A DNA stretch of 64,000 nt from positions 1-64,000 of the forward strand of contig CALUZC010000002.1 in the NCBI GenBank assembly GCA_944325215.1, given 5' to 3'. This document shows positions 1 through 64,000 of the stretch, piece by piece. A program made the position numbers and the translations under genes. Below the pieces are notes generated by a model. It was not told where the DNA came from. It did not search any database and was given only the letters and a program-made list of their open reading frames with translations. The DNA is from an uncultured Mucispirillum sp. GTDB taxonomy: Bacteria > Chrysiogenota > Deferribacteres > Deferribacterales > Mucispirillaceae. Positions within the stretch are counted from its first letter, which is position 1, and every line of letters begins with the position of its first letter.

Positions 1-13
1 AAGATTTTATCAT

Positions 14-38
14 CTACTGGCATAGCCAGTAGTTTTTT
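14..38 (+). terminator. Rho-independent terminator of an upstream gene
   Basis: A perfect 8-bp stem (CTACTGGC/GCCAGTAG, 3-nt loop) is followed by six T residues on the + strand. It would end a + strand transcript entering from left of the window. Confidence 0.7.
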
Positions 39-71
39 GTTTCGCTATGCTCAACTCTCTAAAGAGTTAAT

Positions 72-96
72 AAAAAAAGCAAGGTTAACCCTTGCT
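72..96 (-). terminator. Terminator of tRNA-Arg
   Basis: On the - strand AGCAAGG and CCTTGCT form a 7-bp stem with a 5-nt loop and a run of seven T residues follows. It lies about 19 bp beyond the 3' end of the tRNA gene, so it probably ends that transcript. Confidence 0.75.
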
Positions 97-114
97 CTTG
101 CATATAACAATAAA

Positions 115-188
115 TGCCCCTGACAGGAATTGAACCTGTGACCTGCGGATTAGGAATCCGTCGCTCTATCCAACTGAGCTACAGAGGC
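115..188 (-). tRNA. tRNA-Arg (anticodon CCT)
   Basis: On the - strand the sequence folds as a full cloverleaf: acceptor stem GCCTCTG/CAGGGGC with wobble, D-arm GCTC/GAGC, anticodon loop TTCCTAA giving anticodon CCT, and a TTCAATT T-loop. CCA is not encoded. The gene is intact and is the attachment target of the integrated element. Its 5' half, from anticodon loop outward, is duplicated at 34183-34223. Because the element lies on the 5' side of the gene, the promoter now driving this tRNA must come from the element. Confidence 0.95.
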
Positions 189-191
189 AAA
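148..191. repeat. attL core, 44-bp direct repeat
   Basis: Identical to 34183-34226. It spans the tRNA-Arg 5' half, from within the anticodon arm to three bases beyond the acceptor 5' end. The intact tRNA is at this end. Confidence 0.93.
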
Positions 192-256
192 CAATACATG
201 AACACTTTATTTATGAATAAGACTTAAACATGAATATTCTCCAATTATTATTTTTT

Positions 257-1174
257 CTAGCTTCTATTTATAAAGCATAATTTATTAATTGCGTCAAGTT
301 CTTTTTTTCCATCATTTGCCAAATATCGCTCTGTCATTGCAATAGAGCTGTGTCCTAGCATGTGCTGTATGACTTTAATATTGGTGCCATTGTGTAAAAG
401 AGTAGTTGCAAAAGTTCGCCTTAAATCATGAAATCTGAAAAATTTAATATCTGACTGCTTTAATGCAGTTTTAAAAGACCTTTTTACTTCTTTTGTTTTA
501 AAAATATATTCACCATTATCATATTCAAGCATATATTTATTTAATTCATCAAGCAAGTCTTGATGCAAACATATAAACTGCCCCTTACCTGACTTTGTTT
601 CACTTCCATCAAGCTGGTAGATATTACCTTGAATTTTTGATTTTTTCATATTTACTATATTGCTGTATCTCATACCAGTATATAATGCCGTTAAAACTAT
701 ATAATAAAGCTCTTTATTCTTACTTTTTTTACAGGCTTCAAGTAGAGTATTCACTTCAAATTCATTTAATGCCCTGCTTCTGCTTTCCTCTTTGTATTTT
801 TTTATATATTTTATTGGATTTTCCTTTATCACTTTATCTTTAAGTGCAGTATTAAATATATGGCTTAAACAAGAACGATAGCGATTTTGAGTAGCTTGTG
901 TAATCTTTCTGTCCTTTTTTAAAAGATGAAAGAAATTTATAATATCATTTTCTGTTATATCAATAATATTTTTTTTAACGAATGAATAGCTTGTAATTAT
1001 TTTTAATTTACCAAGTATATCTCTAAAATTTCTATCTGTTTTAGCATTTTTTTGAAAAGGGATATAAGTATCCTCAATAAACCTTTCTAATGTGATTTTG
1101 CCATTATCTATATTACCTGAAATTAATATAGATGTTAAATCAGTGATTTGCTTTAAAATTTCTAATTTTGTCAT
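257..1174 (-). CDS. int: Tyrosine recombinase (integrase) of the ICE
   Basis: 305 aa. Catalyses site-specific integration and excision at the tRNA-Arg att site. The N-terminal part (about 25-110) looks like a SAM-like core-binding domain. The catalytic domain has the full active site: R169 (TGMR), H249-x-x-R252 (HDLRR), H275 (MLGH) and nucleophile Y284 (ERYL). The stop codon lies about 66 bp from the tRNA, the usual place for an ICE integrase, and the gene is read toward the tRNA. A short degraded copy of its C-terminus lies just outside the right end (34251-34367). No separate excisionase was recognised nearby. Confidence 0.95.
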   Translation of the reverse strand: MTKLEILKQITDLTSILISGNIDNGKITLERFIEDTYIPFQKNAKTDRNFRDILGKLKIITSYSFVKKNIIDITENDIINFFHLLKKDRKITQATQNRYRSCLSHIFNTALKDKVIKENPIKYIKKYKEESRSRALNEFEVNTLLEACKKSKNKELYYIVLTALYTGMRYSNIVNMKKSKIQGNIYQLDGSETKSGKGQFICLHQDLLDELNKYMLEYDNGEYIFKTKEVKRSFKTALKQSDIKFFRFHDLRRTFATTLLHNGTNIKVIQHMLGHSSIAMTERYLANDGKKELDAINKLCFINRS

Positions 1175-1228
1175 AGTGTAACTCCTTGCTGTTTTTTGTT
1201 AAATACAGCAAGGAAATTACCAAAAGCA

Positions 1229-1693
1229 TTAAAACACCAAATACATTATAAGTAATGAAAGTATAATATTGCCAGATAGTAATAATTTTACATAAAAATT
1301 ACTTGTGAATAGTAAACTATTTTTTTCTTCATTAGCTTTGTTTAATTTATCTATTTTATCAGCAATAAAATATAGAGTTTCCTTTAATTTTTCATCAGTT
1401 GATTTTTTAATTTCGTTAATAAGTAGTTGCATTTTTGAAAGAAATTCTTTATCATTTTCAAGCTTTTTATCATCTAAATAAATTTTAAATTCATCAATAA
1501 TATCTCTCTGCTGGTGTCCTATACTATCAATATTATTATCAAGTTCGCTTGCATATTCTTTAAAAACATATTTTGCAATAGTATAAAACATTAAAACAGG
1601 GTCATTATTTTCAATGATGGATTCATTATTTAAAGCAATAGTTTTGATTAATTCTTCAAACTCTGCATCATCAATTTTATATATTTTACTCAT
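1229..1693 (-). CDS. Hypothetical protein with C-terminal membrane anchor
   Basis: 154 aa with start ATG at 1693, preceded by an AAGGTGA ribosome site; a GTG nine bases upstream is in frame but fits the site less well. The protein is acidic and helical with a probable coiled coil around residues 80-130, and ends in a single hydrophobic helix (last ~18 residues) that would anchor it by the tail. It follows the 85-aa gene with almost no gap, so both probably belong to the parA-parB transcript. I do not recognise the family; a role linked to partition or excision is only a guess from position. Confidence 0.7.
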   Translation of the reverse strand: MSKIYKIDDAEFEELIKTIALNNESIIENNDPVLMFYTIAKYVFKEYASELDNNIDSIGHQQRDIIDEFKIYLDDKKLENDKEFLSKMQLLINEIKKSTDEKLKETLYFIADKIDKLNKANEEKNSLLFTSNFYVKLLLSGNIILSLLIMYLVF

Positions 1694-1698
1694 TATCT

Positions 1699-1956
1699 TC
1701 ACCTTTGATTTAATAATTTTATTCTTTCAGCACTACCATCAGCCTCTATTAGCTCTGAATATGTAGAAAGCATAACATCTTTGAAAAAGTCAATTCCTCC
1801 ATCTTTTAAGTCTTTTTCAAGCAGCTTTAAAATTTCATGCAGTGCAACATTGTGCATAAAAATTAAACTACTTATATCACCATTGATTTTAGAATACACT
1901 TTTTTATTCTTATCAATAATTATTCTTAATTCTGCATAAATATCTTTACTTATCAT
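1699..1956 (-). CDS. Hypothetical protein, 85 aa
   Basis: 85 aa, soluble, rich in Lys, Asp and Leu, with no motif I recognise. It lies immediately after parB (gap under 10 bp) and immediately before the tail-anchored protein, so it is part of the parA-parB operon read toward the integrase. The upstream ribosome site is weak, so translation may be coupled to parB. Function unknown. Confidence 0.65.
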   Translation of the reverse strand: MISKDIYAELRIIIDKNKKVYSKINGDISSLIFMHNVALHEILKLLEKDLKDGGIDFFKDVMLSTYSELIEADGSAERIKLLNQR

Positions 1957-1961
1957 ACACT

Positions 1962-2969
1962 TTACTCATTAAAATATGGAACAATATAAGTATCTATATC
2001 TTTTAAAAAATTAATTATTTTATTTTGCTGGATAAGCCTTTTAGATGTATTACTGCTAAGTTTCATAATCACATTACCATCAAATTTACATATTTCTGAT
2101 GTTTTAGTATCAAGATATATTTTTTGTGATATTATTTGCTCTGCTAATTCATTTTGTATTACAGTTGTTACATTATTATATTCATTATCACTAGTATTAT
2201 GTTGAGTATTCTCTATTATTAATTCATCATTATCTGTTTCAACAGTTTCTAATTGTTGAGATACTTCATTGAATTTAGTATTGTTACTAGTTTCTACTGG
2301 TTCACCATTATTTTCTGATAAACTATTTAATTTATCAATAATATTCCTATTAATATTATCAATACTGTTAATATAATCAAGTGCTGCTGCATATATATCT
2401 GGTTCAGCATTATTCAGAAATTTATTAATTTCTACAATTAAAGTAATATCTTTTGTTTTTGGCGTAAGTAATTTTTTTATATCATCATCAATTTTTGCAT
2501 AATTATAGTATAGAGTAACATATGAATTACTTTTAGATAAAGATTGAGCTATATCTTTCTTTTTCTTTTTTTCAACATCAACTAAATGTTTGATTGTTTC
2601 TGCGATCTCATCAAAACTTAATTCCTCTCTTTGAACATTTTCTACTAGTTGCTTTTCAAATAAGTCTTTAATCACATCATTAATTACAACAGCAGGTATT
2701 GATTTTAATCCTGCCAGCTTAGCTGCTCTATACCGCCTTTCACCAAAACATAGCCTGTAAAAGTCCATTTTATCAGTCTTAAATACGGTGATAGGAGAAA
2801 TCACCCCATGTAACTTAATTGATTCTGCTAAATCTTCTATATTATCAAAATTCTTTCTAGGCTGACGTGGATCTACTTTTATCTCGTCAATATTAATTTC
2901 TTGATATTTTTCTTCGCTATCATTCATTAGTAATTCACTTGTTTTTTTTATATCTTTTAAAAAATCCAT
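1962..2969 (-). CDS. parB: ParB/Spo0J-family partition protein
   Basis: 335 aa. Binds centromere-like sites and works with ParA to stabilise DNA. The N-terminal ParB domain shows the DPRQPR motif and the GERRYRAA box (CTP/phosphate-binding), followed by ENVQREELS and a helix-turn-helix around 125-160. The C-terminal third is a long low-complexity Asn/Glu-rich stretch with a final dimerisation-like segment. I chose ATG 2969 because TGAGGTGG sits just upstream; an ATG at 2981 overlaps the parA stop and lies upstream of that ribosome site. ParA/ParB in an ICE suggests either stable maintenance after excision or a KorB-like regulatory role as in IncP plasmids. Confidence 0.92.
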   Translation of the reverse strand: MDFLKDIKKTSELLMNDSEEKYQEINIDEIKVDPRQPRKNFDNIEDLAESIKLHGVISPITVFKTDKMDFYRLCFGERRYRAAKLAGLKSIPAVVINDVIKDLFEKQLVENVQREELSFDEIAETIKHLVDVEKKKKKDIAQSLSKSNSYVTLYYNYAKIDDDIKKLLTPKTKDITLIVEINKFLNNAEPDIYAAALDYINSIDNINRNIIDKLNSLSENNGEPVETSNNTKFNEVSQQLETVETDNDELIIENTQHNTSDNEYNNVTTVIQNELAEQIISQKIYLDTKTSEICKFDGNVIMKLSSNTSKRLIQQNKIINFLKDIDTYIVPYFNE

Positions 2970-2980
2970 TTTCCACCTCA

Positions 2981-3721
2981 TTACATTTTTGCATATATTG
3001 TATCAAATACATTTATCAATTCTTTCTTATGTTTTGAGTTTGTTTTAAAAAAAGAAACTTGATTTGCACTCGCATTTGCTAAATCATTTCTATATCTTAT
3101 AAAAGGTAAGAATAATTCCTGACCATATTCAGCATATAGTTTATCTAAATTTCTACTTTGTCTTTTATTAGTGGTTATAACTCTTGATGGAAGAACACCA
3201 AGAAAAGACATATTTTTATTTACATTCTTTTTTATATTAAATATTGTATTAAGCATCAAAGATAAACCTTGTAATGAATATATCTCAAGCTCAATAGGTG
3301 TTATTACATAATCTGAAAATTGAAGTGAATATATCAGTTTTTTAGATAGCACAGGGGCAGTATCTATAAGTATACAATCAAATAAAGTATATAGATATTT
3401 TAGATTTTGCATATAGTTAATAGGTGTATCCAATTCATCTTCATTTGACAAATCAATAGTTGATTTGAAAAGATTTATTTCATCTTTTCTTATCTCTGTC
3501 TCTAAAATTTTAGCCGCTAAAATATCTACATCTTCTATAAAAAGAGAATAAGCATTACCAATATTATTAGCATTACTTAATGAATAGGAGCAATTAGCTT
3601 GTGTGTCTGTATCTATTACCAATACAGATTTATTTTTAAAATCTTTTAAATAATAGGCAAAATTAATTAAGAAAGTGGTCTTGCCAACCCCACCTTTTTG
3701 ATTTGCAACAGTAAATATCAT
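2981..3721 (-). CDS. parA: ParA-family partition ATPase
   Basis: 246 aa deviant Walker ATPase. Walker A KGGVGKTT is at residues 9-16, the switch/Walker A' region reads VIDTDTQAN, and Walker B is ILIDTAP. The gene is first in a - strand operon with parB and two small genes, and has a GGAGT ribosome site. A palindromic element (3507-3523) lies inside the reading frame and codes for ILAAKIL in a poorly conserved stretch. The protein lacks an N-terminal DNA-binding extension, so it is of the short (type Ib/Soj-like) kind. Confidence 0.93.
   Translation of the reverse strand: MIFTVANQKGGVGKTTFLINFAYYLKDFKNKSVLVIDTDTQANCSYSLSNANNIGNAYSLFIEDVDILAAKILETEIRKDEINLFKSTIDLSNEDELDTPINYMQNLKYLYTLFDCILIDTAPVLSKKLIYSLQFSDYVITPIELEIYSLQGLSLMLNTIFNIKKNVNKNMSFLGVLPSRVITTNKRQSRNLDKLYAEYGQELFLPFIRYRNDLANASANQVSFFKTNSKHKKELINVFDTIYAKM
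3507..3523. repeat. ICE palindrome copy 1 (inside parA)
   Basis: ATTTTAGC-C-GCTAAAAT: two 8-bp arms around one central base. It lies within the parA coding region and encodes ILAAKIL. The same core recurs at 16520, 23060, 25431, 28441 and, degenerate, 30832. Confidence 0.75.
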
Positions 3722-3843
3722 ATTTACACTCCATTATTTTATTTTGGTGTTATGATTGAATACTATTTTAAACTGAACTAATATTGAAAAATTAGAAAAA
3801 GAACTTGAAAAGATATAAAATATTGATTATATTAATAGCAGAA

Positions 3844-3872
3844 CACAGGGACTAATTGTGATTAGTCCTGTG
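3844..3872. other. Stem-loop next to the tiny peptide gene
   Basis: CACAGG(g)ACTAAT / ATTAGTCCTGTG forms a 12-bp stem with a bulged G and a 4-nt loop. It is downstream of the - strand peptide gene at 3921-3998. A stem-loop with similar arms (CAGGG...AGTCCTGTG) follows the other peptide ORF at 34614-34649. It could be a terminator or part of a regulatory RNA. Confidence 0.5.
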
Positions 3873-3897
3873 GTTTGAATAGAAGTTTATTTCAAAT

Positions 3898-3930
3898 AAC
3901 CACCTGCGGCAATCAGGTGGTTATTTTTTT
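3898..3930 (+). terminator. Terminator-like hairpin overlapping peptide stop codon
   Basis: AACCACCTG/CAGGTGGTT stem (9 bp, 7-nt loop) is followed by a T-rich run on the + strand. On the - strand it covers the stop codon of the 25-aa peptide. Its CCACCT arm is also complementary to part of that gene's AGGAGGTGG ribosome site. Confidence 0.55.
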
Positions 3931-3998
3931 ATATAAAAAATTATGGTTGCTGTAACCAGCATTAATATAAATATCGTTAAATGATGTTCATAAACCAT
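3921..3998 (-). CDS. Small hydrophobic peptide, possible type I toxin
   Basis: 25 aa starting MVYEHHLTIFILMLVT and ending in two lysines: a short polar head, one membrane-spanning helix and a basic tail. This is the shape of type I toxin-antitoxin peptides. The ribosome site is nearly perfect (AGGAGG, 6-nt spacing), which is unusual for random sequence. The gene stands alone in the ~470-bp region between parA and trbB and is flanked by strong hairpins. A longer frame extending to 4118 has no ribosome site. The toxin role is inference; an overlapping + strand antisense RNA would be expected but I cannot prove a promoter. Confidence 0.5.
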   Translation of the reverse strand: MVYEHHLTIFILMLVTATIIFYIKK

Positions 3999-4193
3999 AA
4001 GCCACCTCCTAATTTTGTCCGAACGGAAAATCCGAATGGATAAAAGGAAAGTGACTAACCACAAAACAGTCGCACTGTGTTCCGTAAATAATCTATCATC
4101 ATATCTTAAAAATAACAAGTCAAAAAAAATTATATTAATCCATATTTTAGTGTTCAGTTGCCACCCGTATATAAAAATACAGGTGATAAAACT

Positions 4194-5150
4194 ATGATTA
4201 AAGTAGAAGAAGATAAGAGAAATATTGAAATGATTAAGAAAACATTAGGTGTAACATTTATGGAAAAATTAAATGATCCTAATGTTATAGAGATTATGTG
4301 TAACAGTGATGGTTCATTATGGATAGATGAGCTTGGTAAAGGTATGAGTAAAGTAGGTCATATCAATACATATAATATTAAAGTAGCCATAAATATAATA
4401 GCTTCAATGCTGAAAATAACTGCTACAAAAGAAACACCTATAATAGAGGGTGAATTTCCACTTGATAATTCAAGATTTGCAGCACAACTACCACCCATTG
4501 TTTCAAGCCCTACTTTTGCATTAAGGAAAAAAGCAAGTCTTGTATTTACATTAGAAAACTATGTTGAAAATGGCATGATGACTGAATTTCAAAAAGAAAT
4601 TATTAAAGAAGCCATTAAAGAACATAAAAATATAGTCATCGTGGGTGGCACATCCAGTGGTAAAACAACCCTTACAAATGCTTGTATTGATTATATGTCC
4701 AAAATTGCTGATGAAGAAAGAATTATCATCATAGAAGATACTGGCGAAATTCAATGTAAAGCAGCTAATGCAGTTCTTTTTCATACGAGTGTATATACCA
4801 GCATTACAGATTTACTGAAAACAACTCTCAGGATGCGACCTGATAGGATAATTATAGGTGAAGTTCGTGATCATACAGCACTTGATTTGTTAGATGCATG
4901 GTCAACAGGCCATCCGGGTGGTATCTCAACCATTCATGCAAATAATTCCTTACAAGCTCTTGATAGAATAGAAGGTCTTGTTTCAAGACATAATAATGCA
5001 CCAGATGATAAAAAATCCGTCATAGGTAATGCCGTAGATTTAATTATCAATATTAGAAAAACAGGAACAAAAAGAAAAGTAGAAGAAATATTACAACTAG
5101 AAGGTTATGACAAAAATAAAAATGAATATATTTTTAAGTATATTCAATAG
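4194..5150 (+). CDS. trbB: TrbB, VirB11-type secretion ATPase
   Basis: 318 aa. Hexameric ATPase of the type IV secretion system, acting at the cytoplasmic face of the inner membrane. Walker A GGTSSGKT is at residues 151-158, followed by IIEDTGE, the Asp box (TTLRMRPDRIIIGEVRD) and the His box (GHPGGISTIHAN), all in canonical order. Start ATG 4194 has AGGTGA upstream; an in-frame TTG at 4158 has none. First gene of the trb operon, as in the RP4 Tra2 region. Confidence 0.95.
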   Translation: MIKVEEDKRNIEMIKKTLGVTFMEKLNDPNVIEIMCNSDGSLWIDELGKGMSKVGHINTYNIKVAINIIASMLKITATKETPIIEGEFPLDNSRFAAQLPPIVSSPTFALRKKASLVFTLENYVENGMMTEFQKEIIKEAIKEHKNIVIVGGTSSGKTTLTNACIDYMSKIADEERIIIIEDTGEIQCKAANAVLFHTSVYTSITDLLKTTLRMRPDRIIIGEVRDHTALDLLDAWSTGHPGGISTIHANNSLQALDRIEGLVSRHNNAPDDKKSVIGNAVDLIINIRKTGTKRKVEEILQLEGYDKNKNEYIFKYIQ

Positions 5151-5168
5151 TTTTCAATGGAGGAAAAT

Positions 5169-5513
5169 ATGAAAACAAAAATCACATTAGTAATTTTAAT
5201 GATACTTGTATCAAGTTCACTTGCTTATGCAGGTGGAGCATTACCTTTTGAGAGTGGCTTATCAAAAATAAGTAACTCCCTTTCAGGGCCTGTAGCAATT
5301 AGTATTGCTATAATAGCTTTTGCTGCAGCTGGTATTATGTATGTATTTAATCCTGATGCAACAGCACTAATTAAAGGATTAATAGGTTTATGTATTGCTT
5401 TAGGTGTTATGTTTGGTGGTAAAGTATTTGTTGATCTGATAGCAAAACCATCATCATCAGGCAATATTATACCTGTTTCATATGTTACAAAAGAGCAAAT
5501 AAAACATGAATAA
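5169..5513 (+). CDS. trbC: TrbC, conjugative pilin (VirB2-like)
   Basis: 114 aa prepilin. A signal peptide ends near SSLAYAG, followed by two hydrophobic helices typical of TrbC/VirB2. ATG 5169 is chosen because GGAGG lies just before it, within an upstream in-frame ATG at 5157. In RP4, TrbC is cut and cyclised by the TraF peptidase; a TraF homologue is present at 25562-26089, so cyclic pilin is likely here too. The translation-start region is almost identical to that of the PKD lipoprotein gene at 14457. Confidence 0.9.
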   Translation: MKTKITLVILMILVSSSLAYAGGALPFESGLSKISNSLSGPVAISIAIIAFAAAGIMYVFNPDATALIKGLIGLCIALGVMFGGKVFVDLIAKPSSSGNIIPVSYVTKEQIKHE

Positions 5514-5799
5514 CAATAGAATATATAGATTTGGTTGGAGACCTGTATTGTTTATGGGTGGTGATAGAGAATTGGTATTATTAACTGCGTTATTCTCTGG
5601 AATGATAATGTTTTATAGCTTTAATTTAATTCTATTTATAATAGCATTTATACTATTTACATTATCATTAAAAGCATTTCAACTAATGGCAAAAGCAGAC
5701 CCTTTAATGAAAAATGTTTATTTAAGACATACTAAATATAAGTCTATATATTTAGCAAAAAGTACCCCTTTTGTTATTAGTAATAAAATATATAAGTAG
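5506..5799 (+). CDS. trbD: TrbD (VirB3-like) membrane protein
   Basis: 97 aa. Inner-membrane component of the mating-pair apparatus. It has a short positively charged N-terminus (YRFGWRPVLFMGGDREL) and two adjacent hydrophobic helices around residues 25-60, as in TrbD/VirB3. The start overlaps the trbC end by 8 bp and the gene precedes the VirB4-type ATPase, the invariant family order. Confidence 0.9.
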   Translation: MNNNRIYRFGWRPVLFMGGDRELVLLTALFSGMIMFYSFNLILFIIAFILFTLSLKAFQLMAKADPLMKNVYLRHTKYKSIYLAKSTPFVISNKIYK

Positions 5800-5813
5800 G
5801 TGTAATAATTAAT

Positions 5814-8420
5814 ATGTATATGTTACTTTTAGGAATTATTGTATTTGCTACTATCATATCAGGCATATTAGTTCTATTAATATTTTTGAGATTAATAGAT
5901 ATAAATAATTTTTTTAAAACAAATACTTTTAAAAGGCGAAGCGAAGGATTTAGTGATTTACTTCAATATGATACAGTAATTGAAGATGGAATTATATTAC
6001 TAAAAAATGGTTCATTAATGTCTGGATTTTACTATAAAGCTCAAGATATGAGTGAGATGTCAAGAGATGACCAAGATGTAATGACTGCCAGAATATCAAA
6101 AGCTATTTTTGAATTAGGCACAGGTTGGACTGTTAATTTTGATGCAATAAGACTTGAAAGTCGAACTTATCCTGAAAGAGCTTTTTCTGCTTTTGATAAA
6201 CCTGTAAGTTTTGCAATAGATGAAGAAAGAAGAAAATTATTTTCACTGCGTGATACTATGTTTACAACAGAAAATTTCTTAACCGTAACATATACTCCAC
6301 CTACTCTTGTTACAAATAAAATCGTAGATATGATGTACACAAGTGATGAAAGTGGTGAAAAATTATCTTACTATGATAAAAATTTAATACATTTTAAAAA
6401 TAAACTTAAAAGTTTTTTCTCTATATTATCATCAATTTTTAAAATAGAACAATTAGGAAGAACATCTTATATATTGGAAGATGGTTCAAAACATACTCGA
6501 GACATATTCTTAGAATTCCTACATTATTGTGCAACAGGTAAAGTGCAATCAATTAATGTACCAACAGATATTAATATACCTTTAGATTCTATTATCTGTG
6601 GTGAAGATTTTCTCACTGGAATATATCCCAAAATGGGTAATTTATATATCTCTGCAGTTGCAATAGATGGATTCCCGGCAGAAAGCTATCCAACAATATT
6701 AAATAGACTTTCAGATATACCTGTAACAACAAGATTTTCTACACGGTTTATATGTATAGATAAGCTGGAAGCAGAAAAGAAATTAGAAGCTATTAAAAAA
6801 CGCTGGCAGCAAAAGCAGCGTGGTATGATGCAGGTTATTCTAAACCAGCAGCAGACTGATACAAATACCAACTGGGATGCTGTAGAAATGACTAATGATG
6901 CAATAGAAGGCATAACACTACAAAATAGTGAAAGAGCAATTTTTGGATATTATACTGCAAATATTATATTAATGGAAGAAGATCAAGAAGAACTTGAAAA
7001 ATGGTCATTAGAAATCAAAAAAATAATAAGCTCATTAGGCTTTAATGCTAGAATAGAAACCATTAATACTGTCGAAGCTTATTTAGGTTCTTTACCCGGT
7101 CATACAATAGAAAATGTAAGAAGGTTTTTTATACATTCTTTGAATTTAGGTGATTTAATACCAAAACATACAGTGTGGACAGGATATGAAAACGCTCCTT
7201 GTGATAAATTTCCAAAAGAATCACCCTGTTTGATAGAGTGTGTTACTACAGGTAATACGCCATATCACTTAAATCTCCATGTAAAAGATGTAGGACATAC
7301 TTTAATTGTTGGGCCTACTGGAGCAGGCAAATCAACATTATTATGTATGATAGCTGCCCAAGCATTCAGGTACAAAGCAGCTACAGTATTTAGTTTTGAT
7401 AAAGGTATGTCTATGTTTGCATTAAATCAAGCTTTAGGTGGCTCACACTTCGAAATAGGAAATGAAAATAGTTCTGTTTCTTTCGCCCCTTTTAATTATA
7501 TTGATACAGTAGAAGAAAGGACATGGCTTGTTTCGTTTATAGAAAATATATTACAGCTTAATAAAGTGGATATTACTCCAAACATAACAGCAAGTATATA
7601 TGATGCTATAAATCGTCTATACGATGTAAAAAAAGCACATAATTCAGATGAAGAATTTAATATTAGTATAACAGATTTTATATCTCAATTACATAATCAA
7701 ACAGTAGATTTGCAAGAAATAATGAACCAATATGATACATCAGGAGCTTATGGTGGTTATTTCTCTGGTATGAAAGATAATTTAGATTTATCTAATTTTT
7801 CTGTATTTGAATTAGAAAAATTAATGAATTTAGATGAAAAAATAATGCTTCCTGTTCTTGATTATTTATTTCGAAAAATAGATTTAAAACTTCAAGGTCA
7901 ACCAGCATTTCTATTAATTGATGAAGCATGGATTGCTTTTAAAAATCCAGTCTTTTCCAAACGAATTATTGAATGGTTAAAAGTTTTTAGAAAGAGAAAC
8001 TGCTCAGTTGTGCTTGCTACTCAAAATTTAGCTGATACATCAACAAGTGAAGCAGAAACATTATTAAGTGAATTAATAATAAGTACAGCTAGTAAAATAT
8101 TTCTTCCTAATGCTGCAGCTATTAAAGATGATTTTAAGAGAATATATCAAAAATTTGGGTTAAATGAACAACAAATAAGAATTATTGCTAATGCGATTCC
8201 TAAACGACAATATTTTCATTATACCGAAGAAGGTAGCCGATTATTTGAACTTGCTATAGGAGAATTAGCACTAAACTTTGTTGCAGTATCAACCACACCA
8301 GAAATAAATATAATAAAAAGCTATATCACTAAATATAAAGATAACTGGGTTTACAATTACTTATCTGATAAAGGTATTCAATTAGAAGATTATTTAACAT
8401 ATTACAATAGGAGTATATGA
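5814..8420 (+). CDS. trbE: TrbE, VirB4-type secretion ATPase
   Basis: 868 aa. Largest ATPase of the apparatus, powering pilus assembly and substrate transfer. It has an N-terminal membrane helix (residues 1-25), the CagE/TrbE/VirB N-domain, Walker A GPTGAGKS at residues 500-507 and Walker B LLIDEAW with D703/E704. Length matches TrbE of IncP-type systems. A second ATG lies two codons in, and a TAGGTG ribosome site precedes both. Its stop overlaps the trbF start. Confidence 0.96.
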   Translation: MYMLLLGIIVFATIISGILVLLIFLRLIDINNFFKTNTFKRRSEGFSDLLQYDTVIEDGIILLKNGSLMSGFYYKAQDMSEMSRDDQDVMTARISKAIFELGTGWTVNFDAIRLESRTYPERAFSAFDKPVSFAIDEERRKLFSLRDTMFTTENFLTVTYTPPTLVTNKIVDMMYTSDESGEKLSYYDKNLIHFKNKLKSFFSILSSIFKIEQLGRTSYILEDGSKHTRDIFLEFLHYCATGKVQSINVPTDINIPLDSIICGEDFLTGIYPKMGNLYISAVAIDGFPAESYPTILNRLSDIPVTTRFSTRFICIDKLEAEKKLEAIKKRWQQKQRGMMQVILNQQQTDTNTNWDAVEMTNDAIEGITLQNSERAIFGYYTANIILMEEDQEELEKWSLEIKKIISSLGFNARIETINTVEAYLGSLPGHTIENVRRFFIHSLNLGDLIPKHTVWTGYENAPCDKFPKESPCLIECVTTGNTPYHLNLHVKDVGHTLIVGPTGAGKSTLLCMIAAQAFRYKAATVFSFDKGMSMFALNQALGGSHFEIGNENSSVSFAPFNYIDTVEERTWLVSFIENILQLNKVDITPNITASIYDAINRLYDVKKAHNSDEEFNISITDFISQLHNQTVDLQEIMNQYDTSGAYGGYFSGMKDNLDLSNFSVFELEKLMNLDEKIMLPVLDYLFRKIDLKLQGQPAFLLIDEAWIAFKNPVFSKRIIEWLKVFRKRNCSVVLATQNLADTSTSEAETLLSELIISTASKIFLPNAAAIKDDFKRIYQKFGLNEQQIRIIANAIPKRQYFHYTEEGSRLFELAIGELALNFVAVSTTPEINIIKSYITKYKDNWVYNYLSDKGIQLEDYLTYYNRSI

Positions 8421-9145
8421 TGGAAATTTTTAAAAAAATACAAAAAAAGCATCTTACATTTAGTGAAAGTGCAAATTTTAATGCAAAAAATGTGTGGAAT
8501 TCAAGGATTAGTGAATTTTTTTGGAAATATAGGGCTTGGCAAATTTTAACTATATTATCAATGCTTATAACATTAGTTGCTATTAGTGGAATTATTTACA
8601 TAGGAAGTCAGTCAAAATTCATACCCTATATAGTTGAAGTGAATAAGTTAGGAGAAACTGTTGTTGTAGGTAAAGCACATACAGGAACTATTAAAGATCC
8701 ACGAATAATAAGAGCAAAAGTAGCAAATTTTATTGATACTTTAAGACTTGTATCTATAGATCCTGCACTTCAAAGAAACTATATATATAAGACATATGAT
8801 AGTTTAAGGAGAGGTGATCCAGCATTTGAAAAAGCTAACATCTTTTATCAGGATAATAAAACAAATCCATTTATTCTAGGAGAATCAATAAGCAGGAATG
8901 TAGAAATTACAAGCTTAAATAGACAAACTGATGAAACATATCAAATTGATTGGCTAGAAAAAACATATGATAAGAAAGGCATTCTTTTATATGTAAAAGA
9001 ATTTAGAGCATTGGTTACAGTATTTCTATCCCCTATTGATGTTGAAAGTGTAGATAAATTAATAGAGAACCCACTTGGAATATTTATAAAAGATTATAAC
9101 ATATCAGAATTAAAAACATCTGATAATATTATGATAAAGGAGTAA
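8417..9145 (+). CDS. trbF: TrbF (VirB8-like) bridge protein
   Basis: 242 aa. Bitopic inner-membrane assembly factor: about 40 cytoplasmic residues, one transmembrane helix (about 42-65), then a periplasmic VirB8/NTF2-like domain beginning FIPYIVEVNKLGE. It overlaps trbE by 4 bp and touches trbG. Recognition rests on domain architecture, the PYIVEVD-like motif and operon position. Confidence 0.93.
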   Translation: MMEIFKKIQKKHLTFSESANFNAKNVWNSRISEFFWKYRAWQILTILSMLITLVAISGIIYIGSQSKFIPYIVEVNKLGETVVVGKAHTGTIKDPRIIRAKVANFIDTLRLVSIDPALQRNYIYKTYDSLRRGDPAFEKANIFYQDNKTNPFILGESISRNVEITSLNRQTDETYQIDWLEKTYDKKGILLYVKEFRALVTVFLSPIDVESVDKLIENPLGIFIKDYNISELKTSDNIMIKE

Positions 9146-9150
9146 TGCTT

Positions 9151-10020
9151 ATGAAACTAAAAATATTATTATTAATTATGACTATAATATTGTATAAAAA
9201 TACTTATGCCCAAGATATAAGTGAAATATTTAATGAAAGCAGTAGTGATATAATTCTTACAAAAAATGAAAAAAAGGCTATTTCAATTATTAAACAGTGG
9301 CAAAATGGCAATAAAGTCTCTCCTATTACAAGAGGCAATAATGGTGAAATTGAACTTATATATGGGTTATCACAACCTCAAATATTAACTGCTATATTAC
9401 AAGTTACTGATATTCAATTTGAGCAGGGTGAATCAATTATATCTGTTCATATAGGTGATACAGCACGCTGGTTAGTTGAACATATACAGACTAATACTAT
9501 CAATGGTAATCAGGATCATTTGATTATTAAACCAAAAGAGAGTGGTTTACTTACTTCACTAATTGTTGTTACAGATAAAAGAACTTACCATATACAACTA
9601 AAGAGTAATGAGAAGTTATATTATCCTATGGTAAAATTTCATTACCCACAGAGCCTTATTATAAAATCAACCAAAAATAAAAATAATATTAAGGAAAAAA
9701 CATTATCTATGAAAGATATAGTAACTGGCTCTTATTTAAAAGATTTAGATTTTAATTATATCATAAAAGGTAATGCAAAATTTAAACCTGTTAGAGTATA
9801 TAACAATGGTGTTAAAACAATTATAGAATTACCTAGAAGTATAAATGCAAGCAATATACCTATACTTATGACTTTAGAACAAGAAAGTAAAAATCCTGTA
9901 ATTGTAAACTATAGATATCAAAATAATAAATTTATAGTAGATGCAGTATTTGAGAAAGCTATTTTAATTTCTGGAGTTGGTATTAAACAGAAAAAAATTA
10001 CTATAAGTAGGGGTAAATAA
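9151..10020 (+). CDS. trbG: TrbG (VirB9-like) outer-membrane core protein
   Basis: 289 aa. Periplasmic subunit of the outer-membrane core complex. A signal peptide ends near NTYAQD; the body has the VirB9 features IGDTARWLVE and HLIIKP and a C-terminal beta-domain. I chose ATG 9151, 8 nt after AAGGAG; ATG 9145 would be only 2 nt away. The same small leader pattern (AGG...TAATGCTTATGAAA) precedes trbL. Confidence 0.92.
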   Translation: MKLKILLLIMTIILYKNTYAQDISEIFNESSSDIILTKNEKKAISIIKQWQNGNKVSPITRGNNGEIELIYGLSQPQILTAILQVTDIQFEQGESIISVHIGDTARWLVEHIQTNTINGNQDHLIIKPKESGLLTSLIVVTDKRTYHIQLKSNEKLYYPMVKFHYPQSLIIKSTKNKNNIKEKTLSMKDIVTGSYLKDLDFNYIIKGNAKFKPVRVYNNGVKTIIELPRSINASNIPILMTLEQESKNPVIVNYRYQNNKFIVDAVFEKAILISGVGIKQKKITISRGK

Positions 10021-10021
10021 A

Positions 10022-10468
10022 ATGAAAAAATTAACTATTTTATTACTAATATTATTAGCATCATGCAGTACGAAAACTACAAATATATTAAATGTTAATG
10101 TTGATAATAGTATTTATGAAGTAATATCAAAAGATACTGTAGAACTGATAAAAAATAACATCAATATTAATAATTCAAACATAATAATAAATAGCAAACA
10201 AAATAATTTTCTTAATATTTTAGAACAAACATTAAGAATTGCTGGTTATTCAGTATTTGTTTCTACTGAACATATAATGTTAGAACAAGATGATTATAAT
10301 TTAAACTATATATTAGATGTAATTAAAAAAACTAAAGTTGAAAAAAATAAAGTTATAACTGTAAGATATAGCCTTTCATTAAAAGATAAAAGTTGTTCTA
10401 AACTTTATGAAATTAACAATAATAATGAAATATTGTATAAATCAGAATGGTACTGTTTAGGAGAATAA
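10022..10468 (+). CDS. trbH: TrbH-position lipoprotein (VirB7-like)
   Basis: 148 aa lipoprotein with signal peptide and lipobox LLASC at residues 11-15. It sits between the VirB9 and VirB10 homologues, exactly where RP4 has trbH, so a stabilising lipoprotein of the outer-membrane core is likely. The sequence is Asn/Lys/Ile-rich and I see no other motif. Name is by position and lipobox. Confidence 0.78.
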   Translation: MKKLTILLLILLASCSTKTTNILNVNVDNSIYEVISKDTVELIKNNININNSNIIINSKQNNFLNILEQTLRIAGYSVFVSTEHIMLEQDDYNLNYILDVIKKTKVEKNKVITVRYSLSLKDKSCSKLYEINNNNEILYKSEWYCLGE

Positions 10469-10469
10469 T

Positions 10470-11852
10470 ATGTCTTTTTTAGATGGTCGACTAACAGAAA
10501 TTGTAAAAAATATCAATGTAAAAAAACTAACTAATACACCAAAATTAGCAATATTAGGATTTTTGATTATAGTTTTTGGCCTGACATTAATTGTAATATT
10601 AAATGCAGATAAAAGAACAAAAGAAGAAGTAATCACCAGCGATATTAAAGTCGAAGAAACTGATGAATATGATGATAAATATGTAAAAAATCAGGCAGAT
10701 TTATTTGGATATAAAAAAAATGAAGATAATAAATTACCAAATAATCTTAAAGAAGAAGAATATAATAAAATATTTGCCAATGATCCTAGCAACAAAAATA
10801 GTGAAAAAAATAGTGAAAATGAGTTTCTAAAAGAATTTGGTTTATCTGATGAAGAAGTAAGTCAGGCTGAAAACTCACTCAACATATTACAAGGTGAACT
10901 CGATAATATCTCTAAATCTATACCAGAATTACCTGTTCTTGTATTATTAGACAAAGAAACAAATATGTATAGTATTTCTGGTATGAGTGAACGATTTTCC
11001 AATGGCAAAAAGAAAGAAGATAAATATTTAACAATAGAACAAAGGCAAGCTCTAGCTGAACAAGAGCTTATAGATGAAAATACAAAAAGACAAGAATTGT
11101 CAAATGCTTTAAAAAGTTCCACTTTAATTGTTAATATTGAAAGTAAAAATCCTGTAACCAAAAAAGACACTAATAATTCTAATACTGATATAAATAATAA
11201 AAATACTAATAAAGATATATTGGACAATGATTTTAGATTATACAAAAGTATTGAAGATAGCGTTAAGGGTGAAATTAAAACAGGCTTTGTTATACCTGCA
11301 ACATTATTAACACAAATAGAAAGTGAATTAAAAGGTATGGTTGTAGGGCAAGTAAGACAAAATGTATATGATACAGCTACAGGTGAAATGCTGCTTATTC
11401 CACAAGGCACAAAATTAGTAGGAGATTATCAAAGTGATATTCAATATGGTGCAAAAAGAATTTTTGTTAATTGGAAAAGATTAATATTCCCAAATGGTAC
11501 ATCTCTTGATATTGGTATGATGCCCGGAGCAGATATGAGTGGAACATCTGGTTTTCATGACATATATAATAATCATTTTTGGGAAATGTTTGGAAACTCT
11601 TTATTATTCTCTTTCGTTTTAGCTGGAGTTAATTTAAGTCAAACACCTGATTTATATAATCAATTTTTACCGTTATATTCAAGAGGAGCAGCAACTTCTC
11701 TAAGTGAAGGGCTTGGTCAATCATTAGGAGAAACAATGTCTCAAATGATTAGAAAAAATCTAAATATTGCCCCAGATATTACTATCAGATCTGGTTATCT
11801 ATTTAATGTTATGATAACTAAAGATATTGTCTTACCTGAATATTCAGATTAA
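10470..11852 (+). CDS. trbI: TrbI (VirB10-like) channel protein
   Basis: 460 aa. Spans the envelope and links inner and outer membranes. A cytoplasmic N-terminus is followed by one transmembrane helix (about 25-45), a long Asp/Asn/Lys-rich periplasmic linker (50-260), and the conserved VirB10 beta-barrel domain: VIPATLLTQIESE, GQVRQNVYDTATG, LLIPQGTKLVGDY and a hydrophobic antenna helix region (FGNSLLFSFVLAGV). Two bases separate it from the lipoprotein gene. Confidence 0.95.
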   Translation: MSFLDGRLTEIVKNINVKKLTNTPKLAILGFLIIVFGLTLIVILNADKRTKEEVITSDIKVEETDEYDDKYVKNQADLFGYKKNEDNKLPNNLKEEEYNKIFANDPSNKNSEKNSENEFLKEFGLSDEEVSQAENSLNILQGELDNISKSIPELPVLVLLDKETNMYSISGMSERFSNGKKKEDKYLTIEQRQALAEQELIDENTKRQELSNALKSSTLIVNIESKNPVTKKDTNNSNTDINNKNTNKDILDNDFRLYKSIEDSVKGEIKTGFVIPATLLTQIESELKGMVVGQVRQNVYDTATGEMLLIPQGTKLVGDYQSDIQYGAKRIFVNWKRLIFPNGTSLDIGMMPGADMSGTSGFHDIYNNHFWEMFGNSLLFSFVLAGVNLSQTPDLYNQFLPLYSRGAATSLSEGLGQSLGETMSQMIRKNLNIAPDITIRSGYLFNVMITKDIVLPEYSD

Positions 11853-11891
11853 GTCAGTATTATTATTTATAATAAAAAAAGGAGTATAATT

Positions 11892-12662
11892 ATGATTAAA
11901 AAACTTTTATGTATTTTATTTTTCGGTTTATTTACAAACGGACATGCTCAAATTGTAGTTGAAGATGCTTCTAACTTATTTCAAAATACAGCAACAGCAG
12001 TTAATACTGCAGCAACATTAGCAGAAATGATAAAACAGTACAAACTACTTGCTCAAGAATATGAAATGATGGTTAAAAATATGGCAGCTCCATACTTTTG
12101 GGTATTTAAAGAGGTAAATGATTTTGAAGATAATATTGAATATTACAAAGAAAAATATTCAAAATATACTGATAAAGCAGCATGGGAAGCTCATTTTGCA
12201 TCATATCTTGATCCAGATACTTATTCAACTAGTCCATGTTTTAAACTTGGTGGTTGTTCAAAAGAAGAAAATGCTAGAATAAGAGCTAATCGTGAAGCTA
12301 TGATTAAAAATGCTGGTGAAACAAGTAAAAAGTTCGTTGAGTCTTTCAGGGAATTATCTAATGAATATAAAAAAAGAACCAACATGTTAAATAAAGTTGC
12401 AGAAAATGCAAAAAGAGCTGAAGGAAATCTTCAATCACAAGCAGCTACTAATGATTATTTATATTTATTAAATTCTAATACGGAAGTATTGATAAAAAAA
12501 ATGGATGCATTCAGTGAAAGCTATAATAATATGCTTATGCTTAAATTAGAAGAAGATGCGATGAAAAAAGCAAAAAATCAAAGAGTGCTTGATGAATCTC
12601 TCAAAGTGAAAGTACCAAATGATAATCGCTTATATTTTACTGATATTAGTTCAAAAAGGTAA
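11892..12662 (+). CDS. trbJ: TrbJ (VirB5-like) minor pilus protein
   Basis: 256 aa secreted protein. The signal peptide ends near NGHAQ; the mature part is helical with the TrbJ-type start VVEDASNLFQNTATAVN and a long coiled coil. One cysteine pair (C..LGGC) may form a disulfide. In other systems VirB5/TrbJ sits at the pilus tip. It has a good AAAGGAG ribosome site. The next gene starts at its stop codon, so RP4's trbK (entry exclusion), which lies between trbJ and trbL there, is absent. Confidence 0.9.
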   Translation: MIKKLLCILFFGLFTNGHAQIVVEDASNLFQNTATAVNTAATLAEMIKQYKLLAQEYEMMVKNMAAPYFWVFKEVNDFEDNIEYYKEKYSKYTDKAAWEAHFASYLDPDTYSTSPCFKLGGCSKEENARIRANREAMIKNAGETSKKFVESFRELSNEYKKRTNMLNKVAENAKRAEGNLQSQAATNDYLYLLNSNTEVLIKKMDAFSESYNNMLMLKLEEDAMKKAKNQRVLDESLKVKVPNDNRLYFTDISSKR

Positions 12663-12667
12663 TGCTT

Positions 12668-13918
12668 ATGAAAAAGTATATACCATTAACTCTTTTATTT
12701 ATTATATTTATTCCTGATTTATCATATTCACAAACAACGATTAATTTTGATATTGTTGAAAAAATCAGAGAACAAGTTGAATTTAATTCTAATATGTGGA
12801 TAGGTCATATCAAAAATGCAGCTTTAAATTTATTTTATATACTGGCTACAATTAGTTTTATAGGTAAATTCATTATTGATATTATCTCAAAAGGTGAAAT
12901 TGATACTAAAGATAGTATTGGATATACAATAAGGTTCATATTAACTACTGGATTTTTTTACTTTCTACTTGATAATGGAGTTGAACTTGCTACTTCTATT
13001 GTATCATCATTCACCATTCTTGGAGAAAGAGCTGTTGGTTTAAAGCCTACTTTTTCTAATTTACTAAAAGTAGGCTTTGATTTACTATCTCTAGGTGATA
13101 ATCTTGGATGGAGCGATTTTGAAATAAAACTACCTTTCTTTGTTTTATCTGTTCTTACAATCGTTTTTTTAATGATTATTATGGCAAATCTTATAATCGA
13201 AGAAATAGCAGCAGCCATTATGATATATGTAGGCTTTTTTGTGTTAGCTTTTGGTGGTATGGATTATACTAAAGAAAGTGCTATAAATTACTTTAAAGCT
13301 ATATTAGGAATATCATTAAAAATACTTACAATTATTTTAATAATGGGTATTACTGTTAATATAATTAACTCATTAGAATTTGATTTCAAGATAAACACTA
13401 AAAATGAGATTGATGGTGCAATTGTAATATATCAAGCTTTAACTGTATTTCTAACAGTATTCTTTTTAGCTCTACTGTCATTGAAAATACCTGATGCAAT
13501 CTCTAATTTAGTAAGTAATGCATGGGGTAATATGTCAGGATTAACTCTTATGGGTGGCATTTCTCTTGCACAAAATACAGCACAAAAAATATCCAGTGTT
13601 ATATCAGGTTCTGCTAATGCTGGTAAAAATGCAATAACTGGGTATAAAGATTACAATAAAAATAAAGAGATTGGTGAAAAAAAGAAAGAAGCAGAAAACA
13701 GAGGGGAAGATACATCTTTAAACCCAATGTATAATAAACAAAAGAATGCAGCTGGTAAAGCTTACTATGGAGGTAAAGTTTTTGCTGCTGTATCTGATAA
13801 ACTTAGCAGTGTATTTGGAAATTCTAATGAAATAACAAACAATCCTAGTAACCAAAATGATGCCACGACCAATACAGAGGCTAATAAAGATAAGGAGGTT
13901 AAAAAAAATGAAAAATAA
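12668..13918 (+). CDS. trbL: TrbL (VirB6-like) polytopic membrane protein
   Basis: 416 aa. A signal-like N-terminus is followed by at least five hydrophobic segments (about 45-65, 90-115, 160-200, 210-235, 250-275) and then a long hydrophilic Asn/Lys-rich tail of about 120 residues. This is the TrbL/VirB6 layout for the inner-membrane channel. ATG 12668 is chosen over 12662 from spacing to AAAAGG. The end overlaps the transglycosylase gene by 11 bp. Confidence 0.92.
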   Translation: MKKYIPLTLLFIIFIPDLSYSQTTINFDIVEKIREQVEFNSNMWIGHIKNAALNLFYILATISFIGKFIIDIISKGEIDTKDSIGYTIRFILTTGFFYFLLDNGVELATSIVSSFTILGERAVGLKPTFSNLLKVGFDLLSLGDNLGWSDFEIKLPFFVLSVLTIVFLMIIMANLIIEEIAAAIMIYVGFFVLAFGGMDYTKESAINYFKAILGISLKILTIILIMGITVNIINSLEFDFKINTKNEIDGAIVIYQALTVFLTVFFLALLSLKIPDAISNLVSNAWGNMSGLTLMGGISLAQNTAQKISSVISGSANAGKNAITGYKDYNKNKEIGEKKKEAENRGEDTSLNPMYNKQKNAAGKAYYGGKVFAAVSDKLSSVFGNSNEITNNPSNQNDATTNTEANKDKEVKKNEK

Positions 13919-14438
13919 ATTAATAATTTTAATAATATTAATAGCTTGTAACCATACTTTATATGCAAAAGAATTTATACCATATAAAGAAAACAGAATG
14001 AGTATTGAAAAAAAACTATCCTGTTCTATTGCTGCTAGTGTGAAATTCAATGTTCCAATTGATGTATTACTTGCTATATCAAGTATAGAAAATGGCAATA
14101 TTGATACCATTTCAAAAAATAATAATAATACTTATGATTATGGTGTTATGCAAATAAATTCTGATTATATTAAAGATCTTAACAACAAATATAATCTTAA
14201 CTTAAAATACCAAGATTTTTTACAAGATGACTGTTTTTCTTTTGAAGTAGCAGCGTTTAAAATAAAAGAACATATTAAAAATGATTCTGGTGATTTACTA
14301 ACAAGAATTGCTATGTATCACTCCAAAACATATAAATTTAATGAAATATACAAGCAGAAATTAATATATTACTGTAAATATTGGAGTGATTACTTAAATG
14401 ATAAAGGATATAAATTATATCTATTTTCAGAGATATAA
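13908..14438 (+). CDS. Lytic transglycosylase of the transfer apparatus
   Basis: 176 aa SLT-fold enzyme that opens peptidoglycan for the secretion channel (VirB1 role; in RP4 the similar TrbN). N-terminal signal to about residue 20; C14 in LIAC could also act as a lipobox. The catalytic glutamate is probably E61 (AISSIENGN), followed by YDYGVMQIN, the standard SLT signature. A strong AAGGAGG site inside the trbL tail decides the start; a longer upstream frame is not supported. Confidence 0.9.
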   Translation: MKNKLIILIILIACNHTLYAKEFIPYKENRMSIEKKLSCSIAASVKFNVPIDVLLAISSIENGNIDTISKNNNNTYDYGVMQINSDYIKDLNNKYNLNLKYQDFLQDDCFSFEVAAFKIKEHIKNDSGDLLTRIAMYHSKTYKFNEIYKQKLIYYCKYWSDYLNDKGYKLYLFSEI

Positions 14439-14456
14439 TAGTTTATGGAGGAATAT

Positions 14457-15965
14457 ATGAAAACAAAATTTTTAGTAGTTATTTTACTTCTTTGTGTATC
14501 AATATTTACACTTATAGCAGGTTGTGCTGATGGAACAGATAGTGTTGATTTTGTCTATTCTCCAAATTCAACAGATATTAAAACAATTAATTTTAAAGCC
14601 CTTGGAAAGAGTGATTTTGGTACTTTTGAGTATTCATGGAATTTTGGTGATGGTAAAAAAAGTACCGGTGAAGAAGTGAGTCATACTTTTGAGAAATTTG
14701 GAAAGTATAATGTGATTTTAACTGCAACTATTGAAGAAAGCAATATTGTTACTCAAGTTCAAAAAGAAATTGAGATTGAAGTGCCTATTATTTCTAACAT
14801 TAATATTACAGGAAAAGCAAGCTCAAAAGGAGCAAATATTATTGAATATGTAATAAGTAGTGTGTCAGATTATGATAATGAAATTGAATATAATTGGCAA
14901 TTCGATGATGGAACAACAGCAACTGGTCAGATGGTAAGTAGAGTTATGTCAAGCTGGCCTGATGGAGATAATTTTGGTAATATTACTGATAGGATCATGG
15001 TATCAGTATATATTCCAAGTTTAGATTATACATTTAAAAGTAATGAGCTTTACAATGTTACAATAGAAAAACCAAAAATTAATAATTTTGATATTAACTG
15101 CACAAATGAAGGTACTGCAGGTGAGCGTATATTTAATTGTGATGTAAGAAAGAATGGAGTTAATCCTACTGCTACAGTTGGTAGGCTAACTTATGAATGG
15201 ATATTTAATGGTGAAGTCCGTAGTGGTGATACTCAAACATTTACTTTAACACAAAATAATTATGATTATCCTGTTTATGTTACAGCAACTATTGATGGTA
15301 CTAATATATCTGAAACCAGAAAAGCAACAATTAATGTTCCTATAGATAAAGATGATATCAATTTTAATTGCTCTACTGCTATTGTTAATGATAATCATGA
15401 AGATGCACTTAAAATAAAATGTCAACCACAATATAATAAAGCAACTTTTCTTAACCCATCAATTAATTGGCACATGGGAGATGATTCTTTAAATTTAGAA
15501 TCTACAGGAAATGCAGTAATTGAACATATTTATAAACAAGCTGGTATTTATAATATAACAATGGAATTTGTAGCTGAAAATAATCCAGAACCTATTGCTA
15601 TTTCAAAAAAGCAAACTGTTTTGGTAAACTTATATACAAGCACAAGTTTTGATAAAAATACAAATGCTGGAACACATTCATGTAGTAATGGTGCAATTAG
15701 GACATATAGAGTAGGCAGAGTTTTTTTAAATAATTTTAATTTATTTAGACAAGATGATTTTGATATTTATAGTAGTTTTTCATCTGGTAACTTTAACTGT
15801 GAAGGTCAAAGTGGAGGGTGGAACAAGAATACAGTTAATGTCTGGGATGCAGCTGGTTCAAATTTTGGAACATTCTGGGGCGACTGGGATCAACACGGTT
15901 CTTTTATATTATGCCCTAAAGGTGTAAGTAAAGACTCACAGGAATGTATTAAAAGCAGTTTTTAA
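14457..15965 (+). CDS. PKD-repeat surface lipoprotein
   Basis: 502 aa. Lipoprotein signal with lipobox LIAGC. About four PKD/Ig-like beta repeats follow; the clearest carries YSWNFGDG and HTFEKFGKYNV, later ones degenerate to NWQFDDG, YEWIFNG and NWHMGDD. The last ~95 residues form a different domain with several cysteines. Last gene of the trb operon, closed by the terminator at 15970. PKD repeats usually mediate surface contacts, so adhesion between mating cells or entry exclusion are possible roles; both are inference. Its translation start region copies that of trbC. Confidence 0.8.
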   Translation: MKTKFLVVILLLCVSIFTLIAGCADGTDSVDFVYSPNSTDIKTINFKALGKSDFGTFEYSWNFGDGKKSTGEEVSHTFEKFGKYNVILTATIEESNIVTQVQKEIEIEVPIISNINITGKASSKGANIIEYVISSVSDYDNEIEYNWQFDDGTTATGQMVSRVMSSWPDGDNFGNITDRIMVSVYIPSLDYTFKSNELYNVTIEKPKINNFDINCTNEGTAGERIFNCDVRKNGVNPTATVGRLTYEWIFNGEVRSGDTQTFTLTQNNYDYPVYVTATIDGTNISETRKATINVPIDKDDINFNCSTAIVNDNHEDALKIKCQPQYNKATFLNPSINWHMGDDSLNLESTGNAVIEHIYKQAGIYNITMEFVAENNPEPIAISKKQTVLVNLYTSTSFDKNTNAGTHSCSNGAIRTYRVGRVFLNNFNLFRQDDFDIYSSFSSGNFNCEGQSGGWNKNTVNVWDAAGSNFGTFWGDWDQHGSFILCPKGVSKDSQECIKSSF

Positions 15966-15969
15966 TAAT

Positions 15970-15995
15970 AAAAGGCTGGCACAAACCAGCCTTTT
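15970..15995. terminator. Bidirectional terminator after the trb operon
   Basis: AAAAGGCTGG/CCAGCCTTTT, a 10-bp stem with a 6-nt loop between two convergent genes. A- and T-rich flanks allow it to act on both strands. Confidence 0.8.
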
Positions 15996-16009
15996 ACTTT
16001 ATCTTAATA

Positions 16010-16477
16010 TTATTTTGGAAAGATAAAACTTCCACAAGAGTATTTTTCATCACTGTATATTAATGTTATCTTTTTCCATAAATGAGCATCGTATTTTCTT
16101 TTTTCTTCTGAAATATAGCTAAAATCAACTAATGGTTCAGTTTCTTTTAAAATTTTCCAACCATTTACATCAGGATATGCAAAAAACCATTGTACATTAT
16201 TGTCATTTTTATATTTATTTTTTGCTTCATTTTTTAATTTAATTTGATATTTTAAACCATCAATTTTAGTATAGCTAAAGTCATTTATGTTGATAGGACA
16301 GTTTGTATCTATATTATCTAAAATATAGCCTTCTTCCTCCATTTGTGCTTTGTTTTTATCTAATTGATTTAGAGTTTGTTTTAATGTTCCTTCTTTTGCT
16401 AATGCTTGATTATTACTGATATTATAACCACTAATCATTATAATGAAGGTGAATACTACAATTATTAATTTATTCAT
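16010..16477 (-). CDS. Exported protein, paralogue of the next gene
   Basis: 155 aa with an N-terminal signal peptide cleaved near QALAK. ATG 16477 has an AGGAG site; a longer frame reaching 16609 runs through a palindrome and has none. From residue ~50 the sequence parallels the 249-aa lipoprotein: a Cys, DF-Y, KYQIKLK, W/F-rich strand, EPL, then K-x-I-L and CG near the end. These features also loosely resemble the PKD repeats of the + strand lipoprotein. Function unknown. Confidence 0.7.
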   Translation of the reverse strand: MNKLIIVVFTFIIMISGYNISNNQALAKEGTLKQTLNQLDKNKAQMEEEGYILDNIDTNCPININDFSYTKIDGLKYQIKLKNEAKNKYKNDNNVQWFFAYPDVNGWKILKETEPLVDFSYISEEKRKYDAHLWKKITLIYSDEKYSCGSFIFPK

Positions 16478-16519
16478 TTTACTTTCTCCTATAAAAAATA
16501 TTTTATTGTCAAATTGTAG

Positions 16520-16550
16520 ATATAAAATTTTAGCCGCTAAAATTTTATAT
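16520..16550. repeat. ICE palindrome copy 2 (intergenic, 31 bp)
   Basis: Perfect palindrome of two 15-nt arms (ATATAAAATTTTAGC and its complement) around a central C. It is the longest copy of the family and lies between the two exported-protein genes. Confidence 0.85.
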
Positions 16551-16562
16551 ACTAGCACTCTT

Positions 16563-17312
16563 TTATGGTTTTGTAAGTTCTGGATGTAACTTTGTAATAT
16601 TAAAAACAATGTCTTTCACACATGTTGTTCCATCTTGATAATCAATATTTAATGTTGCCAGCAAATATACAGTACATACATTGTTATAATTATCACAAGT
16701 TCTATAAAGAACATCTTTTACTTGATCTCGTAGTAGCCCAAACTTATATATTTTAGTGTTTTCAAATGTTTGAGAACCATTAGCTATATAATTATTAGCA
16801 AATTTCAATGAAACTTTATCATAATACATATCTAATTGTGTGTTTAGTTCTACTTGTAATTCATATGAATTTTCTAAAGAGTTGTATGCATCAACCCCTG
16901 TACTTACTTTTATTTGTTCACAATTTTGTGATGTAGATAGTGGTTTTAGTTGTATTGGTTCTCCACATTGTATTGCATCCTTTGCTAAATCTAATGCATT
17001 AATATGCGAATTTGGGTTTTTATTTACATATAATATAACTTCTTTACTAAATTGTGGAATATCTCTATTTTCTGCTTTATATTCAATCAATGGTTCTATC
17101 TCACTATATAATTTAACATCTACCAAACTCCAAAATAAGCTAGTATCTCTGGGCTTATTAGGATCTTTTAATTTAATCTGATACTTATGTACACCTACAT
17201 TCTCATAAGTAAAATCTGCAGATGTTAAAGAACATGATACTGGTTTATCTATCTCTACTTCAGCACAACCTGCTAATACTATTACTCCTAGTAAAATTAA
17301 TACTTTTTTCAT
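16563..17312 (-). CDS. Exported lipoprotein, PKD-like paralogue
   Basis: 249 aa with lipobox VLAGC (Cys16). Residues ~28-115 match the neighbouring 155-aa protein (DFTYENV, KYQIKLKD, FWSLVDV, IEPLIEY, CGEP); the second half is distinct and has two further Cys near the C-terminus that may pair. It has a good AGGAGG site. Being an ICE-borne lipoprotein next to the PKD lipoprotein, it may belong to the same surface function, but no known family is recognised. Confidence 0.72.
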   Translation of the reverse strand: MKKVLILLGVIVLAGCAEVEIDKPVSCSLTSADFTYENVGVHKYQIKLKDPNKPRDTSLFWSLVDVKLYSEIEPLIEYKAENRDIPQFSKEVILYVNKNPNSHINALDLAKDAIQCGEPIQLKPLSTSQNCEQIKVSTGVDAYNSLENSYELQVELNTQLDMYYDKVSLKFANNYIANGSQTFENTKIYKFGLLRDQVKDVLYRTCDNYNNVCTVYLLATLNIDYQDGTTCVKDIVFNITKLHPELTKP

Positions 17313-17347
17313 AAATCCTCCTAATATTATATAAAGTATAATACTTA

Positions 17348-17695
17348 TTATCTTTCTAACCCTTTATTTTTTTCTTTTTCCTTTTCCTGTTTTTTTGCTT
17401 CATCAAAAATATATTTTAAATCATAAGTTTCACCTATCTCTGTAACATCATATTTCTGAACACAATCCTTAAGCCATTTAAATTTTTCATTTATTTTATC
17501 AGTCAACATAGTAATATCATATTCAGATATAGGTGCAGTGGAAATATAACCAGAATATTGCCTATGTTCAAAACCATTTTCTTCCATAAATTTTTTTATA
17601 CTAGAATATGCTTGATGAGTATTATTAAAATGTTTAAGCAGTTCTTTTGTATCCAAATCAAAATTAATTGCTTTTTTAGTTTCTTTTTTACTCAT
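17348..17695 (-). CDS. vapD: VapD-like endoribonuclease (Cas2 fold)
   Basis: 115 aa. Matches the VapD family: an early FDLD strand (D13/D15), then a helix with AYSSIKKFMEENGFEHRQYSGY and a final WLKDCVQKYDV region. VapD of Haemophilus and Helicobacter is an mRNA-cutting RNase with a ferredoxin/Cas2-like fold, part of a toxin-antitoxin pair. It starts three bases after the upstream partner, so translation is probably coupled. Its last residues (EKNKGLER) nearly repeat the C-terminus of relaxase TraI (DKNKGIER), which is unexpected for VapD and is discussed in the findings. Confidence 0.82.
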   Translation of the reverse strand: MSKKETKKAINFDLDTKELLKHFNNTHQAYSSIKKFMEENGFEHRQYSGYISTAPISEYDITMLTDKINEKFKWLKDCVQKYDVTEIGETYDLKYIFDEAKKQEKEKEKNKGLER

Positions 17696-17698
17696 TAT

Positions 17699-18019
17699 TT
17701 ATACCCATACACAATTATAGTTCTTTTTGCAACTTTCTATTAAATCAGTATCACCTTCATTTTTATTGAGCCAAATCCATTCTTTTACATTTCTTGTAAA
17801 CCATTCTTTTTTTACTAAATTCATAAAGTTAAATATTCCAAGTGCTGCTAAATCACGCTCATTACCCTGACATATATAAGTATATTTATTTTTTTTGATA
17901 AGACCTGCATGCTCTGCCAGCTCGTCAATTTTTTGATAAAGTTCTTCTAAATCATATATACCTTCCCTTTTGATTTTATCTTCATCCATTACTATCCTTG
18001 TTCCTCTTGTATCATCCAT
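17699..18019 (-). CDS. Partner of VapD, possible antitoxin
   Basis: 106 aa, acidic in the first half, Trp-rich at the end (KEWFTRNVKEWIWLNKNEG). ATG 18019 follows TGAGGTGG at the ideal distance; an ATG four codons upstream overlaps that site. It lies directly upstream of vapD with a 3-bp gap. I recognise no domain. Position suggests an antitoxin or regulator, but it is longer than VapX, the known Haemophilus partner, so this is inference. Confidence 0.62.
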   Translation of the reverse strand: MDDTRGTRIVMDEDKIKREGIYDLEELYQKIDELAEHAGLIKKNKYTYICQGNERDLAALGIFNFMNLVKKEWFTRNVKEWIWLNKNEGDTDLIESCKKNYNCVWV

Positions 18020-18121
18020 ATTCCACCTCAAAAAATTTATTTATAATAATATGTTGTTATATCATTTATTGTACATTTATACAATATATTTTCTAGTTAT
18101 ATTAATAGTTAAAGATATATT

Positions 18122-18142
18122 AAGCAGGTATGATACCTGCTT
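18122..18142 (-). terminator. Hairpin downstream of 133-aa membrane protein
   Basis: AAGCAGGTA/TACCTGCTT stem (9 bp, 3-nt loop), just past the stop of the 18157 gene. The same stem recurs at 18618-18644. Confidence 0.6.
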
Positions 18143-18156
18143 TATTATTAATTTTT

Positions 18157-18558
18157 CTATATTTCTTCTAAATCATCTTTAGTATGTGTTTCATCAGTTT
18201 GAGAAATAATTTGTTTATCTTTAATTTTTTCTATTTGCTTATTTATATAATCAACAGTAATACCATTAATAATTCTGTTATGGGTTTTATTTATAGCCGA
18301 TTCTGTAATATCAGTTGAATGAATATATTTCATTACACTTAATGTAGTAGTATATTCATCAATTTTATCTGATGATAAATGCTTTATCATATTATTTCTA
18401 ATCGTATAGAATGTAGATTGATTAACTTTAATATATATTTCATTATCATATCTGATAAGATTTTCTATTATTCTGTGTGGAAATAATGAAATTTTAATAT
18501 ATAATATCACTGCAATTATAAGAGTAATTATTGATATACTTATAGTTAATATGTTCAT
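18157..18558 (-). CDS. Hypothetical single-span membrane protein
   Basis: 133 aa. One N-terminal hydrophobic helix (residues 4-25) and a cytoplasmic helical, Ile/Lys/Asp/Thr-rich domain. It has an AAGGAGA site upstream. It is bracketed by two near-identical palindromic hairpins (18122 and 18618), so it may be a separate transcription unit. No family recognised. Confidence 0.65.
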   Translation of the reverse strand: MNILTISISIITLIIAVILYIKISLFPHRIIENLIRYDNEIYIKVNQSTFYTIRNNMIKHLSSDKIDEYTTTLSVMKYIHSTDITESAINKTHNRIINGITVDYINKQIEKIKDKQIISQTDETHTKDDLEEI

Positions 18559-18617
18559 TGTATTCTCCTTTTATGTTGTTTTTTTCTTAATCAGAATATA
18601 TTAAATATCTCTTTTAT

Positions 18618-18644
18618 ATTAAGCAGGTATCATACCTGCTTAAT
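18618..18644 (-). terminator. Hairpin downstream of 147-aa membrane protein
   Basis: ATTAAGCAGGTA/TACCTGCTTAAT, a perfect 12-bp stem with 3-nt loop, past the end of the 18695 gene. Near-duplicate of 18122-18142. Confidence 0.6.
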
Positions 18645-18694
18645 ATAATTGTATCAGAGTAACAAAATAATTTTTTATACTATTTATACTAAAT

Positions 18695-19138
18695 CTATTT
18701 ATTATATATAATTGTAAAATCTTGATTTACTGATTTTATTCTATTAATAACAGTATTAGTATTATCTTGATTACAAGTACTATTAGATAGTGGATAAAAA
18801 CTTACAATATTATATTCACCAGTATATTTATCTGTATTATAAGCTAATATTACAGATTGATTATATGCATTAGTACATTTAGGTAATTTTTTATAACACG
18901 ATTCAACATCTACAATACCATATTGATTATTGATACATACTTGTTGATTATTGTTATTTATTATTTTTCTATATTTTTCATTTTGAAAGTTATTGTCTAA
19001 AAATATATATGTAACTAAACTCATACAACAAAATAAACATATTAATAATATCATCTGTAATGTTTTATGCTCAACAAGAATTATTATAGGCACTAAAAAT
19101 ATAGTAAAAAGTATAAATAATTTAATAGATATCATCAT
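18695..19138 (-). CDS. Hypothetical two-span membrane protein
   Basis: 147 aa. Two hydrophobic helices (about 5-22 and 28-47) and then a ~95-residue extracytoplasmic part with four Cys, probably two disulfides. It has an AAAGGAG site. No family recognised; the layout fits a small envelope protein such as an exclusion or immunity factor, which is speculation. Confidence 0.62.
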   Translation of the reverse strand: MMISIKLFILFTIFLVPIIILVEHKTLQMILLICLFCCMSLVTYIFLDNNFQNEKYRKIINNNNQQVCINNQYGIVDVESCYKKLPKCTNAYNQSVILAYNTDKYTGEYNIVSFYPLSNSTCNQDNTNTVINRIKSVNQDFTIIYNK

Positions 19139-19159
19139 ATTTTAACTCCTTTAAAAATC

Positions 19160-19336
19160 TTATTTCATATTTTCAAAATACCCTTTAAGTTTCATTTTTT
19201 CTATGATAATTGCACGTATAACATCCTGAATTTTGTCAGGTTCACAATTATAATCAAGAGCAATAGAAGATAGAAAATCTATTTGCTGCACACTTAATCT
19301 AACATTAATATTTTTCTTATCATTATTTTTTTTCAT
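19160..19336 (-). CDS. Ribbon-helix-helix DNA-binding protein
   Basis: 58 aa: a Lys/Asn-rich N-terminus, a single beta strand (KNINVRLSVQQIDFL), then two helices ending IIIEKMKLKGYFENMK. This is the Arc/MetJ/CopG-type layout, which forms dimers that bind operator repeats. The ribosome site is GAGGT. A 17-bp sequence 45 bp upstream (19381) is repeated exactly in front of the gene at 19443, a candidate operator. Confidence 0.7.
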   Translation of the reverse strand: MKKNNDKKNINVRLSVQQIDFLSSIALDYNCEPDKIQDVIRAIIIEKMKLKGYFENMK

Positions 19337-19380
19337 TGACTACCTCACTCAAATAGTATTTAATTAATATGCTGTTCATC

Positions 19381-19397
19381 TTTATTAACTTTCCATA
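19381..19397. promoter_or_regulatory. Candidate operator copy A (17-bp repeat)
   Basis: TTTATTAACTTTCCATA, identical to 19928-19944. It lies upstream of the ribbon-helix-helix gene. Confidence 0.5.
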
Positions 19398-19413
19398 ATA
19401 TTGAGTAAGCAGC

Positions 19414-19435
19414 TAGGGCAGTTTATACTGCCCTA
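19414..19435 (-). terminator. Hairpin downstream of the DUF6573-like gene
   Basis: TAGGGCAGT/ACTGCCCTA, a 9-bp stem with 4-nt loop, immediately past the stop at 19443. Confidence 0.65.
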
Positions 19436-19442
19436 TACTATT

Positions 19443-19913
19443 TTAACCTTTAATCAATGCAGCATAATCTTCATCGAACTGATCTCTCAATCCAATAAGA
19501 ATAACATCACCACCTAATTCTATTTCATCCCGGAATTGCATAAAAAAAGAATAAGTTTTATTATATGGTCTTTTTTCGCCGGGAACAAGAAATATACACC
19601 TATAAAAAAAATGTGGTAAAAATTCATAATCATCCTTTATATTAATATACCTATAATACGCCATATAAAACAAATCAGATAATCTACCTGAAAGGCTTTG
19701 TCCTGCATCATCAGGATAATCAAGTACAATATCAACAACTTCTTTTGTGATATAAACAGGTATTTTAAATATACTATCAGTATTAATATTGTAATCACCA
19801 ATAGTATTCACCACTGCTTTATCTGTTACAGCATCTTCTAAATGATAATACAATGGAGTAAAAGAATTGCTTGCATCAGAATTACAATTAGTTTGAAACG
19901 ATAGATTTTGCAT
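19443..19913 (-). CDS. DUF6573-like protein
   Basis: 156 aa. The layout (acidic start, YHLEDAVTDKAVVNT, then KIPVYITKEVVDIVLDYPDD, LSGRLSDLFYMAYY and a final beta segment with GDVILIGLRDQFDED) resembles DUF6573 proteins that occur next to plasmid and ICE transfer genes. No enzymatic motif is known to me. ATG 19913 fits GAGGTGA; an in-frame GTG is nine bases upstream. A clear sigma-70-type promoter lies at 19950-19978. Confidence 0.65.
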   Translation of the reverse strand: MQNLSFQTNCNSDASNSFTPLYYHLEDAVTDKAVVNTIGDYNINTDSIFKIPVYITKEVVDIVLDYPDDAGQSLSGRLSDLFYMAYYRYINIKDDYEFLPHFFYRCIFLVPGEKRPYNKTYSFFMQFRDEIELGGDVILIGLRDQFDEDYAALIKG

Positions 19914-19927
19914 AATTTTCACCTCAA

Positions 19928-19944
19928 TTTATTAACTTTCCATA
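19928..19944. promoter_or_regulatory. Candidate operator copy B (17-bp repeat)
   Basis: Identical to 19381-19397. It lies between the -10 box at 19950 and the start codon at 19913, where a bound repressor would block transcription. Confidence 0.5.
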
Positions 19945-19949
19945 TATAA

Positions 19950-19978
19950 AATATAATACAAAATTATATATAAGTCAA
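19950..19978 (-). promoter_or_regulatory. Sigma-70-type promoter
   Basis: On the - strand TTGACT and TATATT are separated by 17 bases, 37 bp before the start codon of the 19443 gene. Confidence 0.6.
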
Positions 19979-20058
19979 TAAATTTATATAAATTTATATA
20001 AAATAGTGCAAAATAAAACAAAAAATATTTTTATTTTATGGTGTATATATAATATTAA

Positions 20059-20083
20059 AATAGGGGAGTAAATCTCCCCTATT
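20059..20083 (-). terminator. Terminator after traC
   Basis: AATAGGGGAG/CTCCCCTATT, a 10-bp stem with a 5-nt loop, downstream of the traC stop. The T-run is weak. Confidence 0.6.
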
Positions 20084-20106
20084 CTATATTTTTTCCTTGC
20101 TGCTAA

Positions 20107-22884
20107 TTATCTTTTTAATTCTCTTCCTTGATTCTCCTTGTTTATGTAATTATTTTTTTCTTCTGATATTAATTTGCTTTTTTCTGCATCTCTCTTTTGT
20201 ATTTTATCTAACTTTAAAGCAGACTGTAAGGATTGTTGAATATTTTTCAATCCTTCTTCTTTTGAAAAACCTGTTTTTGATATAATATCATTAAAATCAC
20301 CAGATATTTCTTTCCCATTGATTTTTGGAACAACTACAGTAACATTTTCATGTTTTGCAGCAACAGCATTAGCTGCATTTAAACCAATATTGCCCACTTT
20401 ATTTGTTAAATCATTATCAGCAGCAATAACTATATTTATTTCTGGATATTTATCTGTAAGTGCTTTTACTGTATGCTCAATATTGCTTGCACTCATAGCA
20501 GCTAGAACTTTCAATCCCGGTTCATTTGCTGCTTCATTAATACTTGCAGCAGTAGCAAATCCTTCTGTAATAATGACTGTGTTAGTATTTTTTAAATCAG
20601 CAACAGTACCATCTACAATATGAAAAGCACCGACTTTATTTGTATTTTTAGCAAATCTTTTTTCCCCATCTTCTGAAATATACTGTGCTGATTTTAATCT
20701 GCCATCTACATTAAAAAGTGGAATTGTAATAGTGTTATCTTGACCAGCATATATATTACTGGTTGGCTCTATCATTTTATTAGATAAATAAGTATGTTCT
20801 GATACAGTTTCTTTATTCATAAATTTAGCATATAATGCTTTTTCAGCTTTTTCAGTAAGTATTTTATCTGCCTGCTCTCTTTCTGCCTTTTTTGCATTAT
20901 ATAATGCTCTCATTTCAGCTTTTTCATCAGGTGTCATAGAATGCTCTTTTGAACTCCACCTGATTTCCTCACCTGTGCGGTTATTCATGAAATAGCCATT
21001 AGCCACTCCATCAGAATGAAGCACATAAAATCCAGACTGTTCTTTTCCTTTATCACCTTCTACAGATATTCTATGCTTTTGCCCATCAGCAATAACAGCA
21101 TTTTCTAATACACCAGCAGATTTAATACGATTTAAAAATTCTTCTTCAATATTTAATGGAATATCAGATTTAACTTTATTCTCTATGTTTTTGATGTCCC
21201 ATTTAAAAAATTTCTCTTTTTCTGCTTCCTGGCAATACCAGAATTTGCCCTCTTTATCCCATTCTGCACCTAATGCTTTAGCTTTTTCTCTCTCTTCATA
21301 AGGAACTGCAAGGATATATTTTTCATTTTTCATATTTACCTGTTTTTGTTGCAAATACTCTAAATATCTTTCTTCTTCTTTTTTGAAGTTTTGCAATTCA
21401 TCTTTAGGTATTATTTGGGCAGAGTATGTTTTTGCTCTATGTTCTATTGCTTCCGAAACTTTTTCTTTCCCTCCAAATTCATATTCACCAATATAAATAT
21501 TGAGATTTTCCGAAGTATGAAATTTATAGCTTAATACAAATTTAGTTTTATAATAATAAGCTTCATCAAGTTTTTCCCCATTTCTCATTCTTTCTTGAAT
21601 TTTATTTTGCTCAATATCCGCTTTTAGTAATTTATCTAAAAATTTATAGGCTTCTTCACCTTTTAAGATAGTATCATCTTTAACCCCAAAATCAAATTCA
21701 GACCATGCAAATTTAACAGTCAAATCTTTGAAAAAGCCTTTTTCTGTATCATTTTCTTTTTTCTTTTGGAGTAACTGTTCTTTTCTAGCAATTAAATCTT
21801 TTTCATCAATGCGTTCCCATTTATCAAATAAAGATAAATCCTTATCAGCTGGTACAAACCAGCAGATATTATTTCTATCCCATTTAGCACCAAGTGATTT
21901 AGCTTCATCTTTTTCAGCTTTTGGGACATTTATATAAGTAACAGAGTTATCTTTATCTATTTTATTTTCTAGTTTTTCTTTTTCCATAGTCTGCTCATTA
22001 CTGTTTATTTTTTCAAGTTCTAACTCATTTCCTAAAATAAGTTTAGCAGCTCTATCAGCTTCTTTTACTGCATTAAATAAAAATGATGGTTCATCTCTTA
22101 TTGCTTTTGCCCACGACTTTAAATAAGCAATATTATTCTTATCAGGTTCATGACCTAAACCGCATTGTGTGCCTACAAGAAAGGAAGTAATTTCTGCAAC
22201 AAGCTCCTCTTTTGCATAGCTCTCTGTTCCAAATGAACCAGACATATCACGATTATTCCTGCTTGAATGACCTGTCCAGTGTCCAAGCTCATGTAAAGCA
22301 GTTCTGTAATATTCTTCACTGCTTACAAACTGCTCTTTTAAAGGCAGAGTAATTGTATCTGTTACAGGGCTGTAATATGCTTTGTCTTGTGCTTTGTGCT
22401 TAATTTTAGCACCAGAATTATTTAAAATTTCTTCAGCTTTCTCAATAGGGTTAAAATCTATTTTTTTAGGCTCATAAGCTGGCAGTCCTTCACATTGCTC
22501 AGCATTAAATACTACACTCCATACAGCTCTTGGTTTTTCTAATTTTTCTGTAACTACAATTTCTTCACCTGTTTCTTTATTTATCTCTTTTCTAGTTTCA
22601 GTAGTTTGTAGATACATGATAGGTGTTCCTTTTTCACCAGCTCTAACTTTTGCTTCCTGCTCCGAAGCCTGCAAAAATGTAAGCCATCTACTATCTTCAT
22701 AGCCTTTTTCAGATGCTACTCTCATTAGATTTAATAAATTTATTCCATTATATTCTTTGCCACTTTTAATGTTATATGGCAGAAATCCGTTACCACTCCA
22801 TGACTTTTGCCATGGAGCTTCATTTTTTTCTATAAGGTCAGCAAATTTATTTGCTAATGTTTGGTACTGATTCATTTTATTCAT
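20107..22884 (-). CDS. traC: TraC-type primase fused to an ArdC-like domain
   Basis: 925 aa. Residues 1-~290 match ArdC antirestriction proteins: an ssDNA-binding N-domain (LIEKNEAPWQKSW) and a zincin-like peptidase domain with HELGH at 198-202. Two DUF5710 repeats follow (LGAKWDRNNICWFV and LGAEWDKEGKFWYC). The C-terminal third has a Toprim-type primase core (IITEGFATAAS, IVIAADND) as in plasmid TraC primases. It would prime the transferred strand and possibly protect it from restriction. In RP4 TraC is delivered to the recipient; the C-terminus here (ENQGRELKR) resembles that of TraI. ATG 22884 has GAGGTAG upstream. Confidence 0.88.
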   Translation of the reverse strand: MNKMNQYQTLANKFADLIEKNEAPWQKSWSGNGFLPYNIKSGKEYNGINLLNLMRVASEKGYEDSRWLTFLQASEQEAKVRAGEKGTPIMYLQTTETRKEINKETGEEIVVTEKLEKPRAVWSVVFNAEQCEGLPAYEPKKIDFNPIEKAEEILNNSGAKIKHKAQDKAYYSPVTDTITLPLKEQFVSSEEYYRTALHELGHWTGHSSRNNRDMSGSFGTESYAKEELVAEITSFLVGTQCGLGHEPDKNNIAYLKSWAKAIRDEPSFLFNAVKEADRAAKLILGNELELEKINSNEQTMEKEKLENKIDKDNSVTYINVPKAEKDEAKSLGAKWDRNNICWFVPADKDLSLFDKWERIDEKDLIARKEQLLQKKKENDTEKGFFKDLTVKFAWSEFDFGVKDDTILKGEEAYKFLDKLLKADIEQNKIQERMRNGEKLDEAYYYKTKFVLSYKFHTSENLNIYIGEYEFGGKEKVSEAIEHRAKTYSAQIIPKDELQNFKKEEERYLEYLQQKQVNMKNEKYILAVPYEEREKAKALGAEWDKEGKFWYCQEAEKEKFFKWDIKNIENKVKSDIPLNIEEEFLNRIKSAGVLENAVIADGQKHRISVEGDKGKEQSGFYVLHSDGVANGYFMNNRTGEEIRWSSKEHSMTPDEKAEMRALYNAKKAEREQADKILTEKAEKALYAKFMNKETVSEHTYLSNKMIEPTSNIYAGQDNTITIPLFNVDGRLKSAQYISEDGEKRFAKNTNKVGAFHIVDGTVADLKNTNTVIITEGFATAASINEAANEPGLKVLAAMSASNIEHTVKALTDKYPEINIVIAADNDLTNKVGNIGLNAANAVAAKHENVTVVVPKINGKEISGDFNDIISKTGFSKEEGLKNIQQSLQSALKLDKIQKRDAEKSKLISEEKNNYINKENQGRELKR

Positions 22885-23038
22885 TTTCTACCTCATCATA
22901 TCGTGCATTTAATGCATCTTCTTCTGATATTGCTGTTTCTACTTGTAAACCTAAAATATCAGCTTCGTCAGGGGTTAATTCAACCACTGCTCCCGGGATG
23001 TCTAAATCCATTAGTTTTTGTTCCAAAATTTCATTCAT
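22877..23038 (-). CDS. Small acidic protein at the traD position
   Basis: 53 aa, strongly acidic (MNEILEQKLMDLDIPGAVVE at the start). It has a GAGGTGA site, and its 3' end overlaps traC by 8 bp and carries traC's ribosome site, so translation is coupled. RP4 has traD between traC and traE, and this gene lies in the same place; homology itself is not shown. Confidence 0.7.
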   Translation of the reverse strand: MNEILEQKLMDLDIPGAVVELTPDEADILGLQVETAISEEDALNARYDEVENE

Positions 23039-23059
23039 AATTTCACCTCTATTTATTTT

Positions 23060-23088
23060 TTAATAATTTTAGCCGCTAAAATTATTAA
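23060..23088. repeat. ICE palindrome copy 3 (29 bp)
   Basis: TTAATAATTTTAGC-C-GCTAAAATTATTAA, perfect 14-nt arms. It overlaps the stop codon of the topoisomerase gene. Confidence 0.85.
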
Positions 23089-25418
23089 TTCTTTTTTGCT
23101 AATTCTTTGTTGTAAATAGGTTCGCCGTTATTGTCTTTATATGTAGTCTTGCATTTCGGATAGGAAGAGCAGCCCCAAAAAAAGCCATCTTTACTCTTTC
23201 TTCTAACAAGTTTAGAATTACACTCTAAACAGCGATACTGCTCTGATGGAACAGCTTTTTCTCTGATAGTTAAATCTGGTTTACCTTTATCATCATTAAA
23301 TGTTTTGCTACATTCTGGATTTTTACATTTCCAAAAAGCACCGTTCTTACCTCTGAATTTTAAAAGCTCACTTTTTTCACATACTGGGCAGGCAACAGAT
23401 AAATATATTTCTACTGCACCGTTATTATCTTGAAATGTAGTTGAACATTCTGGATAATTAGAACATCCCCAAAAATATTTCTCTTTTCCTTTTTTTCTTA
23501 TAAGATAGCCTGTTTCGCAGTTAGGACATTTTGGAGAGTTGTTTTTAAATACAGCATCACTTGATTTTATTTTATCTATTTCTTCACTTGAAAATTCTGT
23601 TACAGAGTTAATAAAATTATCTAGTTTTATCATATCAGCATCAAGCTCTTTTATATTTTCATGCCATAAGGCTGTCATATCTGGATAAGTTATTTCATCT
23701 GATAAAAGAGATATAAGCTCTTTACCTAAATCAGTAGATATTATATTTTTCTTATCATCTTTAATATAACCTCTGTCATATAATGTTTTAATTATTGATG
23801 ACCTTGTTGCAGGTGTTCCAATACCACCACTTTCACCTGCTTTATCTTTATCTTTTTCTTTTAAAAGCTGTTTTGTTTTTTCATTTTTACAGTATATAGA
23901 TACTCGTTTTAAATCATTTAAAAAGCTGTCTGTTGTATATAACTTTTTAGGCTTTGTTTCTTCTTTTAAAGAAATAAAGTCGATTTTTTCTACTTGTCTT
24001 CCTTCATAAATTTGGCTGTAATCTAGCCCACCTGTTACTATTTCAGCATCTTCTTTTTCTAATAAAATTTCTTTCCAACCAGCATCCAGTAGCTGTCTAT
24101 GATTATTAACTAAATAATCATCATTAACTTTTATTGTTATTGTATGCTTTAAATATTTAGCAGGTGGTAAAAACTGCATAACAAAACGATTTGCAATTAG
24201 TAAAAATACTTTCTTTTCATCATCTGAAAAGGTAGAAAAATCTAGCTTTGTTTCTGTTGGAATAATAGCTGTATGTGCTGTTGTTTTTGATGAGTTAAAG
24301 GCTTTTGATTTTATATCTATATTTGCATTATTTATTATATTTATAAGTTTATTATCTTTAATATCCTGCAAGCAGGCAATGATTGCTGGTGATTGCTCAT
24401 ATGTTTCATCAAGCAAGTAATTGCAATCACTTCTATTATAAGTAATAGCCTTATGTTTTTCTCTTAAGGATTGAGTAATAGACATTACTTTATCAGCTTT
24501 CATATTATAAAGTTTAGAACAATCTACTTGCAAATCTAGCAAGTTATAAGGAAGTGGAACATTTTCTATTTCTTCTTTTGTTTCATATTTAGATACAACT
24601 GCATTAGCTTTATTATCATTTAATCTTTTTATTATTTCACTAGCTACTGCTTCTGATGTAATCTTTTTAGTTTCATCTACTTCATTGTCATTAGCTTGAT
24701 AATAAAATTTATCAAGCCCAGCATTGCCGTCAATTTCACTCCATATGCCTTTTATTATGTAATAATATGATTTTACATGATTTTTTATTTCCTGTTCTCT
24801 ACGGACAATCAGTGCAAGCATAGGTGTCTGAACTCTGCCAACAGATATAATATTACTATTACCTGCTTGTCTGTTTTTTACACTATAAGCTCTTGTTAAG
24901 TTGTAGCCAAATGTTTTATCTGCTAATGCTCTTGCAAGAGCCATATAGGATAATTTAAGATAATCATTATTATCCTTTAAATTAGATAATTCTTTTTTAA
25001 TCGCTTCTGTATTGAAATCATTTACAAGAAGTCTTTTAATAGTCTTTTTAGAGTTACCTTTTAAATCAATAACACCTACATTATAAAGAATACTATCTAC
25101 TATTAATTGTCCTTCTTCATCAGGGTCTCCTGCATTAATAATAGTATCTGAAATATCTATTAATGTCTTAACTATATTATACTGTTTTTTAGTGTTTTCT
25201 TTAATTTGAAAATTCCAGCCTTTATGTTTTAATGGCAGATTATCAAAACTCCACTGACTTTTTTCATCTGGAATCATTACTTCTAAAAGATGACCTACAC
25301 ACCAAGAAATATAATATTCATTGTTTTCATAGTATCCATCTTTTCTTTGAAAATCTGTGCCTATCGCCTCTTTAATTGCTTCTGCTAAAGCTGGCTTTTC
25401 TGCAATGATTAATTTCAT
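23085..25418 (-). CDS. traE: TraE/TopB-like type IA topoisomerase
   Basis: 777 aa DNA topoisomerase III. The Toprim domain has E7 (AEKPA) and the DxDxE motif GDPDEEGQ (98-103). The catalytic tyrosine is Y327 in ITYNRSDCNYL. Three C-terminal Cys4 zinc ribbons follow (CPNC..CSNYPEC, CPVC..CKNPEC, CLEC..CSSYPKC). It relaxes or decatenates DNA and accompanies transfer genes in IncP plasmids. The position between TraD- and TraF-equivalents matches RP4. It is preceded by a palindrome at 25431. Confidence 0.93.
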   Translation of the reverse strand: MKLIIAEKPALAEAIKEAIGTDFQRKDGYYENNEYYISWCVGHLLEVMIPDEKSQWSFDNLPLKHKGWNFQIKENTKKQYNIVKTLIDISDTIINAGDPDEEGQLIVDSILYNVGVIDLKGNSKKTIKRLLVNDFNTEAIKKELSNLKDNNDYLKLSYMALARALADKTFGYNLTRAYSVKNRQAGNSNIISVGRVQTPMLALIVRREQEIKNHVKSYYYIIKGIWSEIDGNAGLDKFYYQANDNEVDETKKITSEAVASEIIKRLNDNKANAVVSKYETKEEIENVPLPYNLLDLQVDCSKLYNMKADKVMSITQSLREKHKAITYNRSDCNYLLDETYEQSPAIIACLQDIKDNKLINIINNANIDIKSKAFNSSKTTAHTAIIPTETKLDFSTFSDDEKKVFLLIANRFVMQFLPPAKYLKHTITIKVNDDYLVNNHRQLLDAGWKEILLEKEDAEIVTGGLDYSQIYEGRQVEKIDFISLKEETKPKKLYTTDSFLNDLKRVSIYCKNEKTKQLLKEKDKDKAGESGGIGTPATRSSIIKTLYDRGYIKDDKKNIISTDLGKELISLLSDEITYPDMTALWHENIKELDADMIKLDNFINSVTEFSSEEIDKIKSSDAVFKNNSPKCPNCETGYLIRKKGKEKYFWGCSNYPECSTTFQDNNGAVEIYLSVACPVCEKSELLKFRGKNGAFWKCKNPECSKTFNDDKGKPDLTIREKAVPSEQYRCLECNSKLVRRKSKDGFFWGCSSYPKCKTTYKDNNGEPIYNKELAKKN

Positions 25419-25430
25419 AGTTCACTCCAT

Positions 25431-25451
25431 AAATTTTAGCGGCTAAAATTT
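25431..25451. repeat. ICE palindrome copy 4 (21 bp)
   Basis: AAATTTTAGC-G-GCTAAAATTT, 10-nt arms with central G on the + strand, 13 bp before the topoisomerase start codon. Confidence 0.8.
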
Positions 25452-25510
25452 TTTAGCAGCATTTTTTAATAATTTATACGGATGCGAACTGAACTAATTT
25501 TTAGAAAAAA

Positions 25511-25540
25511 ATAGTAGGGATACTTTCATATCACTACTAT
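25511..25540 (-). terminator. Terminator after traF
   Basis: On the - strand ATAGTAGTGATA/TATCCCTACTAT forms a 12-bp stem (one G-T and one mismatch region) followed by seven T residues. It separates the traF-traI unit from traE. Confidence 0.7.
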
Positions 25541-25561
25541 AATAAAATAACTTTTAAATTA

Positions 25562-26089
25562 TTATAAATTAATAATTAGTCTTACTTCTTTTTTTATCTG
25601 GTTTTTACTAACTATTCCAAAATACCTGCTATCATAAGAATATTTATTATAATCTGATAACATAAAGTATTCATCAGCTTCCAAAATAAATTCAATATCT
25701 TTATTATATGCTTTATTTTTTAAAATGATTTCAGTATTTAATATTAATTGCCCATTAATATATACACCATTATCTTTAATAATAACTTTATCATAGGGTA
25801 AACCTAATGCTTTTTTTAAATATTTTGGTGTTCTACCGCAAGATTTATCAAGTCCAAGCCAGAATCCATTTTGTTCTGCAAATTTCATATATTCATTATA
25901 TTCAGGGCAGAAAATGTATAACTTTCCCCTTTCTATATCTTTAAAATTCCTGTTGAAATATAATCCAACAGGAAAAGAATTTGAGTAATTTATTGTAAAA
26001 AAAGAGAAAGCTATATTTAAAATTAATATTAATACTCCAATAAATAAAAGATATTTAATCAGCCTTATCAGTATCTGATATTTTTTCAT
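25562..26089 (-). CDS. traF: TraF, S26-family pilin maturation peptidase
   Basis: 175 aa. Membrane-anchored serine peptidase: one N-terminal helix (10-32), nucleophile S38 in SNSFPVGLY, general-base Lys at 92/93 before LGLPYDKV, and the DSRYFG box (153-158). In RP4 TraF removes the C-terminus of TrbC and cyclises the pilin. The gene overlaps the traG end by 35 bp. Confidence 0.93.
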   Translation of the reverse strand: MKKYQILIRLIKYLLFIGVLILILNIAFSFFTINYSNSFPVGLYFNRNFKDIERGKLYIFCPEYNEYMKFAEQNGFWLGLDKSCGRTPKYLKKALGLPYDKVIIKDNGVYINGQLILNTEIILKNKAYNKDIEFILEADEYFMLSDYNKYSYDSRYFGIVSKNQIKKEVRLIINL

Positions 26090-27953
26090 TTTCTTGTTCC
26101 TGCACTTCTTCTTTTTTTAAATTTTTTGGTTTAAGCTTATCAAGCACTCCTATTTTATCAGATTCTTTTGGTGCTGGAATACTAGCACGATAAGAAAATA
26201 CAGGGTCTTGAAAATATAAAGCTTGAACACCTTTAATTGCAGGATAACCAGCAACAAATATAAGCATATCACCTGCCCTTGTGATTTCACCTTTGGCATT
26301 TTTATCCGCACCTCTTAATCGCATACACTCATCAGGAGTTAAAAGATTTCTTTTTGTGTGTTGATAGCTTTTTGAATAATTTTTATTACTCAATAAACCA
26401 CCACTTGATGATACTGATATTTGTTCATCTACAATAGTAGTTTCACCTGTCATTTTAGATAAATATTCTGCTGTTTCGTGTTTATTTGGTGCATATGCAT
26501 TTTGTATATGGCAGTTAGAAGTTATACTCTCATTTTTACCATATTTATCTTGCAGCTGTGCTAAATCCTGCACTATTAAATATCCTTTAATACCATAACC
26601 TGCCATATATGCTAATGCTTTCTGCACTTCATCCATTTTCCCCAAAGATGGAAATTCATCTAACATTAAAAGCATTCTATGTTTATAGCTACCAGCACCA
26701 CGAATAGCATTATATTTTTTTGTATCTTTACCTTGTAGAAATCTACCTGCCTTTTCAAGAATAGAATAATCTTTAAAATTTTCACTTTGAAAAAATCTAA
26801 ATTCCGATACATTCTTTCTTATAAGCATATTAACTAACAATCTAAATAGTGGGCTTATTCTTGTTTGGTCTGATGGTTGAACCACAATATATAAAGATAC
26901 TGGTGTATCGCTATTCATAATATCATATACAGAAAAATCGGAAGTATTTGTATTTGCAGCAACTATTGGGTCTCTGTATAGTGCCAGCTCTGATTTTGCT
27001 GTTGATACAATACTTCCTGCTTCATTTTCTGGCTTATCCTTCATGTCCTGCCCTACCTGTCTAGCTACTTGATTATCAGATTTACTCATAGCTTCCCACA
27101 GGTTTTGTAGTGGCAATTCAGGGTCTGAAAGCATTCTATCAAGATATGAAAGGCTGACCTGCCCTTTTTCTTGTTTTTCTTTATCGTTAATAAGATAAAG
27201 AATACAACCAGTTAAAAGAGAATAAGCAGTTTTTACCCAGTGGTCATCAAGCCCTTTACCCATAGGGTCTACAATTAAAAGTGCTATACTTTGAGCATCT
27301 GATACTTCATTATCTCCCTTTCTTATTTCAAGTAATGGATTCCACTTTACAGATTTTTCTACCGCTGGTTCAAATTTAAGAACTTTATTATTTAATTCAT
27401 TATGTCTGTAACCTGCCGTCATAGCCCATAATTCACCTTTAATATCTGTTGCAACCAGCGAATGTTTCCAATTAACAAGAGATGGCACAATTAAGCCAAC
27501 ACCTTTACCTGAACGAGTAGGAGCATATGTTAATATATGCTCTGGTCCATTATGAATTAAAGTATATTTTTTTGGTTTTCTTAAAAATCTTTTTTCCTCA
27601 AAAGCACCAACAATTACACCCTCATTAGATAATAAGCCCATCTGTTTTATATCATTAATATCTGCCCATCTAGCTGAACCATGCAGTGTCTTATTAGCTT
27701 TTGATTTACCACGATTAATAATTAATGCTGTTAATACTACACCAAAACACAGCACTGGCAGCATGTAAAAAAATGATTTATTTACTAACTCATAACCTGC
27801 TGTGCCATGTGTTTTAAATAGCCAATCAATAGATTTCCAAAAATGATTGTATTCAATTATCCCTTTTAGCTGGTAGACAATATATATTGTAACAGCTTGA
27901 AAATATAAAATAATTGAACCAAAAAATACAAATAATCCTGTAAATGTTTTCAT
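26055..27953 (-). CDS. traG: TraG, VirD4-type coupling protein
   Basis: 632 aa. Brings the relaxase-DNA complex to the secretion channel. Two N-terminal membrane helices (about 5-28 and 60-80), Walker A PTRSGKGV (145-152), Walker B MLDEFPSLGKMD (D432/E433) and the QDLAQL segment are all present. Length is typical for IncP TraG. The gap to traI is 3 bp. Confidence 0.95.
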   Translation of the reverse strand: MKTFTGLFVFFGSIILYFQAVTIYIVYQLKGIIEYNHFWKSIDWLFKTHGTAGYELVNKSFFYMLPVLCFGVVLTALIINRGKSKANKTLHGSARWADINDIKQMGLLSNEGVIVGAFEEKRFLRKPKKYTLIHNGPEHILTYAPTRSGKGVGLIVPSLVNWKHSLVATDIKGELWAMTAGYRHNELNNKVLKFEPAVEKSVKWNPLLEIRKGDNEVSDAQSIALLIVDPMGKGLDDHWVKTAYSLLTGCILYLINDKEKQEKGQVSLSYLDRMLSDPELPLQNLWEAMSKSDNQVARQVGQDMKDKPENEAGSIVSTAKSELALYRDPIVAANTNTSDFSVYDIMNSDTPVSLYIVVQPSDQTRISPLFRLLVNMLIRKNVSEFRFFQSENFKDYSILEKAGRFLQGKDTKKYNAIRGAGSYKHRMLLMLDEFPSLGKMDEVQKALAYMAGYGIKGYLIVQDLAQLQDKYGKNESITSNCHIQNAYAPNKHETAEYLSKMTGETTIVDEQISVSSSGGLLSNKNYSKSYQHTKRNLLTPDECMRLRGADKNAKGEITRAGDMLIFVAGYPAIKGVQALYFQDPVFSYRASIPAPKESDKIGVLDKLKPKNLKKEEVQEQENEKISDTDKAD

Positions 27954-27956
27954 ACA

Positions 27957-29918
27957 TTACCTCTCTATTCCTTTATTTTTATCATTTGTCTTTTGTTGTT
28001 CTTTTTCTTTTACTAGATATGTTTTTGATACATAAATACTATTATCGTTATCTTTTTTGTATAAATAGAATTTTTGACCATTATATTCTTTGGTGGATAT
28101 TCTGTTATATGAGTTATCAAGGTTTGATAGTTCTTTAAAAGTAATTTTAGTCTGTTCTTTATTTTCAATAAAAGATTCTATATCATAGCTATCTTTTATT
28201 GGAGTATTAACAGATACAGTATCGCCTTTTTTATACTGCTTTAATAAAGTATAATCTTCTTTCACTGGCTCTTTAATATATACTGTATTGCTAATATTTG
28301 ATTTAAATTTTATTAAAAATTTATCATTATATTTTTCATATCCTTGATAAATATATTCCTGTTCTTTACCATCAAATTTAGCAAAATTTACTATTTTACT
28401 ATTCCTTTCATTAATATATGAAATAAGGTTATCCTGCTTTAAAATTTTAGCAGCTAAAATTTTTTCATTTAGCTCTTTATCTTTAAAAGTAATATCAATA
28501 TTATGAGTCGCTATAATATCTATTACTTTATTTTTAAACTCATCTGTTCCATTTAATGTATCTGGTGTAATGTTATTAGCTTTTAATATTTCAACAGCTT
28601 TTTTGATATTATTATATTTTGATGTTAGAAAAATTGAATTGCTTGTAGCTTTCAGCTTATTATTTAAAATATATGTGCCGTTTTTTGTTATTTTTAAAGC
28701 ACTGTTTTTAAGTTCTTTAAAATCACCTTTAATATAATTGATACGGCTTTCTTTTCTTTTATTTAAAACAAGTTCTGCTTTTTCATTAGTTAGTGCCTGC
28801 TGCTGTAGCCAAGCATCATAAGTGTAATATTTGTATCTATCATTTATTTTTTTTATTTCTTTTTTTCGCTCTTCTCTTAATTTTTTAAGTTTTGCTTTTG
28901 CTATAGCTTTTTTATTCATTTTGATTAATATTCTATCAAGCTCACTACTACCAGTCATTCTGCTTAAATTATCTATTATATCACCAGAATATTTAGCAGC
29001 ATCCATGTATTCATTTTTAACAACCTGCTTTTCCTGCTTTGACTTTATTTTTCTACTTGTATTTATAAAGTCATACTGCTCTTTTAAAGATAAATCTTGA
29101 TACCTTTGATATGAATTTTGAATATTATTTAAAGATTTTGACGGTTCAAATTTACCATACTTTTTTTCAAGTGAATTTAAAGAATATTCCCTTTTAACTG
29201 CACTTGCCTTTATATTTATTTTATCATCTGTTAAATTTTTAAATACTGCACCACTGCCATATTTTCTATACTCAATACCATTTTCTTTTAACTTATCATG
29301 TAAATCCTGCCATGATTTACAATCTGATAAATCAATACTCTCTACATAACTTTTAAAACTTATCTGTGTAGGTCTACTGTCAATATCATTAGCAGCAGAG
29401 CAGGTATTCTCATTGGATTTTTCATTAGAATGTGTTTGATTTAGATTATATTTGATTTCTAGTTCTTTAGCTTTTTTTGATAAAGTTTTATATGGATAAT
29501 AAGGCTCATGAATGGTATATTTTTCTGGGTTTATTTTATTTATTGCTATATGCATATGCAGGTTATCTGTATCATCATGAATAACACTTAATCTTTGGTG
29601 GTCTTTAAAACCTAAACTTTCTATAAATTCATTAGAAATATTTTTTAAAGTTTCAATATCTGGTCGTTCGTCTACACCAAAAGAAACTATTAAATGATAT
29701 GTTTTGTCTGATTTTGCATTACTCATTGACTGCACTGATTCTACATCTTCAATAAATAAATCTAAATCATTCATATCATAAATATCATCAGGCTCTATCC
29801 AAGCACCAACATTGCGAATATTTATATCCGATTCCACTTGCTCATTAGTTATATATTCTGTCAATCTTTTAAAAGATGATTTGATAGATTTATCTAATTT
29901 TGCCACTTTTACTATCAT
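27957..29918 (-). CDS. traI: TraI, MOBP-type relaxase
   Basis: 653 aa. Nicks oriT and pilots the strand into the recipient. Y22 (RLTEYITN) is the likely nucleophile; motif III is HDDTDNLHMHIAIN with H114, H121 and H123 binding metal. The N-terminal 300 residues are the relaxase domain; the rest is Lys-rich helical sequence with a later beta-rich segment. An ICE palindrome lies in the C-terminal part and codes for ILAAKIL. The extreme C-terminus DKNKGIER recurs in the VapD-like protein. Confidence 0.94.
   Translation of the reverse strand: MIVKVAKLDKSIKSSFKRLTEYITNEQVESDINIRNVGAWIEPDDIYDMNDLDLFIEDVESVQSMSNAKSDKTYHLIVSFGVDERPDIETLKNISNEFIESLGFKDHQRLSVIHDDTDNLHMHIAINKINPEKYTIHEPYYPYKTLSKKAKELEIKYNLNQTHSNEKSNENTCSAANDIDSRPTQISFKSYVESIDLSDCKSWQDLHDKLKENGIEYRKYGSGAVFKNLTDDKINIKASAVKREYSLNSLEKKYGKFEPSKSLNNIQNSYQRYQDLSLKEQYDFINTSRKIKSKQEKQVVKNEYMDAAKYSGDIIDNLSRMTGSSELDRILIKMNKKAIAKAKLKKLREERKKEIKKINDRYKYYTYDAWLQQQALTNEKAELVLNKRKESRINYIKGDFKELKNSALKITKNGTYILNNKLKATSNSIFLTSKYNNIKKAVEILKANNITPDTLNGTDEFKNKVIDIIATHNIDITFKDKELNEKILAAKILKQDNLISYINERNSKIVNFAKFDGKEQEYIYQGYEKYNDKFLIKFKSNISNTVYIKEPVKEDYTLLKQYKKGDTVSVNTPIKDSYDIESFIENKEQTKITFKELSNLDNSYNRISTKEYNGQKFYLYKKDNDNSIYVSKTYLVKEKEQQKTNDKNKGIER
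28441..28463. repeat. ICE palindrome copy 5 (inside traI)
   Basis: AAAATTTTAGC-A-GCTAAAATTTT, perfect 11-nt arms. It lies in the traI coding frame and encodes KILAAKIL. Confidence 0.85.
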
Positions 29919-30265
29919 TTAACACTCAAATCATTTTTTAAATTTGAAATAATACCTTTAATTTCTTTTTTCAGTTTTTCATTATCATTGATAATCATAT
30001 CAATTCTTTTTTTTGATATATCATCAAGAGATGAGATATGGAGTTTTAAAAGACCAGTATTTTTACCAAGTAAACCTGCAAGCCGTCTTAATTCATTAAT
30101 GTGTGCAACATCTAATTTTGATGGCACTTCATAGTTAATGATAAGTCTGCGGATATATTCCGCTTTTGAATTAACACCAGAAAGAAAAAAGTTTTTTTCA
30201 AATAAAAGCCTGTCTTTTTCTGACAATCTAAAAATAAATTTTTTATTTTTAAAGTCTTCACTCAT
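29915..30265 (-). CDS. traJ: TraJ-like relaxosome protein
   Basis: 116 aa with a ribbon-helix-helix N-domain (KFIFRLSEKDRLLFE..AEYIRRLII) and the ELRRLAGLLGKNTGLLK stretch seen in MobC/TraJ relaxosome accessory proteins. It would bind near nic and load TraI. It overlaps traI by 4 bp. Start ATG 30265 is preferred over an in-frame TTG at 30295, which lies in a palindrome. Confidence 0.85.
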   Translation of the reverse strand: MSEDFKNKKFIFRLSEKDRLLFEKNFFLSGVNSKAEYIRRLIINYEVPSKLDVAHINELRRLAGLLGKNTGLLKLHISSLDDISKKRIDMIINDNEKLKKEIKGIISNLKNDLSVK

Positions 30266-30541
30266 AGAGTGATATCCCCCTTTCGTTCTTTTCAAAGAAC
30301 CAAGATAAAATTAGAGCATTTATGCGAATTATTTTAGTGAATGTATATACATTCACACATCTTGCCTGTAAAATGCTTTGCATTTTTTTTCATATTTTTG
30401 CAAAATTTTTCTTTTTATTTCTTTTTATTGCATAAAATTTCTTTTTTTTTCATTTTTCAACAATATAAAGGCAAAACAGCAAATATTTCTTTCAGTTTAT
30501 ATAAGTATATACATACAAGAACTGACAAAGCAGGTATGATA
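30266..30541. other. Probable oriT and divergent promoter region
   Basis: A 276-bp gap between divergent traJ and traK, the position of oriT in RP4. It holds two perfect palindromes: GTTCTTT-TC-AAAGAAC (30285-30300) and GTGAATGTATATACATTCAC (30337-30356). An ATATCCCCC stretch (30273-30280) near traJ faintly recalls IncP nic sites, but I cannot fix nic. The rest is T-rich. Confidence 0.55.
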
Positions 30542-31033
30542 ATGAAAAAAGAAATTAATAATTTGTATAATGATTTAGTTAGTAAAAATAAATATTCACT
30601 TTTAAGATTTTTTTTAGAAACAAATAAAGATGATATATTAAAGGCTATAAAAAATAAGGTATCTTATAAGAATATCTATAATACATTTAAAGAAATATCT
30701 AACATAAATATATCTTATAGAAGATTTTGCCAAATCCTTTCAGAATTTAAAATAAAATATATTTATAACCAAGAATTAAAAGATATTACACCAAAAGAAA
30801 AAAAAGAAATACTTATTACAGAACAGCCAAAAAGTTTAGCGGCTGAAATTCCAAAACATGAGCAACCAGCACAAGAGCAAGAAAAAAAGGTAAGTAATAG
30901 TTCTAATTCGGAAAAGCCAAAAAAATTATCTAGAAAAGAAAGGCTGCTAGCAATAAAAAATAGTGAAGAAAAAATTATTGATGTTCAGAAAAATCAAGAA
31001 AAATTTATTTGGACACCAAGTATAAAAAAATAA
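30542..31033 (+). CDS. traK: TraK-like oriT-binding protein
   Basis: 163 aa, basic. The N-terminal part (SLLRFFLETNKDDILKAI..VSYKNIYNTF..ISYRRFCQILSEF) matches the layout of RP4 TraK, which binds and bends oriT; a Lys/Glu/Gln linker follows, and the end (KFIWTPSIKK) recalls the RP4 TraK tail. A degenerate ICE palindrome (30832-30850) lies in the linker. The longer frame beginning at 30341 covers the oriT region and is not supported. Confidence 0.78.
   Translation: MKKEINNLYNDLVSKNKYSLLRFFLETNKDDILKAIKNKVSYKNIYNTFKEISNINISYRRFCQILSEFKIKYIYNQELKDITPKEKKEILITEQPKSLAAEIPKHEQPAQEQEKKVSNSSNSEKPKKLSRKERLLAIKNSEEKIIDVQKNQEKFIWTPSIKK
30832..30850. repeat. ICE palindrome copy 6, degenerate (inside traK)
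   Basis: AAGTTTAGC-G-GCTGAAATT; two mismatches between the arms. It encodes SLAAEI in the traK linker. Confidence 0.55.
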
Positions 31034-31052
31034 TAAATATAAGGAGTAGACT

Positions 31053-31838
31053 ATGTCTGAAACAGAAAACAAAAAATTAAAAAACTTTCACTTTATTTTG
31101 CAGGGAAAAGGTGGAGTAGGAAAAACAACTTGTGCGTCCTTTATTGCACAATATTTAAAAGACCGCCAGCAAAAAGAATATCTTGCAATAGACACAGACC
31201 AAGTAAATGCCAGTTTTGCTAGCTTTAAAGCATTAAATGTGGAAGCACTAAATATTATGGAAAACAATCAAATACTGCCTCGTGGCTGGGATACACTCAT
31301 TGAAAAAATAATAAACAGTGATAAATCAAATATTATTATAGATAATGGTGCCAGCTCATTTGTGCCACTAATAGCATATGCTATAGAAAATGATATGGTA
31401 GATTTACTTACATCAGAAGAAAACAGCTATACAGGTAATGTTTTTATACATGTAGTAATAGCTGGTGGTGAAGGACTAGCTCATACGCTAGCAGGGTTAA
31501 ATATGATATGTGAAAAATTTAATCAAGACAATGTAATGATTGTGGTGTGGTTAAACTCTTATTTAGGAAATATTGAACAGGCTGGTAAGCATTTTCAAGA
31601 TATGGATGAATACAAAAAAAATAAATCAAGAATATTTGCAGTAATCAAAATTCCAATATATACAAGTGATACCTATGGAAAAGATATTTCTGATATGCTT
31701 GCAAAAAATAGAACATTATCTGAAATGATAGTATCTTCATCTGTAAATATTGCTTCAAGACACAGATATAATAAAGTGCAAAAAGAAATATTTGCTTTAT
31801 TAGATAATATTAGCGATATTTTTGATGAATATGAATAA
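31053..31838 (+). CDS. traL: TraL, ParA-like transfer ATPase
   Basis: 261 aa. Walker A QGKGGVGKTT (17-26), AIDTDQVNASF, KALNVEALNIM, IIDNGASSFVPL, VVWLNSYLG and TYGKDISDML all follow RP4 TraL closely. The exact role of TraL in IncP transfer is not settled; it is a deviant-Walker ATPase encoded beside oriT. It has an AAGGAGT site and lies 19 bp after traK. Confidence 0.93.
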   Translation: MSETENKKLKNFHFILQGKGGVGKTTCASFIAQYLKDRQQKEYLAIDTDQVNASFASFKALNVEALNIMENNQILPRGWDTLIEKIINSDKSNIIIDNGASSFVPLIAYAIENDMVDLLTSEENSYTGNVFIHVVIAGGEGLAHTLAGLNMICEKFNQDNVMIVVWLNSYLGNIEQAGKHFQDMDEYKKNKSRIFAVIKIPIYTSDTYGKDISDMLAKNRTLSEMIVSSSVNIASRHRYNKVQKEIFALLDNISDIFDEYE

Positions 31839-31863
31839 TAGATTAAATTCAATCAACAATCAA

Positions 31864-31890
31864 GAGGGCTTACTTTAAGCCTTCTTTTTT
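31864..31890 (+). terminator. Terminator after traL
   Basis: GAGGGCTT/AAGCCTTC (8 bp with one G-T pair), followed by six T residues. Confidence 0.8.
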
Positions 31891-31899
31891 AAAAAAAAA

Positions 31900-32105
31900 C
31901 GGCGGTCAAAAATTCTACTCTGCTTAAACTATCTAACTTTATCTAAAATTTTAAACACTGCTTTATATAAATTTTAATTTTAAAGATTATCTACTATTTT
32001 TTTTAAAAAACATATACCAGCAAATAATCATATATGCAGTATTAAAAATAACTTTAACTATCACACATCATAAAACTTGAATGTGTGATATACTCTTTTT
32101 TTTAA
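31900..32105 (+). ncRNA. Candidate small RNA, copy 1 of a ~205-bp repeat
   Basis: This gene-free segment is repeated at 34892-35096 with roughly 85-90% identity by eye. It begins at a GGCGGT motif and ends in a terminator: TATCACACAT/ATGTGTGATA (10-bp stem) followed by TACTC and a T-run. No reading frame is conserved between copies. A conserved noncoding unit ending in a terminator suggests a regulatory RNA, or alternatively an untranslated leader left from a lost gene. Confidence 0.45.
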
Positions 32106-32425
32106 TTTAAAAAATTCTTCCTTCTTTTTTTCTTTGGCGTTATAAAACATTAAAAATATAATAAAATACCTTTATCTTTATATATTCTTATAATACTGTA
32201 TTAAAAATTGTAATCAGTGTATGAATTTTTGCGGAGTGTTTAGATAGATATACCAGAGAAAAAATATTTATTTTAAATTTTCAATGAATTTTCTACACAA
32301 TTTCCACACAATATACCGGGAATAAAATTTGTAATTTAAATTTTGCTTGATATACTGTAATTTTTGATAAATATAAGAGAGTATAGTATTATATTGCAGT
32401 GTGCTGGTTAGTGTTTCATCAGAAT
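32106..32425. other. Gene-free AT-rich region before the sigma fusion gene end
   Basis: About 320 bp without a credible gene on either strand. It includes two 10-bp direct repeats TC(T/C)ACACAAT (32292 and 32303), which loosely resemble DnaA boxes. Nothing else is clear. Confidence 0.4.
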
Positions 32426-33982
32426 TTAACTGTTATTTATTAGATATCTTATTTCATTTTCCATATCTGGTGGAAAATGTTCTTTTAAAAATAAAATCGC
32501 TTTTTTATATATTCTTGCAATAAGCGATTCTGAAAGGTTTAACTTATTTCCTATTTCTTTAAAAGTCAAGCTATGTCCATCATAGCCTATGTAATACTTG
32601 ATGATAAGCCTGCTTCTGTCATCTAAAATACTAAGCAGCTTATTTATGCCTGCATTTTTATCAAAATCAATCTCTAACGGCTTTTCCTCAACTTTACATA
32701 TAGATAAGTCTAAATTATCAAACTCATACTCATAATTGATTATAGAGTTTTTATTTTCAAATGTATCTATTAATGACCTTTTTTGATACATATAATCTTT
32801 TAATCTATATTTAATTGTTGATATAGTAAATTTATCATTATCATAATTCTTTTTAAAATATTCATAAGCTGCTTTTAATGCCTCTTGATAAAAGTCGTCA
32901 AAATCAATATCAGTTACACCAGCAAGGGAAGAGTAATACCATTTTTGTAATGCACCTTGTAAACTATCTATATAATTTTGTGCTTTTGCCCAAATTTCAA
33001 TATCAGATACTACTTTATTCTGATTAGGTTTATCTATACTAGCATTATCACTATCTAATAAGTTATTTTTTAACTTATATATAAATCTTTTTGCCTTTCT
33101 TTTTGAAAGTGCTTTTGAAAGATTACATAATTTATCATAAGATTTTTTTATTAATGCTGGTGTTGTAAACTCTTTAAAATCAGAATAATTTAATGTGATA
33201 AAAGAAAAGATATGCTTTAAAACTAGTGGATTATAGCCATCATTAAGCATTCTTTTAATAGTCATTTTATGACTTTTAAGCTGGGTTTGAGAAAAAGAAA
33301 TATTTACCTGCTTTAAATATTCTTGATATATGCTAAATATATCAGCAGTAAATCTGTTTATATCATCAGCACTGTAATTATTTGTGATTTTAGATACATT
33401 TATTTTATAGTTATAAACACCATAAACAAGCTCAGCAGATAAGTAATCATCAGCTATAAGCTGCTTTAAAATTAAACGAATAGAACTTTCACTGTTATTA
33501 ACACCCAGCATTGATTTTAATTTGCTGGCAGATATCCTTATCTCATTAACACCTGATAGTGCATATGTTCTAAATTTGTTTAATAAAGCAGCTGTAAGAT
33601 AATGAAAATCATACTTTAAATCAATTCCCTCTATTAGTGCTAATATATCCTGATTATCAGAAATTATTTTATCAGTAGGTTCATATAAATCTTGGTTGTA
33701 TATTAAATTGTTACCTTTATATTTGCGAATTAGACCTAATTCAATTAATTTTTCTAACTTTACTCTTATTGTCTGTTTTGTTTTTTCATTTAACGACAGC
33801 CGTTTTATATCATTCAAAGTTAGTTTTTCTTTTTTAGCAAAAATTATTTGATTAAGAAGAACGGCAAGTTCTAAATCCTGTGTCAATTCTAGCAAATAAT
33901 CCCGCACTGGTATTTTTACAGAATTATATAAATCTTGACTATGAAAATGAATTTGTTTTTCTCTTATTTCAGTGCTTACCAT
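32426..33982 (-). CDS. Winged-helix / sigma-70 fusion protein
   Basis: 518 aa. The N-terminal half holds winged-helix domains: residues 28-100 (LLELTQDLELAVLLNQIIF, then a recognition helix and LIELGLIRKYKG) resemble replication/regulatory wHTH proteins of plasmids and phages, and 125-200 looks like a second one. The C-terminal half matches sigma-70 factors: region 2 at about 355-405 (DFDDFYQEALKAAYEYF..FTISTIKYRLKDYM) and region 4 at about 448-503 (DDRSRLIIKYYIGYDG..LTFKEIGNKLNLSESLIARI). I know no named family with this order. Likely a regulator that directs RNA polymerase to ICE promoters; a replication role is possible. The upstream region has three GGCGGT half-sites. Confidence 0.8.
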   Translation of the reverse strand: MVSTEIREKQIHFHSQDLYNSVKIPVRDYLLELTQDLELAVLLNQIIFAKKEKLTLNDIKRLSLNEKTKQTIRVKLEKLIELGLIRKYKGNNLIYNQDLYEPTDKIISDNQDILALIEGIDLKYDFHYLTAALLNKFRTYALSGVNEIRISASKLKSMLGVNNSESSIRLILKQLIADDYLSAELVYGVYNYKINVSKITNNYSADDINRFTADIFSIYQEYLKQVNISFSQTQLKSHKMTIKRMLNDGYNPLVLKHIFSFITLNYSDFKEFTTPALIKKSYDKLCNLSKALSKRKAKRFIYKLKNNLLDSDNASIDKPNQNKVVSDIEIWAKAQNYIDSLQGALQKWYYSSLAGVTDIDFDDFYQEALKAAYEYFKKNYDNDKFTISTIKYRLKDYMYQKRSLIDTFENKNSIINYEYEFDNLDLSICKVEEKPLEIDFDKNAGINKLLSILDDRSRLIIKYYIGYDGHSLTFKEIGNKLNLSESLIARIYKKAILFLKEHFPPDMENEIRYLINNS

Positions 33983-34182
33983 AAAGCACCGCCAATAAAG
34001 AAAAACGATAAATTATCTTGTTGAATGCACCGCCTATTAAATAATAGGCGGTAAAAAAAATTGCCGTTAGAAGCAGGAGAATATTTTTGGTTAGCTAGAA
34101 AAAATATATATATGCTTCTAACAAATATACATGGAATAATTACTATATATTATTCATGTATCTATATGCCACCTCTCTACCA
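33983..34182. promoter_or_regulatory. Right-end hairpin cluster upstream of the sigma fusion gene
   Basis: It contains the 24-bp palindrome ACCGCCTATTA/TAATAGGCGGT (34029-34052), with a third GCACCGCC half-site next to the start codon (33983). A 57-nt interrupted hairpin follows with arms GTTAGAAGCA/TGCTTCTAAC (34066-34122), then another, TACATG-AATAAT/ATTATTCATGTA (34128-34160). The first set may be an autoregulatory operator; the hairpins next to attR may bind integrase or host factors. Confidence 0.45.
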
Positions 34183-34226
34183 GATTAGGAATCCGTCGCT
34201 CTATCCAACTGAGCTACAGAGGCAAA
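34183..34226. repeat. attR core, 44-bp direct repeat
   Basis: Identical to 148-191. It contains only the 5' half of the tRNA-Arg gene, so it is not a functional tRNA. Confidence 0.93.
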
Positions 34227-34250
34227 TATTTCCCTGATTGAATTTATTTA

Positions 34251-34367
34251 TTAAGACTTGTCATAGATATTCTCCTTTTTATCATTTCTTATGCTTCTAT
34301 CTATAAAGCATAATTTATTAACTGCGTCAAGTTCTTTTTTTGAATTATGAGCTAGATGAGAGTTAAC
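34251..34367 (-). pseudogene. Remnant of a second integrase
   Basis: The - strand frame reads SHLAHNSKKELDAVNKLCFIDR, closely matching the C-terminus of the intact integrase (RYLANDGKKELDAINKLCFINR). The position of the catalytic Tyr is His here, and everything upstream is missing. The non-coding stretch to attR is also similar to the left end of the ICE, so this is the left tip of a related element inserted at the same site. Confidence 0.8.
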
Positions 34368-34514
34368 AACCACTTTTTTTATTTATTTTTTCGCAATGGT
34401 TTTTAGAATTTAACAATTAATCTATGAAAGCACAAAAACACTTGATAATTAAGCAATTTTATGATACAAATATTAATCAGCTGTAAAGCTGAAATAAACG
34501 AAGGAGGTTAAAGG

Positions 34515-34607
34515 GTGGGTGAAAAAAGAAAGCTCTCAATAGCCGATATTTCAATGGTTGTGCTAGCAATCATTGAGATTATAAGGCTCGTAAGAGAGCT
34601 ACTTTAA
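34515..34607 (+). CDS. Tiny hydrophobic peptide in a structured RNA
   Basis: 30 aa from GTG: a polar start (VGEKRKLSIAD) and a hydrophobic helix (SMVVLAIIEIIRLVRELL). The AAGGAGG site is ideal (7-nt spacing). Nearly the whole frame folds as nested stems at 34531-34600: AGCTCTC/GAGAGCT outside, AGCC/GGCT next, CAATG-TTG/CAA-CATTG at the tip. A further hairpin follows. This resembles type I toxin mRNAs whose structure controls translation. Function is inference. Confidence 0.5.
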   Translation: MGEKRKLSIADISMVVLAIIEIIRLVRELL

Positions 34608-34613
34608 CCAAAA

Positions 34614-34649
34614 AGAGATGCAGGGCGAATTATATAGTCCTGTGTCTCT
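34614..34649. other. Hairpin after the 30-aa peptide ORF
   Basis: AGAGATGCAGG pairs with CCTGTGTCTCT (11 bp, two G-T pairs). Its CAGGG...AGTCCTGTG content is shared with the hairpin at 3844-3872 beside the other peptide gene. Confidence 0.55.
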
Positions 34650-34696
34650 ACCCATAATTTAACCTTTCTTCGTAATTTTGTCAAGGATAAAAGAAA

Positions 34697-34783
34697 ATGA
34701 GCGAAAAACAAAAAACTATACTATTAATTCTTATTGTAATATTATCTGCCACTAATCTAATATTAGATATAGTAAAGGGATAA
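34697..34783 (+). CDS. Tiny hydrophobic peptide, 28 aa
   Basis: 28 aa: MSEKQKTILLILIVILSA at the start and a polar end, that is one membrane helix with a basic head. The ribosome site (AAGGA, 9 nt away) is weaker than that of its neighbour. It lies 90 bp after the 30-aa peptide in the relic region. It may be a second toxin-like peptide or chance. Confidence 0.3.
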   Translation: MSEKQKTILLILIVILSATNLILDIVKG

Positions 34784-34891
34784 TATGCTTATACAGAGTT
34801 TAAATTTTAATATGTAAGCTGTTTTAATATTAAAAATGATGTAAAATGTATTTATATTATATCTCTTTATATAAGCTAAAATTTTAATAAT

Positions 34892-35096
34892 CGGCGGTTA
34901 AAATTTCTACTCTGCTTAAACCATTTAACTTTATCTAAAATTGTAAACACTGCTTTATATAAATTTTAGTTTTAAAGATTTTCTACTATATATTTTAAAA
35001 ACATCTACCAGCAATCAATCATATATGCAGTATTAAAAATAATCCTGCCTATCATACATCATAAAACTTGAATGTGAGATATACTCTTTTTTTATT
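34892..35096 (+). repeat. Copy 2 of the ~205-bp ICE segment
   Basis: Same orientation as 31900-32105, starting at GGCGGT and ending in a decayed version of the terminator stem (TATCATACAT/ATGTGAGATA). It lies outside attR and so marks a deleted second element. Confidence 0.8.
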
Positions 35097-35109
35097 TTCA
35101 TTTATTCTC

Positions 35110-35138
35110 TTGACAGATTATCCGAAATTGGATAATAC
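35110..35138 (+). promoter_or_regulatory. marR promoter with overlapping operator
   Basis: TTGACA and TAATAC are 17 bp apart. An inverted repeat ATTATCC-N6-GGATAAT (35117-35136) fills the spacer and overlaps the -10 box, as expected for autorepression by a MarR dimer. Confidence 0.7.
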
Positions 35139-35178
35139 TAGCTTGTAATATACAATAATTGTAAAATTTAGGTTGAGT

Positions 35179-35628
35179 ATGAGTGATAGTTTTGATTTTT
35201 TAAGAAAGCATAATATACTTGTTAAAAAGGAAAACAGTATTTTTGCTGAAATTTGTAAACATTATAATATGTCTTACGCTGATATTAATATGCTTGATGC
35301 AATTTATGACAGAAATAAAATCACTGAGCCTACCATTTTAGCAGAAGAACTACTTATCCCTAAGCAGACAATAACTTCAATGCTTGATAAGCTTGAAAAA
35401 AAAGGTTATGTAAAAAGGCAGCATAATGAAAATGACAGACGTAAGGTAAATGTTATGCTGCTTCCTGAAGGTGAGAAACTTTTACTGCAGGTACAGCATA
35501 CCATTGATTATGCTGAAAGATATATTATGAACCATATAGGAAAAAACCAGCTTGAAGATATGCTTAATAAATACCAAAAGATAATATCATTACTGCAGGA
35601 AGCAGTAGCAAAAGGAGTTGCAAAATGA
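35179..35628 (+). CDS. MarR-family transcriptional regulator
   Basis: 149 aa winged helix-turn-helix repressor. The recognition helix region reads LAEELLIPKQTITSMLDKLEKKGYVKRQ and the wing NENDRRKVNVMLLPEGEK, which is typical MarR. ATG 35179 is preferred to an in-frame TTG at 35173. It overlaps the MFS transporter gene by 4 bp, suggesting it controls that transporter. It probably binds the palindrome in its own promoter. Confidence 0.92.
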   Translation: MSDSFDFLRKHNILVKKENSIFAEICKHYNMSYADINMLDAIYDRNKITEPTILAEELLIPKQTITSMLDKLEKKGYVKRQHNENDRRKVNVMLLPEGEKLLLQVQHTIDYAERYIMNHIGKNQLEDMLNKYQKIISLLQEAVAKGVAK

Positions 35629-36749
35629 TTAATATTACATTTGCCCACAGGTTTAGCACATATATTGGCTACATTATATTAGGTCTTGCTTTTGGGCTTT
35701 GGGCTATGCTTGTGCCCTTTGTAAAAGACAGGCTTATGGTTGATAAAGCTCAACTTGGTATGCTGCTTCTTTTAATTGCTACAGGTGCTGTTATCAGCAT
35801 GTTTTTTACTGGGCTTACTGCTGCAAAAATTGGCTGCAGAAAAACTGTTGTAATATCTACAATACTTGTTATTATCTGCCTGCCTGTTTTATCAGTATCT
35901 AGTAATATATATCTAACAGGTCTTTTCATGTTGTTATTTGGTATGGGGCTTGGTATGCTTGATGTTACTTTAAATATTCAAGGTGCTATAGTGGAAGAAA
36001 GTATGAAAAAACACCTTATGGCAGGCTTTCACAGCATGTATAGCTTTGGGGTATTTTTTGGGATTTTAATAATTACATATCTATTAAAATTCATTAGTTC
36101 ATCATATGCTGCTTTTATAATATCTGGTATAATATTTATACTTTTAATTGCTATTATTCCTGCTTTTTTATCATATGGTGGTGATAAGCCGCAAAAAATA
36201 TTTATAAAACCTACACGTATTCTTTTTGTGCTGGGTATGATTTGCTTTATTGCCTTTGTAGCAGAAGGTGTTATTCTTGACTGGAGTGCCTTATTTATGA
36301 GAGAAGTGCGAAATATACAGCCTGAATATGCAGGTTATTCTTTTTCACTTTTTTATATAACTATGGGTATTTTTAGATTCATAGGTGATAAAACAGCAGA
36401 AAAGTTTTCTACAAAATCTATATTATTTGCAAGCAGTATTACAGCTATTGCAGGGCTTATTATAATGCTTTATGTGCCATATAATGCTGCTTCTTTTATA
36501 GGGTTTACTTTAGCTGGAGCAGGGCTTGCTAATATGGTGCCTGTAACTATTTCAGCAGCAGGAAAATACAGGGGCAATATGCCTTTAAGTATTGCAGTAT
36601 CTGCCGTTGCAACAGTAGGTTATTTTGGAACATTAATAGGTCCTTCTGTTATGGGCTTTGTATCAGAACATACAAACTTAACCATTGCATTTTCATTAAT
36701 TGGTGCATTACTTTTTATTATTACAATTCTTTCTCGTGGGTTAAAATAA
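35625..36749 (+). CDS. MFS transporter (YbjJ-like)
   Basis: 374 aa with about 12 hydrophobic helices. The GLTAAKIGCRKTVV loop between helices 2 and 3 is the MFS motif A region; GFHSMYSFGVFFG recalls the FucP/YbjJ group. Substrate unknown. Its coupling to a MarR regulator suggests efflux or uptake of a small compound sensed by that regulator. Confidence 0.88.
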   Translation: MINITFAHRFSTYIGYIILGLAFGLWAMLVPFVKDRLMVDKAQLGMLLLLIATGAVISMFFTGLTAAKIGCRKTVVISTILVIICLPVLSVSSNIYLTGLFMLLFGMGLGMLDVTLNIQGAIVEESMKKHLMAGFHSMYSFGVFFGILIITYLLKFISSSYAAFIISGIIFILLIAIIPAFLSYGGDKPQKIFIKPTRILFVLGMICFIAFVAEGVILDWSALFMREVRNIQPEYAGYSFSLFYITMGIFRFIGDKTAEKFSTKSILFASSITAIAGLIIMLYVPYNAASFIGFTLAGAGLANMVPVTISAAGKYRGNMPLSIAVSAVATVGYFGTLIGPSVMGFVSEHTNLTIAFSLIGALLFIITILSRGLK

Positions 36750-36825
36750 ATATTCATAAAAATAAACCTTGCAAGAATATAATTTAATCTGTAAAATAGC
36801 TTATATTATATGCTTTGAGGGATTT

Positions 36826-37332
36826 ATGGATAAGTTATGGGCTACATGGAGAATGGCTTATATTACAGGCAAACATAAAGATGAAGGCTGCGTTTTCTGT
36901 AACGCTTACAAATCAGCTAAAGATGAAGATGTATTAATACTTCACAGAGGCTGCCACTGCTTTATTATTATGAACCTTTTTCCTTATAATAATGGTCATG
37001 TTATGGTTATACCATACAGGCATACTGATGATATTACATCATTAACAAATGAAGAATCCCTTGAAATGATGGAGTTTGTTCGCCTTACTACAAAGGCTAT
37101 GAAGAAAGCATTAAACCCACATGGTTTTAATATTGGTATGAATGTGGGAAGCATGGCAGGTGCTGGTATTGCAGACCATTTGCATATGCATATTGTGCCA
37201 CGCTGGCAGGGGGATACTAACTTTATGCCTGTTGTTTCTGAAACTAGAGTTATTTCTGAACATATAGAATCGACTTATAATAAACTGCGCACTGCTATTT
37301 TGGAGGAATTAAATAATGTTAAGAATATTTAA
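36826..37332 (+). CDS. HIT-family hydrolase
   Basis: 168 aa. The HIT motif HLHMHIVPRW has the catalytic histidine triad; an N-terminal CVFC pair and a downstream HRGCHC stretch may bind zinc. The family hydrolyses nucleotide phosphoramidates or dinucleoside polyphosphates (Ap4A phosphorylase-like). ATG 36826 has GAGGGA upstream; a frame starting at 36769 has no site. It overlaps the next gene by 17 bp. Confidence 0.92.
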   Translation: MDKLWATWRMAYITGKHKDEGCVFCNAYKSAKDEDVLILHRGCHCFIIMNLFPYNNGHVMVIPYRHTDDITSLTNEESLEMMEFVRLTTKAMKKALNPHGFNIGMNVGSMAGAGIADHLHMHIVPRWQGDTNFMPVVSETRVISEHIESTYNKLRTAILEELNNVKNI

Positions 37333-37702
37333 GTTAATTATACAAGCATTACTTGTAGCATACCTTGTAATTTTTTCTGTAAGCAATGGTGCTACTGTTA
37401 CATTTAAGCCTTTTATGAATGTGGTTCAGTATGAGATACCTTTATTTTTACTTGTAATTTTTACATTATTTATAGGAATAGTTATTGGTGCTGTTGCTAT
37501 GTATGGCGAAAAAATAGGCTTAAATAGTAAAATCAAAAAACTTAATAAAGAAATAAAAGCTGATAAGCAGGAAATAGAGAGGCTGCAAAAACTTACAATA
37601 AGCCAGGAAGAAAATGAAAAAACTGTTAGTGAAGAACTTCCTAAACAGCAGGAAAAAAACGAAGTAACAGTATCAAACGATATTAAAGATGCCATAAGGT
37701 AG
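37316..37702 (+). CDS. lapA: LapA-domain (DUF1049) membrane protein
   Basis: 128 aa. Two hydrophobic helices (about 5-25 and 42-65) with the NGATVTFKP segment between them, then a coiled-coil tail with Glu/Gln/Lys, as in LapA. It is followed by the LapB homologue, the arrangement seen in E. coli, where the pair tunes LPS synthesis through LpxC turnover. Confidence 0.82.
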   Translation: MLRIFKLIIQALLVAYLVIFSVSNGATVTFKPFMNVVQYEIPLFLLVIFTLFIGIVIGAVAMYGEKIGLNSKIKKLNKEIKADKQEIERLQKLTISQEENEKTVSEELPKQQEKNEVTVSNDIKDAIR

Positions 37703-37706
37703 TTAT

Positions 37707-38807
37707 ATGACTTATACAGAGATATTAAGTATTTCAGCAGCAGTTATTATTACACTAGTTTTTTTATTTTTCTTAACAAGAAGAAATGCTTCTGTGAAAA
37801 ATAAGAAGCCTAATCCATCAGTTGTTACCGCCATATCTGCCTTTTTTAAAGGCGATGATAACACTGCTATTGAGCAGCTTAAAAATGTGGCTTTTAAAGG
37901 GCAGGCAAATCCTGAAATATATTTAATACTTGGTTTCTTACAAAAGAAAAAAGGTGATTATACCAGAGCTGCCCAAATCCATGAAATGCTGCTTGGAAAT
38001 TCTGATATTGATAAAGAGTTTAAAAATGCATTATATGGTGAGCTGGCTTATGATTATATGCTTGCAGGCCAGTATGCAAAAGCTGTGGCTCTTTTAAAGC
38101 AGGAAAGCCAGATATTAAATAAACCAGAAAACCTTATTACTATGGCTAGAAGTGCTTTAGCATTACAAAGCTATGATAATGCCATTAATTACCATACAAA
38201 ATATAATAAAATGACAGGTAAAACAATTCCCGGTTTTTTTGAAAAATGTATGGTAGAAAAGGCTGTTAATGCTCAAAATATCCAAAATTCAATGAAATAT
38301 ATAAAATCAGCACTGGAAACTAATAAAGCATGCCGTCCTGCTAGAATTATTAAAGCTTTAATATACCTGCAAAATGAAAAATTAAATAAATCTATTGAAG
38401 AATTTAAATCAATACTTGATGATGGTCTTTTAAGAGATATGAACGATTTTAAAAATGTGGAAAAAGCATATATTGCTGCAGGTAAAGAGGCAGAACTTCA
38501 TAATATTTTAAAAGATTTAACACTAAAAGGTGCAATAAACCCTTTTATACATTTAGCATTAGCTGATTATTATGAGTATAATAATGACTCACACTCTGCA
38601 AAAATACTTTTAGAATCATATATTGAACTGCCTGATGCTAAAATTATAGCTGCAAAAGAGTATGCATCAAGGTATAACAATAAATTATTAATACATGCTT
38701 TAAGTGAAGTCTATTCATACAAATGCAGACAATGTGGCTTTGAAACAGATGAATATAAAGATGACTGTCCAAAATGTGCATCATATGACAGTATATACCC
38801 TAAATAG
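37707..38807 (+). CDS. lapB: LapB/YciM-like TPR protein
   Basis: 366 aa. One N-terminal membrane helix (5-24), about nine TPR-like repeats, and a C-terminal rubredoxin-like zinc knuckle (YKCRQCGFETDEY..DCPKCASYDSI). This is the LapB architecture: a cytoplasmic adaptor on the inner membrane that coordinates LPS assembly. It lies 4 bp after lapA. Confidence 0.88.
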   Translation: MTYTEILSISAAVIITLVFLFFLTRRNASVKNKKPNPSVVTAISAFFKGDDNTAIEQLKNVAFKGQANPEIYLILGFLQKKKGDYTRAAQIHEMLLGNSDIDKEFKNALYGELAYDYMLAGQYAKAVALLKQESQILNKPENLITMARSALALQSYDNAINYHTKYNKMTGKTIPGFFEKCMVEKAVNAQNIQNSMKYIKSALETNKACRPARIIKALIYLQNEKLNKSIEEFKSILDDGLLRDMNDFKNVEKAYIAAGKEAELHNILKDLTLKGAINPFIHLALADYYEYNNDSHSAKILLESYIELPDAKIIAAKEYASRYNNKLLIHALSEVYSYKCRQCGFETDEYKDDCPKCASYDSIYPK

Positions 38808-38823
38808 TGCTGGTTAGTAATAA

Positions 38824-41367
38824 ATGGAAAAGCCTAAAAATGTAACACCTGCAATGGCACAGTTTTATAATATTAAAGAGCAGTACCCTGATTCTATACT
38901 ATTTTTTAGAATGGGTGATTTTTATGAAATGTTTGGTGATGATGCCATTACTGCTTCTAAAATATTAGGTATTGCTTTAACCTGCCGTAATAAATCTTCT
39001 GAAAACCAAATACCACTTTGTGGAATACCTTATCATTCATATATGCCTTATTTAGTAAAGCTTTTAAAGGCAGGCAAAAAAGTAGCAATTTGCGAGCAGT
39101 TAGAAGACCCACGATTTGCAAAGGGTGTTGTCAAACGTGGAGTTACAAGGGTTGTTACTCCCGCTACAGCCTTAGAAGATGAAGCAAATATTACTTTTGA
39201 TAATAACTTTTTATTAAGCTTGTATGCAGAACTTGAAAATGTATATATTGCTGCAATTGATGTTACAACTGGAGAAACGTTCTTAAAAACTATAAAAGCT
39301 TCAAAACTTGAAAGCTCATCTCTTGGGATAGATGTAAAAGAGATTATTTCAAATATTGATATTGAAATCAATAATATACCGGTAACTTTCAGGCAGACAG
39401 GTAAAGTTTATAATAATGCTTTAAATAAAGTGCTTACTCATTACAATGTAACAAGTGAAAAAGCATTATTTATTGAAGAAAAGGGCTATATATGGGCTAT
39501 TTCAATGGCACTTGATTACCTTGATGATTTAATACTTACTACAAAATTAATGCTGCCTGTTACATTAAAAGATGACGATAATTTAATTGTAGATAATGTG
39601 GCTGCTTCCACTTTAGAATTAGTAACTTCTAACAGTGGTATAGAAAACTCACTTTTTTATGTGCTAAACAAAACTTCTACCCCAATGGGAGCAAGGTTTT
39701 TAAAAAGCACACTTTTACGCCCTTTAAGAAATATATATAGTATTAATAAACGCTTAAAAACAATAGAATATTTAGTAAATAATCCTACATTTTTAGAAAC
39801 AATTTCAGGGCTGCTTTCTAACATATTTGATATAGAACGAATTACTTCCCGTTTAATATCGCTGCGTGCTACACCAAAAGATTTAATATGGCTAAAACTT
39901 TCTTTAAAAAATCTGCCTGAATTAAAAGCTATGCTTTTATCTGTGCCTTCTATATTTGAAGATTATAAATTAGATGGCTTTGAAGATTTATATAATTTAA
40001 TAGAAAAAGCAATAGTTGATAACCCACCAGCAAATATAAAAGAGGGTGGAATTATAAAAACTGGGTATAACAGCCATATAGATGAACTTAGAGATATAAA
40101 AGTAACTGGCAAAAGTAAAATAGAAGAAATGGAAGAAGCCCAAAAAAAAGCAACAGGTATAAACCAGTTAAAAATAGGCTATAATAAAGTTTTTGGATAT
40201 TACTTTGAAGTTTCTCGTCTTAATGCAGCTAAAATGCCTGCTTATTTTGAAAGAAAACAAACTCTTGCCAACAGCGAACGCTTTGTTACAGAAGAACTGC
40301 GAGAGCTTGAAAATAATATATTAAATGCTGAAGAAAAGTTAGCAGATATAGAATATGCAATGTTTTCTGATATTAGAAAATATGCAGCTGAACAGGCAGA
40401 TATACTTCGCCATATGGCAAAAGTTATAGCAGAAATAGATTTACTTGTATCTTTTGCTAAAATAAGCATTGAAAATAATTATGTTATGCCAAAAATCCTT
40501 GAAAAAGGTAATATTAATATAATAAACGGCAGGCATGCAGTTGTTGAAAATAAAAATAAAAACCCATTTATACCAAACGATTTTTATTTAGATGATGAAG
40601 AAAGCAGGCTTTTAATTATAACAGGTCCTAATATGAGTGGTAAAAGTACATATTTACGCTCTTGTGCAATAATTGCATTAATGGCACACTGTGGCTGTTT
40701 TGTGCCTGCTGATATGGCTGAAATCCCTTTACTTGACAGGATATTTACACGTGTTGGAGCAAGCGATAATCTTTCCCGTGGTGAATCTACTTTTATGGTA
40801 GAAATGGTAGAAACTGCCAATATTTTACAAAATGCCACTAGAAATTCCTTGATTATTCTTGATGAAATAGGCAGGGGCACTTCCACATTTGATGGTATTT
40901 CTATTGCATGGGCAGTTGCTGAATATTTACTAAACAATATAAGGGCGAAAATATTATTTGCCACCCATTATTTTGAACTTACAGATATTGGTGAAAAAGG
41001 AAAAGGTGCACAAAACTACACTGTAAGTGTTGAAGAATGGAATAATGAAGTAATATTTTTAAGGAAAGTTGTAAAAGGCACAGCAGATAAAAGCTATGGT
41101 ATATATGTTGGTAAAATGGCAGGGCTTCCTGAAGAAGTTATTGCACGGGCAGAACAAGTACTCCATGATTTAGAAAACCATGAAATAATCTCACTAGATA
41201 CTGATAATAAAAGCAAAAACCAAACTCAAAGGTTTGTGCAGCCAATTTTAGTATTTGATGACTCTCACCCTGTTATAGAGGAATTAAAATCATTAAACAT
41301 AGATAATATTACACCAATGCAGGCAATGCAGATATTACATAATCTGCATAAAAAAGCATTTGAATAA
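38824..41367 (+). CDS. mutS: DNA mismatch repair protein MutS
   Basis: 847 aa. The mismatch-binding domain starts with TPAMAQFYNIKEQYPDSILF and has the FYEMFGDDA wedge (Phe-x-Glu). The ATPase domain shows TGPNMSGKSTYLR, STFMVEM, DEIGRGTSTFDG and ATHYFELT. Full family length. No MutL is in the window. No ribosome site is evident at the chosen start. Confidence 0.97.
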   Translation: MEKPKNVTPAMAQFYNIKEQYPDSILFFRMGDFYEMFGDDAITASKILGIALTCRNKSSENQIPLCGIPYHSYMPYLVKLLKAGKKVAICEQLEDPRFAKGVVKRGVTRVVTPATALEDEANITFDNNFLLSLYAELENVYIAAIDVTTGETFLKTIKASKLESSSLGIDVKEIISNIDIEINNIPVTFRQTGKVYNNALNKVLTHYNVTSEKALFIEEKGYIWAISMALDYLDDLILTTKLMLPVTLKDDDNLIVDNVAASTLELVTSNSGIENSLFYVLNKTSTPMGARFLKSTLLRPLRNIYSINKRLKTIEYLVNNPTFLETISGLLSNIFDIERITSRLISLRATPKDLIWLKLSLKNLPELKAMLLSVPSIFEDYKLDGFEDLYNLIEKAIVDNPPANIKEGGIIKTGYNSHIDELRDIKVTGKSKIEEMEEAQKKATGINQLKIGYNKVFGYYFEVSRLNAAKMPAYFERKQTLANSERFVTEELRELENNILNAEEKLADIEYAMFSDIRKYAAEQADILRHMAKVIAEIDLLVSFAKISIENNYVMPKILEKGNINIINGRHAVVENKNKNPFIPNDFYLDDEESRLLIITGPNMSGKSTYLRSCAIIALMAHCGCFVPADMAEIPLLDRIFTRVGASDNLSRGESTFMVEMVETANILQNATRNSLIILDEIGRGTSTFDGISIAWAVAEYLLNNIRAKILFATHYFELTDIGEKGKGAQNYTVSVEEWNNEVIFLRKVVKGTADKSYGIYVGKMAGLPEEVIARAEQVLHDLENHEIISLDTDNKSKNQTQRFVQPILVFDDSHPVIEELKSLNIDNITPMQAMQILHNLHKKAFE

Positions 41368-41381
41368 AATGGAGGTAAATT

Positions 41382-41687
41382 ATGAAATGTCCAGTATGTA
41401 AGGATATTGATTTAGTAATGAGTGAAAGAAGCGGTATTGAAATTGACTATTGCCCAAAATGCCGTGGTGTATGGCTTGATAGAGGTGAGCTTGATAAAAT
41501 TATTGAGCGTTCATCAGACAATATGCCACATCAACACAGCAGGCAGTATGAAGAACCAAGAAGGCAGGAATATGAAAAGCCAAAATATGAAGATAAAAAA
41601 TATTATGATGATGATTACCACAAACATGGCTATTACTCAAAGCATAAAAAACGAAGCTTTTTAAGCGATATATTTGATTTTGATTAA
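41382..41687 (+). CDS. Zinc-ribbon (zf-TFIIB) protein
   Basis: 101 aa. An N-terminal zinc ribbon CPVC-x19-CPKC with GVWLDRGELDKI identifies the zf-TFIIB family; the remainder is a charged His/Tyr/Lys-rich tail ending in KRSFLSDIFDFD. Function unknown. A good GGAGG site lies 14 bp after mutS. Confidence 0.88.
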   Translation: MKCPVCKDIDLVMSERSGIEIDYCPKCRGVWLDRGELDKIIERSSDNMPHQHSRQYEEPRRQEYEKPKYEDKKYYDDDYHKHGYYSKHKKRSFLSDIFDFD

Positions 41688-41801
41688 AACATAACCATTT
41701 TTTACTAATTTTACAAATAAATATCTTGTCTATATTGTAAAAATATTATAAATATATTATAAGTATAGTTGTATTTATTTTTTTTATATAATAGACACTA
41801 T

Positions 41802-41830
41802 TTGACATTTACTTATACTAAGACTATATC
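41802..41830 (+). promoter_or_regulatory. Sigma-70 promoter for the lipoprotein operon
   Basis: TTGACA and TATATC are separated by 17 bp, 26 bp before the start codon at 41856. Confidence 0.65.
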
Positions 41831-41855
41831 ATATTAAATTTTTTATGGAGGCTTT

Positions 41856-42767
41856 ATGAAAAAAATTTTTTTGTCTTTTATGTCTTTAATTCTAATTATT
41901 TCTATCAGTGGCTGTGGCGAAAGTATGTTTGCAGGTGGTGGTAATGATAAATCACCTGAAGCTGTGAACAGTGTGGTTATCAAAGCTTTTATGGATAAGG
42001 ATTACGATAAAATCTTAAGCCTGTATTCAAAAAATTATAACACTTTTTCTGATGAAGCAGCTCATAACTATGTTGCTGCATTATTAGGTAAAGGCGGGTT
42101 TGATATTTTAAACGGAGTTAACTATTTTATTGGTGATAACAAAAGTAACACTAATGACATGTATAGCATGTTTTATACACTTATTGGAATAAAAGCTAAT
42201 ACTATTAATTCTCAAAATATAATAAATAATGCAAAACGCTTTTTTGATGAGGCTGCAGTTGTATGTAACACTGTAAGCTGTGCAAGATTAGGTGGCCAGA
42301 TTACATTAAACCAAGGTGTTGCTTCATGTTCAGTAAAAGCTGCAAATAACACTACAGCTGTATTAGATAATAATACTGCCTTTGTATGTTCATTATCTGG
42401 TGGCTTTGGAACGGTTACAAATATTTCAAATACTGTTCAATCATTAGCAGATAAGGTAGGTATAAATACTGATGGTATAGATATGACTTCCCAAACAGGA
42501 ATAACGGAAGTAATTAATCAGCTTCAAACAAAAGGTAATCTTGAAAGCACAATTCAACAATTAACTGATGATGAAGTAAAAGATTTAGCTAATACACTTA
42601 ACAATTTAAACGGTAATATATCTAATTTAGAAAATGTAGTAGGCAATATATCAGAAGTTGACCAGTTATTTTCTGATTTTGCTGCAGTTGATGGTGAATT
42701 TACAGCTGAATCTGTTAGAAATGGATTAAATGGTTATTTAACAGGTCTTGCTGGAACAAATCAATAA
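41856..42767 (+). CDS. Putative lipoprotein
   Basis: 303 aa with lipobox SISGC near residue 20. The mature part begins with a helical domain and has three cysteines in the middle; the last third is a coiled coil with repeated Asn/Leu (NTLNNLNGNISNLENVVGN). No family recognised. It is followed by two outer-membrane proteins, so it probably belongs to an envelope operon. Confidence 0.8.
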   Translation: MKKIFLSFMSLILIISISGCGESMFAGGGNDKSPEAVNSVVIKAFMDKDYDKILSLYSKNYNTFSDEAAHNYVAALLGKGGFDILNGVNYFIGDNKSNTNDMYSMFYTLIGIKANTINSQNIINNAKRFFDEAAVVCNTVSCARLGGQITLNQGVASCSVKAANNTTAVLDNNTAFVCSLSGGFGTVTNISNTVQSLADKVGINTDGIDMTSQTGITEVINQLQTKGNLESTIQQLTDDEVKDLANTLNNLNGNISNLENVVGNISEVDQLFSDFAAVDGEFTAESVRNGLNGYLTGLAGTNQ

Positions 42768-42787
42768 TAATGGAGAAAATTATTGCT

Positions 42788-43915
42788 ATGAATATGAAAA
42801 TTATATACAAGTTTATTTTTATTAGTCTTTTTATAATTGTTCCTTTTAGCTTAAGTTATGCACAGAATGTGTCAATGGAATACCCTAGAGTAATGTCTTC
42901 TGTTAGAGCAATGGGAATGGGTAATGCTTTTTTTGGTGTAAGTGATGATAAATGGGCTGCTTTTTACAACCCTGCAGGCCTTGCAAGAAATAAAATGCAC
43001 TGGCAGCTTGATTTAATACCAATCGCTGTTGGAATAAATAATAATATGCTTAATACTGGGCAAGATGTCTTAAATGGTGGCTTTAACTCAAATAATATGG
43101 CAAATACAATAGGTAATGTATTAGGAACTTATAACAGTATTGCTCCAATTAACTCTTTCATGGCTTTTACATATAAAAACTGGTCTTTTGGTTTTTTTGC
43201 TAATGCAAATATTAATCTTTTAACATACAATAATATTAACCCTACTGTTGCAGCAAAAATCACAGGTGATACTGGGGCAGTTTTCACATATGCCCACTCT
43301 TTTTTAGAAGATAAATCATTACATTTTGGTGCATCTATTTATGGGCTTTATAGAATAGGTTATCAAGGAACATATAATGTTGTAAATTCAACAAATATTG
43401 ATACAAATGCTATTATAAATGATACTTTAAATAATGCAGGCTGGGGTGTGTTTTTAAGTGCTGGTGTAATGTATGAACTACCATGGCTTAGGAAAGTTTT
43501 AAACCCACGTGTAGGTTTATCTTTAAATGATGTTGGCTTTCAGACTATGAAATCATATAACAGAATAGACCCATCATTAAACTTAAGCTTTGCTATATCA
43601 CCTAACTGGAAATTTATATCTTCCAATATAGTAGTTGATTTTAACGATATTTTATTTACAAACGGCAGAGACCAGTCTTTTGGTAAACGAGTAAATATAG
43701 GTGCAGAAATAGGCTTTTGGAACAGGTTGTTTTTAAGAACAGGATTCCATCAAGGCTATTGGACTGCTGGTGCTGGCTTTGATATATGGTTATTAAGATT
43801 TAATTATGCTTATTACACTGAAGAACTAGGAGCATATGCAGGAAATATTCCTGATGAAAGACATGTTTTTGAACTTGTTCTTGGCTGGGATATGATGCAG
43901 GATAAAAATAACTAG
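42788..43915 (+). CDS. Outer-membrane beta-barrel protein (TraF_2/PorV-like)
   Basis: About 375 aa. A signal peptide ends near LSYAQ; the N-terminus of the mature protein (RAMGMGNAFFGVSDDKWAAF) followed by YNPAGLA is the hallmark of FadL/UPF0164/TraF_2-type barrels. The rest alternates polar and aromatic residues. ATG 42770 is also possible; it contains the GGAG that would serve the later start. Confidence 0.82.
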   Translation: MNMKIIYKFIFISLFIIVPFSLSYAQNVSMEYPRVMSSVRAMGMGNAFFGVSDDKWAAFYNPAGLARNKMHWQLDLIPIAVGINNNMLNTGQDVLNGGFNSNNMANTIGNVLGTYNSIAPINSFMAFTYKNWSFGFFANANINLLTYNNINPTVAAKITGDTGAVFTYAHSFLEDKSLHFGASIYGLYRIGYQGTYNVVNSTNIDTNAIINDTLNNAGWGVFLSAGVMYELPWLRKVLNPRVGLSLNDVGFQTMKSYNRIDPSLNLSFAISPNWKFISSNIVVDFNDILFTNGRDQSFGKRVNIGAEIGFWNRLFLRTGFHQGYWTAGAGFDIWLLRFNYAYYTEELGAYAGNIPDERHVFELVLGWDMMQDKNN

Positions 43916-43943
43916 TCTAATTAATGGTATTGAGGATAGAAAA

Positions 43944-44570
43944 ATGAAGAAAATTATTTTAACAATATTATTTACTATGGTAGCTGTTATAAGTTATGCT
44001 CAAACTAATAATTCAGGAAATAATGTAGATAATAGAGACTGGATTAATAAAGAATATAAAAATAAATTTAAATACCCAGTAACTGCTGGTATTTCTGTTT
44101 TTTATGATGCATCTTATGCAAAATCAAGCATCAGTAGTTATAATAGATTTCATCATGGTGGTGGTGCTGCTTTAACATCTAAATTAAGTTTTTCCAAATA
44201 TTTAGCTTTTGGTCTTGACTTATCACTTGCAGGAACAACAAAAAAATTAAATAATAATACAAAATCAAACTTTACTTCTTTTGCCATAGCTCCATCACTA
44301 ATTTTCCAAAGAGAAACAGAAAGAAATCAGGCAGGGCTTGTGCCATGGGGTGGTGTTGGTGTATTAATTACTGCTAATAATTATGATGTAACAAATACCA
44401 CAAATGGTGGATTTGGTTTTACATTTAATGTGGGTTTAAGGTATAACTTTAAAGAAAATTTTTATACTGGTGGCAGGCTTGACTATTTAGTTTCCCCTAT
44501 TGTAGATTCTGTCCATAAAGGTGCTTTACAAAGTATAAGAGTTGGAGTTGAAGCAGGATACAGATTTTAA
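43944..44570 (+). CDS. Outer-membrane beta-barrel protein, OmpA/OMP_b-brl type
   Basis: 208 aa. The signal peptide ends near ISYAQ. The mature part has alternating strands (GISVFYDASYAKSS, GGGAALTSKLSFSK, FGFTFNVGLRYNF) and ends in a terminal aromatic YRF, the usual barrel-assembly signal. Ligand or role unknown. The operon with the two preceding genes ends at the terminator at 44602. Confidence 0.82.
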   Translation: MKKIILTILFTMVAVISYAQTNNSGNNVDNRDWINKEYKNKFKYPVTAGISVFYDASYAKSSISSYNRFHHGGGAALTSKLSFSKYLAFGLDLSLAGTTKKLNNNTKSNFTSFAIAPSLIFQRETERNQAGLVPWGGVGVLITANNYDVTNTTNGGFGFTFNVGLRYNFKENFYTGGRLDYLVSPIVDSVHKGALQSIRVGVEAGYRF

Positions 44571-44601
44571 AATTACTTAAATATACTACTATAAATTATT
44601 C

Positions 44602-44624
44602 AGGCTCTGTAATTTACAGAGCCT
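44602..44624 (+). terminator. Terminator after the outer-membrane operon
   Basis: AGGCTCTGTA/TACAGAGCCT, 10-bp stem with 3-nt loop. There is no clear T-run. Confidence 0.6.
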
Positions 44625-44701
44625 AAGTGTTATATAAGAATTATTTAAATAATAAAATAGATTATTTGATTACTTAAAATCTAAAAAAGATGAGTTTACC
44701 A

Positions 44702-44733
44702 GCACTTTATCTTTTTAATAAAAGATAAAGTGC
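44702..44733. terminator. Terminator between convergent genes
   Basis: GCACTTTATCTTTT/AAAAGATAAAGTGC, a perfect 14-bp stem with a 4-nt loop, flanked by T-rich and A-rich sequence. It lies 12 bp from the hisD stop on the - strand. Confidence 0.75.
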
Positions 44734-44744
44734 ATTTTTAAAAT

Positions 44745-46016
44745 TTACATTCTTACTTTTATACTGTTTGCATGGGCCTGCAGGTTTTCATGCTCTGCCA
44801 TAGTGATAATATTTGCACCATTTTCCTGTAATGACTTTTTGTTATAATATATTATACTTGAGCGTTTGAAAAAGTCATATGTGCCAAGTGGAGAGAAAAA
44901 TTTAGCACTGCCCCCTGTTGGAAGCACATGGTTTGGACCTGCATAATAATCCCCTGCTGCTTCTGGTGAATTTTCACCTACAAATATTGCTCCAGCATGG
45001 CGAATTTTACCAATATGGCTTAATGCATCATCAATATATAATTCTAAATGTTCTGGTGCTATATTATTGGCAACTTCACATGCTTCATCTAAATTATCCA
45101 CTAAAATTATGGCAGAATGTTTTTCCAGTGATACTTTTGCAATATCTTTTTTTGGCAGGTTTTCAAGCTGAGCATATACTTGCCTTTCTATTTTTTCTGC
45201 CAGTTCCTTATTCCAAAGAATAGTAACAGCAGAAGCAAGTTCATCATGTTCGCATTGAGCAAGCATATCAGATGCTACATATTCTGGTCTTGCATTATCC
45301 CCTGCTATTATTAATATTTCACTTGGACCTGCTATCATATCAATATCACATACACCAAAAACAAGTTTTTTTGCCATTGCCACATAAATATTACCAGGAC
45401 CAGTTATTTTATCCACCTTTTTTACAGTTTCTGTGCCGTAAGCTAAAGCTGCAACAGCCTGAGCTCCACCTATTTTATATATTTCACTTATACCACAAAT
45501 ATCAGCAGCTACTAAAACGGCACTATTTATGACACCACCAGTTGCTGGGCTTGCCATAGAAATATGCTTTACACCTGCAGCAACAGCAGGCAAAGCATTC
45601 ATTAATACAGATGAAAAATAGGCAGCCTTACCACCAGGAACATATATACCTGCACTATCAAGTGGAGTTATTTTCTGCCCCAGCATTGCTCCCTTTTCTG
45701 TTTCATAAAGCCATGTTTTTTCCATCTGCATTTTATGAAATGATAATATATTTTCTTTTGCCTGTTTTATAGCTTCAATTAATTTTGCATCAGTATTTTT
45801 ATAAGCTTCTTCTATTTCTTTTCTGCTTACTTTTATATTATCTTTATTTATATCAAACTTATCAAACTTTTTTGTGTATTCAAAAAGGGCAGTATCCCCT
45901 CTTTTTCTAACATCTGCTATTATATCGGAAGCAATCTGCAAATAATCGCCTTCCATAATAGCTCCTCTGTTTTTAATTTCTTCTAATTTTTTATCATTTT
46001 TATTAATTATCATCAT
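44745..46016 (-). CDS. hisD: Histidinol dehydrogenase
   Basis: 423 aa. Performs the last two steps of histidine synthesis (L-histidinol to L-histidine, two NAD+). The signature ITGPGNIYVAMAKKLVFG and IDMIAGPSEILI, the metal-site QCEHDE and NHVLPTGGSAKFFSPL are present. The start overlaps the 3' end of the GGDEF gene by 14 bp. No other his genes are nearby. Confidence 0.96.
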   Translation of the reverse strand: MMIINKNDKKLEEIKNRGAIMEGDYLQIASDIIADVRKRGDTALFEYTKKFDKFDINKDNIKVSRKEIEEAYKNTDAKLIEAIKQAKENILSFHKMQMEKTWLYETEKGAMLGQKITPLDSAGIYVPGGKAAYFSSVLMNALPAVAAGVKHISMASPATGGVINSAVLVAADICGISEIYKIGGAQAVAALAYGTETVKKVDKITGPGNIYVAMAKKLVFGVCDIDMIAGPSEILIIAGDNARPEYVASDMLAQCEHDELASAVTILWNKELAEKIERQVYAQLENLPKKDIAKVSLEKHSAIILVDNLDEACEVANNIAPEHLELYIDDALSHIGKIRHAGAIFVGENSPEAAGDYYAGPNHVLPTGGSAKFFSPLGTYDFFKRSSIIYYNKKSLQENGANIITMAEHENLQAHANSIKVRM

Positions 46017-47091
46017 CTATCCCCATAACCATGCTTTCAACAGCTAAACCATTTTCTCGTTTAATTTTTCCTTTTGCACCATAAAGCCTGCTATCAGCAA
46101 GGCGAACAATATCTTCAAAAGAATTAAAATTGCCAGCTTTAACAATAACAACACCTGCACAAAAGCCATTTTTTACATTTATATTATCATTATATTCTGT
46201 TTCTTCCACTGATTTTATTAGCCTTTTGGCTAAATCATTCAGCTTGTCTTTATCAGTAGTTTCTGTAAACAAATAAAATTCATCACCACCAAACCTGCCT
46301 AATATATCATAATCACCAATACATTCACGCATATTTCTAGCAATGATTTTTAATATTTCATCACCTGCTAAATGTCCAAGCTCATCATTAATATATTTAT
46401 AATTATTTAAATCAAACATAATAAATGTAAAACTTCTGCCGTTTTCCTTATATTCTTTAAAAGAGTTATTGCCTGTTAAATCAAATATAAATTTATTAGG
46501 AAGCCCTGTTAAATAGTCTGTATTTGCCTGCATCTCCAGTAAAAATGCATTATCCAGCTTTCTTAAAGCTATGGAAGCAATTAATGCAAATTCTTCCACA
46601 AAATCAAAGTTATATTCTTTTGTAAACCTGTTTTTATCACTGGAATAAAACCCTAAAGCTGCCACCATTCTGCCGTTATCTGTAATAGGCACAAGCACAT
46701 ATGAATATTCTATATCCTGTGGCATAAGTTGAAATTCTTTATGTATAACTGCCTTATCTGTTCCAGAACGAACTTCATCATCTAAAAATGTATATGTAAA
46801 TGCTTCATGGCTTATAATTCTAACTCTTGAACCTACACTTTCATAATTTTGAGCAACAGCAAGACTGTCCTTTCTTATAAATAAAACTGCACGTTCAATA
46901 TCAAAGATTTCTTCTATATACTTAATAGGTTTGTTGCTTATTTCATCAAGATTATCACTTAAAAGCATAGAAAATTGTATTACTTTAAAGCCATTATGCT
47001 TTGCTTCATTTTCCTTTACACGCATAACCATGCTTTCAAGCTCATTTTTAAGGTCATAATTTTCTTTTAACAGGTTGCTAATGTTTGACAT
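46003..47091 (-). CDS. Diguanylate cyclase with GAF/DUF484-like sensor
   Basis: 362 aa. An N-terminal coiled coil (1-35), a GAF/DUF484-like sensor domain (about 40-190), then a GGDEF domain with intact active-site GGDEF (LGRFGGDEFYLF). It should make c-di-GMP from GTP. No EAL domain. The upstream HAGD segment (LGHLAGDEIL) is the usual conserved box. Confidence 0.92.
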   Translation of the reverse strand: MSNISNLLKENYDLKNELESMVMRVKENEAKHNGFKVIQFSMLLSDNLDEISNKPIKYIEEIFDIERAVLFIRKDSLAVAQNYESVGSRVRIISHEAFTYTFLDDEVRSGTDKAVIHKEFQLMPQDIEYSYVLVPITDNGRMVAALGFYSSDKNRFTKEYNFDFVEEFALIASIALRKLDNAFLLEMQANTDYLTGLPNKFIFDLTGNNSFKEYKENGRSFTFIMFDLNNYKYINDELGHLAGDEILKIIARNMRECIGDYDILGRFGGDEFYLFTETTDKDKLNDLAKRLIKSVEETEYNDNINVKNGFCAGVVIVKAGNFNSFEDIVRLADSRLYGAKGKIKRENGLAVESMVMGIDDDN

Positions 47092-47109
47092 TTTTTGCTC
47101 CTTATAAAA

Positions 47110-49500
47110 TTATAACTGCCCCCAGTTATCGCCTTTTTCACCGTTTACAACTAAAGGCACAGAAAGTTCTACTACATTTTCCATAAGCTTTTTTATTTCT
47201 TCCATAAATGTATCAACTAAACTTTCTTCCACTTCAAAAATAAGTTCATCATGTATTTGTAAAATTGATTTAGCATTTATGTTGTTTTCCTTAATATATT
47301 TATCACAGGCTATCATAGCAAGTTTTATTATATCTGCTGCACTGCCTTGAATAGGTGCATTAATAGCCATACGCTCTGCTCTCATTCGAAGATTTGCATT
47401 TCTACTGTTTATATCTTGTATAAAACGTTTCCTGCCTGAAATAGTGCTGCAAAAACCATGTTCTTTCGTCTGTTTTATAATACTTTCAATAAATTCTTTC
47501 ACTTTAGGATAAAGGGCAAAATATCCATCTATAAAATTTTGTGCTTCTTTCCTTGTTACCTTTGTATCCCGCGATAATCCAAAGGCAGAAAGCCCATATA
47601 ATATACCAAAATTTACAGCCTTTGCAATTCGCCTAATCTCTGGGTTAACTTGCTCCATAGATGATAAATGAAAGATTTTTAATGCAGTTAATGAGTGAAT
47701 ATCTTCATTATTATTAAAAGCTTTTAATAGGTTTTCATCTTGGGACATATGGGCTAATATGCGTAATTCTATTTGAGAATAGTCAAAAGATACTAGTTTA
47801 TACCCTGCTTTTGCTTTAAAAGCACCCCTTAATATTTCTGCATATTCCCCTTTTTGTGGAATATTTTGCATATTAGGGTTAATGGAAGAAAGTCTGCCTG
47901 TTGCTGTTCCTGTCTGCTTAAATTCTGTATGTATCCTGCCATCATCTTTTACAAAATCCAGTAAGTTTAGAGTGTATGTTGATAAAAGTTTATTTAACTC
48001 TCTATACTTTAGCACTGTTGATAAAAATTCTTCATGTTCAGGGTAAGTAATAAGCAAATCTTTTAAAGTTTCTTCATCTGTTGAATAGCCACTTTTATTT
48101 TTTTTAGCACCTTTTAGACCTAATTTATCATAAAGAAAAGCTGCCATTTGTTTTGGAGAGTTAGGGTTTAAATCCTGCCCTGCATAATCACTTATTTTGA
48201 TATATATTTTTTCTACATCTTTTTTTAGCACTTCAGCAGTATTTTCTATTTCTTTTGCATCTATTAATATACCTGCCTGCTCCATTTCTGCTAATATATA
48301 AATAACAGGCAGTTCCATATTATAGTATAAATCCACTAAGTTATTTTGCTCTAATTTTTCCTTTATATCTTTTGTTTTTTCCACTACTTTTGATAAAAAT
48401 GCACCAGCATCTTCATCTTTTAAGGGCTTAATACCACCTAAATCTGGGTTTAAAAGATAATCAGCAATTAATATATCAAGTGGTTTTTCTTTAATTTTTA
48501 TATTTTCTTTTATTAATGATTTTATATCGTAAAAATATTCTGTATCGCTATTATTATATTCAAAATAGCTTTTCTCATCTGCCTGATATATTTTGCCGTT
48601 ATAATAAGCTGTAATAACTGGCTGTTCTACTTTTTTATATTCTAATGCAACATTCTTTGCTTCCACATTTAATGATGATAAATGTTTATTTAATTTATAA
48701 AGCTCATAGTAAAACTTTAATTTTTCTTCATCGCGTTTAATGTGAGTGCATTCCATATTATCAATAAAGAAAAGCTCTACTAATTTCCTGCTTAAATAAG
48801 CGTCCTGCCTGCCCTGCTCTATTTTTTCTTTTGTTTTTCCTTTTAATTTATCAATATTTTCAAAAATATTATCAAGTGTTTTATATTCATCAAGTAATGT
48901 TTTAGCTGTTTTAGGTCCAATACCTGCAATACCGGGTATATTATCAGAGCTGTCCCCCATTAATGCAAGCATATCAGGTATACTTTCAGGGTAAAGCCCA
49001 AATTTTTCATATACTTTTTCTCTATCTATTACTTCATCTTTTTGGTAATCATATATCTGCACTTTATCATGTACAAGCTGGTGCAAATCTTTATCTTTTG
49101 TAACTATCCATACATTATTATTAAGTGTTTTTGAAAGAGTATTAATTACATCATCTGCTTCATAGCCTTCTACTATATATATTTTATAACCAGTATAGGG
49201 CAGTATCTCTTTTAATATATTTTGCTGGATTATTAAATCTTCTGGCATAGCAAGGCGAGTTGCCTTATATTCAGAATACATTTCATGGCGTCTGTTTTTA
49301 CCCTTTGCATCAAATATAATAATAATATCATCAACAGATTTATTGTTTTTTAATTTTTCTAAAACAGACAAAAAGACATGGATAACACCAGTTGGCACGC
49401 CATTAGCAGTTAAGGGCGGCACATTGTAAAATGCTCTATAAATTACAGAGTTACCGTCTATTAAAACGGTAACTTTATTCATGTTATTATCTTCTGCCAT
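47110..49500 (-). CDS. polA: DNA polymerase I
   Basis: 796 aa. The N-terminal 5' nuclease domain (VLIDGNSVIYRAFY, YEADDVI, GDSSDNIPGI) is complete. The C-terminal polymerase has FDYSQIELRILAH, IRRIAKAVNFGILYG and IHDELIFEV. The middle 3'-5' exonuclease region is short, and its first motif (D-x-E) is not visible, so proofreading is probably lost. About 130 residues shorter than the E. coli enzyme. The start may be the second Met. Confidence 0.96.
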   Translation of the reverse strand: MAEDNNMNKVTVLIDGNSVIYRAFYNVPPLTANGVPTGVIHVFLSVLEKLKNNKSVDDIIIIFDAKGKNRRHEMYSEYKATRLAMPEDLIIQQNILKEILPYTGYKIYIVEGYEADDVINTLSKTLNNNVWIVTKDKDLHQLVHDKVQIYDYQKDEVIDREKVYEKFGLYPESIPDMLALMGDSSDNIPGIAGIGPKTAKTLLDEYKTLDNIFENIDKLKGKTKEKIEQGRQDAYLSRKLVELFFIDNMECTHIKRDEEKLKFYYELYKLNKHLSSLNVEAKNVALEYKKVEQPVITAYYNGKIYQADEKSYFEYNNSDTEYFYDIKSLIKENIKIKEKPLDILIADYLLNPDLGGIKPLKDEDAGAFLSKVVEKTKDIKEKLEQNNLVDLYYNMELPVIYILAEMEQAGILIDAKEIENTAEVLKKDVEKIYIKISDYAGQDLNPNSPKQMAAFLYDKLGLKGAKKNKSGYSTDEETLKDLLITYPEHEEFLSTVLKYRELNKLLSTYTLNLLDFVKDDGRIHTEFKQTGTATGRLSSINPNMQNIPQKGEYAEILRGAFKAKAGYKLVSFDYSQIELRILAHMSQDENLLKAFNNNEDIHSLTALKIFHLSSMEQVNPEIRRIAKAVNFGILYGLSAFGLSRDTKVTRKEAQNFIDGYFALYPKVKEFIESIIKQTKEHGFCSTISGRKRFIQDINSRNANLRMRAERMAINAPIQGSAADIIKLAMIACDKYIKENNINAKSILQIHDELIFEVEESLVDTFMEEIKKLMENVVELSVPLVVNGEKGDNWGQL

Positions 49501-49503
49501 AAA

Positions 49504-50430
49504 TTATTTTACAGGATATAACCAGTGGCTATATTTTTGATTTTTACCTTTTACCACATCAAAAAATGCTGCTTGAATTTTTTGAGTGATTTCACCACGG
49601 CTGCCGCTGCCTATAATTCTGCCATCAAGCTCTCTAATTGGTGTAACTTCTGCTGCTGTGCCTGTGAAAAATGCTTCATCAGCTAAATAAAAATCATCTT
49701 TTGTAAACCTTTGCTCTACTATTTCATAACCTAAATCAGAAGCAAGGTGCATAACTGCATCACGAGTAATACCTCTTAAAATAGAAGTCATTGGAGTAGT
49801 AATGATTTTACCATTTTTTACAATAAATACGTTTTCGCCACTGCCTTCAGCCACATAGCCTTCAGTATCTAAAAATAAAGCCTCATCATAGCCGCCTAAA
49901 ATAGCTTCCCTTTTAGCAAGAACGCTTGCCACATAGTTACCACAAGTTTTAGAACGTGTAGCTGTAGAATTTACATGAAATCTGTTAAAAGAAGATGTGC
50001 AAACCTTAATACCTTTTGCCATACCTTCTTCACCAAGATAAGCACCCCAGTTCCAAGCAGCAATAGCTGTTTCTACTGGGTATTTTTCATCTATCTTAAT
50101 ACCAAGGCCGCCATCACCTAAATAAACAATTGGGCGAATATAACATTCTTCTAAATTATTTGCTTTAATAGTTTCAATAGTTGCCTGACATAATTCATCA
50201 ATAGAATAACCAGGGTTAATCATAAAAATACGTGCAGAATCTAAAAGCCTTTGCATATGCTCTTTTAAACGGAAAACAGCAGAACCATTATCAGTTTTAT
50301 AGCAGCGAATACCTTCAAATACACCAACACCATAATGAAGTGTATGGGTTAATATAGATACTTTTGCATCTTCTTTTCCTACAAGATGACCATTCATCCA
50401 AATCTTACTATCATTACTTACTGCTGACAT
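49504..50430 (-). CDS. ilvE: Branched-chain amino acid aminotransferase
   Basis: 308 aa PLP enzyme, fold type IV. WMNGHLVGKEDAKVSILTHTLHYG and VFEGIRCY at the N-terminus; the PLP lysine is in TRSKTCGNYVAS; EGSGENVFIVKNG and ITRDAV follow. Transfers amino groups to branched-chain 2-oxo acids. AAGGAG site; gaps of 15 and 3 bp to its neighbours suggest one transcript. Confidence 0.96.
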   Translation of the reverse strand: MSAVSNDSKIWMNGHLVGKEDAKVSILTHTLHYGVGVFEGIRCYKTDNGSAVFRLKEHMQRLLDSARIFMINPGYSIDELCQATIETIKANNLEECYIRPIVYLGDGGLGIKIDEKYPVETAIAAWNWGAYLGEEGMAKGIKVCTSSFNRFHVNSTATRSKTCGNYVASVLAKREAILGGYDEALFLDTEGYVAEGSGENVFIVKNGKIITTPMTSILRGITRDAVMHLASDLGYEIVEQRFTKDDFYLADEAFFTGTAAEVTPIRELDGRIIGSGSRGEITQKIQAAFFDVVKGKNQKYSHWLYPVK

Positions 50431-50445
50431 AATTTTCTCCTTATA

Positions 50446-51441
50446 TTAATATGGCATTTCCACAGTTAATGGTCTTGTCATTAAATCTTTTACAGAATCA
50501 CGTGGGTTTTTTCTTTCATATATTATTTTATAAACTTCTGTACATATTGGCATTTCAACGCCTCTTTCCTGAGCTGCTAAATAAACAGCTTTAGCAGTTG
50601 GCACACCTTCTGCCACCATTTTCATAGAGTGAGTAATTTCATCAATATCTTTACCTAATGCTAAAAGTTTACCAACACTATAGTTTCTTGACTGCTCACC
50701 AGTGCATGTTAATACTAAATCACCAAGACCAGAAAGCCCTACAAAAGTTTCCCTTTTTGCCCCATAAGCCAGTCCAAAACGTGTGATTTCTGCTAACCCC
50801 CTTGTAATTAATGCAGCACGTGCATTATTATCAAGAGCCATACCGTCGCTTAATCCTGTAGCAATTGCTATAACATTTTTAACTGCTCCACCGACTTCTA
50901 AACCTATCATATCATCTGAAGTGTATACTCTAAAATAATCACATGATAATGTTTCCTGCCACCATTTTGCAAGGGAAGCAGAATAAGATGCAATAGATAC
51001 AGATGTTGGTTTTTTCTGAGATAATTCTTTTGCAAAAGAAGGACCAGAAAGCACTGAATACTTAGCCGTAACTTCGCTGGATATTACAGATAACATTAAT
51101 TGACCAGTAGAAATTTCAACACCTTTTGTTGCAAGTAAAATATTTTTACCAGTTAAGCTTTTGGCATAAGTTTTTGCCATAGTTCTAGTAAATTGTGATG
51201 GAACAGACCAAATAATATAATCTACATCACAATTTGAAATATCGTCCATTGGTTTTGCTGATACATTTTTTGGCAGTAATAAATCAGGTAAAAAAACAGG
51301 GTTTACATGAGCATTGTTTATTGCTTCTATAATTTCTTCTTCTCTAACATACATTATAACTTCTCTGCCATCTCTGGCTGCCAAAGTTGCAAGGGCAGTT
51401 CCAAAACTACCACCACCAATAACTGCTACTTTATTATTCAA
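50446..51441 (-). CDS. gpsA: Glycerol-3-phosphate dehydrogenase (NAD(P)+)
   Basis: 331 aa. Makes sn-glycerol 3-phosphate for membrane lipids. NAD-binding GGGSFGTALA at 9-18, SGPSFAKEL, the catalytic Lys region VGGAVKNVIAIATG and GLSGLGDLVLTCT are canonical. The start codon is TTG, supported by GGAGGAG six bases upstream. First gene of the - strand cluster. Confidence 0.96.
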   Translation of the reverse strand: MNNKVAVIGGGSFGTALATLAARDGREVIMYVREEEIIEAINNAHVNPVFLPDLLLPKNVSAKPMDDISNCDVDYIIWSVPSQFTRTMAKTYAKSLTGKNILLATKGVEISTGQLMLSVISSEVTAKYSVLSGPSFAKELSQKKPTSVSIASYSASLAKWWQETLSCDYFRVYTSDDMIGLEVGGAVKNVIAIATGLSDGMALDNNARAALITRGLAEITRFGLAYGAKRETFVGLSGLGDLVLTCTGEQSRNYSVGKLLALGKDIDEITHSMKMVAEGVPTAKAVYLAAQERGVEMPICTEVYKIIYERKNPRDSVKDLMTRPLTVEMPY

Positions 51442-51678
51442 TTTATCTCCTCCAATAATTTAGCATCTTACACTAAAAAATATGAAATGATTATAATAAT
51501 TTTTTTTAAAAAAATAAAGAGATAAAAATGTATTAATAGAATTTTTTAATATATATCTATTTAATATTTATTCTAAATAGGAATATATAGTTTTTTAACT
51601 TATTATTTTTCTGTTTTTATGGACTTTAAAAATATTACTTTCCAAATAAAATAAATATATATAATTCATAATTTTTTA

Positions 51679-51705
51679 TTGACATTCCCCCCCCCATGAT
51701 ATAAT
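51679..51705 (+). promoter_or_regulatory. Promoter with a C9 tract in the spacer
   Basis: TTGACA (51679-51684) and TATAAT (51700-51705) are both perfect consensus but only 15 bp apart. Nine C residues (51687-51695) lie in the spacer. Slippage by +2 would give the optimal 17-bp spacing, so expression of the next gene may switch on and off. Confidence 0.72.
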
Positions 51706-51731
51706 GAGCAAAACTTTTTATGGAGTGCATT

Positions 51732-52415
51732 GTGAATAAATATTCTATTTTATTTATGACCTTGACATTATTACTATTAACAGGGTGTTTTATTACCCCA
51801 AAAACATACCTGTTTGATGCAAATACTAACGGAGAAAATTATATCATTCCTAATATAAAAAAAAGTGAAATAAAAAATATTGGCGATACTATTTTAGTGC
51901 AGGGGGTTAAATATAAATCAAGCAAAATTACAATTAATAGTTCATCTAATTATAATGCACCTCGTGGTGAATATTATTTACTGTATGAATATAAACCATG
52001 GAATGCAGGCAATAAAGAAATTTATAATAAAGTATACAGGTATAGTCTATTAGAATTTGATTACGGCATTATATTAACCCATGAGAATAAGCTTTATACT
52101 GCATTTGTTAATACGTATGGCACTATATATACTCAATATCTTATTAAATCATCTGATTATACGATTGATAATGAATATTATATAGAGAAAAAAGATAATT
52201 TAGTAAAAACACTTATTTATACAGGTAAAAGTGGAGATACTATCAAATTTTTATATAGAGAATATTATAGTGATTTAGTAAGGCAGGCATTTGATATAGA
52301 ATTATCATATGATTTAAAAGACGGCAATATTATATCCTGCAAAGGTGCAAAAATACAAGTGCATGATGTAACAAATACATCTATTAAATATACTGTTATT
52401 TCAGGCTTTAACTAA
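51732..52415 (+). CDS. Putative lipoprotein under a phase-variable promoter
   Basis: 227 aa from GTG 51732, set by GGAG six bases upstream. Signal peptide with lipobox LLTGC. The mature part is Tyr-, Asn- and Lys-rich and predicted beta-rich; no family recognised. It is a single-gene unit with convergent neighbours. Surface exposure would make sense of a switchable promoter, but that is inference. Confidence 0.75.
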   Translation: MNKYSILFMTLTLLLLTGCFITPKTYLFDANTNGENYIIPNIKKSEIKNIGDTILVQGVKYKSSKITINSSSNYNAPRGEYYLLYEYKPWNAGNKEIYNKVYRYSLLEFDYGIILTHENKLYTAFVNTYGTIYTQYLIKSSDYTIDNEYYIEKKDNLVKTLIYTGKSGDTIKFLYREYYSDLVRQAFDIELSYDLKDGNIISCKGAKIQVHDVTNTSIKYTVISGFN

Positions 52416-52468
52416 ACATACTGATTTTTAAAGTTTATGTGCTATTTATATAATTTTGGCTGTTAAAA

Positions 52469-53332
52469 CTATCTTCCTGTCCAGGAAAAGATACGCTTAA
52501 CTATTTCTTTATCCACATACAATATTCTTCCCTTTAATGGCATTAAGTATTGATTATGTAGTGTTGGAATACTGAAAAAATACCGCGTTATACTACGCCT
52601 GTTGATTTTTAGTGTAATAGATGCGGTAGGCCTTTGTGGTATTTTAATATGTTCATCTTCTACAAAGCCTTCAGCTTCACTTGATAACAGCTCCTCTATA
52701 AAATTTTGAGCTTTCTCTTCTTTTATAATATTTTTTCCATTATACAACCAGCCATTTTCTGTTCTAAGCAGCGTAAAAAAATCTGTTCCTAAACTTGCCT
52801 CAATACTTTTAATTTGTGGGTAATATGCCTGAAATAACAAAGTATCAGAAAAAGCACCCGCATCTTTTGGTAAAAGGCTTAATGCTCCAGAATGAACTAC
52901 TAGTATATCAGGGTCCCCTGTTTTTGTAATATATACATATTCTTCATCCTGCTCCACTCTATTGCCTATGGCAATAGTTACAATCTGACCATTATAATCT
53001 AATATTAAATATCCATTACTTCCTATACTGTATTCTGGAGCATCAACAGAGGCAGATACTCTTTCATCAACATTTAAATCACTTAATCTATTTAATAATT
53101 TTGTTACTTTACTTCTATCTGCTTCCCAGTCAGAATCTATTACATACCACACACCCTTTCTTTTCTCAAGCTGAAGGCTGTATGCTGATGTTCTATATTC
53201 CATAGCTGTAATGCCTTTAATATCTGGTAAAAGTTTTTTAAATATTTTTCCTTTTAATTTCCTATAAGGAAGAAAATATATTGCCGCAAGCACTGCTATA
53301 AGTATTATTATGCTTATATTAGCCCATAACAT
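52469..53332 (-). CDS. DUF4340 protein
   Basis: 287 aa. One N-terminal membrane helix (4-22), then beta-rich repeats with GVWYVID-DWEADRSKVTKLLNRLSDL, typical of DUF4340. In many bacteria this domain is encoded with ABC transporter genes of the gliding type, but none is adjacent here. Function unknown. Confidence 0.78.
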   Translation of the reverse strand: MLWANISIIILIAVLAAIYFLPYRKLKGKIFKKLLPDIKGITAMEYRTSAYSLQLEKRKGVWYVIDSDWEADRSKVTKLLNRLSDLNVDERVSASVDAPEYSIGSNGYLILDYNGQIVTIAIGNRVEQDEEYVYITKTGDPDILVVHSGALSLLPKDAGAFSDTLLFQAYYPQIKSIEASLGTDFFTLLRTENGWLYNGKNIIKEEKAQNFIEELLSSEAEGFVEDEHIKIPQRPTASITLKINRRSITRYFFSIPTLHNQYLMPLKGRILYVDKEIVKRIFSWTGR

Positions 53333-53399
53333 AATTAAAACTCCATTATTGTTATATTAATAAACATATCGTCTTATTATGAATATTAGTTTAGCTTTT

Positions 53400-55661
53400 T
53401 TAGTATTTAAGCTCCAAATCACATAAATAATAATAAAGCTGACCTAAAGCAATACCTGCATCATTAGCAGGAACTTTTTTGTGTATTAAGACATTAAAAC
53501 CATTATTTACAAGTAAGTTATATATTTTACTGCTTAAAAATATATTCTGCATAACCCCGCCTGATAATGCAACTGTGCAAATATTATATTTTTCCTTTAA
53601 ATGCATGCAGATATTGTATATAACTTTTGCAAATCCGTTATGAAATTTTGTAGATATTATTCTTATATCTGTATTATTTAAAATATCATCAAGCATCTCT
53701 TGTAGCATATTATATAATTTTATTTCATTTTCTTCGAATATAAAATTATATTCTTCTTCACATTCTCCATATGTTAAATTCTCTAAAAGAATTGCCAGTT
53801 CCCCTTCGTATTCATTGCTTCTTTTTCGTAATATAAGCGAACCCATTGCTTCAAAAAGCCTGCCTGCTGCACTTGTATCTATGGAGTTTACTTTATTATC
53901 TACAGCTGATTTTATTAAAGATATTTCCTGCTCTGTGGTATAATCATTTTCAAGTAATAAAGGTTTTATTTTTTCAAGCAGATTATTAGAGTGCAAATAT
54001 GATATCACCATTCTAACTGGATTTTTTGCAGCAGAATCAAGCCCCGGCTGTATATGGTTTTCAATATGAGCATAGCGAGTAATAATATTATCCTGCTTTA
54101 TAAATATTTCTCCACCCCAGCCCTTATTATCAAGCCCTAAACCAAAACCGTCCATCACTACACCTATGGCATTATCATAATAAGAATTTTCTGCTAAATT
54201 AGAAGCAAAATGAGCTGCATGGTGCTGAACTTTATATATTTTTTTATATTTTTTTTCTGCAAAAAGTGAGCTTCTATACTGACTGTGGTAATCTATTATT
54301 GCAGTATCTGAATTAATATTAAATAAAGATTTCATGTTGTTGTGAACTTCTTCATACATTTCTTCTGTTTCAATATTATCTAAATCACCAATATACTGGC
54401 TTAAAAACCCATAACCGCCTTTATAAAAAAGAAGAGAGCTTTTAAGGTTTGCTCCACTTGCAAAAAGTTCTTCATCTTTATATTTTCTTAATGCAACAGG
54501 ATAAGGTGCAAACCCTCTTGCACGCCTTAAAAGTGTATATCCATAATCTGCTGTTATACATACACTATCATCTACTCTCTGGTAAATTTCTCTGTTATGA
54601 TGCAAAAATACATCTGTAAAATTTTTTAAATTAGTTTCTGCTTCATGTTCATCTTTTGCAATAGGTTCATCTTTATAATTACCACTTGTTGCCACAATAA
54701 ATTTTGTTTTCATAAACTGAAATAAAGTAATATGTAGTGGAGTATATGCTACCATAACCCCTATTTTATTAGAGTTAGGTGATATAAGATTTGAAAACGG
54801 TCTTCTAAACCATTCAAATATAACAATAGGGCTTTCAGGTTGTCTTAATATTTTTTCCACTTCATTTGGAACTACTGCATACCGTTTTATTGTTTCTATA
54901 TTTTCTGCCATTATGGCAAATGGTTTTGTATTTCTTTTTTTATACTTTCTTAATTTTAAAACAGGTTCATTTTGTTCTGCACTGCATATTAAATGATAGC
55001 CACCAAGCCCTTTTACTGCTGCTATACCGCCATTATCAATATGTTCTGCTAACTTTTTAAAGGATTCTTCCTGATTTTCAATAATTTTACCCTTATAGTT
55101 TAAGTAAACTTTTGGACCACAGTCAATACATGCAATAGGCTCTGCATGAAATCTTCTATCTTTACTATTTTCATATTCATGCATACATTCACTACACATA
55201 TTAAATGATTTCATGGTAGTATTACACCTATCGTATGGCAAATGCTCTATAATGGAATATCTTGGACCACAGTTTGTGCAGTTTGTAAATGGATAAAAAA
55301 AACGACGCTCTGATATATCTAAAATTTCTGCCCTGCATTCATCACATATTGCCATATCTGGTGGAATTAATGTTATACCACCTGTATCTTTAGATGTTTC
55401 TATTTTAAAATCATTAAAATCAATGTGGGGTATATCTTGAACTTGAATATCTACAATATGGGATAGTGATGGGGATTTTGTTTTTATTAGCTGAATAAAC
55501 TTTGTAAGTTCTTCGTCCCACAGGTTAGCTTTTATTACTACACCATTACTGGTATTAATAACACTACCCTTTATTTGCAGGCTGTCTGCTAAATTTTTTA
55601 TAAAAGGTCTAAATCCTACACCCTGCACTATTCCTTGTATTCTTATCTCTCGTGTAATCAT
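53400..55661 (-). CDS. hypF: Carbamoyltransferase HypF
   Basis: 753 aa. Makes the thiocarbamate on HypE for the cyanide ligands of [NiFe] hydrogenase. N-terminal acylphosphatase domain (GIVQGVGFRPFIKNLA), two Cys4 zinc fingers (CDEC..CTNC and CSEC..CIDC), a YrdC-like domain (AAVKGLGGYHL) and a Kae1-like domain with HHAAH and VMDGFG. Full length. No other hyp genes are in the window. Confidence 0.96.
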   Translation of the reverse strand: MITREIRIQGIVQGVGFRPFIKNLADSLQIKGSVINTSNGVVIKANLWDEELTKFIQLIKTKSPSLSHIVDIQVQDIPHIDFNDFKIETSKDTGGITLIPPDMAICDECRAEILDISERRFFYPFTNCTNCGPRYSIIEHLPYDRCNTTMKSFNMCSECMHEYENSKDRRFHAEPIACIDCGPKVYLNYKGKIIENQEESFKKLAEHIDNGGIAAVKGLGGYHLICSAEQNEPVLKLRKYKKRNTKPFAIMAENIETIKRYAVVPNEVEKILRQPESPIVIFEWFRRPFSNLISPNSNKIGVMVAYTPLHITLFQFMKTKFIVATSGNYKDEPIAKDEHEAETNLKNFTDVFLHHNREIYQRVDDSVCITADYGYTLLRRARGFAPYPVALRKYKDEELFASGANLKSSLLFYKGGYGFLSQYIGDLDNIETEEMYEEVHNNMKSLFNINSDTAIIDYHSQYRSSLFAEKKYKKIYKVQHHAAHFASNLAENSYYDNAIGVVMDGFGLGLDNKGWGGEIFIKQDNIITRYAHIENHIQPGLDSAAKNPVRMVISYLHSNNLLEKIKPLLLENDYTTEQEISLIKSAVDNKVNSIDTSAAGRLFEAMGSLILRKRSNEYEGELAILLENLTYGECEEEYNFIFEENEIKLYNMLQEMLDDILNNTDIRIISTKFHNGFAKVIYNICMHLKEKYNICTVALSGGVMQNIFLSSKIYNLLVNNGFNVLIHKKVPANDAGIALGQLYYYLCDLELKY

Positions 55662-55696
55662 AAATAAAACCTATAACAAATTAATACAGTTAGTTA

Positions 55697-57187
55697 TTAT
55701 TTTTTCCAAAACCATGGGCTAAATATAACAAGCACTGTAAAAAGCTCTAAACGTCCTATAATCATAGATACAAATAAAGTAACTTTTGCAAAATCTGGTA
55801 AAAATCCATAGTTGCCAGCAGGTCCTACTGCTCCAAAACCGGGGCCAGTTGTCCCTAGTGCTCCAAGCATGGCTGATATACTTTCAAATGGAGTAAGAGC
55901 ACCACTTAATGCAACAATAAATGCACCAACAAATAATGTTGTAAAATATACAATTACAAAACCCATAACAATGATTACAACACTATTTGAAATCGGTCTG
56001 TTATTTATACGCATTGTAAAAACACCTTTTGGATGTATTAAAGATTTTATGTTTATAACTGCCTGCTTAAACATTATTATGTGGCGTATAACTTTTATGC
56101 CGCCTGATGTAGAACCAGACGAGCCACCTATAAAAAACATTAAAAATATTAAAATTTGAGCAGCAGGGTTCCATATATTATAATCTGCTGTGGCAAAACC
56201 TGTAGTGCTTATAATTGATACTACTTGAAATGTTCCAAACCTAAAGGCATCATATAATGATGTGTGAACATTACCATGTATATCTTTAAACCCTTCTGGT
56301 TCAAAATATAAAAGTAATGATACAATAGTGGAAATAACAATTATAATAAGAGTAAATACGCGTATTTCTGAATCATAAAAAAAACTTTTTAAATTACCTT
56401 TTAATGCTTTTATTAATACTAAAAAGTTTAAAGAGCCAATATACATAAACCCTATTATTATCCAGTCTATATAAGCTGACTGAAAATATCCTACTGATGT
56501 ATTTTTATTGGAAAAACCACCTGTTGCTATGGCACTTGATGCATGAGTAAAAGCATCTAAATAGTTCATACCACCATGGTGAAGCAATGCTACACCTATT
56601 ATATTTAATATAAGATAAAGTATCCATATATATTTAGCCGTTTGAGTTATACGTGGAGTCAACTTTTCCTTGGTTACACCAGTTGTTTCTGCCTGCATTA
56701 AATGTGTGCCGCCAATACCTAAAAGTGGTAATATGGCAACAGATAATACCACTATCCCACCACCACCTATCCAGTGGGTTAATGCACGCCATAAAAGTAT
56801 CGATGATGGCAGACTTTCGATATCTGTTAATATTGATGCTCCCACCGTAGTAAAACCAGAAACAGATTCAAATAAAGCATCTACAATCTTTGGAATTGAG
56901 CCAGATAAATAATAAGGCACTGCCCCTATAAAGCACGTAAATATCCATACTAATACCACTAATACAAAACCACTTCTTATGGTAATTATCTTTTTCTCAC
57001 GGCTTTTTGAAAACATACCCATTATAATTGATAAAACTATTGCAAAAGCTGTTGATTGAAAAAACGATACCGCTGCTTCCCGCTCATGATTAAGTAAACC
57101 ATAAACTCCACATAAAACCATTAAGACACTTAAAAGTAGATTTATAAATATAATAGGTCGCAGTATTAATCGCAGCTGATGTATCAT
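55697..57187 (-). CDS. trkH: TrkH potassium channel subunit
   Basis: 496 aa polytopic membrane protein. Four selectivity-filter loops can be seen (SGFTTVGAS, SAIATGGFS, STTGFATADY, GTTGPGFG). Its start overlaps the trkA stop by 4 bp. With TrkA it forms the Trk K+ uptake system. Confidence 0.95.
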   Translation of the reverse strand: MIHQLRLILRPIIFINLLLSVLMVLCGVYGLLNHEREAAVSFFQSTAFAIVLSIIMGMFSKSREKKIITIRSGFVLVVLVWIFTCFIGAVPYYLSGSIPKIVDALFESVSGFTTVGASILTDIESLPSSILLWRALTHWIGGGGIVVLSVAILPLLGIGGTHLMQAETTGVTKEKLTPRITQTAKYIWILYLILNIIGVALLHHGGMNYLDAFTHASSAIATGGFSNKNTSVGYFQSAYIDWIIIGFMYIGSLNFLVLIKALKGNLKSFFYDSEIRVFTLIIIVISTIVSLLLYFEPEGFKDIHGNVHTSLYDAFRFGTFQVVSIISTTGFATADYNIWNPAAQILIFLMFFIGGSSGSTSGGIKVIRHIIMFKQAVINIKSLIHPKGVFTMRINNRPISNSVVIIVMGFVIVYFTTLFVGAFIVALSGALTPFESISAMLGALGTTGPGFGAVGPAGNYGFLPDFAKVTLFVSMIIGRLELFTVLVIFSPWFWKK

Positions 57188-58527
57188 TTATTTATTAATG
57201 CCTCCAGCTCACTAATAACATCATGGGCTACAAACGCTATAATACTGTCCCCCTCATCTATAACAAATGAACCATCAGGTATAATAGTCTTTCTATTACG
57301 TTTAATCGTAATGATAAGACAGCCCTCTGGAAGTTTTAACTCCATTAACTTCTTACCGATTATTTTTTTATTTTTAGTTACTATAAACTCTATGGCTTCT
57401 GCCTGCCCCTCAAAAATTGTATATACATTTTTAATATTACCTTTGCGGATAAATTTTAATATAGCATCTACAGAACTCATCTTTGCACTGATACAAGAAT
57501 CTATCCCTAAATTAGAAGCAAGGCTTATGTAATTTAATTTATCTATTAAAGCTACTGCTCTTTTAACACCCTTGCCCTTAGCATAGACACCTGCAAGAAT
57601 ATTTAATTCTTCACTTTGGGTAGTAGTAATAATAGCATCAGTATAAGCTATATTTTCTTCCTCAAAAACATCTCTATCAGATATATTGCCATTAATTACT
57701 GTAGCTTCAGGGTAAAGTGCTGATAATTCTTTGCATCTTTCATAGTCTTTCTCTATTATACGAACGTCCTTACCGTCCTCAATAAGCATGCCTGCCACAT
57801 GTTTACCTATTAATCCACCACCTACAAGCACTATACGTTTTAATTTATCAACAGTCATTCCTGCCCGTGCTAATATCTTATTAAAGGATTTACCCAAAGC
57901 TGCTATATATATATGGTCGCCTGTAAGGATTTGGAAATCACCATGTGGAATATATAACTGCTCCTGACGTAATACACCTGCAATTATAAATTTCTGGTCT
58001 ATTATAGAGCGTATATCTTTTACTAATACACCATTAAATACACTATCTTCTTTAACTAAAAAATCGCGTAATTGTGCGTTTGTTCCTTGAAATGCAAAAA
58101 TACCACTTGTAGCACCATGAAGCACTGTCTGCACTATATCAAATGCTGCCTCTATCTCTGGATTAACAAGATAATCTATACCAATAGCTGCATTCTTTAA
58201 AAGACCTTTTCGCATATAGTCCACATTTCTAACACGTGCTATCTTCACAGGTGTATCAAATGTAGAGCCTGCCACAAAACATGATATCATATTAACTTCA
58301 TCTATACTTGTAGCAGCAATAAAAATATCTGCTTTAGATGCTCCTGCCTGCTTTAAAACATCTACATTTGAACCTTCTCCAGTTATAACAAGACAATCAA
58401 GCATACTTGATGCTCTTGCTGCACTCTCTGGATCTTTCTCTATTATAACTACATCTTTTTGCTCTGCAACAAGCTGTGATGCAATATGAGTACCAACCTC
58501 ACCTGCACCAACAATTACAATATTCAT
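57184..58527 (-). CDS. trkA: TrkA regulatory subunit of Trk K+ uptake
   Basis: 447 aa. Two RCK units, each with an NAD-binding glycine motif (VGAGEVGTHIA at the start; VGGGLIGKHVA near 237) and a TrkA-C domain. It gates TrkH in response to nucleotides. Confidence 0.95.
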   Translation of the reverse strand: MNIVIVGAGEVGTHIASQLVAEQKDVVIIEKDPESAARASSMLDCLVITGEGSNVDVLKQAGASKADIFIAATSIDEVNMISCFVAGSTFDTPVKIARVRNVDYMRKGLLKNAAIGIDYLVNPEIEAAFDIVQTVLHGATSGIFAFQGTNAQLRDFLVKEDSVFNGVLVKDIRSIIDQKFIIAGVLRQEQLYIPHGDFQILTGDHIYIAALGKSFNKILARAGMTVDKLKRIVLVGGGLIGKHVAGMLIEDGKDVRIIEKDYERCKELSALYPEATVINGNISDRDVFEEENIAYTDAIITTTQSEELNILAGVYAKGKGVKRAVALIDKLNYISLASNLGIDSCISAKMSSVDAILKFIRKGNIKNVYTIFEGQAEAIEFIVTKNKKIIGKKLMELKLPEGCLIITIKRNRKTIIPDGSFVIDEGDSIIAFVAHDVISELEALINK

Positions 58528-58543
58528 TTTTTATCCTTCTCTC

Positions 58544-60151
58544 CTACCGTTCACTTATGCTCACATACTGCTTAAATACCCAGCCAGTTAAAGTAGGGGA
58601 AAGTCGTATTTGTACCCATTCAGTATTTTCTTGGATATATTCATATTTCTGTCCCATTTTTGCAGCAGCAACTCTTGTTGATTCTAAACTTGGAGCAGCA
58701 CGAACATTTAATGAGTTAGCTAAAATATAAACATCTTTTGCTACTTGTGCTGGTTCAACTGCTGGAAATGGTGCCACCTGCTCAACAGGTGCTTGAGCAA
58801 CAGGTGTTTCAATAACTGGTGAAGGTGTTGGAGTTATTATAGCTGGATTAACTGGAGCAGGGGCTGGAGCAGCTGTTTCAGGGATCTGCATATTATATTC
58901 TGGTATTTGCACTGTATTGTTTTGAGCAGTTTGATTTTGCCCTTGTGGCTGGCTTATAAATGGGTCTGCTGGAATTTGAGCTGTATTATTAGATGCTGTT
59001 TCCATATTACCATTATCTGCAATTTGCTCAGTAGTCATATTTTGGTCATAATTATTTACATTATTTTCTGTATATTCATTAATACCAGTATTACTATCTG
59101 CATATCCATTGGTATTATTATTTTCTATTGTATTTATAGTTTCCCTGCTCTCTTCTTCATCATTCATACTATTTTCTACTGGAGCAGTATTTTCTACTAC
59201 ATACACCTGTTTTGGTTCATTTGTTCCCTGTAAGATTTTATCAACACCAAGATAGCCTACTAGTATAGCAAGAACACCAATAACAGCAATAATTGCCGCT
59301 GGTTTTGCTTTTATATTAGGGCGTTTTCTACCTGCTTCTATTACATGGTTAATACTTGCAATAGCGCTGCGTAAATGTTCCTCTGTAATTGTATGAGAAT
59401 CATCTAAAAAGGCAGCAATTATTGTTCTATCCATTAAAGTATTTATTAAACGTGGGTTACCTCGTGTAATTTTTGCAATCCTTCTAATAACTCCTCTTTG
59501 GATTTTAATATGACCTTTGCCTGCCTTATCAAGATGAGAATATATATAATCTTTTATATCTTCCTCTTTAATATTATAAAGCTTAACATATAAAGTTACA
59601 CGCTGTTTTAACTGCCTTAAACTTTCATCATTTAATTTGCTGTCAAGCTCTGGCTGCCCTGATAATATTATTTTTAAAAGCTTATCTTTTTCTGTTTCTA
59701 AGTTGGATAATAAACGCAGTTCTTCCAATGTTTCATTTGGTAAGTTTTGAGCCTCATCAATAATAATTACTGCTTTCTTACCTTGTGAGCCAATATCTAT
59801 TAAAAAATCCCTTAAACGTGCAAAAAGAGCATTTTTTGTAAGAGTTTTATCCACATGGATATCAAAATCTTCCAATATGGCCATAAAAAGTTCTTCTGGT
59901 GTAAGGTTAGGAAATAAAATATAGGCTGAAACTATATTTGTTGGCAGTTCATTTATAAATTTTTTAATTGTTATAGTCTTACCAGTTCCCGGCTCACCTG
60001 TAAGCACTGCAAAAGGCTCATCAGAATGAATAAGGTATGTTAAAGTGTCTAATGCCTCTAGATGCATTTTTGTTGGATAGTAAAAATCCACATCAGGTGT
60101 TCTTTTAAATGGGTCCTGATAAAATCCAAAAAACTCTGTAGATGTTCTCAT
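58544..60151 (-). CDS. ExeA-like AAA ATPase with SH3 domain
   Basis: 535 aa. The N-terminal AAA domain has TGEPGTGKT (about 51-59) and IIIDEAQNLP, as in ExeA/MSHA-biogenesis ATPases. A membrane helix follows at about 283-302, then a Pro/Asn/Gln/Thr-rich linker and a C-terminal bacterial SH3 domain (LNVRAAPSLES..GWVFKQYV) likely to bind peptidoglycan. This layout suggests assembly of a secretin or other envelope machine. Confidence 0.88.
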   Translation of the reverse strand: MRTSTEFFGFYQDPFKRTPDVDFYYPTKMHLEALDTLTYLIHSDEPFAVLTGEPGTGKTITIKKFINELPTNIVSAYILFPNLTPEELFMAILEDFDIHVDKTLTKNALFARLRDFLIDIGSQGKKAVIIIDEAQNLPNETLEELRLLSNLETEKDKLLKIILSGQPELDSKLNDESLRQLKQRVTLYVKLYNIKEEDIKDYIYSHLDKAGKGHIKIQRGVIRRIAKITRGNPRLINTLMDRTIIAAFLDDSHTITEEHLRSAIASINHVIEAGRKRPNIKAKPAAIIAVIGVLAILVGYLGVDKILQGTNEPKQVYVVENTAPVENSMNDEEESRETINTIENNNTNGYADSNTGINEYTENNVNNYDQNMTTEQIADNGNMETASNNTAQIPADPFISQPQGQNQTAQNNTVQIPEYNMQIPETAAPAPAPVNPAIITPTPSPVIETPVAQAPVEQVAPFPAVEPAQVAKDVYILANSLNVRAAPSLESTRVAAAKMGQKYEYIQENTEWVQIRLSPTLTGWVFKQYVSISER

Positions 60152-60198
60152 ATTTTTATTAATGCCTCATATGTGTAATTTATATTTTACCCTATATA

Positions 60199-61740
60199 CT
60201 AATTTGCTGTATTTTGTATAGGTTTATTTACTATTTCTCTTTCATACTCGTTGAATGTAAATTCAACTCTAGTCATCTCTGCTTTAATGCTTCTTGCAAT
60301 ACCTAAAATTTTTAATTCCACTCCAGGATATATTGTATCTTCCACCGAAATTTTAGGTGCATCACAAACTGATTTTGCAATTAAATCATTATATTTTTTT
60401 TCAAGTAAAGGAAGCCTTCTTTTAAAACTTTCTGCACTATCTATAAGTATTTTTACTTTAGGGTTATTCTGTATTTTAGGATCTGCAATATTTAATTTAG
60501 AAAGCGACTCGCTTATTCTTCCAATAGATTCACTAAGCTGAGTAATCTCCACCTTTACTTTTTCTGCCTTTGCCTGTAAAAGTGGTGAATAACCAAGAGA
60601 AACTTCCATTTTACCAGAACTTTTAGAACCTATTTGAGAAACTCTAATAGTAGAAAATGCCTTTATAACACCACCACTTATTATGGCATCTTTACCTGTT
60701 GCCACAATAGAATGAGCTTCTACCGTAGAATTAAAGCAGTATTTTTCAATAGAAAGCTCGCCCCCTGTTGAAATACGTGCATTCTCACAGTAACCTATTG
60801 ATATATTACCACCTGCTTTCACATAACCTTTGCTTATTATCCCTTTTATACCACGCCTTATAACAATAGTATTACGGGCTTTAAGCTCTGCATTTTCCAC
60901 TATGCCGTCAACAATTATATCATCTGCATCTATAATAAAACCACTTTGAACATTACCTGTTATATGAATAGTCCCTTCAAAACGAATGTTACCTATACGC
61001 ATATCCACATCGCCATCAACCTGTAAAAGTGGAAATACAGTAACAGTATCACCTGAAACGATAATATGTCCATTATATTTGGAGCGAAACTCTGTCTTTT
61101 CTAAATTTGCATAAACTCCATCTACAACTTCTACCTGCCTGTCCATACCTTCAACAGCCTTTATAACATTGCCAGTAATATCTCTGCCATCTTTTCCTTT
61201 ATCTGCAGGTGTGCGTTTTATAATAAGCTGGTCTTTTTGAACAAATATAAATTTAGTAAACTCTTTATAATCAACTTTACCATTTGGAAGTAATTTTGGC
61301 TTAACATTAGGTCGTTCAAACAAATATTCTATAACAGCATTTTTACCATTAACAGGCGGCGTTCCCTTACATGCCATAACACCTTCAACAATATAGCCTT
61401 CATTTAACTGGTTTACAGCATCATGTAATGCAGCCTCATCAATACAACCATGTGTTACTTTATGCTTTTCTGTAAGCATAAAAACTATCTGCTGCACAGA
61501 GATTTTTTTAGTAGAATTAATAGCAGGATATAATGATACTCTAGCAAATAACATATTATCAGCAACTACAACCCTAACAATAGGATCAATGCTGCGAATA
61601 GTCTTTACTTCAAGTATATAATCCCCATCTCTTGCAGAGGAAGGAAGGACTCTGTATTCTTCGTTTGGTAAGGTATAAACATTACGCGCTGCAAAATCCA
61701 GCTTATGTTTATCCTGTTCTCCAGCAAGCCGAATTGTCAT
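60199..61740 (-). CDS. DUF342/FapA-family protein
   Basis: 513 aa. The middle part is a right-handed beta-helix-like series of strands (GDVDMRIGNIRFEGTIHITG, KGYVKAGGNISIGY) and the C-terminus a coiled coil, as in the FapA (flagellar assembly/polymerase-like) family. ATG 61740 has GGAG upstream; an in-frame TTG is one codon earlier. Function of the family is poorly known. Confidence 0.87.
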   Translation of the reverse strand: MTIRLAGEQDKHKLDFAARNVYTLPNEEYRVLPSSARDGDYILEVKTIRSIDPIVRVVVADNMLFARVSLYPAINSTKKISVQQIVFMLTEKHKVTHGCIDEAALHDAVNQLNEGYIVEGVMACKGTPPVNGKNAVIEYLFERPNVKPKLLPNGKVDYKEFTKFIFVQKDQLIIKRTPADKGKDGRDITGNVIKAVEGMDRQVEVVDGVYANLEKTEFRSKYNGHIIVSGDTVTVFPLLQVDGDVDMRIGNIRFEGTIHITGNVQSGFIIDADDIIVDGIVENAELKARNTIVIRRGIKGIISKGYVKAGGNISIGYCENARISTGGELSIEKYCFNSTVEAHSIVATGKDAIISGGVIKAFSTIRVSQIGSKSSGKMEVSLGYSPLLQAKAEKVKVEITQLSESIGRISESLSKLNIADPKIQNNPKVKILIDSAESFKRRLPLLEKKYNDLIAKSVCDAPKISVEDTIYPGVELKILGIARSIKAEMTRVEFTFNEYEREIVNKPIQNTAN

Positions 61741-61848
61741 CAATGCTCCATAAAATATTATAGTTCAACAATTTATATTAATAAAATTATATAATAAAAG
61801 CAATACTTTTATATATTTTATGGCAAAATATATACTCTTTTCTACTAT

Positions 61849-62766
61849 TTATTCAAAATGTTCATATCCTGATAATATTATACTTTGCATATGTCCATCT
61901 TTTTCAAGAAAAATACCACTGCCTTTTTCTATTCTGCCTATGGGTATTATATCTATATTTAATTTATCTTTTATTAGATTTTTAACAATTTGACTGCTGT
62001 CTTTTTTAGCAGTAAAAAGTAATGCATATTCTTCACCTGATGAGAGTATATAGTCAAGTGAATTAACATTATATTCTTTTAAATAATCTACTGGCAGTTT
62101 ATTATATTCAATAACTGCTTTTTTATGAGAACTTTCTGCAATATTATATAAATCAGTAGAAAGCCCGTCACTTATATCAGTAGCTGAAGTAATAAAGTCT
62201 AATGATGATAAAAAGCTGCCTAGTTTGTCTTCTGCACAAACTTTATAATGTTCATATTTATTAATATTATGATTTTTTATATCTAACTCTTTTTCTAGTG
62301 ATATTTTGCATTTTCCCACAGGGCGTGATAAAAAGATTATATCATTTTCACAGGCACCACTTCGCATTAAAATATTTTTACCTTTGCTGCCAACTACTGT
62401 TAACGATAAAAAAAGACCACTTTTTGATGAAGTAGTATCACCACCTGCAAGAGTAACATTATATTTTTCACACTCTTTTTTCACTAGTGGTATAATTATT
62501 TCTAAAATTTCTTTATGTTCTGCTGCAATGCCTAGAAATACATATTTAGATGTGCCACCCATAGAAGCAATATCGCTTATATTTGCAGTAAAAAGCTTAT
62601 GGATTACATGTTCTAGTGGAGTTGTTTTTAAAAAGTGGACATTTTCCACTAAAATATCTTTTGAAATTAATATATTATCATTGATTAATGCTGCATCATC
62701 GCCTATAAGGTTTTCTGCATTATTAAAAGTATCACCAAGTTTTTTTATAAATTCAAACTCTTTCAT
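61849..62766 (-). CDS. thiL: Thiamine-monophosphate kinase
   Basis: 305 aa. ATP-dependent last step to thiamine diphosphate. GDDAALI, VHF..TTPLEHVIHKLFTANISDIASMGG, GGDTTSSKSGL and SATDISDGLSTDL match the ThiL/PurM fold. It overlaps thiE by 14 bp. Confidence 0.95.
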   Translation of the reverse strand: MKEFEFIKKLGDTFNNAENLIGDDAALINDNILISKDILVENVHFLKTTPLEHVIHKLFTANISDIASMGGTSKYVFLGIAAEHKEILEIIIPLVKKECEKYNVTLAGGDTTSSKSGLFLSLTVVGSKGKNILMRSGACENDIIFLSRPVGKCKISLEKELDIKNHNINKYEHYKVCAEDKLGSFLSSLDFITSATDISDGLSTDLYNIAESSHKKAVIEYNKLPVDYLKEYNVNSLDYILSSGEEYALLFTAKKDSSQIVKNLIKDKLNIDIIPIGRIEKGSGIFLEKDGHMQSIILSGYEHFE

Positions 62767-63379
62767 TAATTATATCCATAAGTTTTACTGCATCTTCATA
62801 TGGTTTTTCTGATGCACATAAATATGAAGAAACTGCTAAGCCTGATACATTTGATAAAAGCACATCTTTTGCATTTTCACTATTAATGCCACCTATGGCA
62901 ACAGCAGGTATATTTAAAGCTTTATTTAATTTATATATTCCTTTTGAACCTAAAATCTGCCTTATATCTTTTTTAGTAGAAGTATTTGTATAAGGACCAA
63001 TGCCAGCATAATCTGCATATTGGTTTGCAATGTTAACATCATCTAAATTATTACAGGAATAGCCTATTATTAAATTTGGATAATTTTCTTTTATTTCTTT
63101 AATATTACCATCATTAATACCTAAATGAAGACCATCAGCATGAGATTTAACTGCAAGCTCAACACTATCATTTATAATAAATAATGCATTATAATCATAA
63201 GTTAATAAACGGATAATTTGTGCGATTTTTAGTTTTTCTTCAAAAGAACTATTTTTATCACGAAGCTGGATAGTAGATACACCTGCTTTTAAAACTTCCT
63301 TTAAAAATTCATCTAAAGGAAGTTTTAACATACTTGTTTCAAGCACAATATATAATTTTAATTTAGAAGCTAAATCCAT
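62753..63379 (-). CDS. thiE: Thiamine-phosphate synthase
   Basis: 208 aa TIM barrel. Joins HMP-PP and thiazole phosphate. STIQLRDKN, FIINDSVELAVKSHADGLHLG, YAGIGPYTNTSTKKD and VAIGGINSENA are family signatures. It overlaps the gene upstream by one base, so thiE and thiL share a transcript. Confidence 0.95.
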   Translation of the reverse strand: MDLASKLKLYIVLETSMLKLPLDEFLKEVLKAGVSTIQLRDKNSSFEEKLKIAQIIRLLTYDYNALFIINDSVELAVKSHADGLHLGINDGNIKEIKENYPNLIIGYSCNNLDDVNIANQYADYAGIGPYTNTSTKKDIRQILGSKGIYKLNKALNIPAVAIGGINSENAKDVLLSNVSGLAVSSYLCASEKPYEDAVKLMDIINERV

Positions 63380-64000
63380 TACTCCAGCTCTACATATATT
63401 TTTGCTAAATCTTTCTTTTTACTGCTGTCAACTGCCACAACAGGATATAATTTGCCATCTTTTCTAACAGAATATTTTTTCAGCATATTTTTAGGTGGAA
63501 ATATTATTTCATAGCCTCTGTCATCTCCATCGTTTGATTTTAAATCATCAGGAAACCAGCCTTTAAAGTTAATAGCTATATTGTAATCCTTTACCTGTGC
63601 ACTAAAAAGTTTTACAAATACTACTTTTGAACCGTTATTTATTTTTATCTTATCACCATGTTTAATATATTCATCTTTACCGTTTATAAGCAGATGAAAA
63701 TATTTTTCTCCTGGCTCTATTTTTGTAAGCTGTTCTTCTTTTTTAGTAATATTATCTATTTTTTGTGGCTCTACTTTTACTTCTATTTTTTCTGCCACTT
63801 CTTTTTTCTCTGCTGTTTTTTCCTGTTTTACTTCTTTTGCTTCAACAGCTTTGATTTTCACTTCACCCATTACAATATTATCTTTTCTAAAAATAATTTT
63901 GTTATTACTAGTAACTTCATAATCTTTATCTATATCATTTAGGTTGCCAAAGTCTATAATATCACATGTTAAGCCACGTTTATGGTTGGCAAATATTTCT
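63379..64000 (-). CDS. Unrecognised protein, 5' end beyond the window
   Basis: The frame is open to the window edge with no stop (the visible part starts EIFANHKRGLTCDIIDFG), so an ATG at 63870 is probably internal and the gene is partial. The visible ~206 residues include a Lys/Glu/Val-rich linker (from about residue 47 of the visible part) and a C-terminal beta-rich domain (YFHLLINGKDEYIKHGD, VRKDGKLYPVVAVDS). I do not recognise it; a cell-wall or envelope protein is possible. It overlaps thiE by one base. Confidence 0.65.
   Translation of the reverse strand, partial: EIFANHKRGLTCDIIDFGNLNDIDKDYEVTSNNKIIFRKDNIVMGEVKIKAVEAKEVKQEKTAEKKEVAEKIEVKVEPQKIDNITKKEEQLTKIEPGEKYFHLLINGKDEYIKHGDKIKINNGSKVVFVKLFSAQVKDYNIAINFKGWFPDDLKSNDGDDRGYEIIFPPKNMLKKYSVRKDGKLYPVVAVDSSKKKDLAKIYVELE

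What the first reader, a model, noticed from the sequence alone, without database searches (positions are those of the whole stretch)
17348..18019. VapD-like RNase carries the same C-terminal motif as the relaxase TraI, and primase TraC has a related tail
Seen: VapD ends EKNKGLER, TraI ends DKNKGIER, TraC ends KENQGRELKR. In the last seven codons of VapD and TraI four codons differ, three of them synonymously, so the match is kept at protein level and is not a fresh DNA copy. Known: relaxases are type IV secretion substrates with charged C-terminal signals, and RP4 TraC primase is delivered to recipients. Inference: this is a recruitment tag for TraG, and the VapD RNase may be injected into recipient cells together with DNA. 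That would be a new use of VapD.
Basis: partly seen in the sequence, partly recalled or inferred. Interest (0 to 1): 0.75.

Follow-up and report, generated by a model that had tools for sequence, protein, structure and literature searches.

The report
Conjugation-borne toxin wearing relaxase's tail
In a gut bacterium (Mucispirillum), a small toxin of a known toxin-antitoxin pair ends in the same short amino-acid tag as the protein that leads DNA through the conjugation machine, and similar tag-sharing occurs in other bacterial groups, which suggests that mobile elements inject this toxin into neighbouring cells along with their DNA.

Summary
Coordinates 17348-18019 hold two genes: vapD (17348-17695, 115 aa) and its antitoxin vapW (17699-18019), a vapWD module of a Mucispirillum ICE. 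VapD ends NKGLER, TraI NKGIER. In all three Mucispirillum ICEs examined, VapD and TraI are the best-matching pair of C-termini in the element. In the Mucispirillum genomes the encoded tag plus stop is found only at VapD and TraI ends. Codons vary while residues are kept. The one VapD in a genome without this TraI has lost the tag (NKEMEM). The TraC part is weak: its tail is not conserved.

The pattern generalises. On other elements, VapW-linked VapDs share different tails with other cargo: a DUF5710-Toprim primase (Campylobacter pCC31) and Fic proteins (C. upsaliensis, Ruminococcus). Tails match their own element better than other elements (permutation P about 5e-5). A chromosomal array keeps orphan vapW genes matching vapWD alleles of other genomes, like an immunity bank.

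Most likely VapD is a substrate of the conjugative type IV secretion system: a new toxin class for a known principle (VbhT of Bartonella). Translocation itself is inferred, not shown.

The parts
17348..17695 (-). vapD, 115 aa toxin of the VapWD type; putative catalytic D13 and S48 present
   Evidence: NCBIfam VapD equivalog 132.8 bits, cut-off 100; PDB 9kan chain A E=1e-31; D13 and S48 invariant or nearly so in the alignments
17348..17368 (-). codons of the C-terminal tag NKGLER plus stop
   Evidence: one of only 3 matches of the tail pattern in the genome
17699..18019 (-). vapW, 106 aa antitoxin, 3 nt upstream of vapD; the catalytic D and S positions read V and Y in the alignment
   Evidence: PDB 9kan chain B (VapW antitoxin) E=2e-30; alignment
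27957..29918 (-). traI, MOBP-type relaxase ending DKNKGIER (tag codons and stop 27957-27977)
   Evidence: TraI_MobP_relax 323.8 bits, cut-off 250; Relaxase and TraI_middle domains; tag
26055..27953 (-). traG, coupling protein (VirD4 type), the expected receptor of the tag
   Evidence: T4SS-DNA_transf E=3e-113, TraG-D_C
20107..22884 (-).
   Evidence: domains; tail not better than background and not conserved
4158..13918 (+). conjugative T4SS genes: VirB11-type ATPase, VirB4, VirB8, VirB9 (CagX), VirB10 (TrbI), VirB6 (TrbL); VirB2-, VirB3- and VirB5-like ORFs by position only
257..1174 (-). tyrosine integrase of the ICE
   Evidence: Phage_integrase E=6e-28

Best explanation
vapW-vapD is a type II toxin-antitoxin pair whose toxin has been recruited as a cargo protein of the ICE's own conjugation machine. 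The last six residues of VapD, N-K-G-(L/I)-E-R-COOH, at the end of a charged C-terminal helix, copy the tail of the relaxase TraI. Step 1 (shown): the tag is present, shared with TraI and conserved at protein level. Step 2 (inferred): TraG, the coupling protein, binds the free C-terminus of TraI and of VapD. Step 3 (inferred): VapD enters the recipient with the TraI-led strand. Step 4 (inferred from published work on VapWD): VapD inhibits a recipient without a matching VapW until vapW from the incoming ICE is expressed, which gives immediate addiction or pressure on non-carriers. Step 5 (gene pattern shown, meaning inferred): recipients keep vapW alleles as immunity genes, and vapD/vapW alleles diversify while the ICE backbone stays nearly constant.
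For: VapD~TraI is the best-scoring C-terminal pair in the ICEs of the window, G001 and G006. Endings: G001 TraI NKGIER and VapD NKGIER; G006 TraI NKGLER and VapD NKGLER. In the ten Mucispirillum genomes the tail pattern occurs eight times, always at VapD (5) or TraI (3) ends. Over five tagged VapDs the hexamer differs at 0.067 of sites in amino acid (only I/L) but 0.267 synonymously; the core 0.185 and 0.152, the linker 0.271 and 0.100. TraI is 100% identical between window and G001 while the ICE VapDs are 76% identical. G007, no match to this TraI, has VapD ending NKEMEM. Independent parallels: pCC31 VapD ~ DUF5710-Toprim primase (0/200 shuffles); C. upsaliensis VapD ~ Fic protein (score 102-118) and two T4SS-operon proteins; Ruminococcus L043 two VapDs ~ Fic protein (78, 74). 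Own-element match exceeds cross-element match, P about 5e-5 over ten groups, 0 of 148 cross-group comparisons at p<=0.0025. VapW homologues in the plasmid collection: 212 records, 211 Campylobacter, 197 conjugative. Controls: VapDs of Neisseria and Riemerella plasmids have only 3-5 residues past the fold. AF2: fold confident, C-terminal helix 94-113 with confidence falling to 58 at its end. The last 20-25 residues of C. jejuni VapD are unresolved in the VapD-VapW crystal (PMC11980593). Orphan VapWs in G001:C69 are 105/106 and 102/106 identical to VapWs of G000:C7 and G007, and their vapD stubs 66/66 and 65/66 nt identical.
Against: No translocation evidence exists. Tail sharing is not limited to likely T4SS cargo: EexN and a VirB5-type protein share a tail on pCC31, and a zeta toxin and TraI in C. 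fetus L080 share one next to IS elements (cause inferred). In H. cinaedi, H. turcicus, H. rappini and Ruminococcus L048 the VapD tail is not significantly like another tail of the stretch examined. On pCC31 the MobP1 relaxase itself does not carry the VapD-type tail. Two tagged copies lie outside the ICE. The loss in G007 is a single case. Part of the extension is the dimerisation helix of VapW-type VapDs, so only the terminal residues count as a tag.
Confidence: 0.64

Rival explanations
1. The tag docks VapD at the coupling protein or relaxosome inside the donor without transfer, for example to couple toxin activity to the state of the conjugation machine or to hold the toxin away from its target.
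For: The sharing, conservation and element-specific matching fit any common binding partner, not only an exported route.
Against: Unrelated cargo types (VapD, Fic, primase) share tails within elements, the orphan vapW alleles make good sense if foreign VapD enters cells, and VbhT, a Fic toxin with a relaxase-derived signal, is translocated (PMC5675462).
Confidence: 0.17
2. Tail mixing by ancient recombination between gene ends, kept without a role in secretion: the VapD end was replaced by the TraI end, and the residues are kept because they stabilise the C-terminal helix, the dimer or VapW binding.
For: DNA of the two ends is 78% identical over 54 nt; other gene ends are shared on these elements (EexN/VirB5); alpha3 of VapD contacts VapW and the partner subunit (PMC11980593).
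Against: The final hexamer is more conserved in protein than the helix and linker before it, although it lies beyond the confident fold and TraI has no VapW to bind; it decayed in the genome without this TraI. Tails of VapDs on different elements differ completely, but match other cargo of their own element.
Confidence: 0.13
3. VapD is delivered to eukaryotic host cells rather than to bacteria.
For: Mucispirillum lives in gut mucus (own knowledge) and some T4SS effectors derive from TA toxins (PMC5675462).
Against: Conjugation module with relaxase and topoisomerase, bacterial antitoxin partner and orphan antitoxin arrays in bacteria; VapD toxins of VapWD/VapYD pairs cause an SOS response in E. 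coli (PMC11980593).
Confidence: 0.03
4. Chance likeness of lysine- and glutamate-rich ends in an AT-rich genome.
For: Short tag; the TraC likeness is of this kind.
Against: 0 of 20,000 shuffles, about 0.01 pairs expected in the ICE, conserved in three ICEs, genome-wide exclusivity.
Confidence: 0.02

Closest known systems
VbhT/VbhA of Bartonella schoenbuchensis plasmid pVbh (PMC5675462)
   Same: A toxin-antitoxin toxin on a conjugative element carries a C-terminal signal nearly identical to that of the element's relaxase; antitoxin encoded beside it.
   Different: VbhT is a Fic toxin with a whole BID domain and its translocation was shown by CRAfT; here the toxin is a VapD nuclease, the signal a tag of about six residues, and translocation is not tested.
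VapWD toxin-antitoxin systems (PMC11980593; PDB 9kan)
   Same: Toxin, antitoxin, gene order and unresolved C-terminus; vapW/vapD duplications noted there.
   Different: The word secretion does not occur in that paper's text, and it leaves the duplications and the C-terminal residues unexplained.
Fic proteins of Campylobacter fetus with a shared C-terminal KEKE motif (PMC5651007)
   Same: Toxin-antitoxin toxins near T4SS genes share a short C-terminal motif proposed, but not validated, as a translocation signal.
   Different: Fic, not VapD; the relaxase is not mentioned there.
Proteins moved by F-type conjugation (PMC8406263, PMC11288057)
   Same: Plasmid-coded proteins such as ParA, ParB and SSB travel to recipients through a conjugation machine.
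   Different: F-type system, and no VapD named; only abstracts read here.

Membership tests
VapWD type II toxin-antitoxin system | VapD family toxin with Cas2-like fold | tested here: met
   NCBIfam VapD 132.8 bits, cut-off 100; 9kan_A E=1e-31; AF2 mean pLDDT 88
VapWD type II toxin-antitoxin system | putative catalytic Asp and Ser of VapD kept | tested here: met
   D13 and S48, equivalent to D11 and S46 of C. jejuni VapD (PMC11980593); invariant or nearly so
VapWD type II toxin-antitoxin system | adjacent VapW, VapD-like but without the catalytic residues | tested here: met
   9kan_B E=2e-30; positions read V and Y
VapWD type II toxin-antitoxin system | VapD toxic, neutralised by VapW | not testable with these tools
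   needs expression assays
VbhT-like conjugatively translocated TA toxins | TA toxin encoded with a conjugative T4SS and relaxase | tested here: met
VbhT-like conjugatively translocated TA toxins | C-terminal signal shared with the relaxase of the same element | tested here: met
   for Mucispirillum; in the other elements shared with other cargo rather than the relaxase
VbhT-like conjugatively translocated TA toxins | T4SS-dependent transfer into recipients | not testable with these tools
   needs a translocation assay
Bartonella Bep/VbhT family proper (FIC plus BID) | FIC domain and BID domain | tested here: not met
   no Pfam family reached E<=0.001 for VapD
VapXD / VapYD systems | SH3-fold antitoxin beside vapD | tested here: not met
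   the neighbour is VapW

The most novel reading that the evidence does not exclude
VapW-type VapD toxins are, as a class, weapons or addiction proteins that conjugative elements of several phyla inject with their DNA; each element writes its own short C-terminal address onto unrelated toxins (VapD, Fic, perhaps AbiEii) and helper proteins, and cells answer by hoarding orphan vapW alleles as immunity genes.
Probability: 0.4. Interest if true: 0.85.

Novelty: new variant of a known kind. Interest (0 to 1): 0.7.

Why it matters
If true it gives a function to a toxin family whose role and antitoxin duplications are described as unclear (PMC11980593), extends interbacterial toxin delivery by conjugation from Fic-BID fusions to VapD and to tags of a few residues, and gives a simple computational handle (element-specific shared C-termini) for finding the cargo of conjugation machines, whose signals are otherwise hard to predict (stated in PMC5675462). 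It also makes a testable prediction for the common pTet-type plasmids of Campylobacter.

Tried and rejected
TraC as a third carrier of the same tag in this ICE: rejected as not above background and not conserved. A universal ending [LIM][EDNT]R of conjugation cargo: 15 of 291 ORFs on conjugative elements versus 0 of 80 chromosomal, but chosen after looking and small, so not used. The small-plasmid VapDs of Klebsiella, Moraxella and Vitreoscilla have long extensions of another kind, not pursued. Four further hits of the tail pattern in other genera: two end very short frames; the other two lay in reverse orientation in my script, and by their codons they would encode NQGLES and NKGLES, not the tag. 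A literature search for VapD with conjugation and type IV secretion in Campylobacter showed no title or abstract claiming VapD as cargo (full texts not read).

Full report
WHAT IS THERE. The interval 17348-18019 is a two-gene operon on the minus strand. The downstream gene, 17348-17695, encodes a 115-residue VapD (NCBIfam VapD 132.8 bits against a cut-off of 100, matched region 7-95; PDB 9kan chain A, E=1e-31). The upstream gene, 17699-18019, matches the VapW antitoxin of the same crystal structure (9kan chain B, E=2e-30). The published VapWD work (PMC11980593) shows for C. jejuni and Streptococcus pairs that VapD is toxic and VapW neutralises it, that VapW is a dead relative of VapD, and that the last 20-25 residues of C. 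jejuni VapD are not resolved in the crystal. In the window's pair the catalytic positions follow that rule: D13 and S48 in VapD, V and Y at the aligned positions of VapW. The pair sits in an ICE with a tyrosine integrase, a KorB/ParB-like and a ParA-like protein, a T4SS (VirB11-, VirB4-, VirB8-, VirB9-, VirB10-, VirB6-type proteins), a TraG coupling protein, a MOBP TraI relaxase, a topoisomerase and a TraC-like ArdC/Toprim protein. Named relatives show the genus to be Mucispirillum, a gut bacterium of the Deferribacterota (phylum from own knowledge): same-genus contigs of the search (G001 contigs 47 and 69, G007 contig 16) coincide in contig length with records titled Mucispirillum schaedleri and uncultured Mucispirillum sp..

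THE TAG. VapD ends KNKGLER, TraI KNKGIER; in the last seven codons four differ, three synonymously. Comparing the last 25 residues of all non-homologous genes with each other inside each ICE, without choosing VapD beforehand, VapD~TraI is the best pair in the window (score 57, next 36; 36 genes), in G001 (55, next 34; 18 genes) and in G006 (51, next 36; 28 genes). The three are not fully independent: TraI of window and G001 is 100% identical, that of G006 85%. No shuffle out of 20,000 of the VapD tail reaches the score against TraI, and at least five of six identical terminal residues is expected about 0.01 times among the ICE's gene pairs. A degenerate DNA pattern for the tag plus stop occurs three times in the 2.55 Mb genome, at VapD, TraI and a second VapD on contig C7, with zero reversed-pattern controls. 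Over 60 genomes it occurs twelve times: the eight in Mucispirillum are all VapD (5) or TraI (3) ends, and the other four would encode NNGFER, NHGLER, NQGLES and NKGLES by their codons.

SELECTION. Among the five tagged Mucispirillum VapDs the hexamer varies only I/L in amino acid (0.067 of pair-sites) but its codons differ synonymously at 0.267; the core shows 0.185 and 0.152, the linker 0.271 and 0.100. These are simple counts on five related sequences, not a rate test. In G007, where no match to this TraI was found, the VapD ends NKEMEM. The AF2 model has a confident fold and a C-terminal helix (94-113) whose confidence falls to 58 in the last block; the tag is therefore at the free end of a charged helix. 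DNA likeness of the two gene ends (78% over 54 nt) fits an old terminal exchange followed by purifying selection.

TRAC. TraC~TraI scores 36, level with unrelated pairs, and the TraC ends in G001 (QKSVIER) and G006 (unrelated end) differ.

THE PATTERN ELSEWHERE. VapW homologues occur in 212 plasmid records, 211 of them Campylobacter and 197 typed conjugative. There VapD has a different tail, and this tail is again shared with other cargo of the same plasmid: on pCC31 VapD ..KDFHGKFKEFTQKTPKNQKLKDLER and the DUF5710-Toprim primase ..IDFHNKLKAFKSMEKTQPEKEITR (0 of 200 shuffles), on the C. upsaliensis plasmid VapD ..MQEAVKKASQNLKPKDKSKDLNR and a Fic protein ..MQEAVKKASQNLKSKDKSKDLDR. In a Ruminococcus genome two VapDs and the Fic protein after them end in SDPLDLTG(Y/H)TSLN(R). 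In Ruminococcus L049 and L048 the VapD tail resembles that of an AbiEii-type protein (L049 1 of 200, L048 2 of 200 shuffles with 30 residues), but with 25 residues L048 is not significant, so this is a lead only. Across ten element groups the VapD tail matches its own element better than the others (permutation P about 5e-5; four of ten groups at the floor of the shuffle test and 0 of 148 cross-group comparisons at p<=0.0025). H. cinaedi, H. turcicus, H. rappini and L048 show no significant match in the stretch examined; except for H. cinaedi only about 10 kb on either side of vapD was available. Relaxase, coupling-protein or other conjugation genes lie near many of the 42 VapWD-type loci. The H. 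rappini LPD7 protein ends KTKGMER, close to the Mucispirillum tag.

ORPHAN ANTITOXINS. G001 contig 69 has, outside the ICE, vapW, a 22-codon vapD stub, vapW, a second stub cut at the same codon, then vapW and a full tagged vapD. Orphan VapW 1 is identical at 105 of 106 residues to the VapW of G000:C7 and its stub at 66 of 66 nt to that vapD; orphan VapW 2 at 102 of 106 and 65 of 66 nt to those of G007. The toxin genes were cut down and the antitoxins kept. In the up to 1.5 kb held beside the same flanking gene no vapW or vapD was found in G003, G004, G006, G007 or G009. This fits immunity against VapD arriving from others; it also fits anti-addiction against incoming vapWD genes, which would not need protein delivery.

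MECHANISM. Shown: a shared, conserved, element-specific C-terminus on a toxin encoded with a conjugation machine. Inferred: recognition by TraG, transfer, action in the recipient. VbhT is the precedent (PMC5675462), where a Fic toxin with a relaxase-derived BID domain was shown to be translocated and its authors expected further TA toxins, noting that most T4SS signals are short and positively charged; the C. fetus Fic proteins with a KEKE end are a second, unvalidated case (PMC5651007). The counter-evidence is that gene ends are exchanged on these elements for other reasons too: EexN and a VirB5-type protein on pCC31, and a zeta toxin and TraI next to IS elements in C. fetus. The best reading is therefore delivery, at about 0.64.

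NOVELTY. Not a member of the Bep/VbhT family (no FIC, no BID), but it works like VbhT if delivery is true. VapD as cargo, a tag of about six residues, and the breadth over three phyla appear new in the held literature; subscription papers and preprints could not be searched.

Noticed in passing
window 3508-3522, 16528-16542, 23067-23081, 25434-25448, 28445-28459: Palindrome TTTTAGCNGCTAAAA five times in the ICE and only twice elsewhere in the genome (contig C57). Four of the five contain TTTAGCSGCTAAA, which I recall as the operator of IncP KorB, and the ICE encodes a KorB-domain ParB-like protein at 1962-2981: probably a KorB-type regulon, with some sites inside genes (they encode ILAAKI).
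   Followed up: partly
L020 (G001:C69) 7400-9130: Array of three vapW with two vapD stubs cut at the same codon and one intact tagged vapD; 464-bp repeat unit whose stubs join the next vapW leader at a TTGTATAATAATAT sequence, hinting at a specific joining mechanism.
   Followed up: partly
L069 8336-10312: Aurantimonas: VapD-like domain at the C-terminus of a 658-residue frame (start codon not verified), ending KRRRAARRKN; possible fused toxin.
   Followed up: no
L026 20044-20322 and 29974-30960; L029 8022-8336 and 38469-39446: EexN lipoprotein and a type IV secretion protein of VirB5 position share nearly identical 25-residue C-termini on pTet-type plasmids; possible link between entry exclusion and its target.
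   Followed up: no
L027 37593-37754: H. cinaedi plasmid: 53-residue remnant of a vapD N-terminus ending ARIRKRR, like the tail of the intact VapD there (RIRKHR).
   Followed up: no
L027 21056-23058: H. cinaedi: Fic protein and the regulator-annotated gene before it share the tail STS(N/K)(A/T)HKAKR(R/C)R, another toxin locus with a common end.
   Followed up: no
G000 contig C57 5166 and 6120: Two KorB-type palindromes outside the window; may mark a second element.
   Followed up: no

Follow-up and report, generated by a model that had tools for sequence, protein, structure and literature searches.

Normally, a sigma factor finds its targets through its own regions 2 and 4. What role, then, is played by a sigma factor that is fused to a second DNA-binding part and encoded at the very edge of an integrated element? 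The question is raised by a 64,000-nucleotide stretch of DNA (the window) from Mucispirillum, a mouse-gut bacterium. Its minus strand holds an ORF of 518 aa with an ATG start (32426-33982), which encodes one intact protein; we name this Rep-like/sigma fusion gene RepSig. An earlier note on the same DNA had placed the gene at the right end of an ICE, had read its N-terminal half as winged helices of plasmid or phage type followed by sigma regions 2 and 4, and had proposed that the protein acts as a self-contained conjugation switch.

The placement at an ICE right end was borne out. A 34.0-kb IncP-like ICE lies at tRNA-Arg and is bounded by 44-bp att repeats (Table 1); RepSig abuts the right att, beside which it sits reading inward. 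Integrase, att repeats at a tRNA gene, relaxase, coupling protein and T4SS are all present. From the left, the order is integrase, a TraM-like ORF (below cut-off), a ParB/KorB-like protein, ParA, the trb operon, a PKD-domain protein, an ArdC-Toprim protein, topoisomerase III, a TraF-like peptidase, TraG, TraI, TraJ, TraK, TraL and, at the right end, RepSig. The recognised IncP-type genes are trbB-E, traG, traI, traJ, traK and traL, and the same ICE occurs in genomes G040 and G041 (in the latter as the portion on the contig only). Several other features of the element were recorded in passing. The 925-aa protein encoded at 20107-22884 combines an N-terminal ArdC domain with zincin-like peptidase, DUF5710 and Toprim domains. 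Two palindromes with AAGCAGGTAT-N-ATACCTGCTT (18122-18142 and 18614-18648) stand beside small ORFs and are perhaps the operator of another regulator, and the palindrome GTGAATGTATATACATTCAC (30337-30356), kept in G040, lies between traJ and traK near the expected oriT. To the right of attR, the 3' remnant of an integrase (34227-34420) is followed at 34880-35100, outside the ICE, by an 89 % copy of a 211-bp part of the DNA block downstream of RepSig; judged from these remnants, 34227-35100 is a degenerate second element, the scar of an older one. A host tRNA promoter considered at 34300-34360 was dropped once the stretch proved homologous to the 3' end of the integrase.

Table 1. Coordinates of the features discussed. 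Positions are those of the window, except for the satellites, which lie on other contigs; residues are those of RepSig.
Feature	Position	Strand	Basis or remark
att repeat, left copy, inside intact tRNA-Arg(CCT) (114-189)	148..191	-	tRNA call and repeat comparison
Tyrosine integrase	257..1174	-	Domain match
trb operon (IncP-like T4SS), trbB first	4158..15965	+	Family matches
traG coupling protein and traI/MobP relaxase	26055..29918	-	Family match
traJ	29915-30295	-	Family match
traK	30341-31033	+	Family match
traL	31053..31838	+	Family match
Non-coding block conserved 3' of RepSig, with an ACCGCC half-site (31901-31906) at its end	31855..32425	.	Candidate origin/control region
Sigma region 4	32474..32662	-	Residues about 441-503; PF04545, 1rio_H fold match
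Sigma region 2, DDFYQEA segment	32774..32977	-	Residues about 336-403; TIGR02937, PHROG sigma models, fold
Helical middle domain with conserved SKRKAKR segment	33065..33370	-	Residues about 205-306; alignment and model
Winged helix 2, CRP/FNR-like	33383..33646	-	Residues about 113-200; predicted structure
Winged helix 1, MarR/MepR-like	33668..33916	-	Residues about 23-105; predicted structure
-10-like hexamer GATAAT (TACAAT in most relatives)	34012..34017	-	Leader comparison
Dyad ACCGCCTATTATTTAATAGGCGGT (H3), candidate autogenous operator over the -35 position	34029..34052	-	Leader alignment and genome scan
Inverted repeat H2, 10-bp arms, 37-bp gap, covarying between elements	34066..34122	-	
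Inverted repeat H1 next to att, covarying	34127..34161	-	
att repeat, right copy, 5' half of tRNA-Arg	34183..34226	-	Repeat comparison
Satellite of 6.5 kb at tRNA-Phe (G040, L024)	8104-8146 and 14638-14680		43-bp att repeat; five genes
Satellite of 5.3 kb (G040)			50-bp att repeat; split RepSig
Satellite of 9.7 kb (G044)			49-bp att repeat; with cargo

RepSig consists of two winged helices, a helical domain, sigma region 2 and sigma region 4, in that order. A frameshift or assembly artefact was ruled out, since the same order runs uninterrupted through 16 aligned full-length relatives (20 rows before four partial or split copies were excluded); one copy in G040 is truly split into two ORFs. 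Comparison of the C-terminal half with sigma folds had been set beforehand as a refutation test, and regions 2 and 4 match in both sequence and fold, in agreement with their earlier assignment to residues 355-405 and 448-503. The NCBIfam model TIGR02937 (sigma70-ECF) matches residues 358-502 with 49.3 bits against a cut-off of 42.9, Pfam Sigma70_r4 (PF04545) matches residues 449-500 with 34.1 bits against 24.1, and PHROG sigma models match from residue 335 or 357. In the full-length model, region 4 superimposes on SigA (1rio_H) with a Z of 11.3 and an rmsd of 0.9 Å over 60 aligned residues. SigA regions 2-4 reach a Z of about 10 against the full model with a whole-span rmsd of about 24 Å, so that only the separate domains fit; the domain arrangement of this model (pLDDT 70, pTM 0.36) is not trusted. 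Of these two regions, region 2 is the weaker; its QE pair is replaced in family f7, where the region is degenerate. Over ten pairs compared by the Nei-Gojobori method, dN/dS is 0-0.21 in the winged helices, 0.015-0.35 in the middle domain, 0.05-0.43 in region 2 (except for one pair at 1.18 with a dS of 0.03) and 0-0.29 in region 4, and reaches 0.98 in the linker loop. Both halves are thus under purifying selection while the linker loop is free. From its regions 2 and 4, RepSig is predicted to bind core RNA polymerase and to start transcription.

The N-terminal half matches no Pfam or NCBIfam model at its cut-off, and none of the Pfam replication families matched the window protein. AlphaFold2 modelling of residues 1-310 with 17 family sequences (pLDDT 83) yields two winged helices, as had been read from residues 28-200, and a helical domain extending to about residue 306. 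In this model, residues 27-115 resemble MarR/MepR (Z about 9) and residues 127-201 resemble CRP/FNR (best Z 10.4, rmsd 2.0, 69 aligned). Compared with predicted structures of viral proteins, the full RepSig model finds a phage replication initiator first (E 1e-5) and the N-terminal half finds one second (E 3e-5). The PHROG profiles lead to the same type of protein: replication initiation protein PHROG 270 is matched by 7 of the 17 N-half members (best E 4.7e-5), a DnaD-like helicase loader by six (best 0.042) and O-like initiators by a few, with matches that are weak and short (39 residues in one member). Weak as they are, these matches agree in direction, which suggests that the N-terminal half looks most like replication initiators; the plasmid or phage hint of the earlier note has become a likeness to these proteins in fold and in PHROG matches. 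A resemblance of the middle domain to the Phg_2220_C replisome organiser was considered and found no confirmation: PF09524 (Phg_2220_C) is absent from the lists for 16 members at E up to 10 and is carried by none of the 50 genomes of the phylum.

The same fusion recurs in tra clusters of a sister genus, in satellites and in other ICEs. A second copy, 55 % identical to that of the window, lies on contig C57 of the same genome. The fusion family is carried whole or in part by 12 of the 50 phylum genomes (the raw profile count was 15; G006, G007 and G025, with sigma region 4 only and E near 1e-3, were dropped), and a profile of the N-terminal half finds the same 12 in a sample of 384 genomes, in 4 of 318 genera. 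Within that sample, relatives of full length are confined to four genera, all of one phylum; the other genomes have none. In plasmid and phage collections, the window protein matched nothing more than short stretches of sigma region 4, plasmid searches with two further family members returned none, no relative was found among viral contigs, and a search of genome contigs gave two Mucispirillum loci. No description of a fusion of this kind was found in the open-access literature. Fragments of the N-terminal half also occur (L024:14994-15284, with short matches in G034, G035, G036, G037, G040 and G047) and are likely scars of lost elements.

Of 19 RepSig copies, 16 follow closely after a tRNA or tmRNA gene, whole or partial, that points the same way; two stand divergently next to tRNA-Leu, and one, in G031, has no called tRNA. 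On the G031 contig (L030), where there is no intact tRNA, the integrase lies directly upstream of RepSig, head to tail and in the same direction, possibly as an excised circle or a tandem copy. In the sister genus, RepSig heads an F-type-like tra cluster with a TrbC-like pilin and TraE, and a paralogue on the other side of tRNA-Leu points away from it. A ParB-like protein with a DGHTR motif is encoded there by a separate gene beside ParA. Near a ParB-like gene of one sister-genus element (L100) lies a 185-aa ORF, which we take to resemble the plasmid-segregation actins ParM/StbA. A second fusion, of sigma regions 2-4 followed by a ParB-like domain, was noticed at L029:3-1124 (-) and L030:5725-6930 (+); it lies directly downstream of RepSig in two f7 genomes and is full length in 2 of the 384 genomes. 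Its sigma part matches that of RepSig (hhalign probability 98.3, E 2.5e-14), and its ParB part is below the Pfam cut-off (PF02195 E 0.048 in P0002), with LIDGHTRLQA and its DGHTR motif read by eye. This fusion suggests that the sigma module was repeatedly attached to plasmid-maintenance proteins.

Satellites of 5-10 kb adjoining tRNA genes carry RepSig without a relaxase or T4SS, as judged by comparison with the proteins of the window ICE. The 6.5-kb satellite contains RepSig, traL, traK, traJ and integrase only, and the traJ/traK/traL module is the constant companion of RepSig in all Mucispirillum loci long enough to show it. For the proposal of a self-contained conjugation switch, the tie to conjugative elements thus stands, but the proposal proves too narrow, as RepSig is kept where there is neither T4SS nor relaxase. 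Because it is one of only five genes retained in such a satellite, its core task appears bound to the element and not only to tra operons; this task possibly concerns the element's own promoter, replication or excision. Since even the smallest satellites keep it, RepSig is probably the element's own on-switch. Our preferred reading, to which we give a probability of about 0.5, sees in RepSig a self-targeting sigma factor that the element carries as its switch.

The alternative that survives best would make RepSig the replication initiator of the excised element, whose sigma module delivers RNA polymerase to the origin, either to make primers or to activate the origin, with a transcription role that is secondary or autoregulatory only. 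In addition to the likeness of the N-terminal half to replication initiators, O-like and DnaD-like proteins, it is consistent with the presence of ParA and ParB in an ICE that has no other Rep-like gene among the ORFs scanned, with RepSig being the sole candidate initiator in the five-gene satellite, and with the attachment of the f7 sigma module to a ParB-like domain, another plasmid-maintenance protein. The DNA adjoining the gene also favours it. About 570 bp of non-coding DNA 3' of RepSig are kept in all eight elements compared at JC distances of 0.03-0.29, whereas some pairs show synonymous distances above 1 in several RepSig domains. However, no iteron array was recognised, DnaA-box-like stretches were seen by eye only, and the Pfam replication families are unmatched while the PHROG matches are short. 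We consider this alternative unlikely, though it deserves attention. As for the block itself, it differs by 10 % between G041a and the window, whose RepSig genes are 98 % alike, so recombination between elements is likely. An RNA element at this place was considered and rejected (fold z of -2.0 and -2.4 on the two strands, no covariation, no Rfam match); conserved DNA is the more likely nature of the block.

An inverted repeat stands upstream of the RepSig start codon in all 11 Mucispirillum copies, and in ten of these it is ACCGCCTATTATTTAATAGGCGGT; the split RepSig copy has a shortened, compensated dyad, ACCCCC..GGGGGT. A scan of 15 family genomes with up to three mismatches found ten copies of ACCGCCTATTATTTAATAGGCGGT, all perfect and all upstream of RepSig, and the reversed-pattern control found none. 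The dyad is centred 58.5 bp before the start codon, and the -10-like hexamer starts at -35 in 10 of 11 leaders, that of G000b having no -10-like match. In genus g1, the dyad centre lies 23.5 bp before the start of the -10-like TACAATTTA, and all four sister-genus leaders contain a different dyad, TTCGCTCC-N11-GGAGCGAA, centred at -55 with TACAATTTA at -31, a spacing of 24 bp. The dyad lacks TTGACA; if the hexamer is a -10, the dyad would cover the -35 position. Because no other place in the family genomes has ACCGCCTATTATTTAATAGGCGGT, we regard it as a probable autogenous site and treat it here as a candidate. The winged helix 2 segment LGVNNSESSIR is nearly invariant where this dyad is present and different where the dyad differs, and we infer that it is the recognition helix. 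The other two inverted repeats of the leader, H1 and H2, covary: 10 of 30 pairs are changed on both sides, giving 27 cells against 11.4 expected with none of 500 shuffles as high, and further pair types show no excess (17 against 18.2 in shuffles). Across 11 related sequences, this covariation supports pairing or dyad symmetry, whether in RNA or in DNA, and the leader folds better as RNA than its shuffles (z -4.99). H1 and H2 together (34066-34161) are a candidate terminator, recombination site or replication structure.

The earlier note had also proposed to look for one promoter motif common to trbB, traK, traG and RepSig. Such a motif is not supported: in the 15 family genomes the dyad is found only upstream of RepSig, and a comparison between two ICEs of the DNA separating parA from trbB and traJ from traK, by simple motif discovery with few relatives and with half-site plus -10 patterns, gave nothing convincing at tra promoters. 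An apparent second dyad upstream of trbB, a GGTGGT palindrome (3894-3926) followed by a T-run, was not conserved in G040 and was taken for a terminator. We therefore regard it as improbable that RepSig is a master activator of conjugation in the classical sense, a sigma factor serving every tra/trb promoter and, where a satellite encodes it, those of helper ICEs as well, even though RepSig heads tra clusters in the sister genus and satellites keep their own copy, as SGI1, in excerpts of its published account, keeps SgaCD beside the AcaCD of its helper (PMC7826253). About as improbable is the view that RepSig binds DNA as an autorepressor or maintenance regulator, its sigma part being a domesticated relic that has ceased to work with RNA polymerase. 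This view would suit a dyad that overlaps, like a repressor site, the -35 position of the RepSig promoter, the degenerate region 2 of f7 and the untrusted domain arrangement of the model, but sits poorly with regions 2 and 4 that are conserved under purifying selection, a TIGR02937 match above cut-off and a sigma module that recurs in the second fusion.

The self-targeting switch could work as follows. The winged helices would bind the dyad over the -35 position and sigma region 2 would read the -10 of the RepSig promoter, in which case RepSig would recruit core RNA polymerase to its own promoter and set up an autogenous positive feedback. Once the element is an excised circle, transcription from int would cross attP and continue directly into RepSig, so that excision could start the feedback loop; the int-RepSig order in G031 is the order predicted for the circle. 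While the element is integrated, read-through that enters from the host tRNA gene could be reduced by the covarying hairpins next to att. The least certain step would be the effects on tra expression, on the relaxosome genes traJ/K/L and possibly on replication from the conserved non-coding block. The dyad fits autorepression equally well; operators of iteron-plasmid Rep proteins serve autorepression. The -10 of RepSig is near the ordinary TATAAT and may be used by the housekeeping sigma. A dual function in replication and transcription is possible. We put forward with reserve, as a doubtful extension, an initiator that carries its own sigma factor: it would bind its control DNA and bring RNA polymerase there, so that self-transcription, transfer and replication form one switch set off by excision, with satellites in step with helper ICEs.

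Like the ECF sigma-70 factors (TIGR02937), RepSig has regions 2 and 4 joined by a variable linker, but it adds about 330 N-terminal residues (DNA-binding and helical) and is encoded at the att of mobile elements; no ECF family with such an N-terminal extension was found in Pfam, NCBIfam or PHROGs. Phage and plasmid initiators and helicase loaders (PHROG 270, O-like 678/391, DnaD-like 186) likewise have a winged-helix pair and a helical domain, whereas RepSig has a sigma factor fused at its C-terminus and matches no curated Pfam Rep family. IncP-type transfer systems share trb, TraG and TraI/MobP with the window ICE. IncP plasmids use TrfA for replication, and to our knowledge they have no such sigma fusion. 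By analogy, the satellite SGI1 appears to be the nearest functional analogue of the RepSig elements: excerpts of the published account give it its own activator SgaCD and RepA beside the AcaCD of the IncC helper, with excision, replication and transfer coupled (PMC7826253). In those excerpts the SGI1 activator, of the FlhDC family, and RepA are separate proteins (PMC7826253), whereas the sigma and Rep-like parts of RepSig form one chain; no FlhD/FlhC model is among the Pfam or NCBIfam matches of RepSig. Relaxase-less ('non-canonical') IMEs are already known and, in the sections of the source concerned with them, have an integrase and relaxosome accessory genes with no relaxase or T4SS (PMC5704250), as do the RepSig satellites; a RepSig satellite differs in having only five genes, one of them a sigma fusion. 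Excerpts of the Mucispirillum genome paper mention a T4SS in the vicinity of integrases and tRNA genes and do not speak of a sigma protein of this kind (PMC5285517).

What is new here is a mobile-element sigma-70 factor with a new architecture and an exclusive dyad at a fixed spacing from the -10. In RepSig, a sigma factor is physically tied to an initiator-like DNA binder of predicted specificity, and a family of integrative elements keeps no other cargo as persistently as this protein. Should the dyad be the target of RepSig, the protein, the dyad and the -10 would make up a private promoter system in few parts. RepSig therefore bears on how ICEs couple excision, replication and transfer, and on how relaxase-less satellites may keep step with their helpers.
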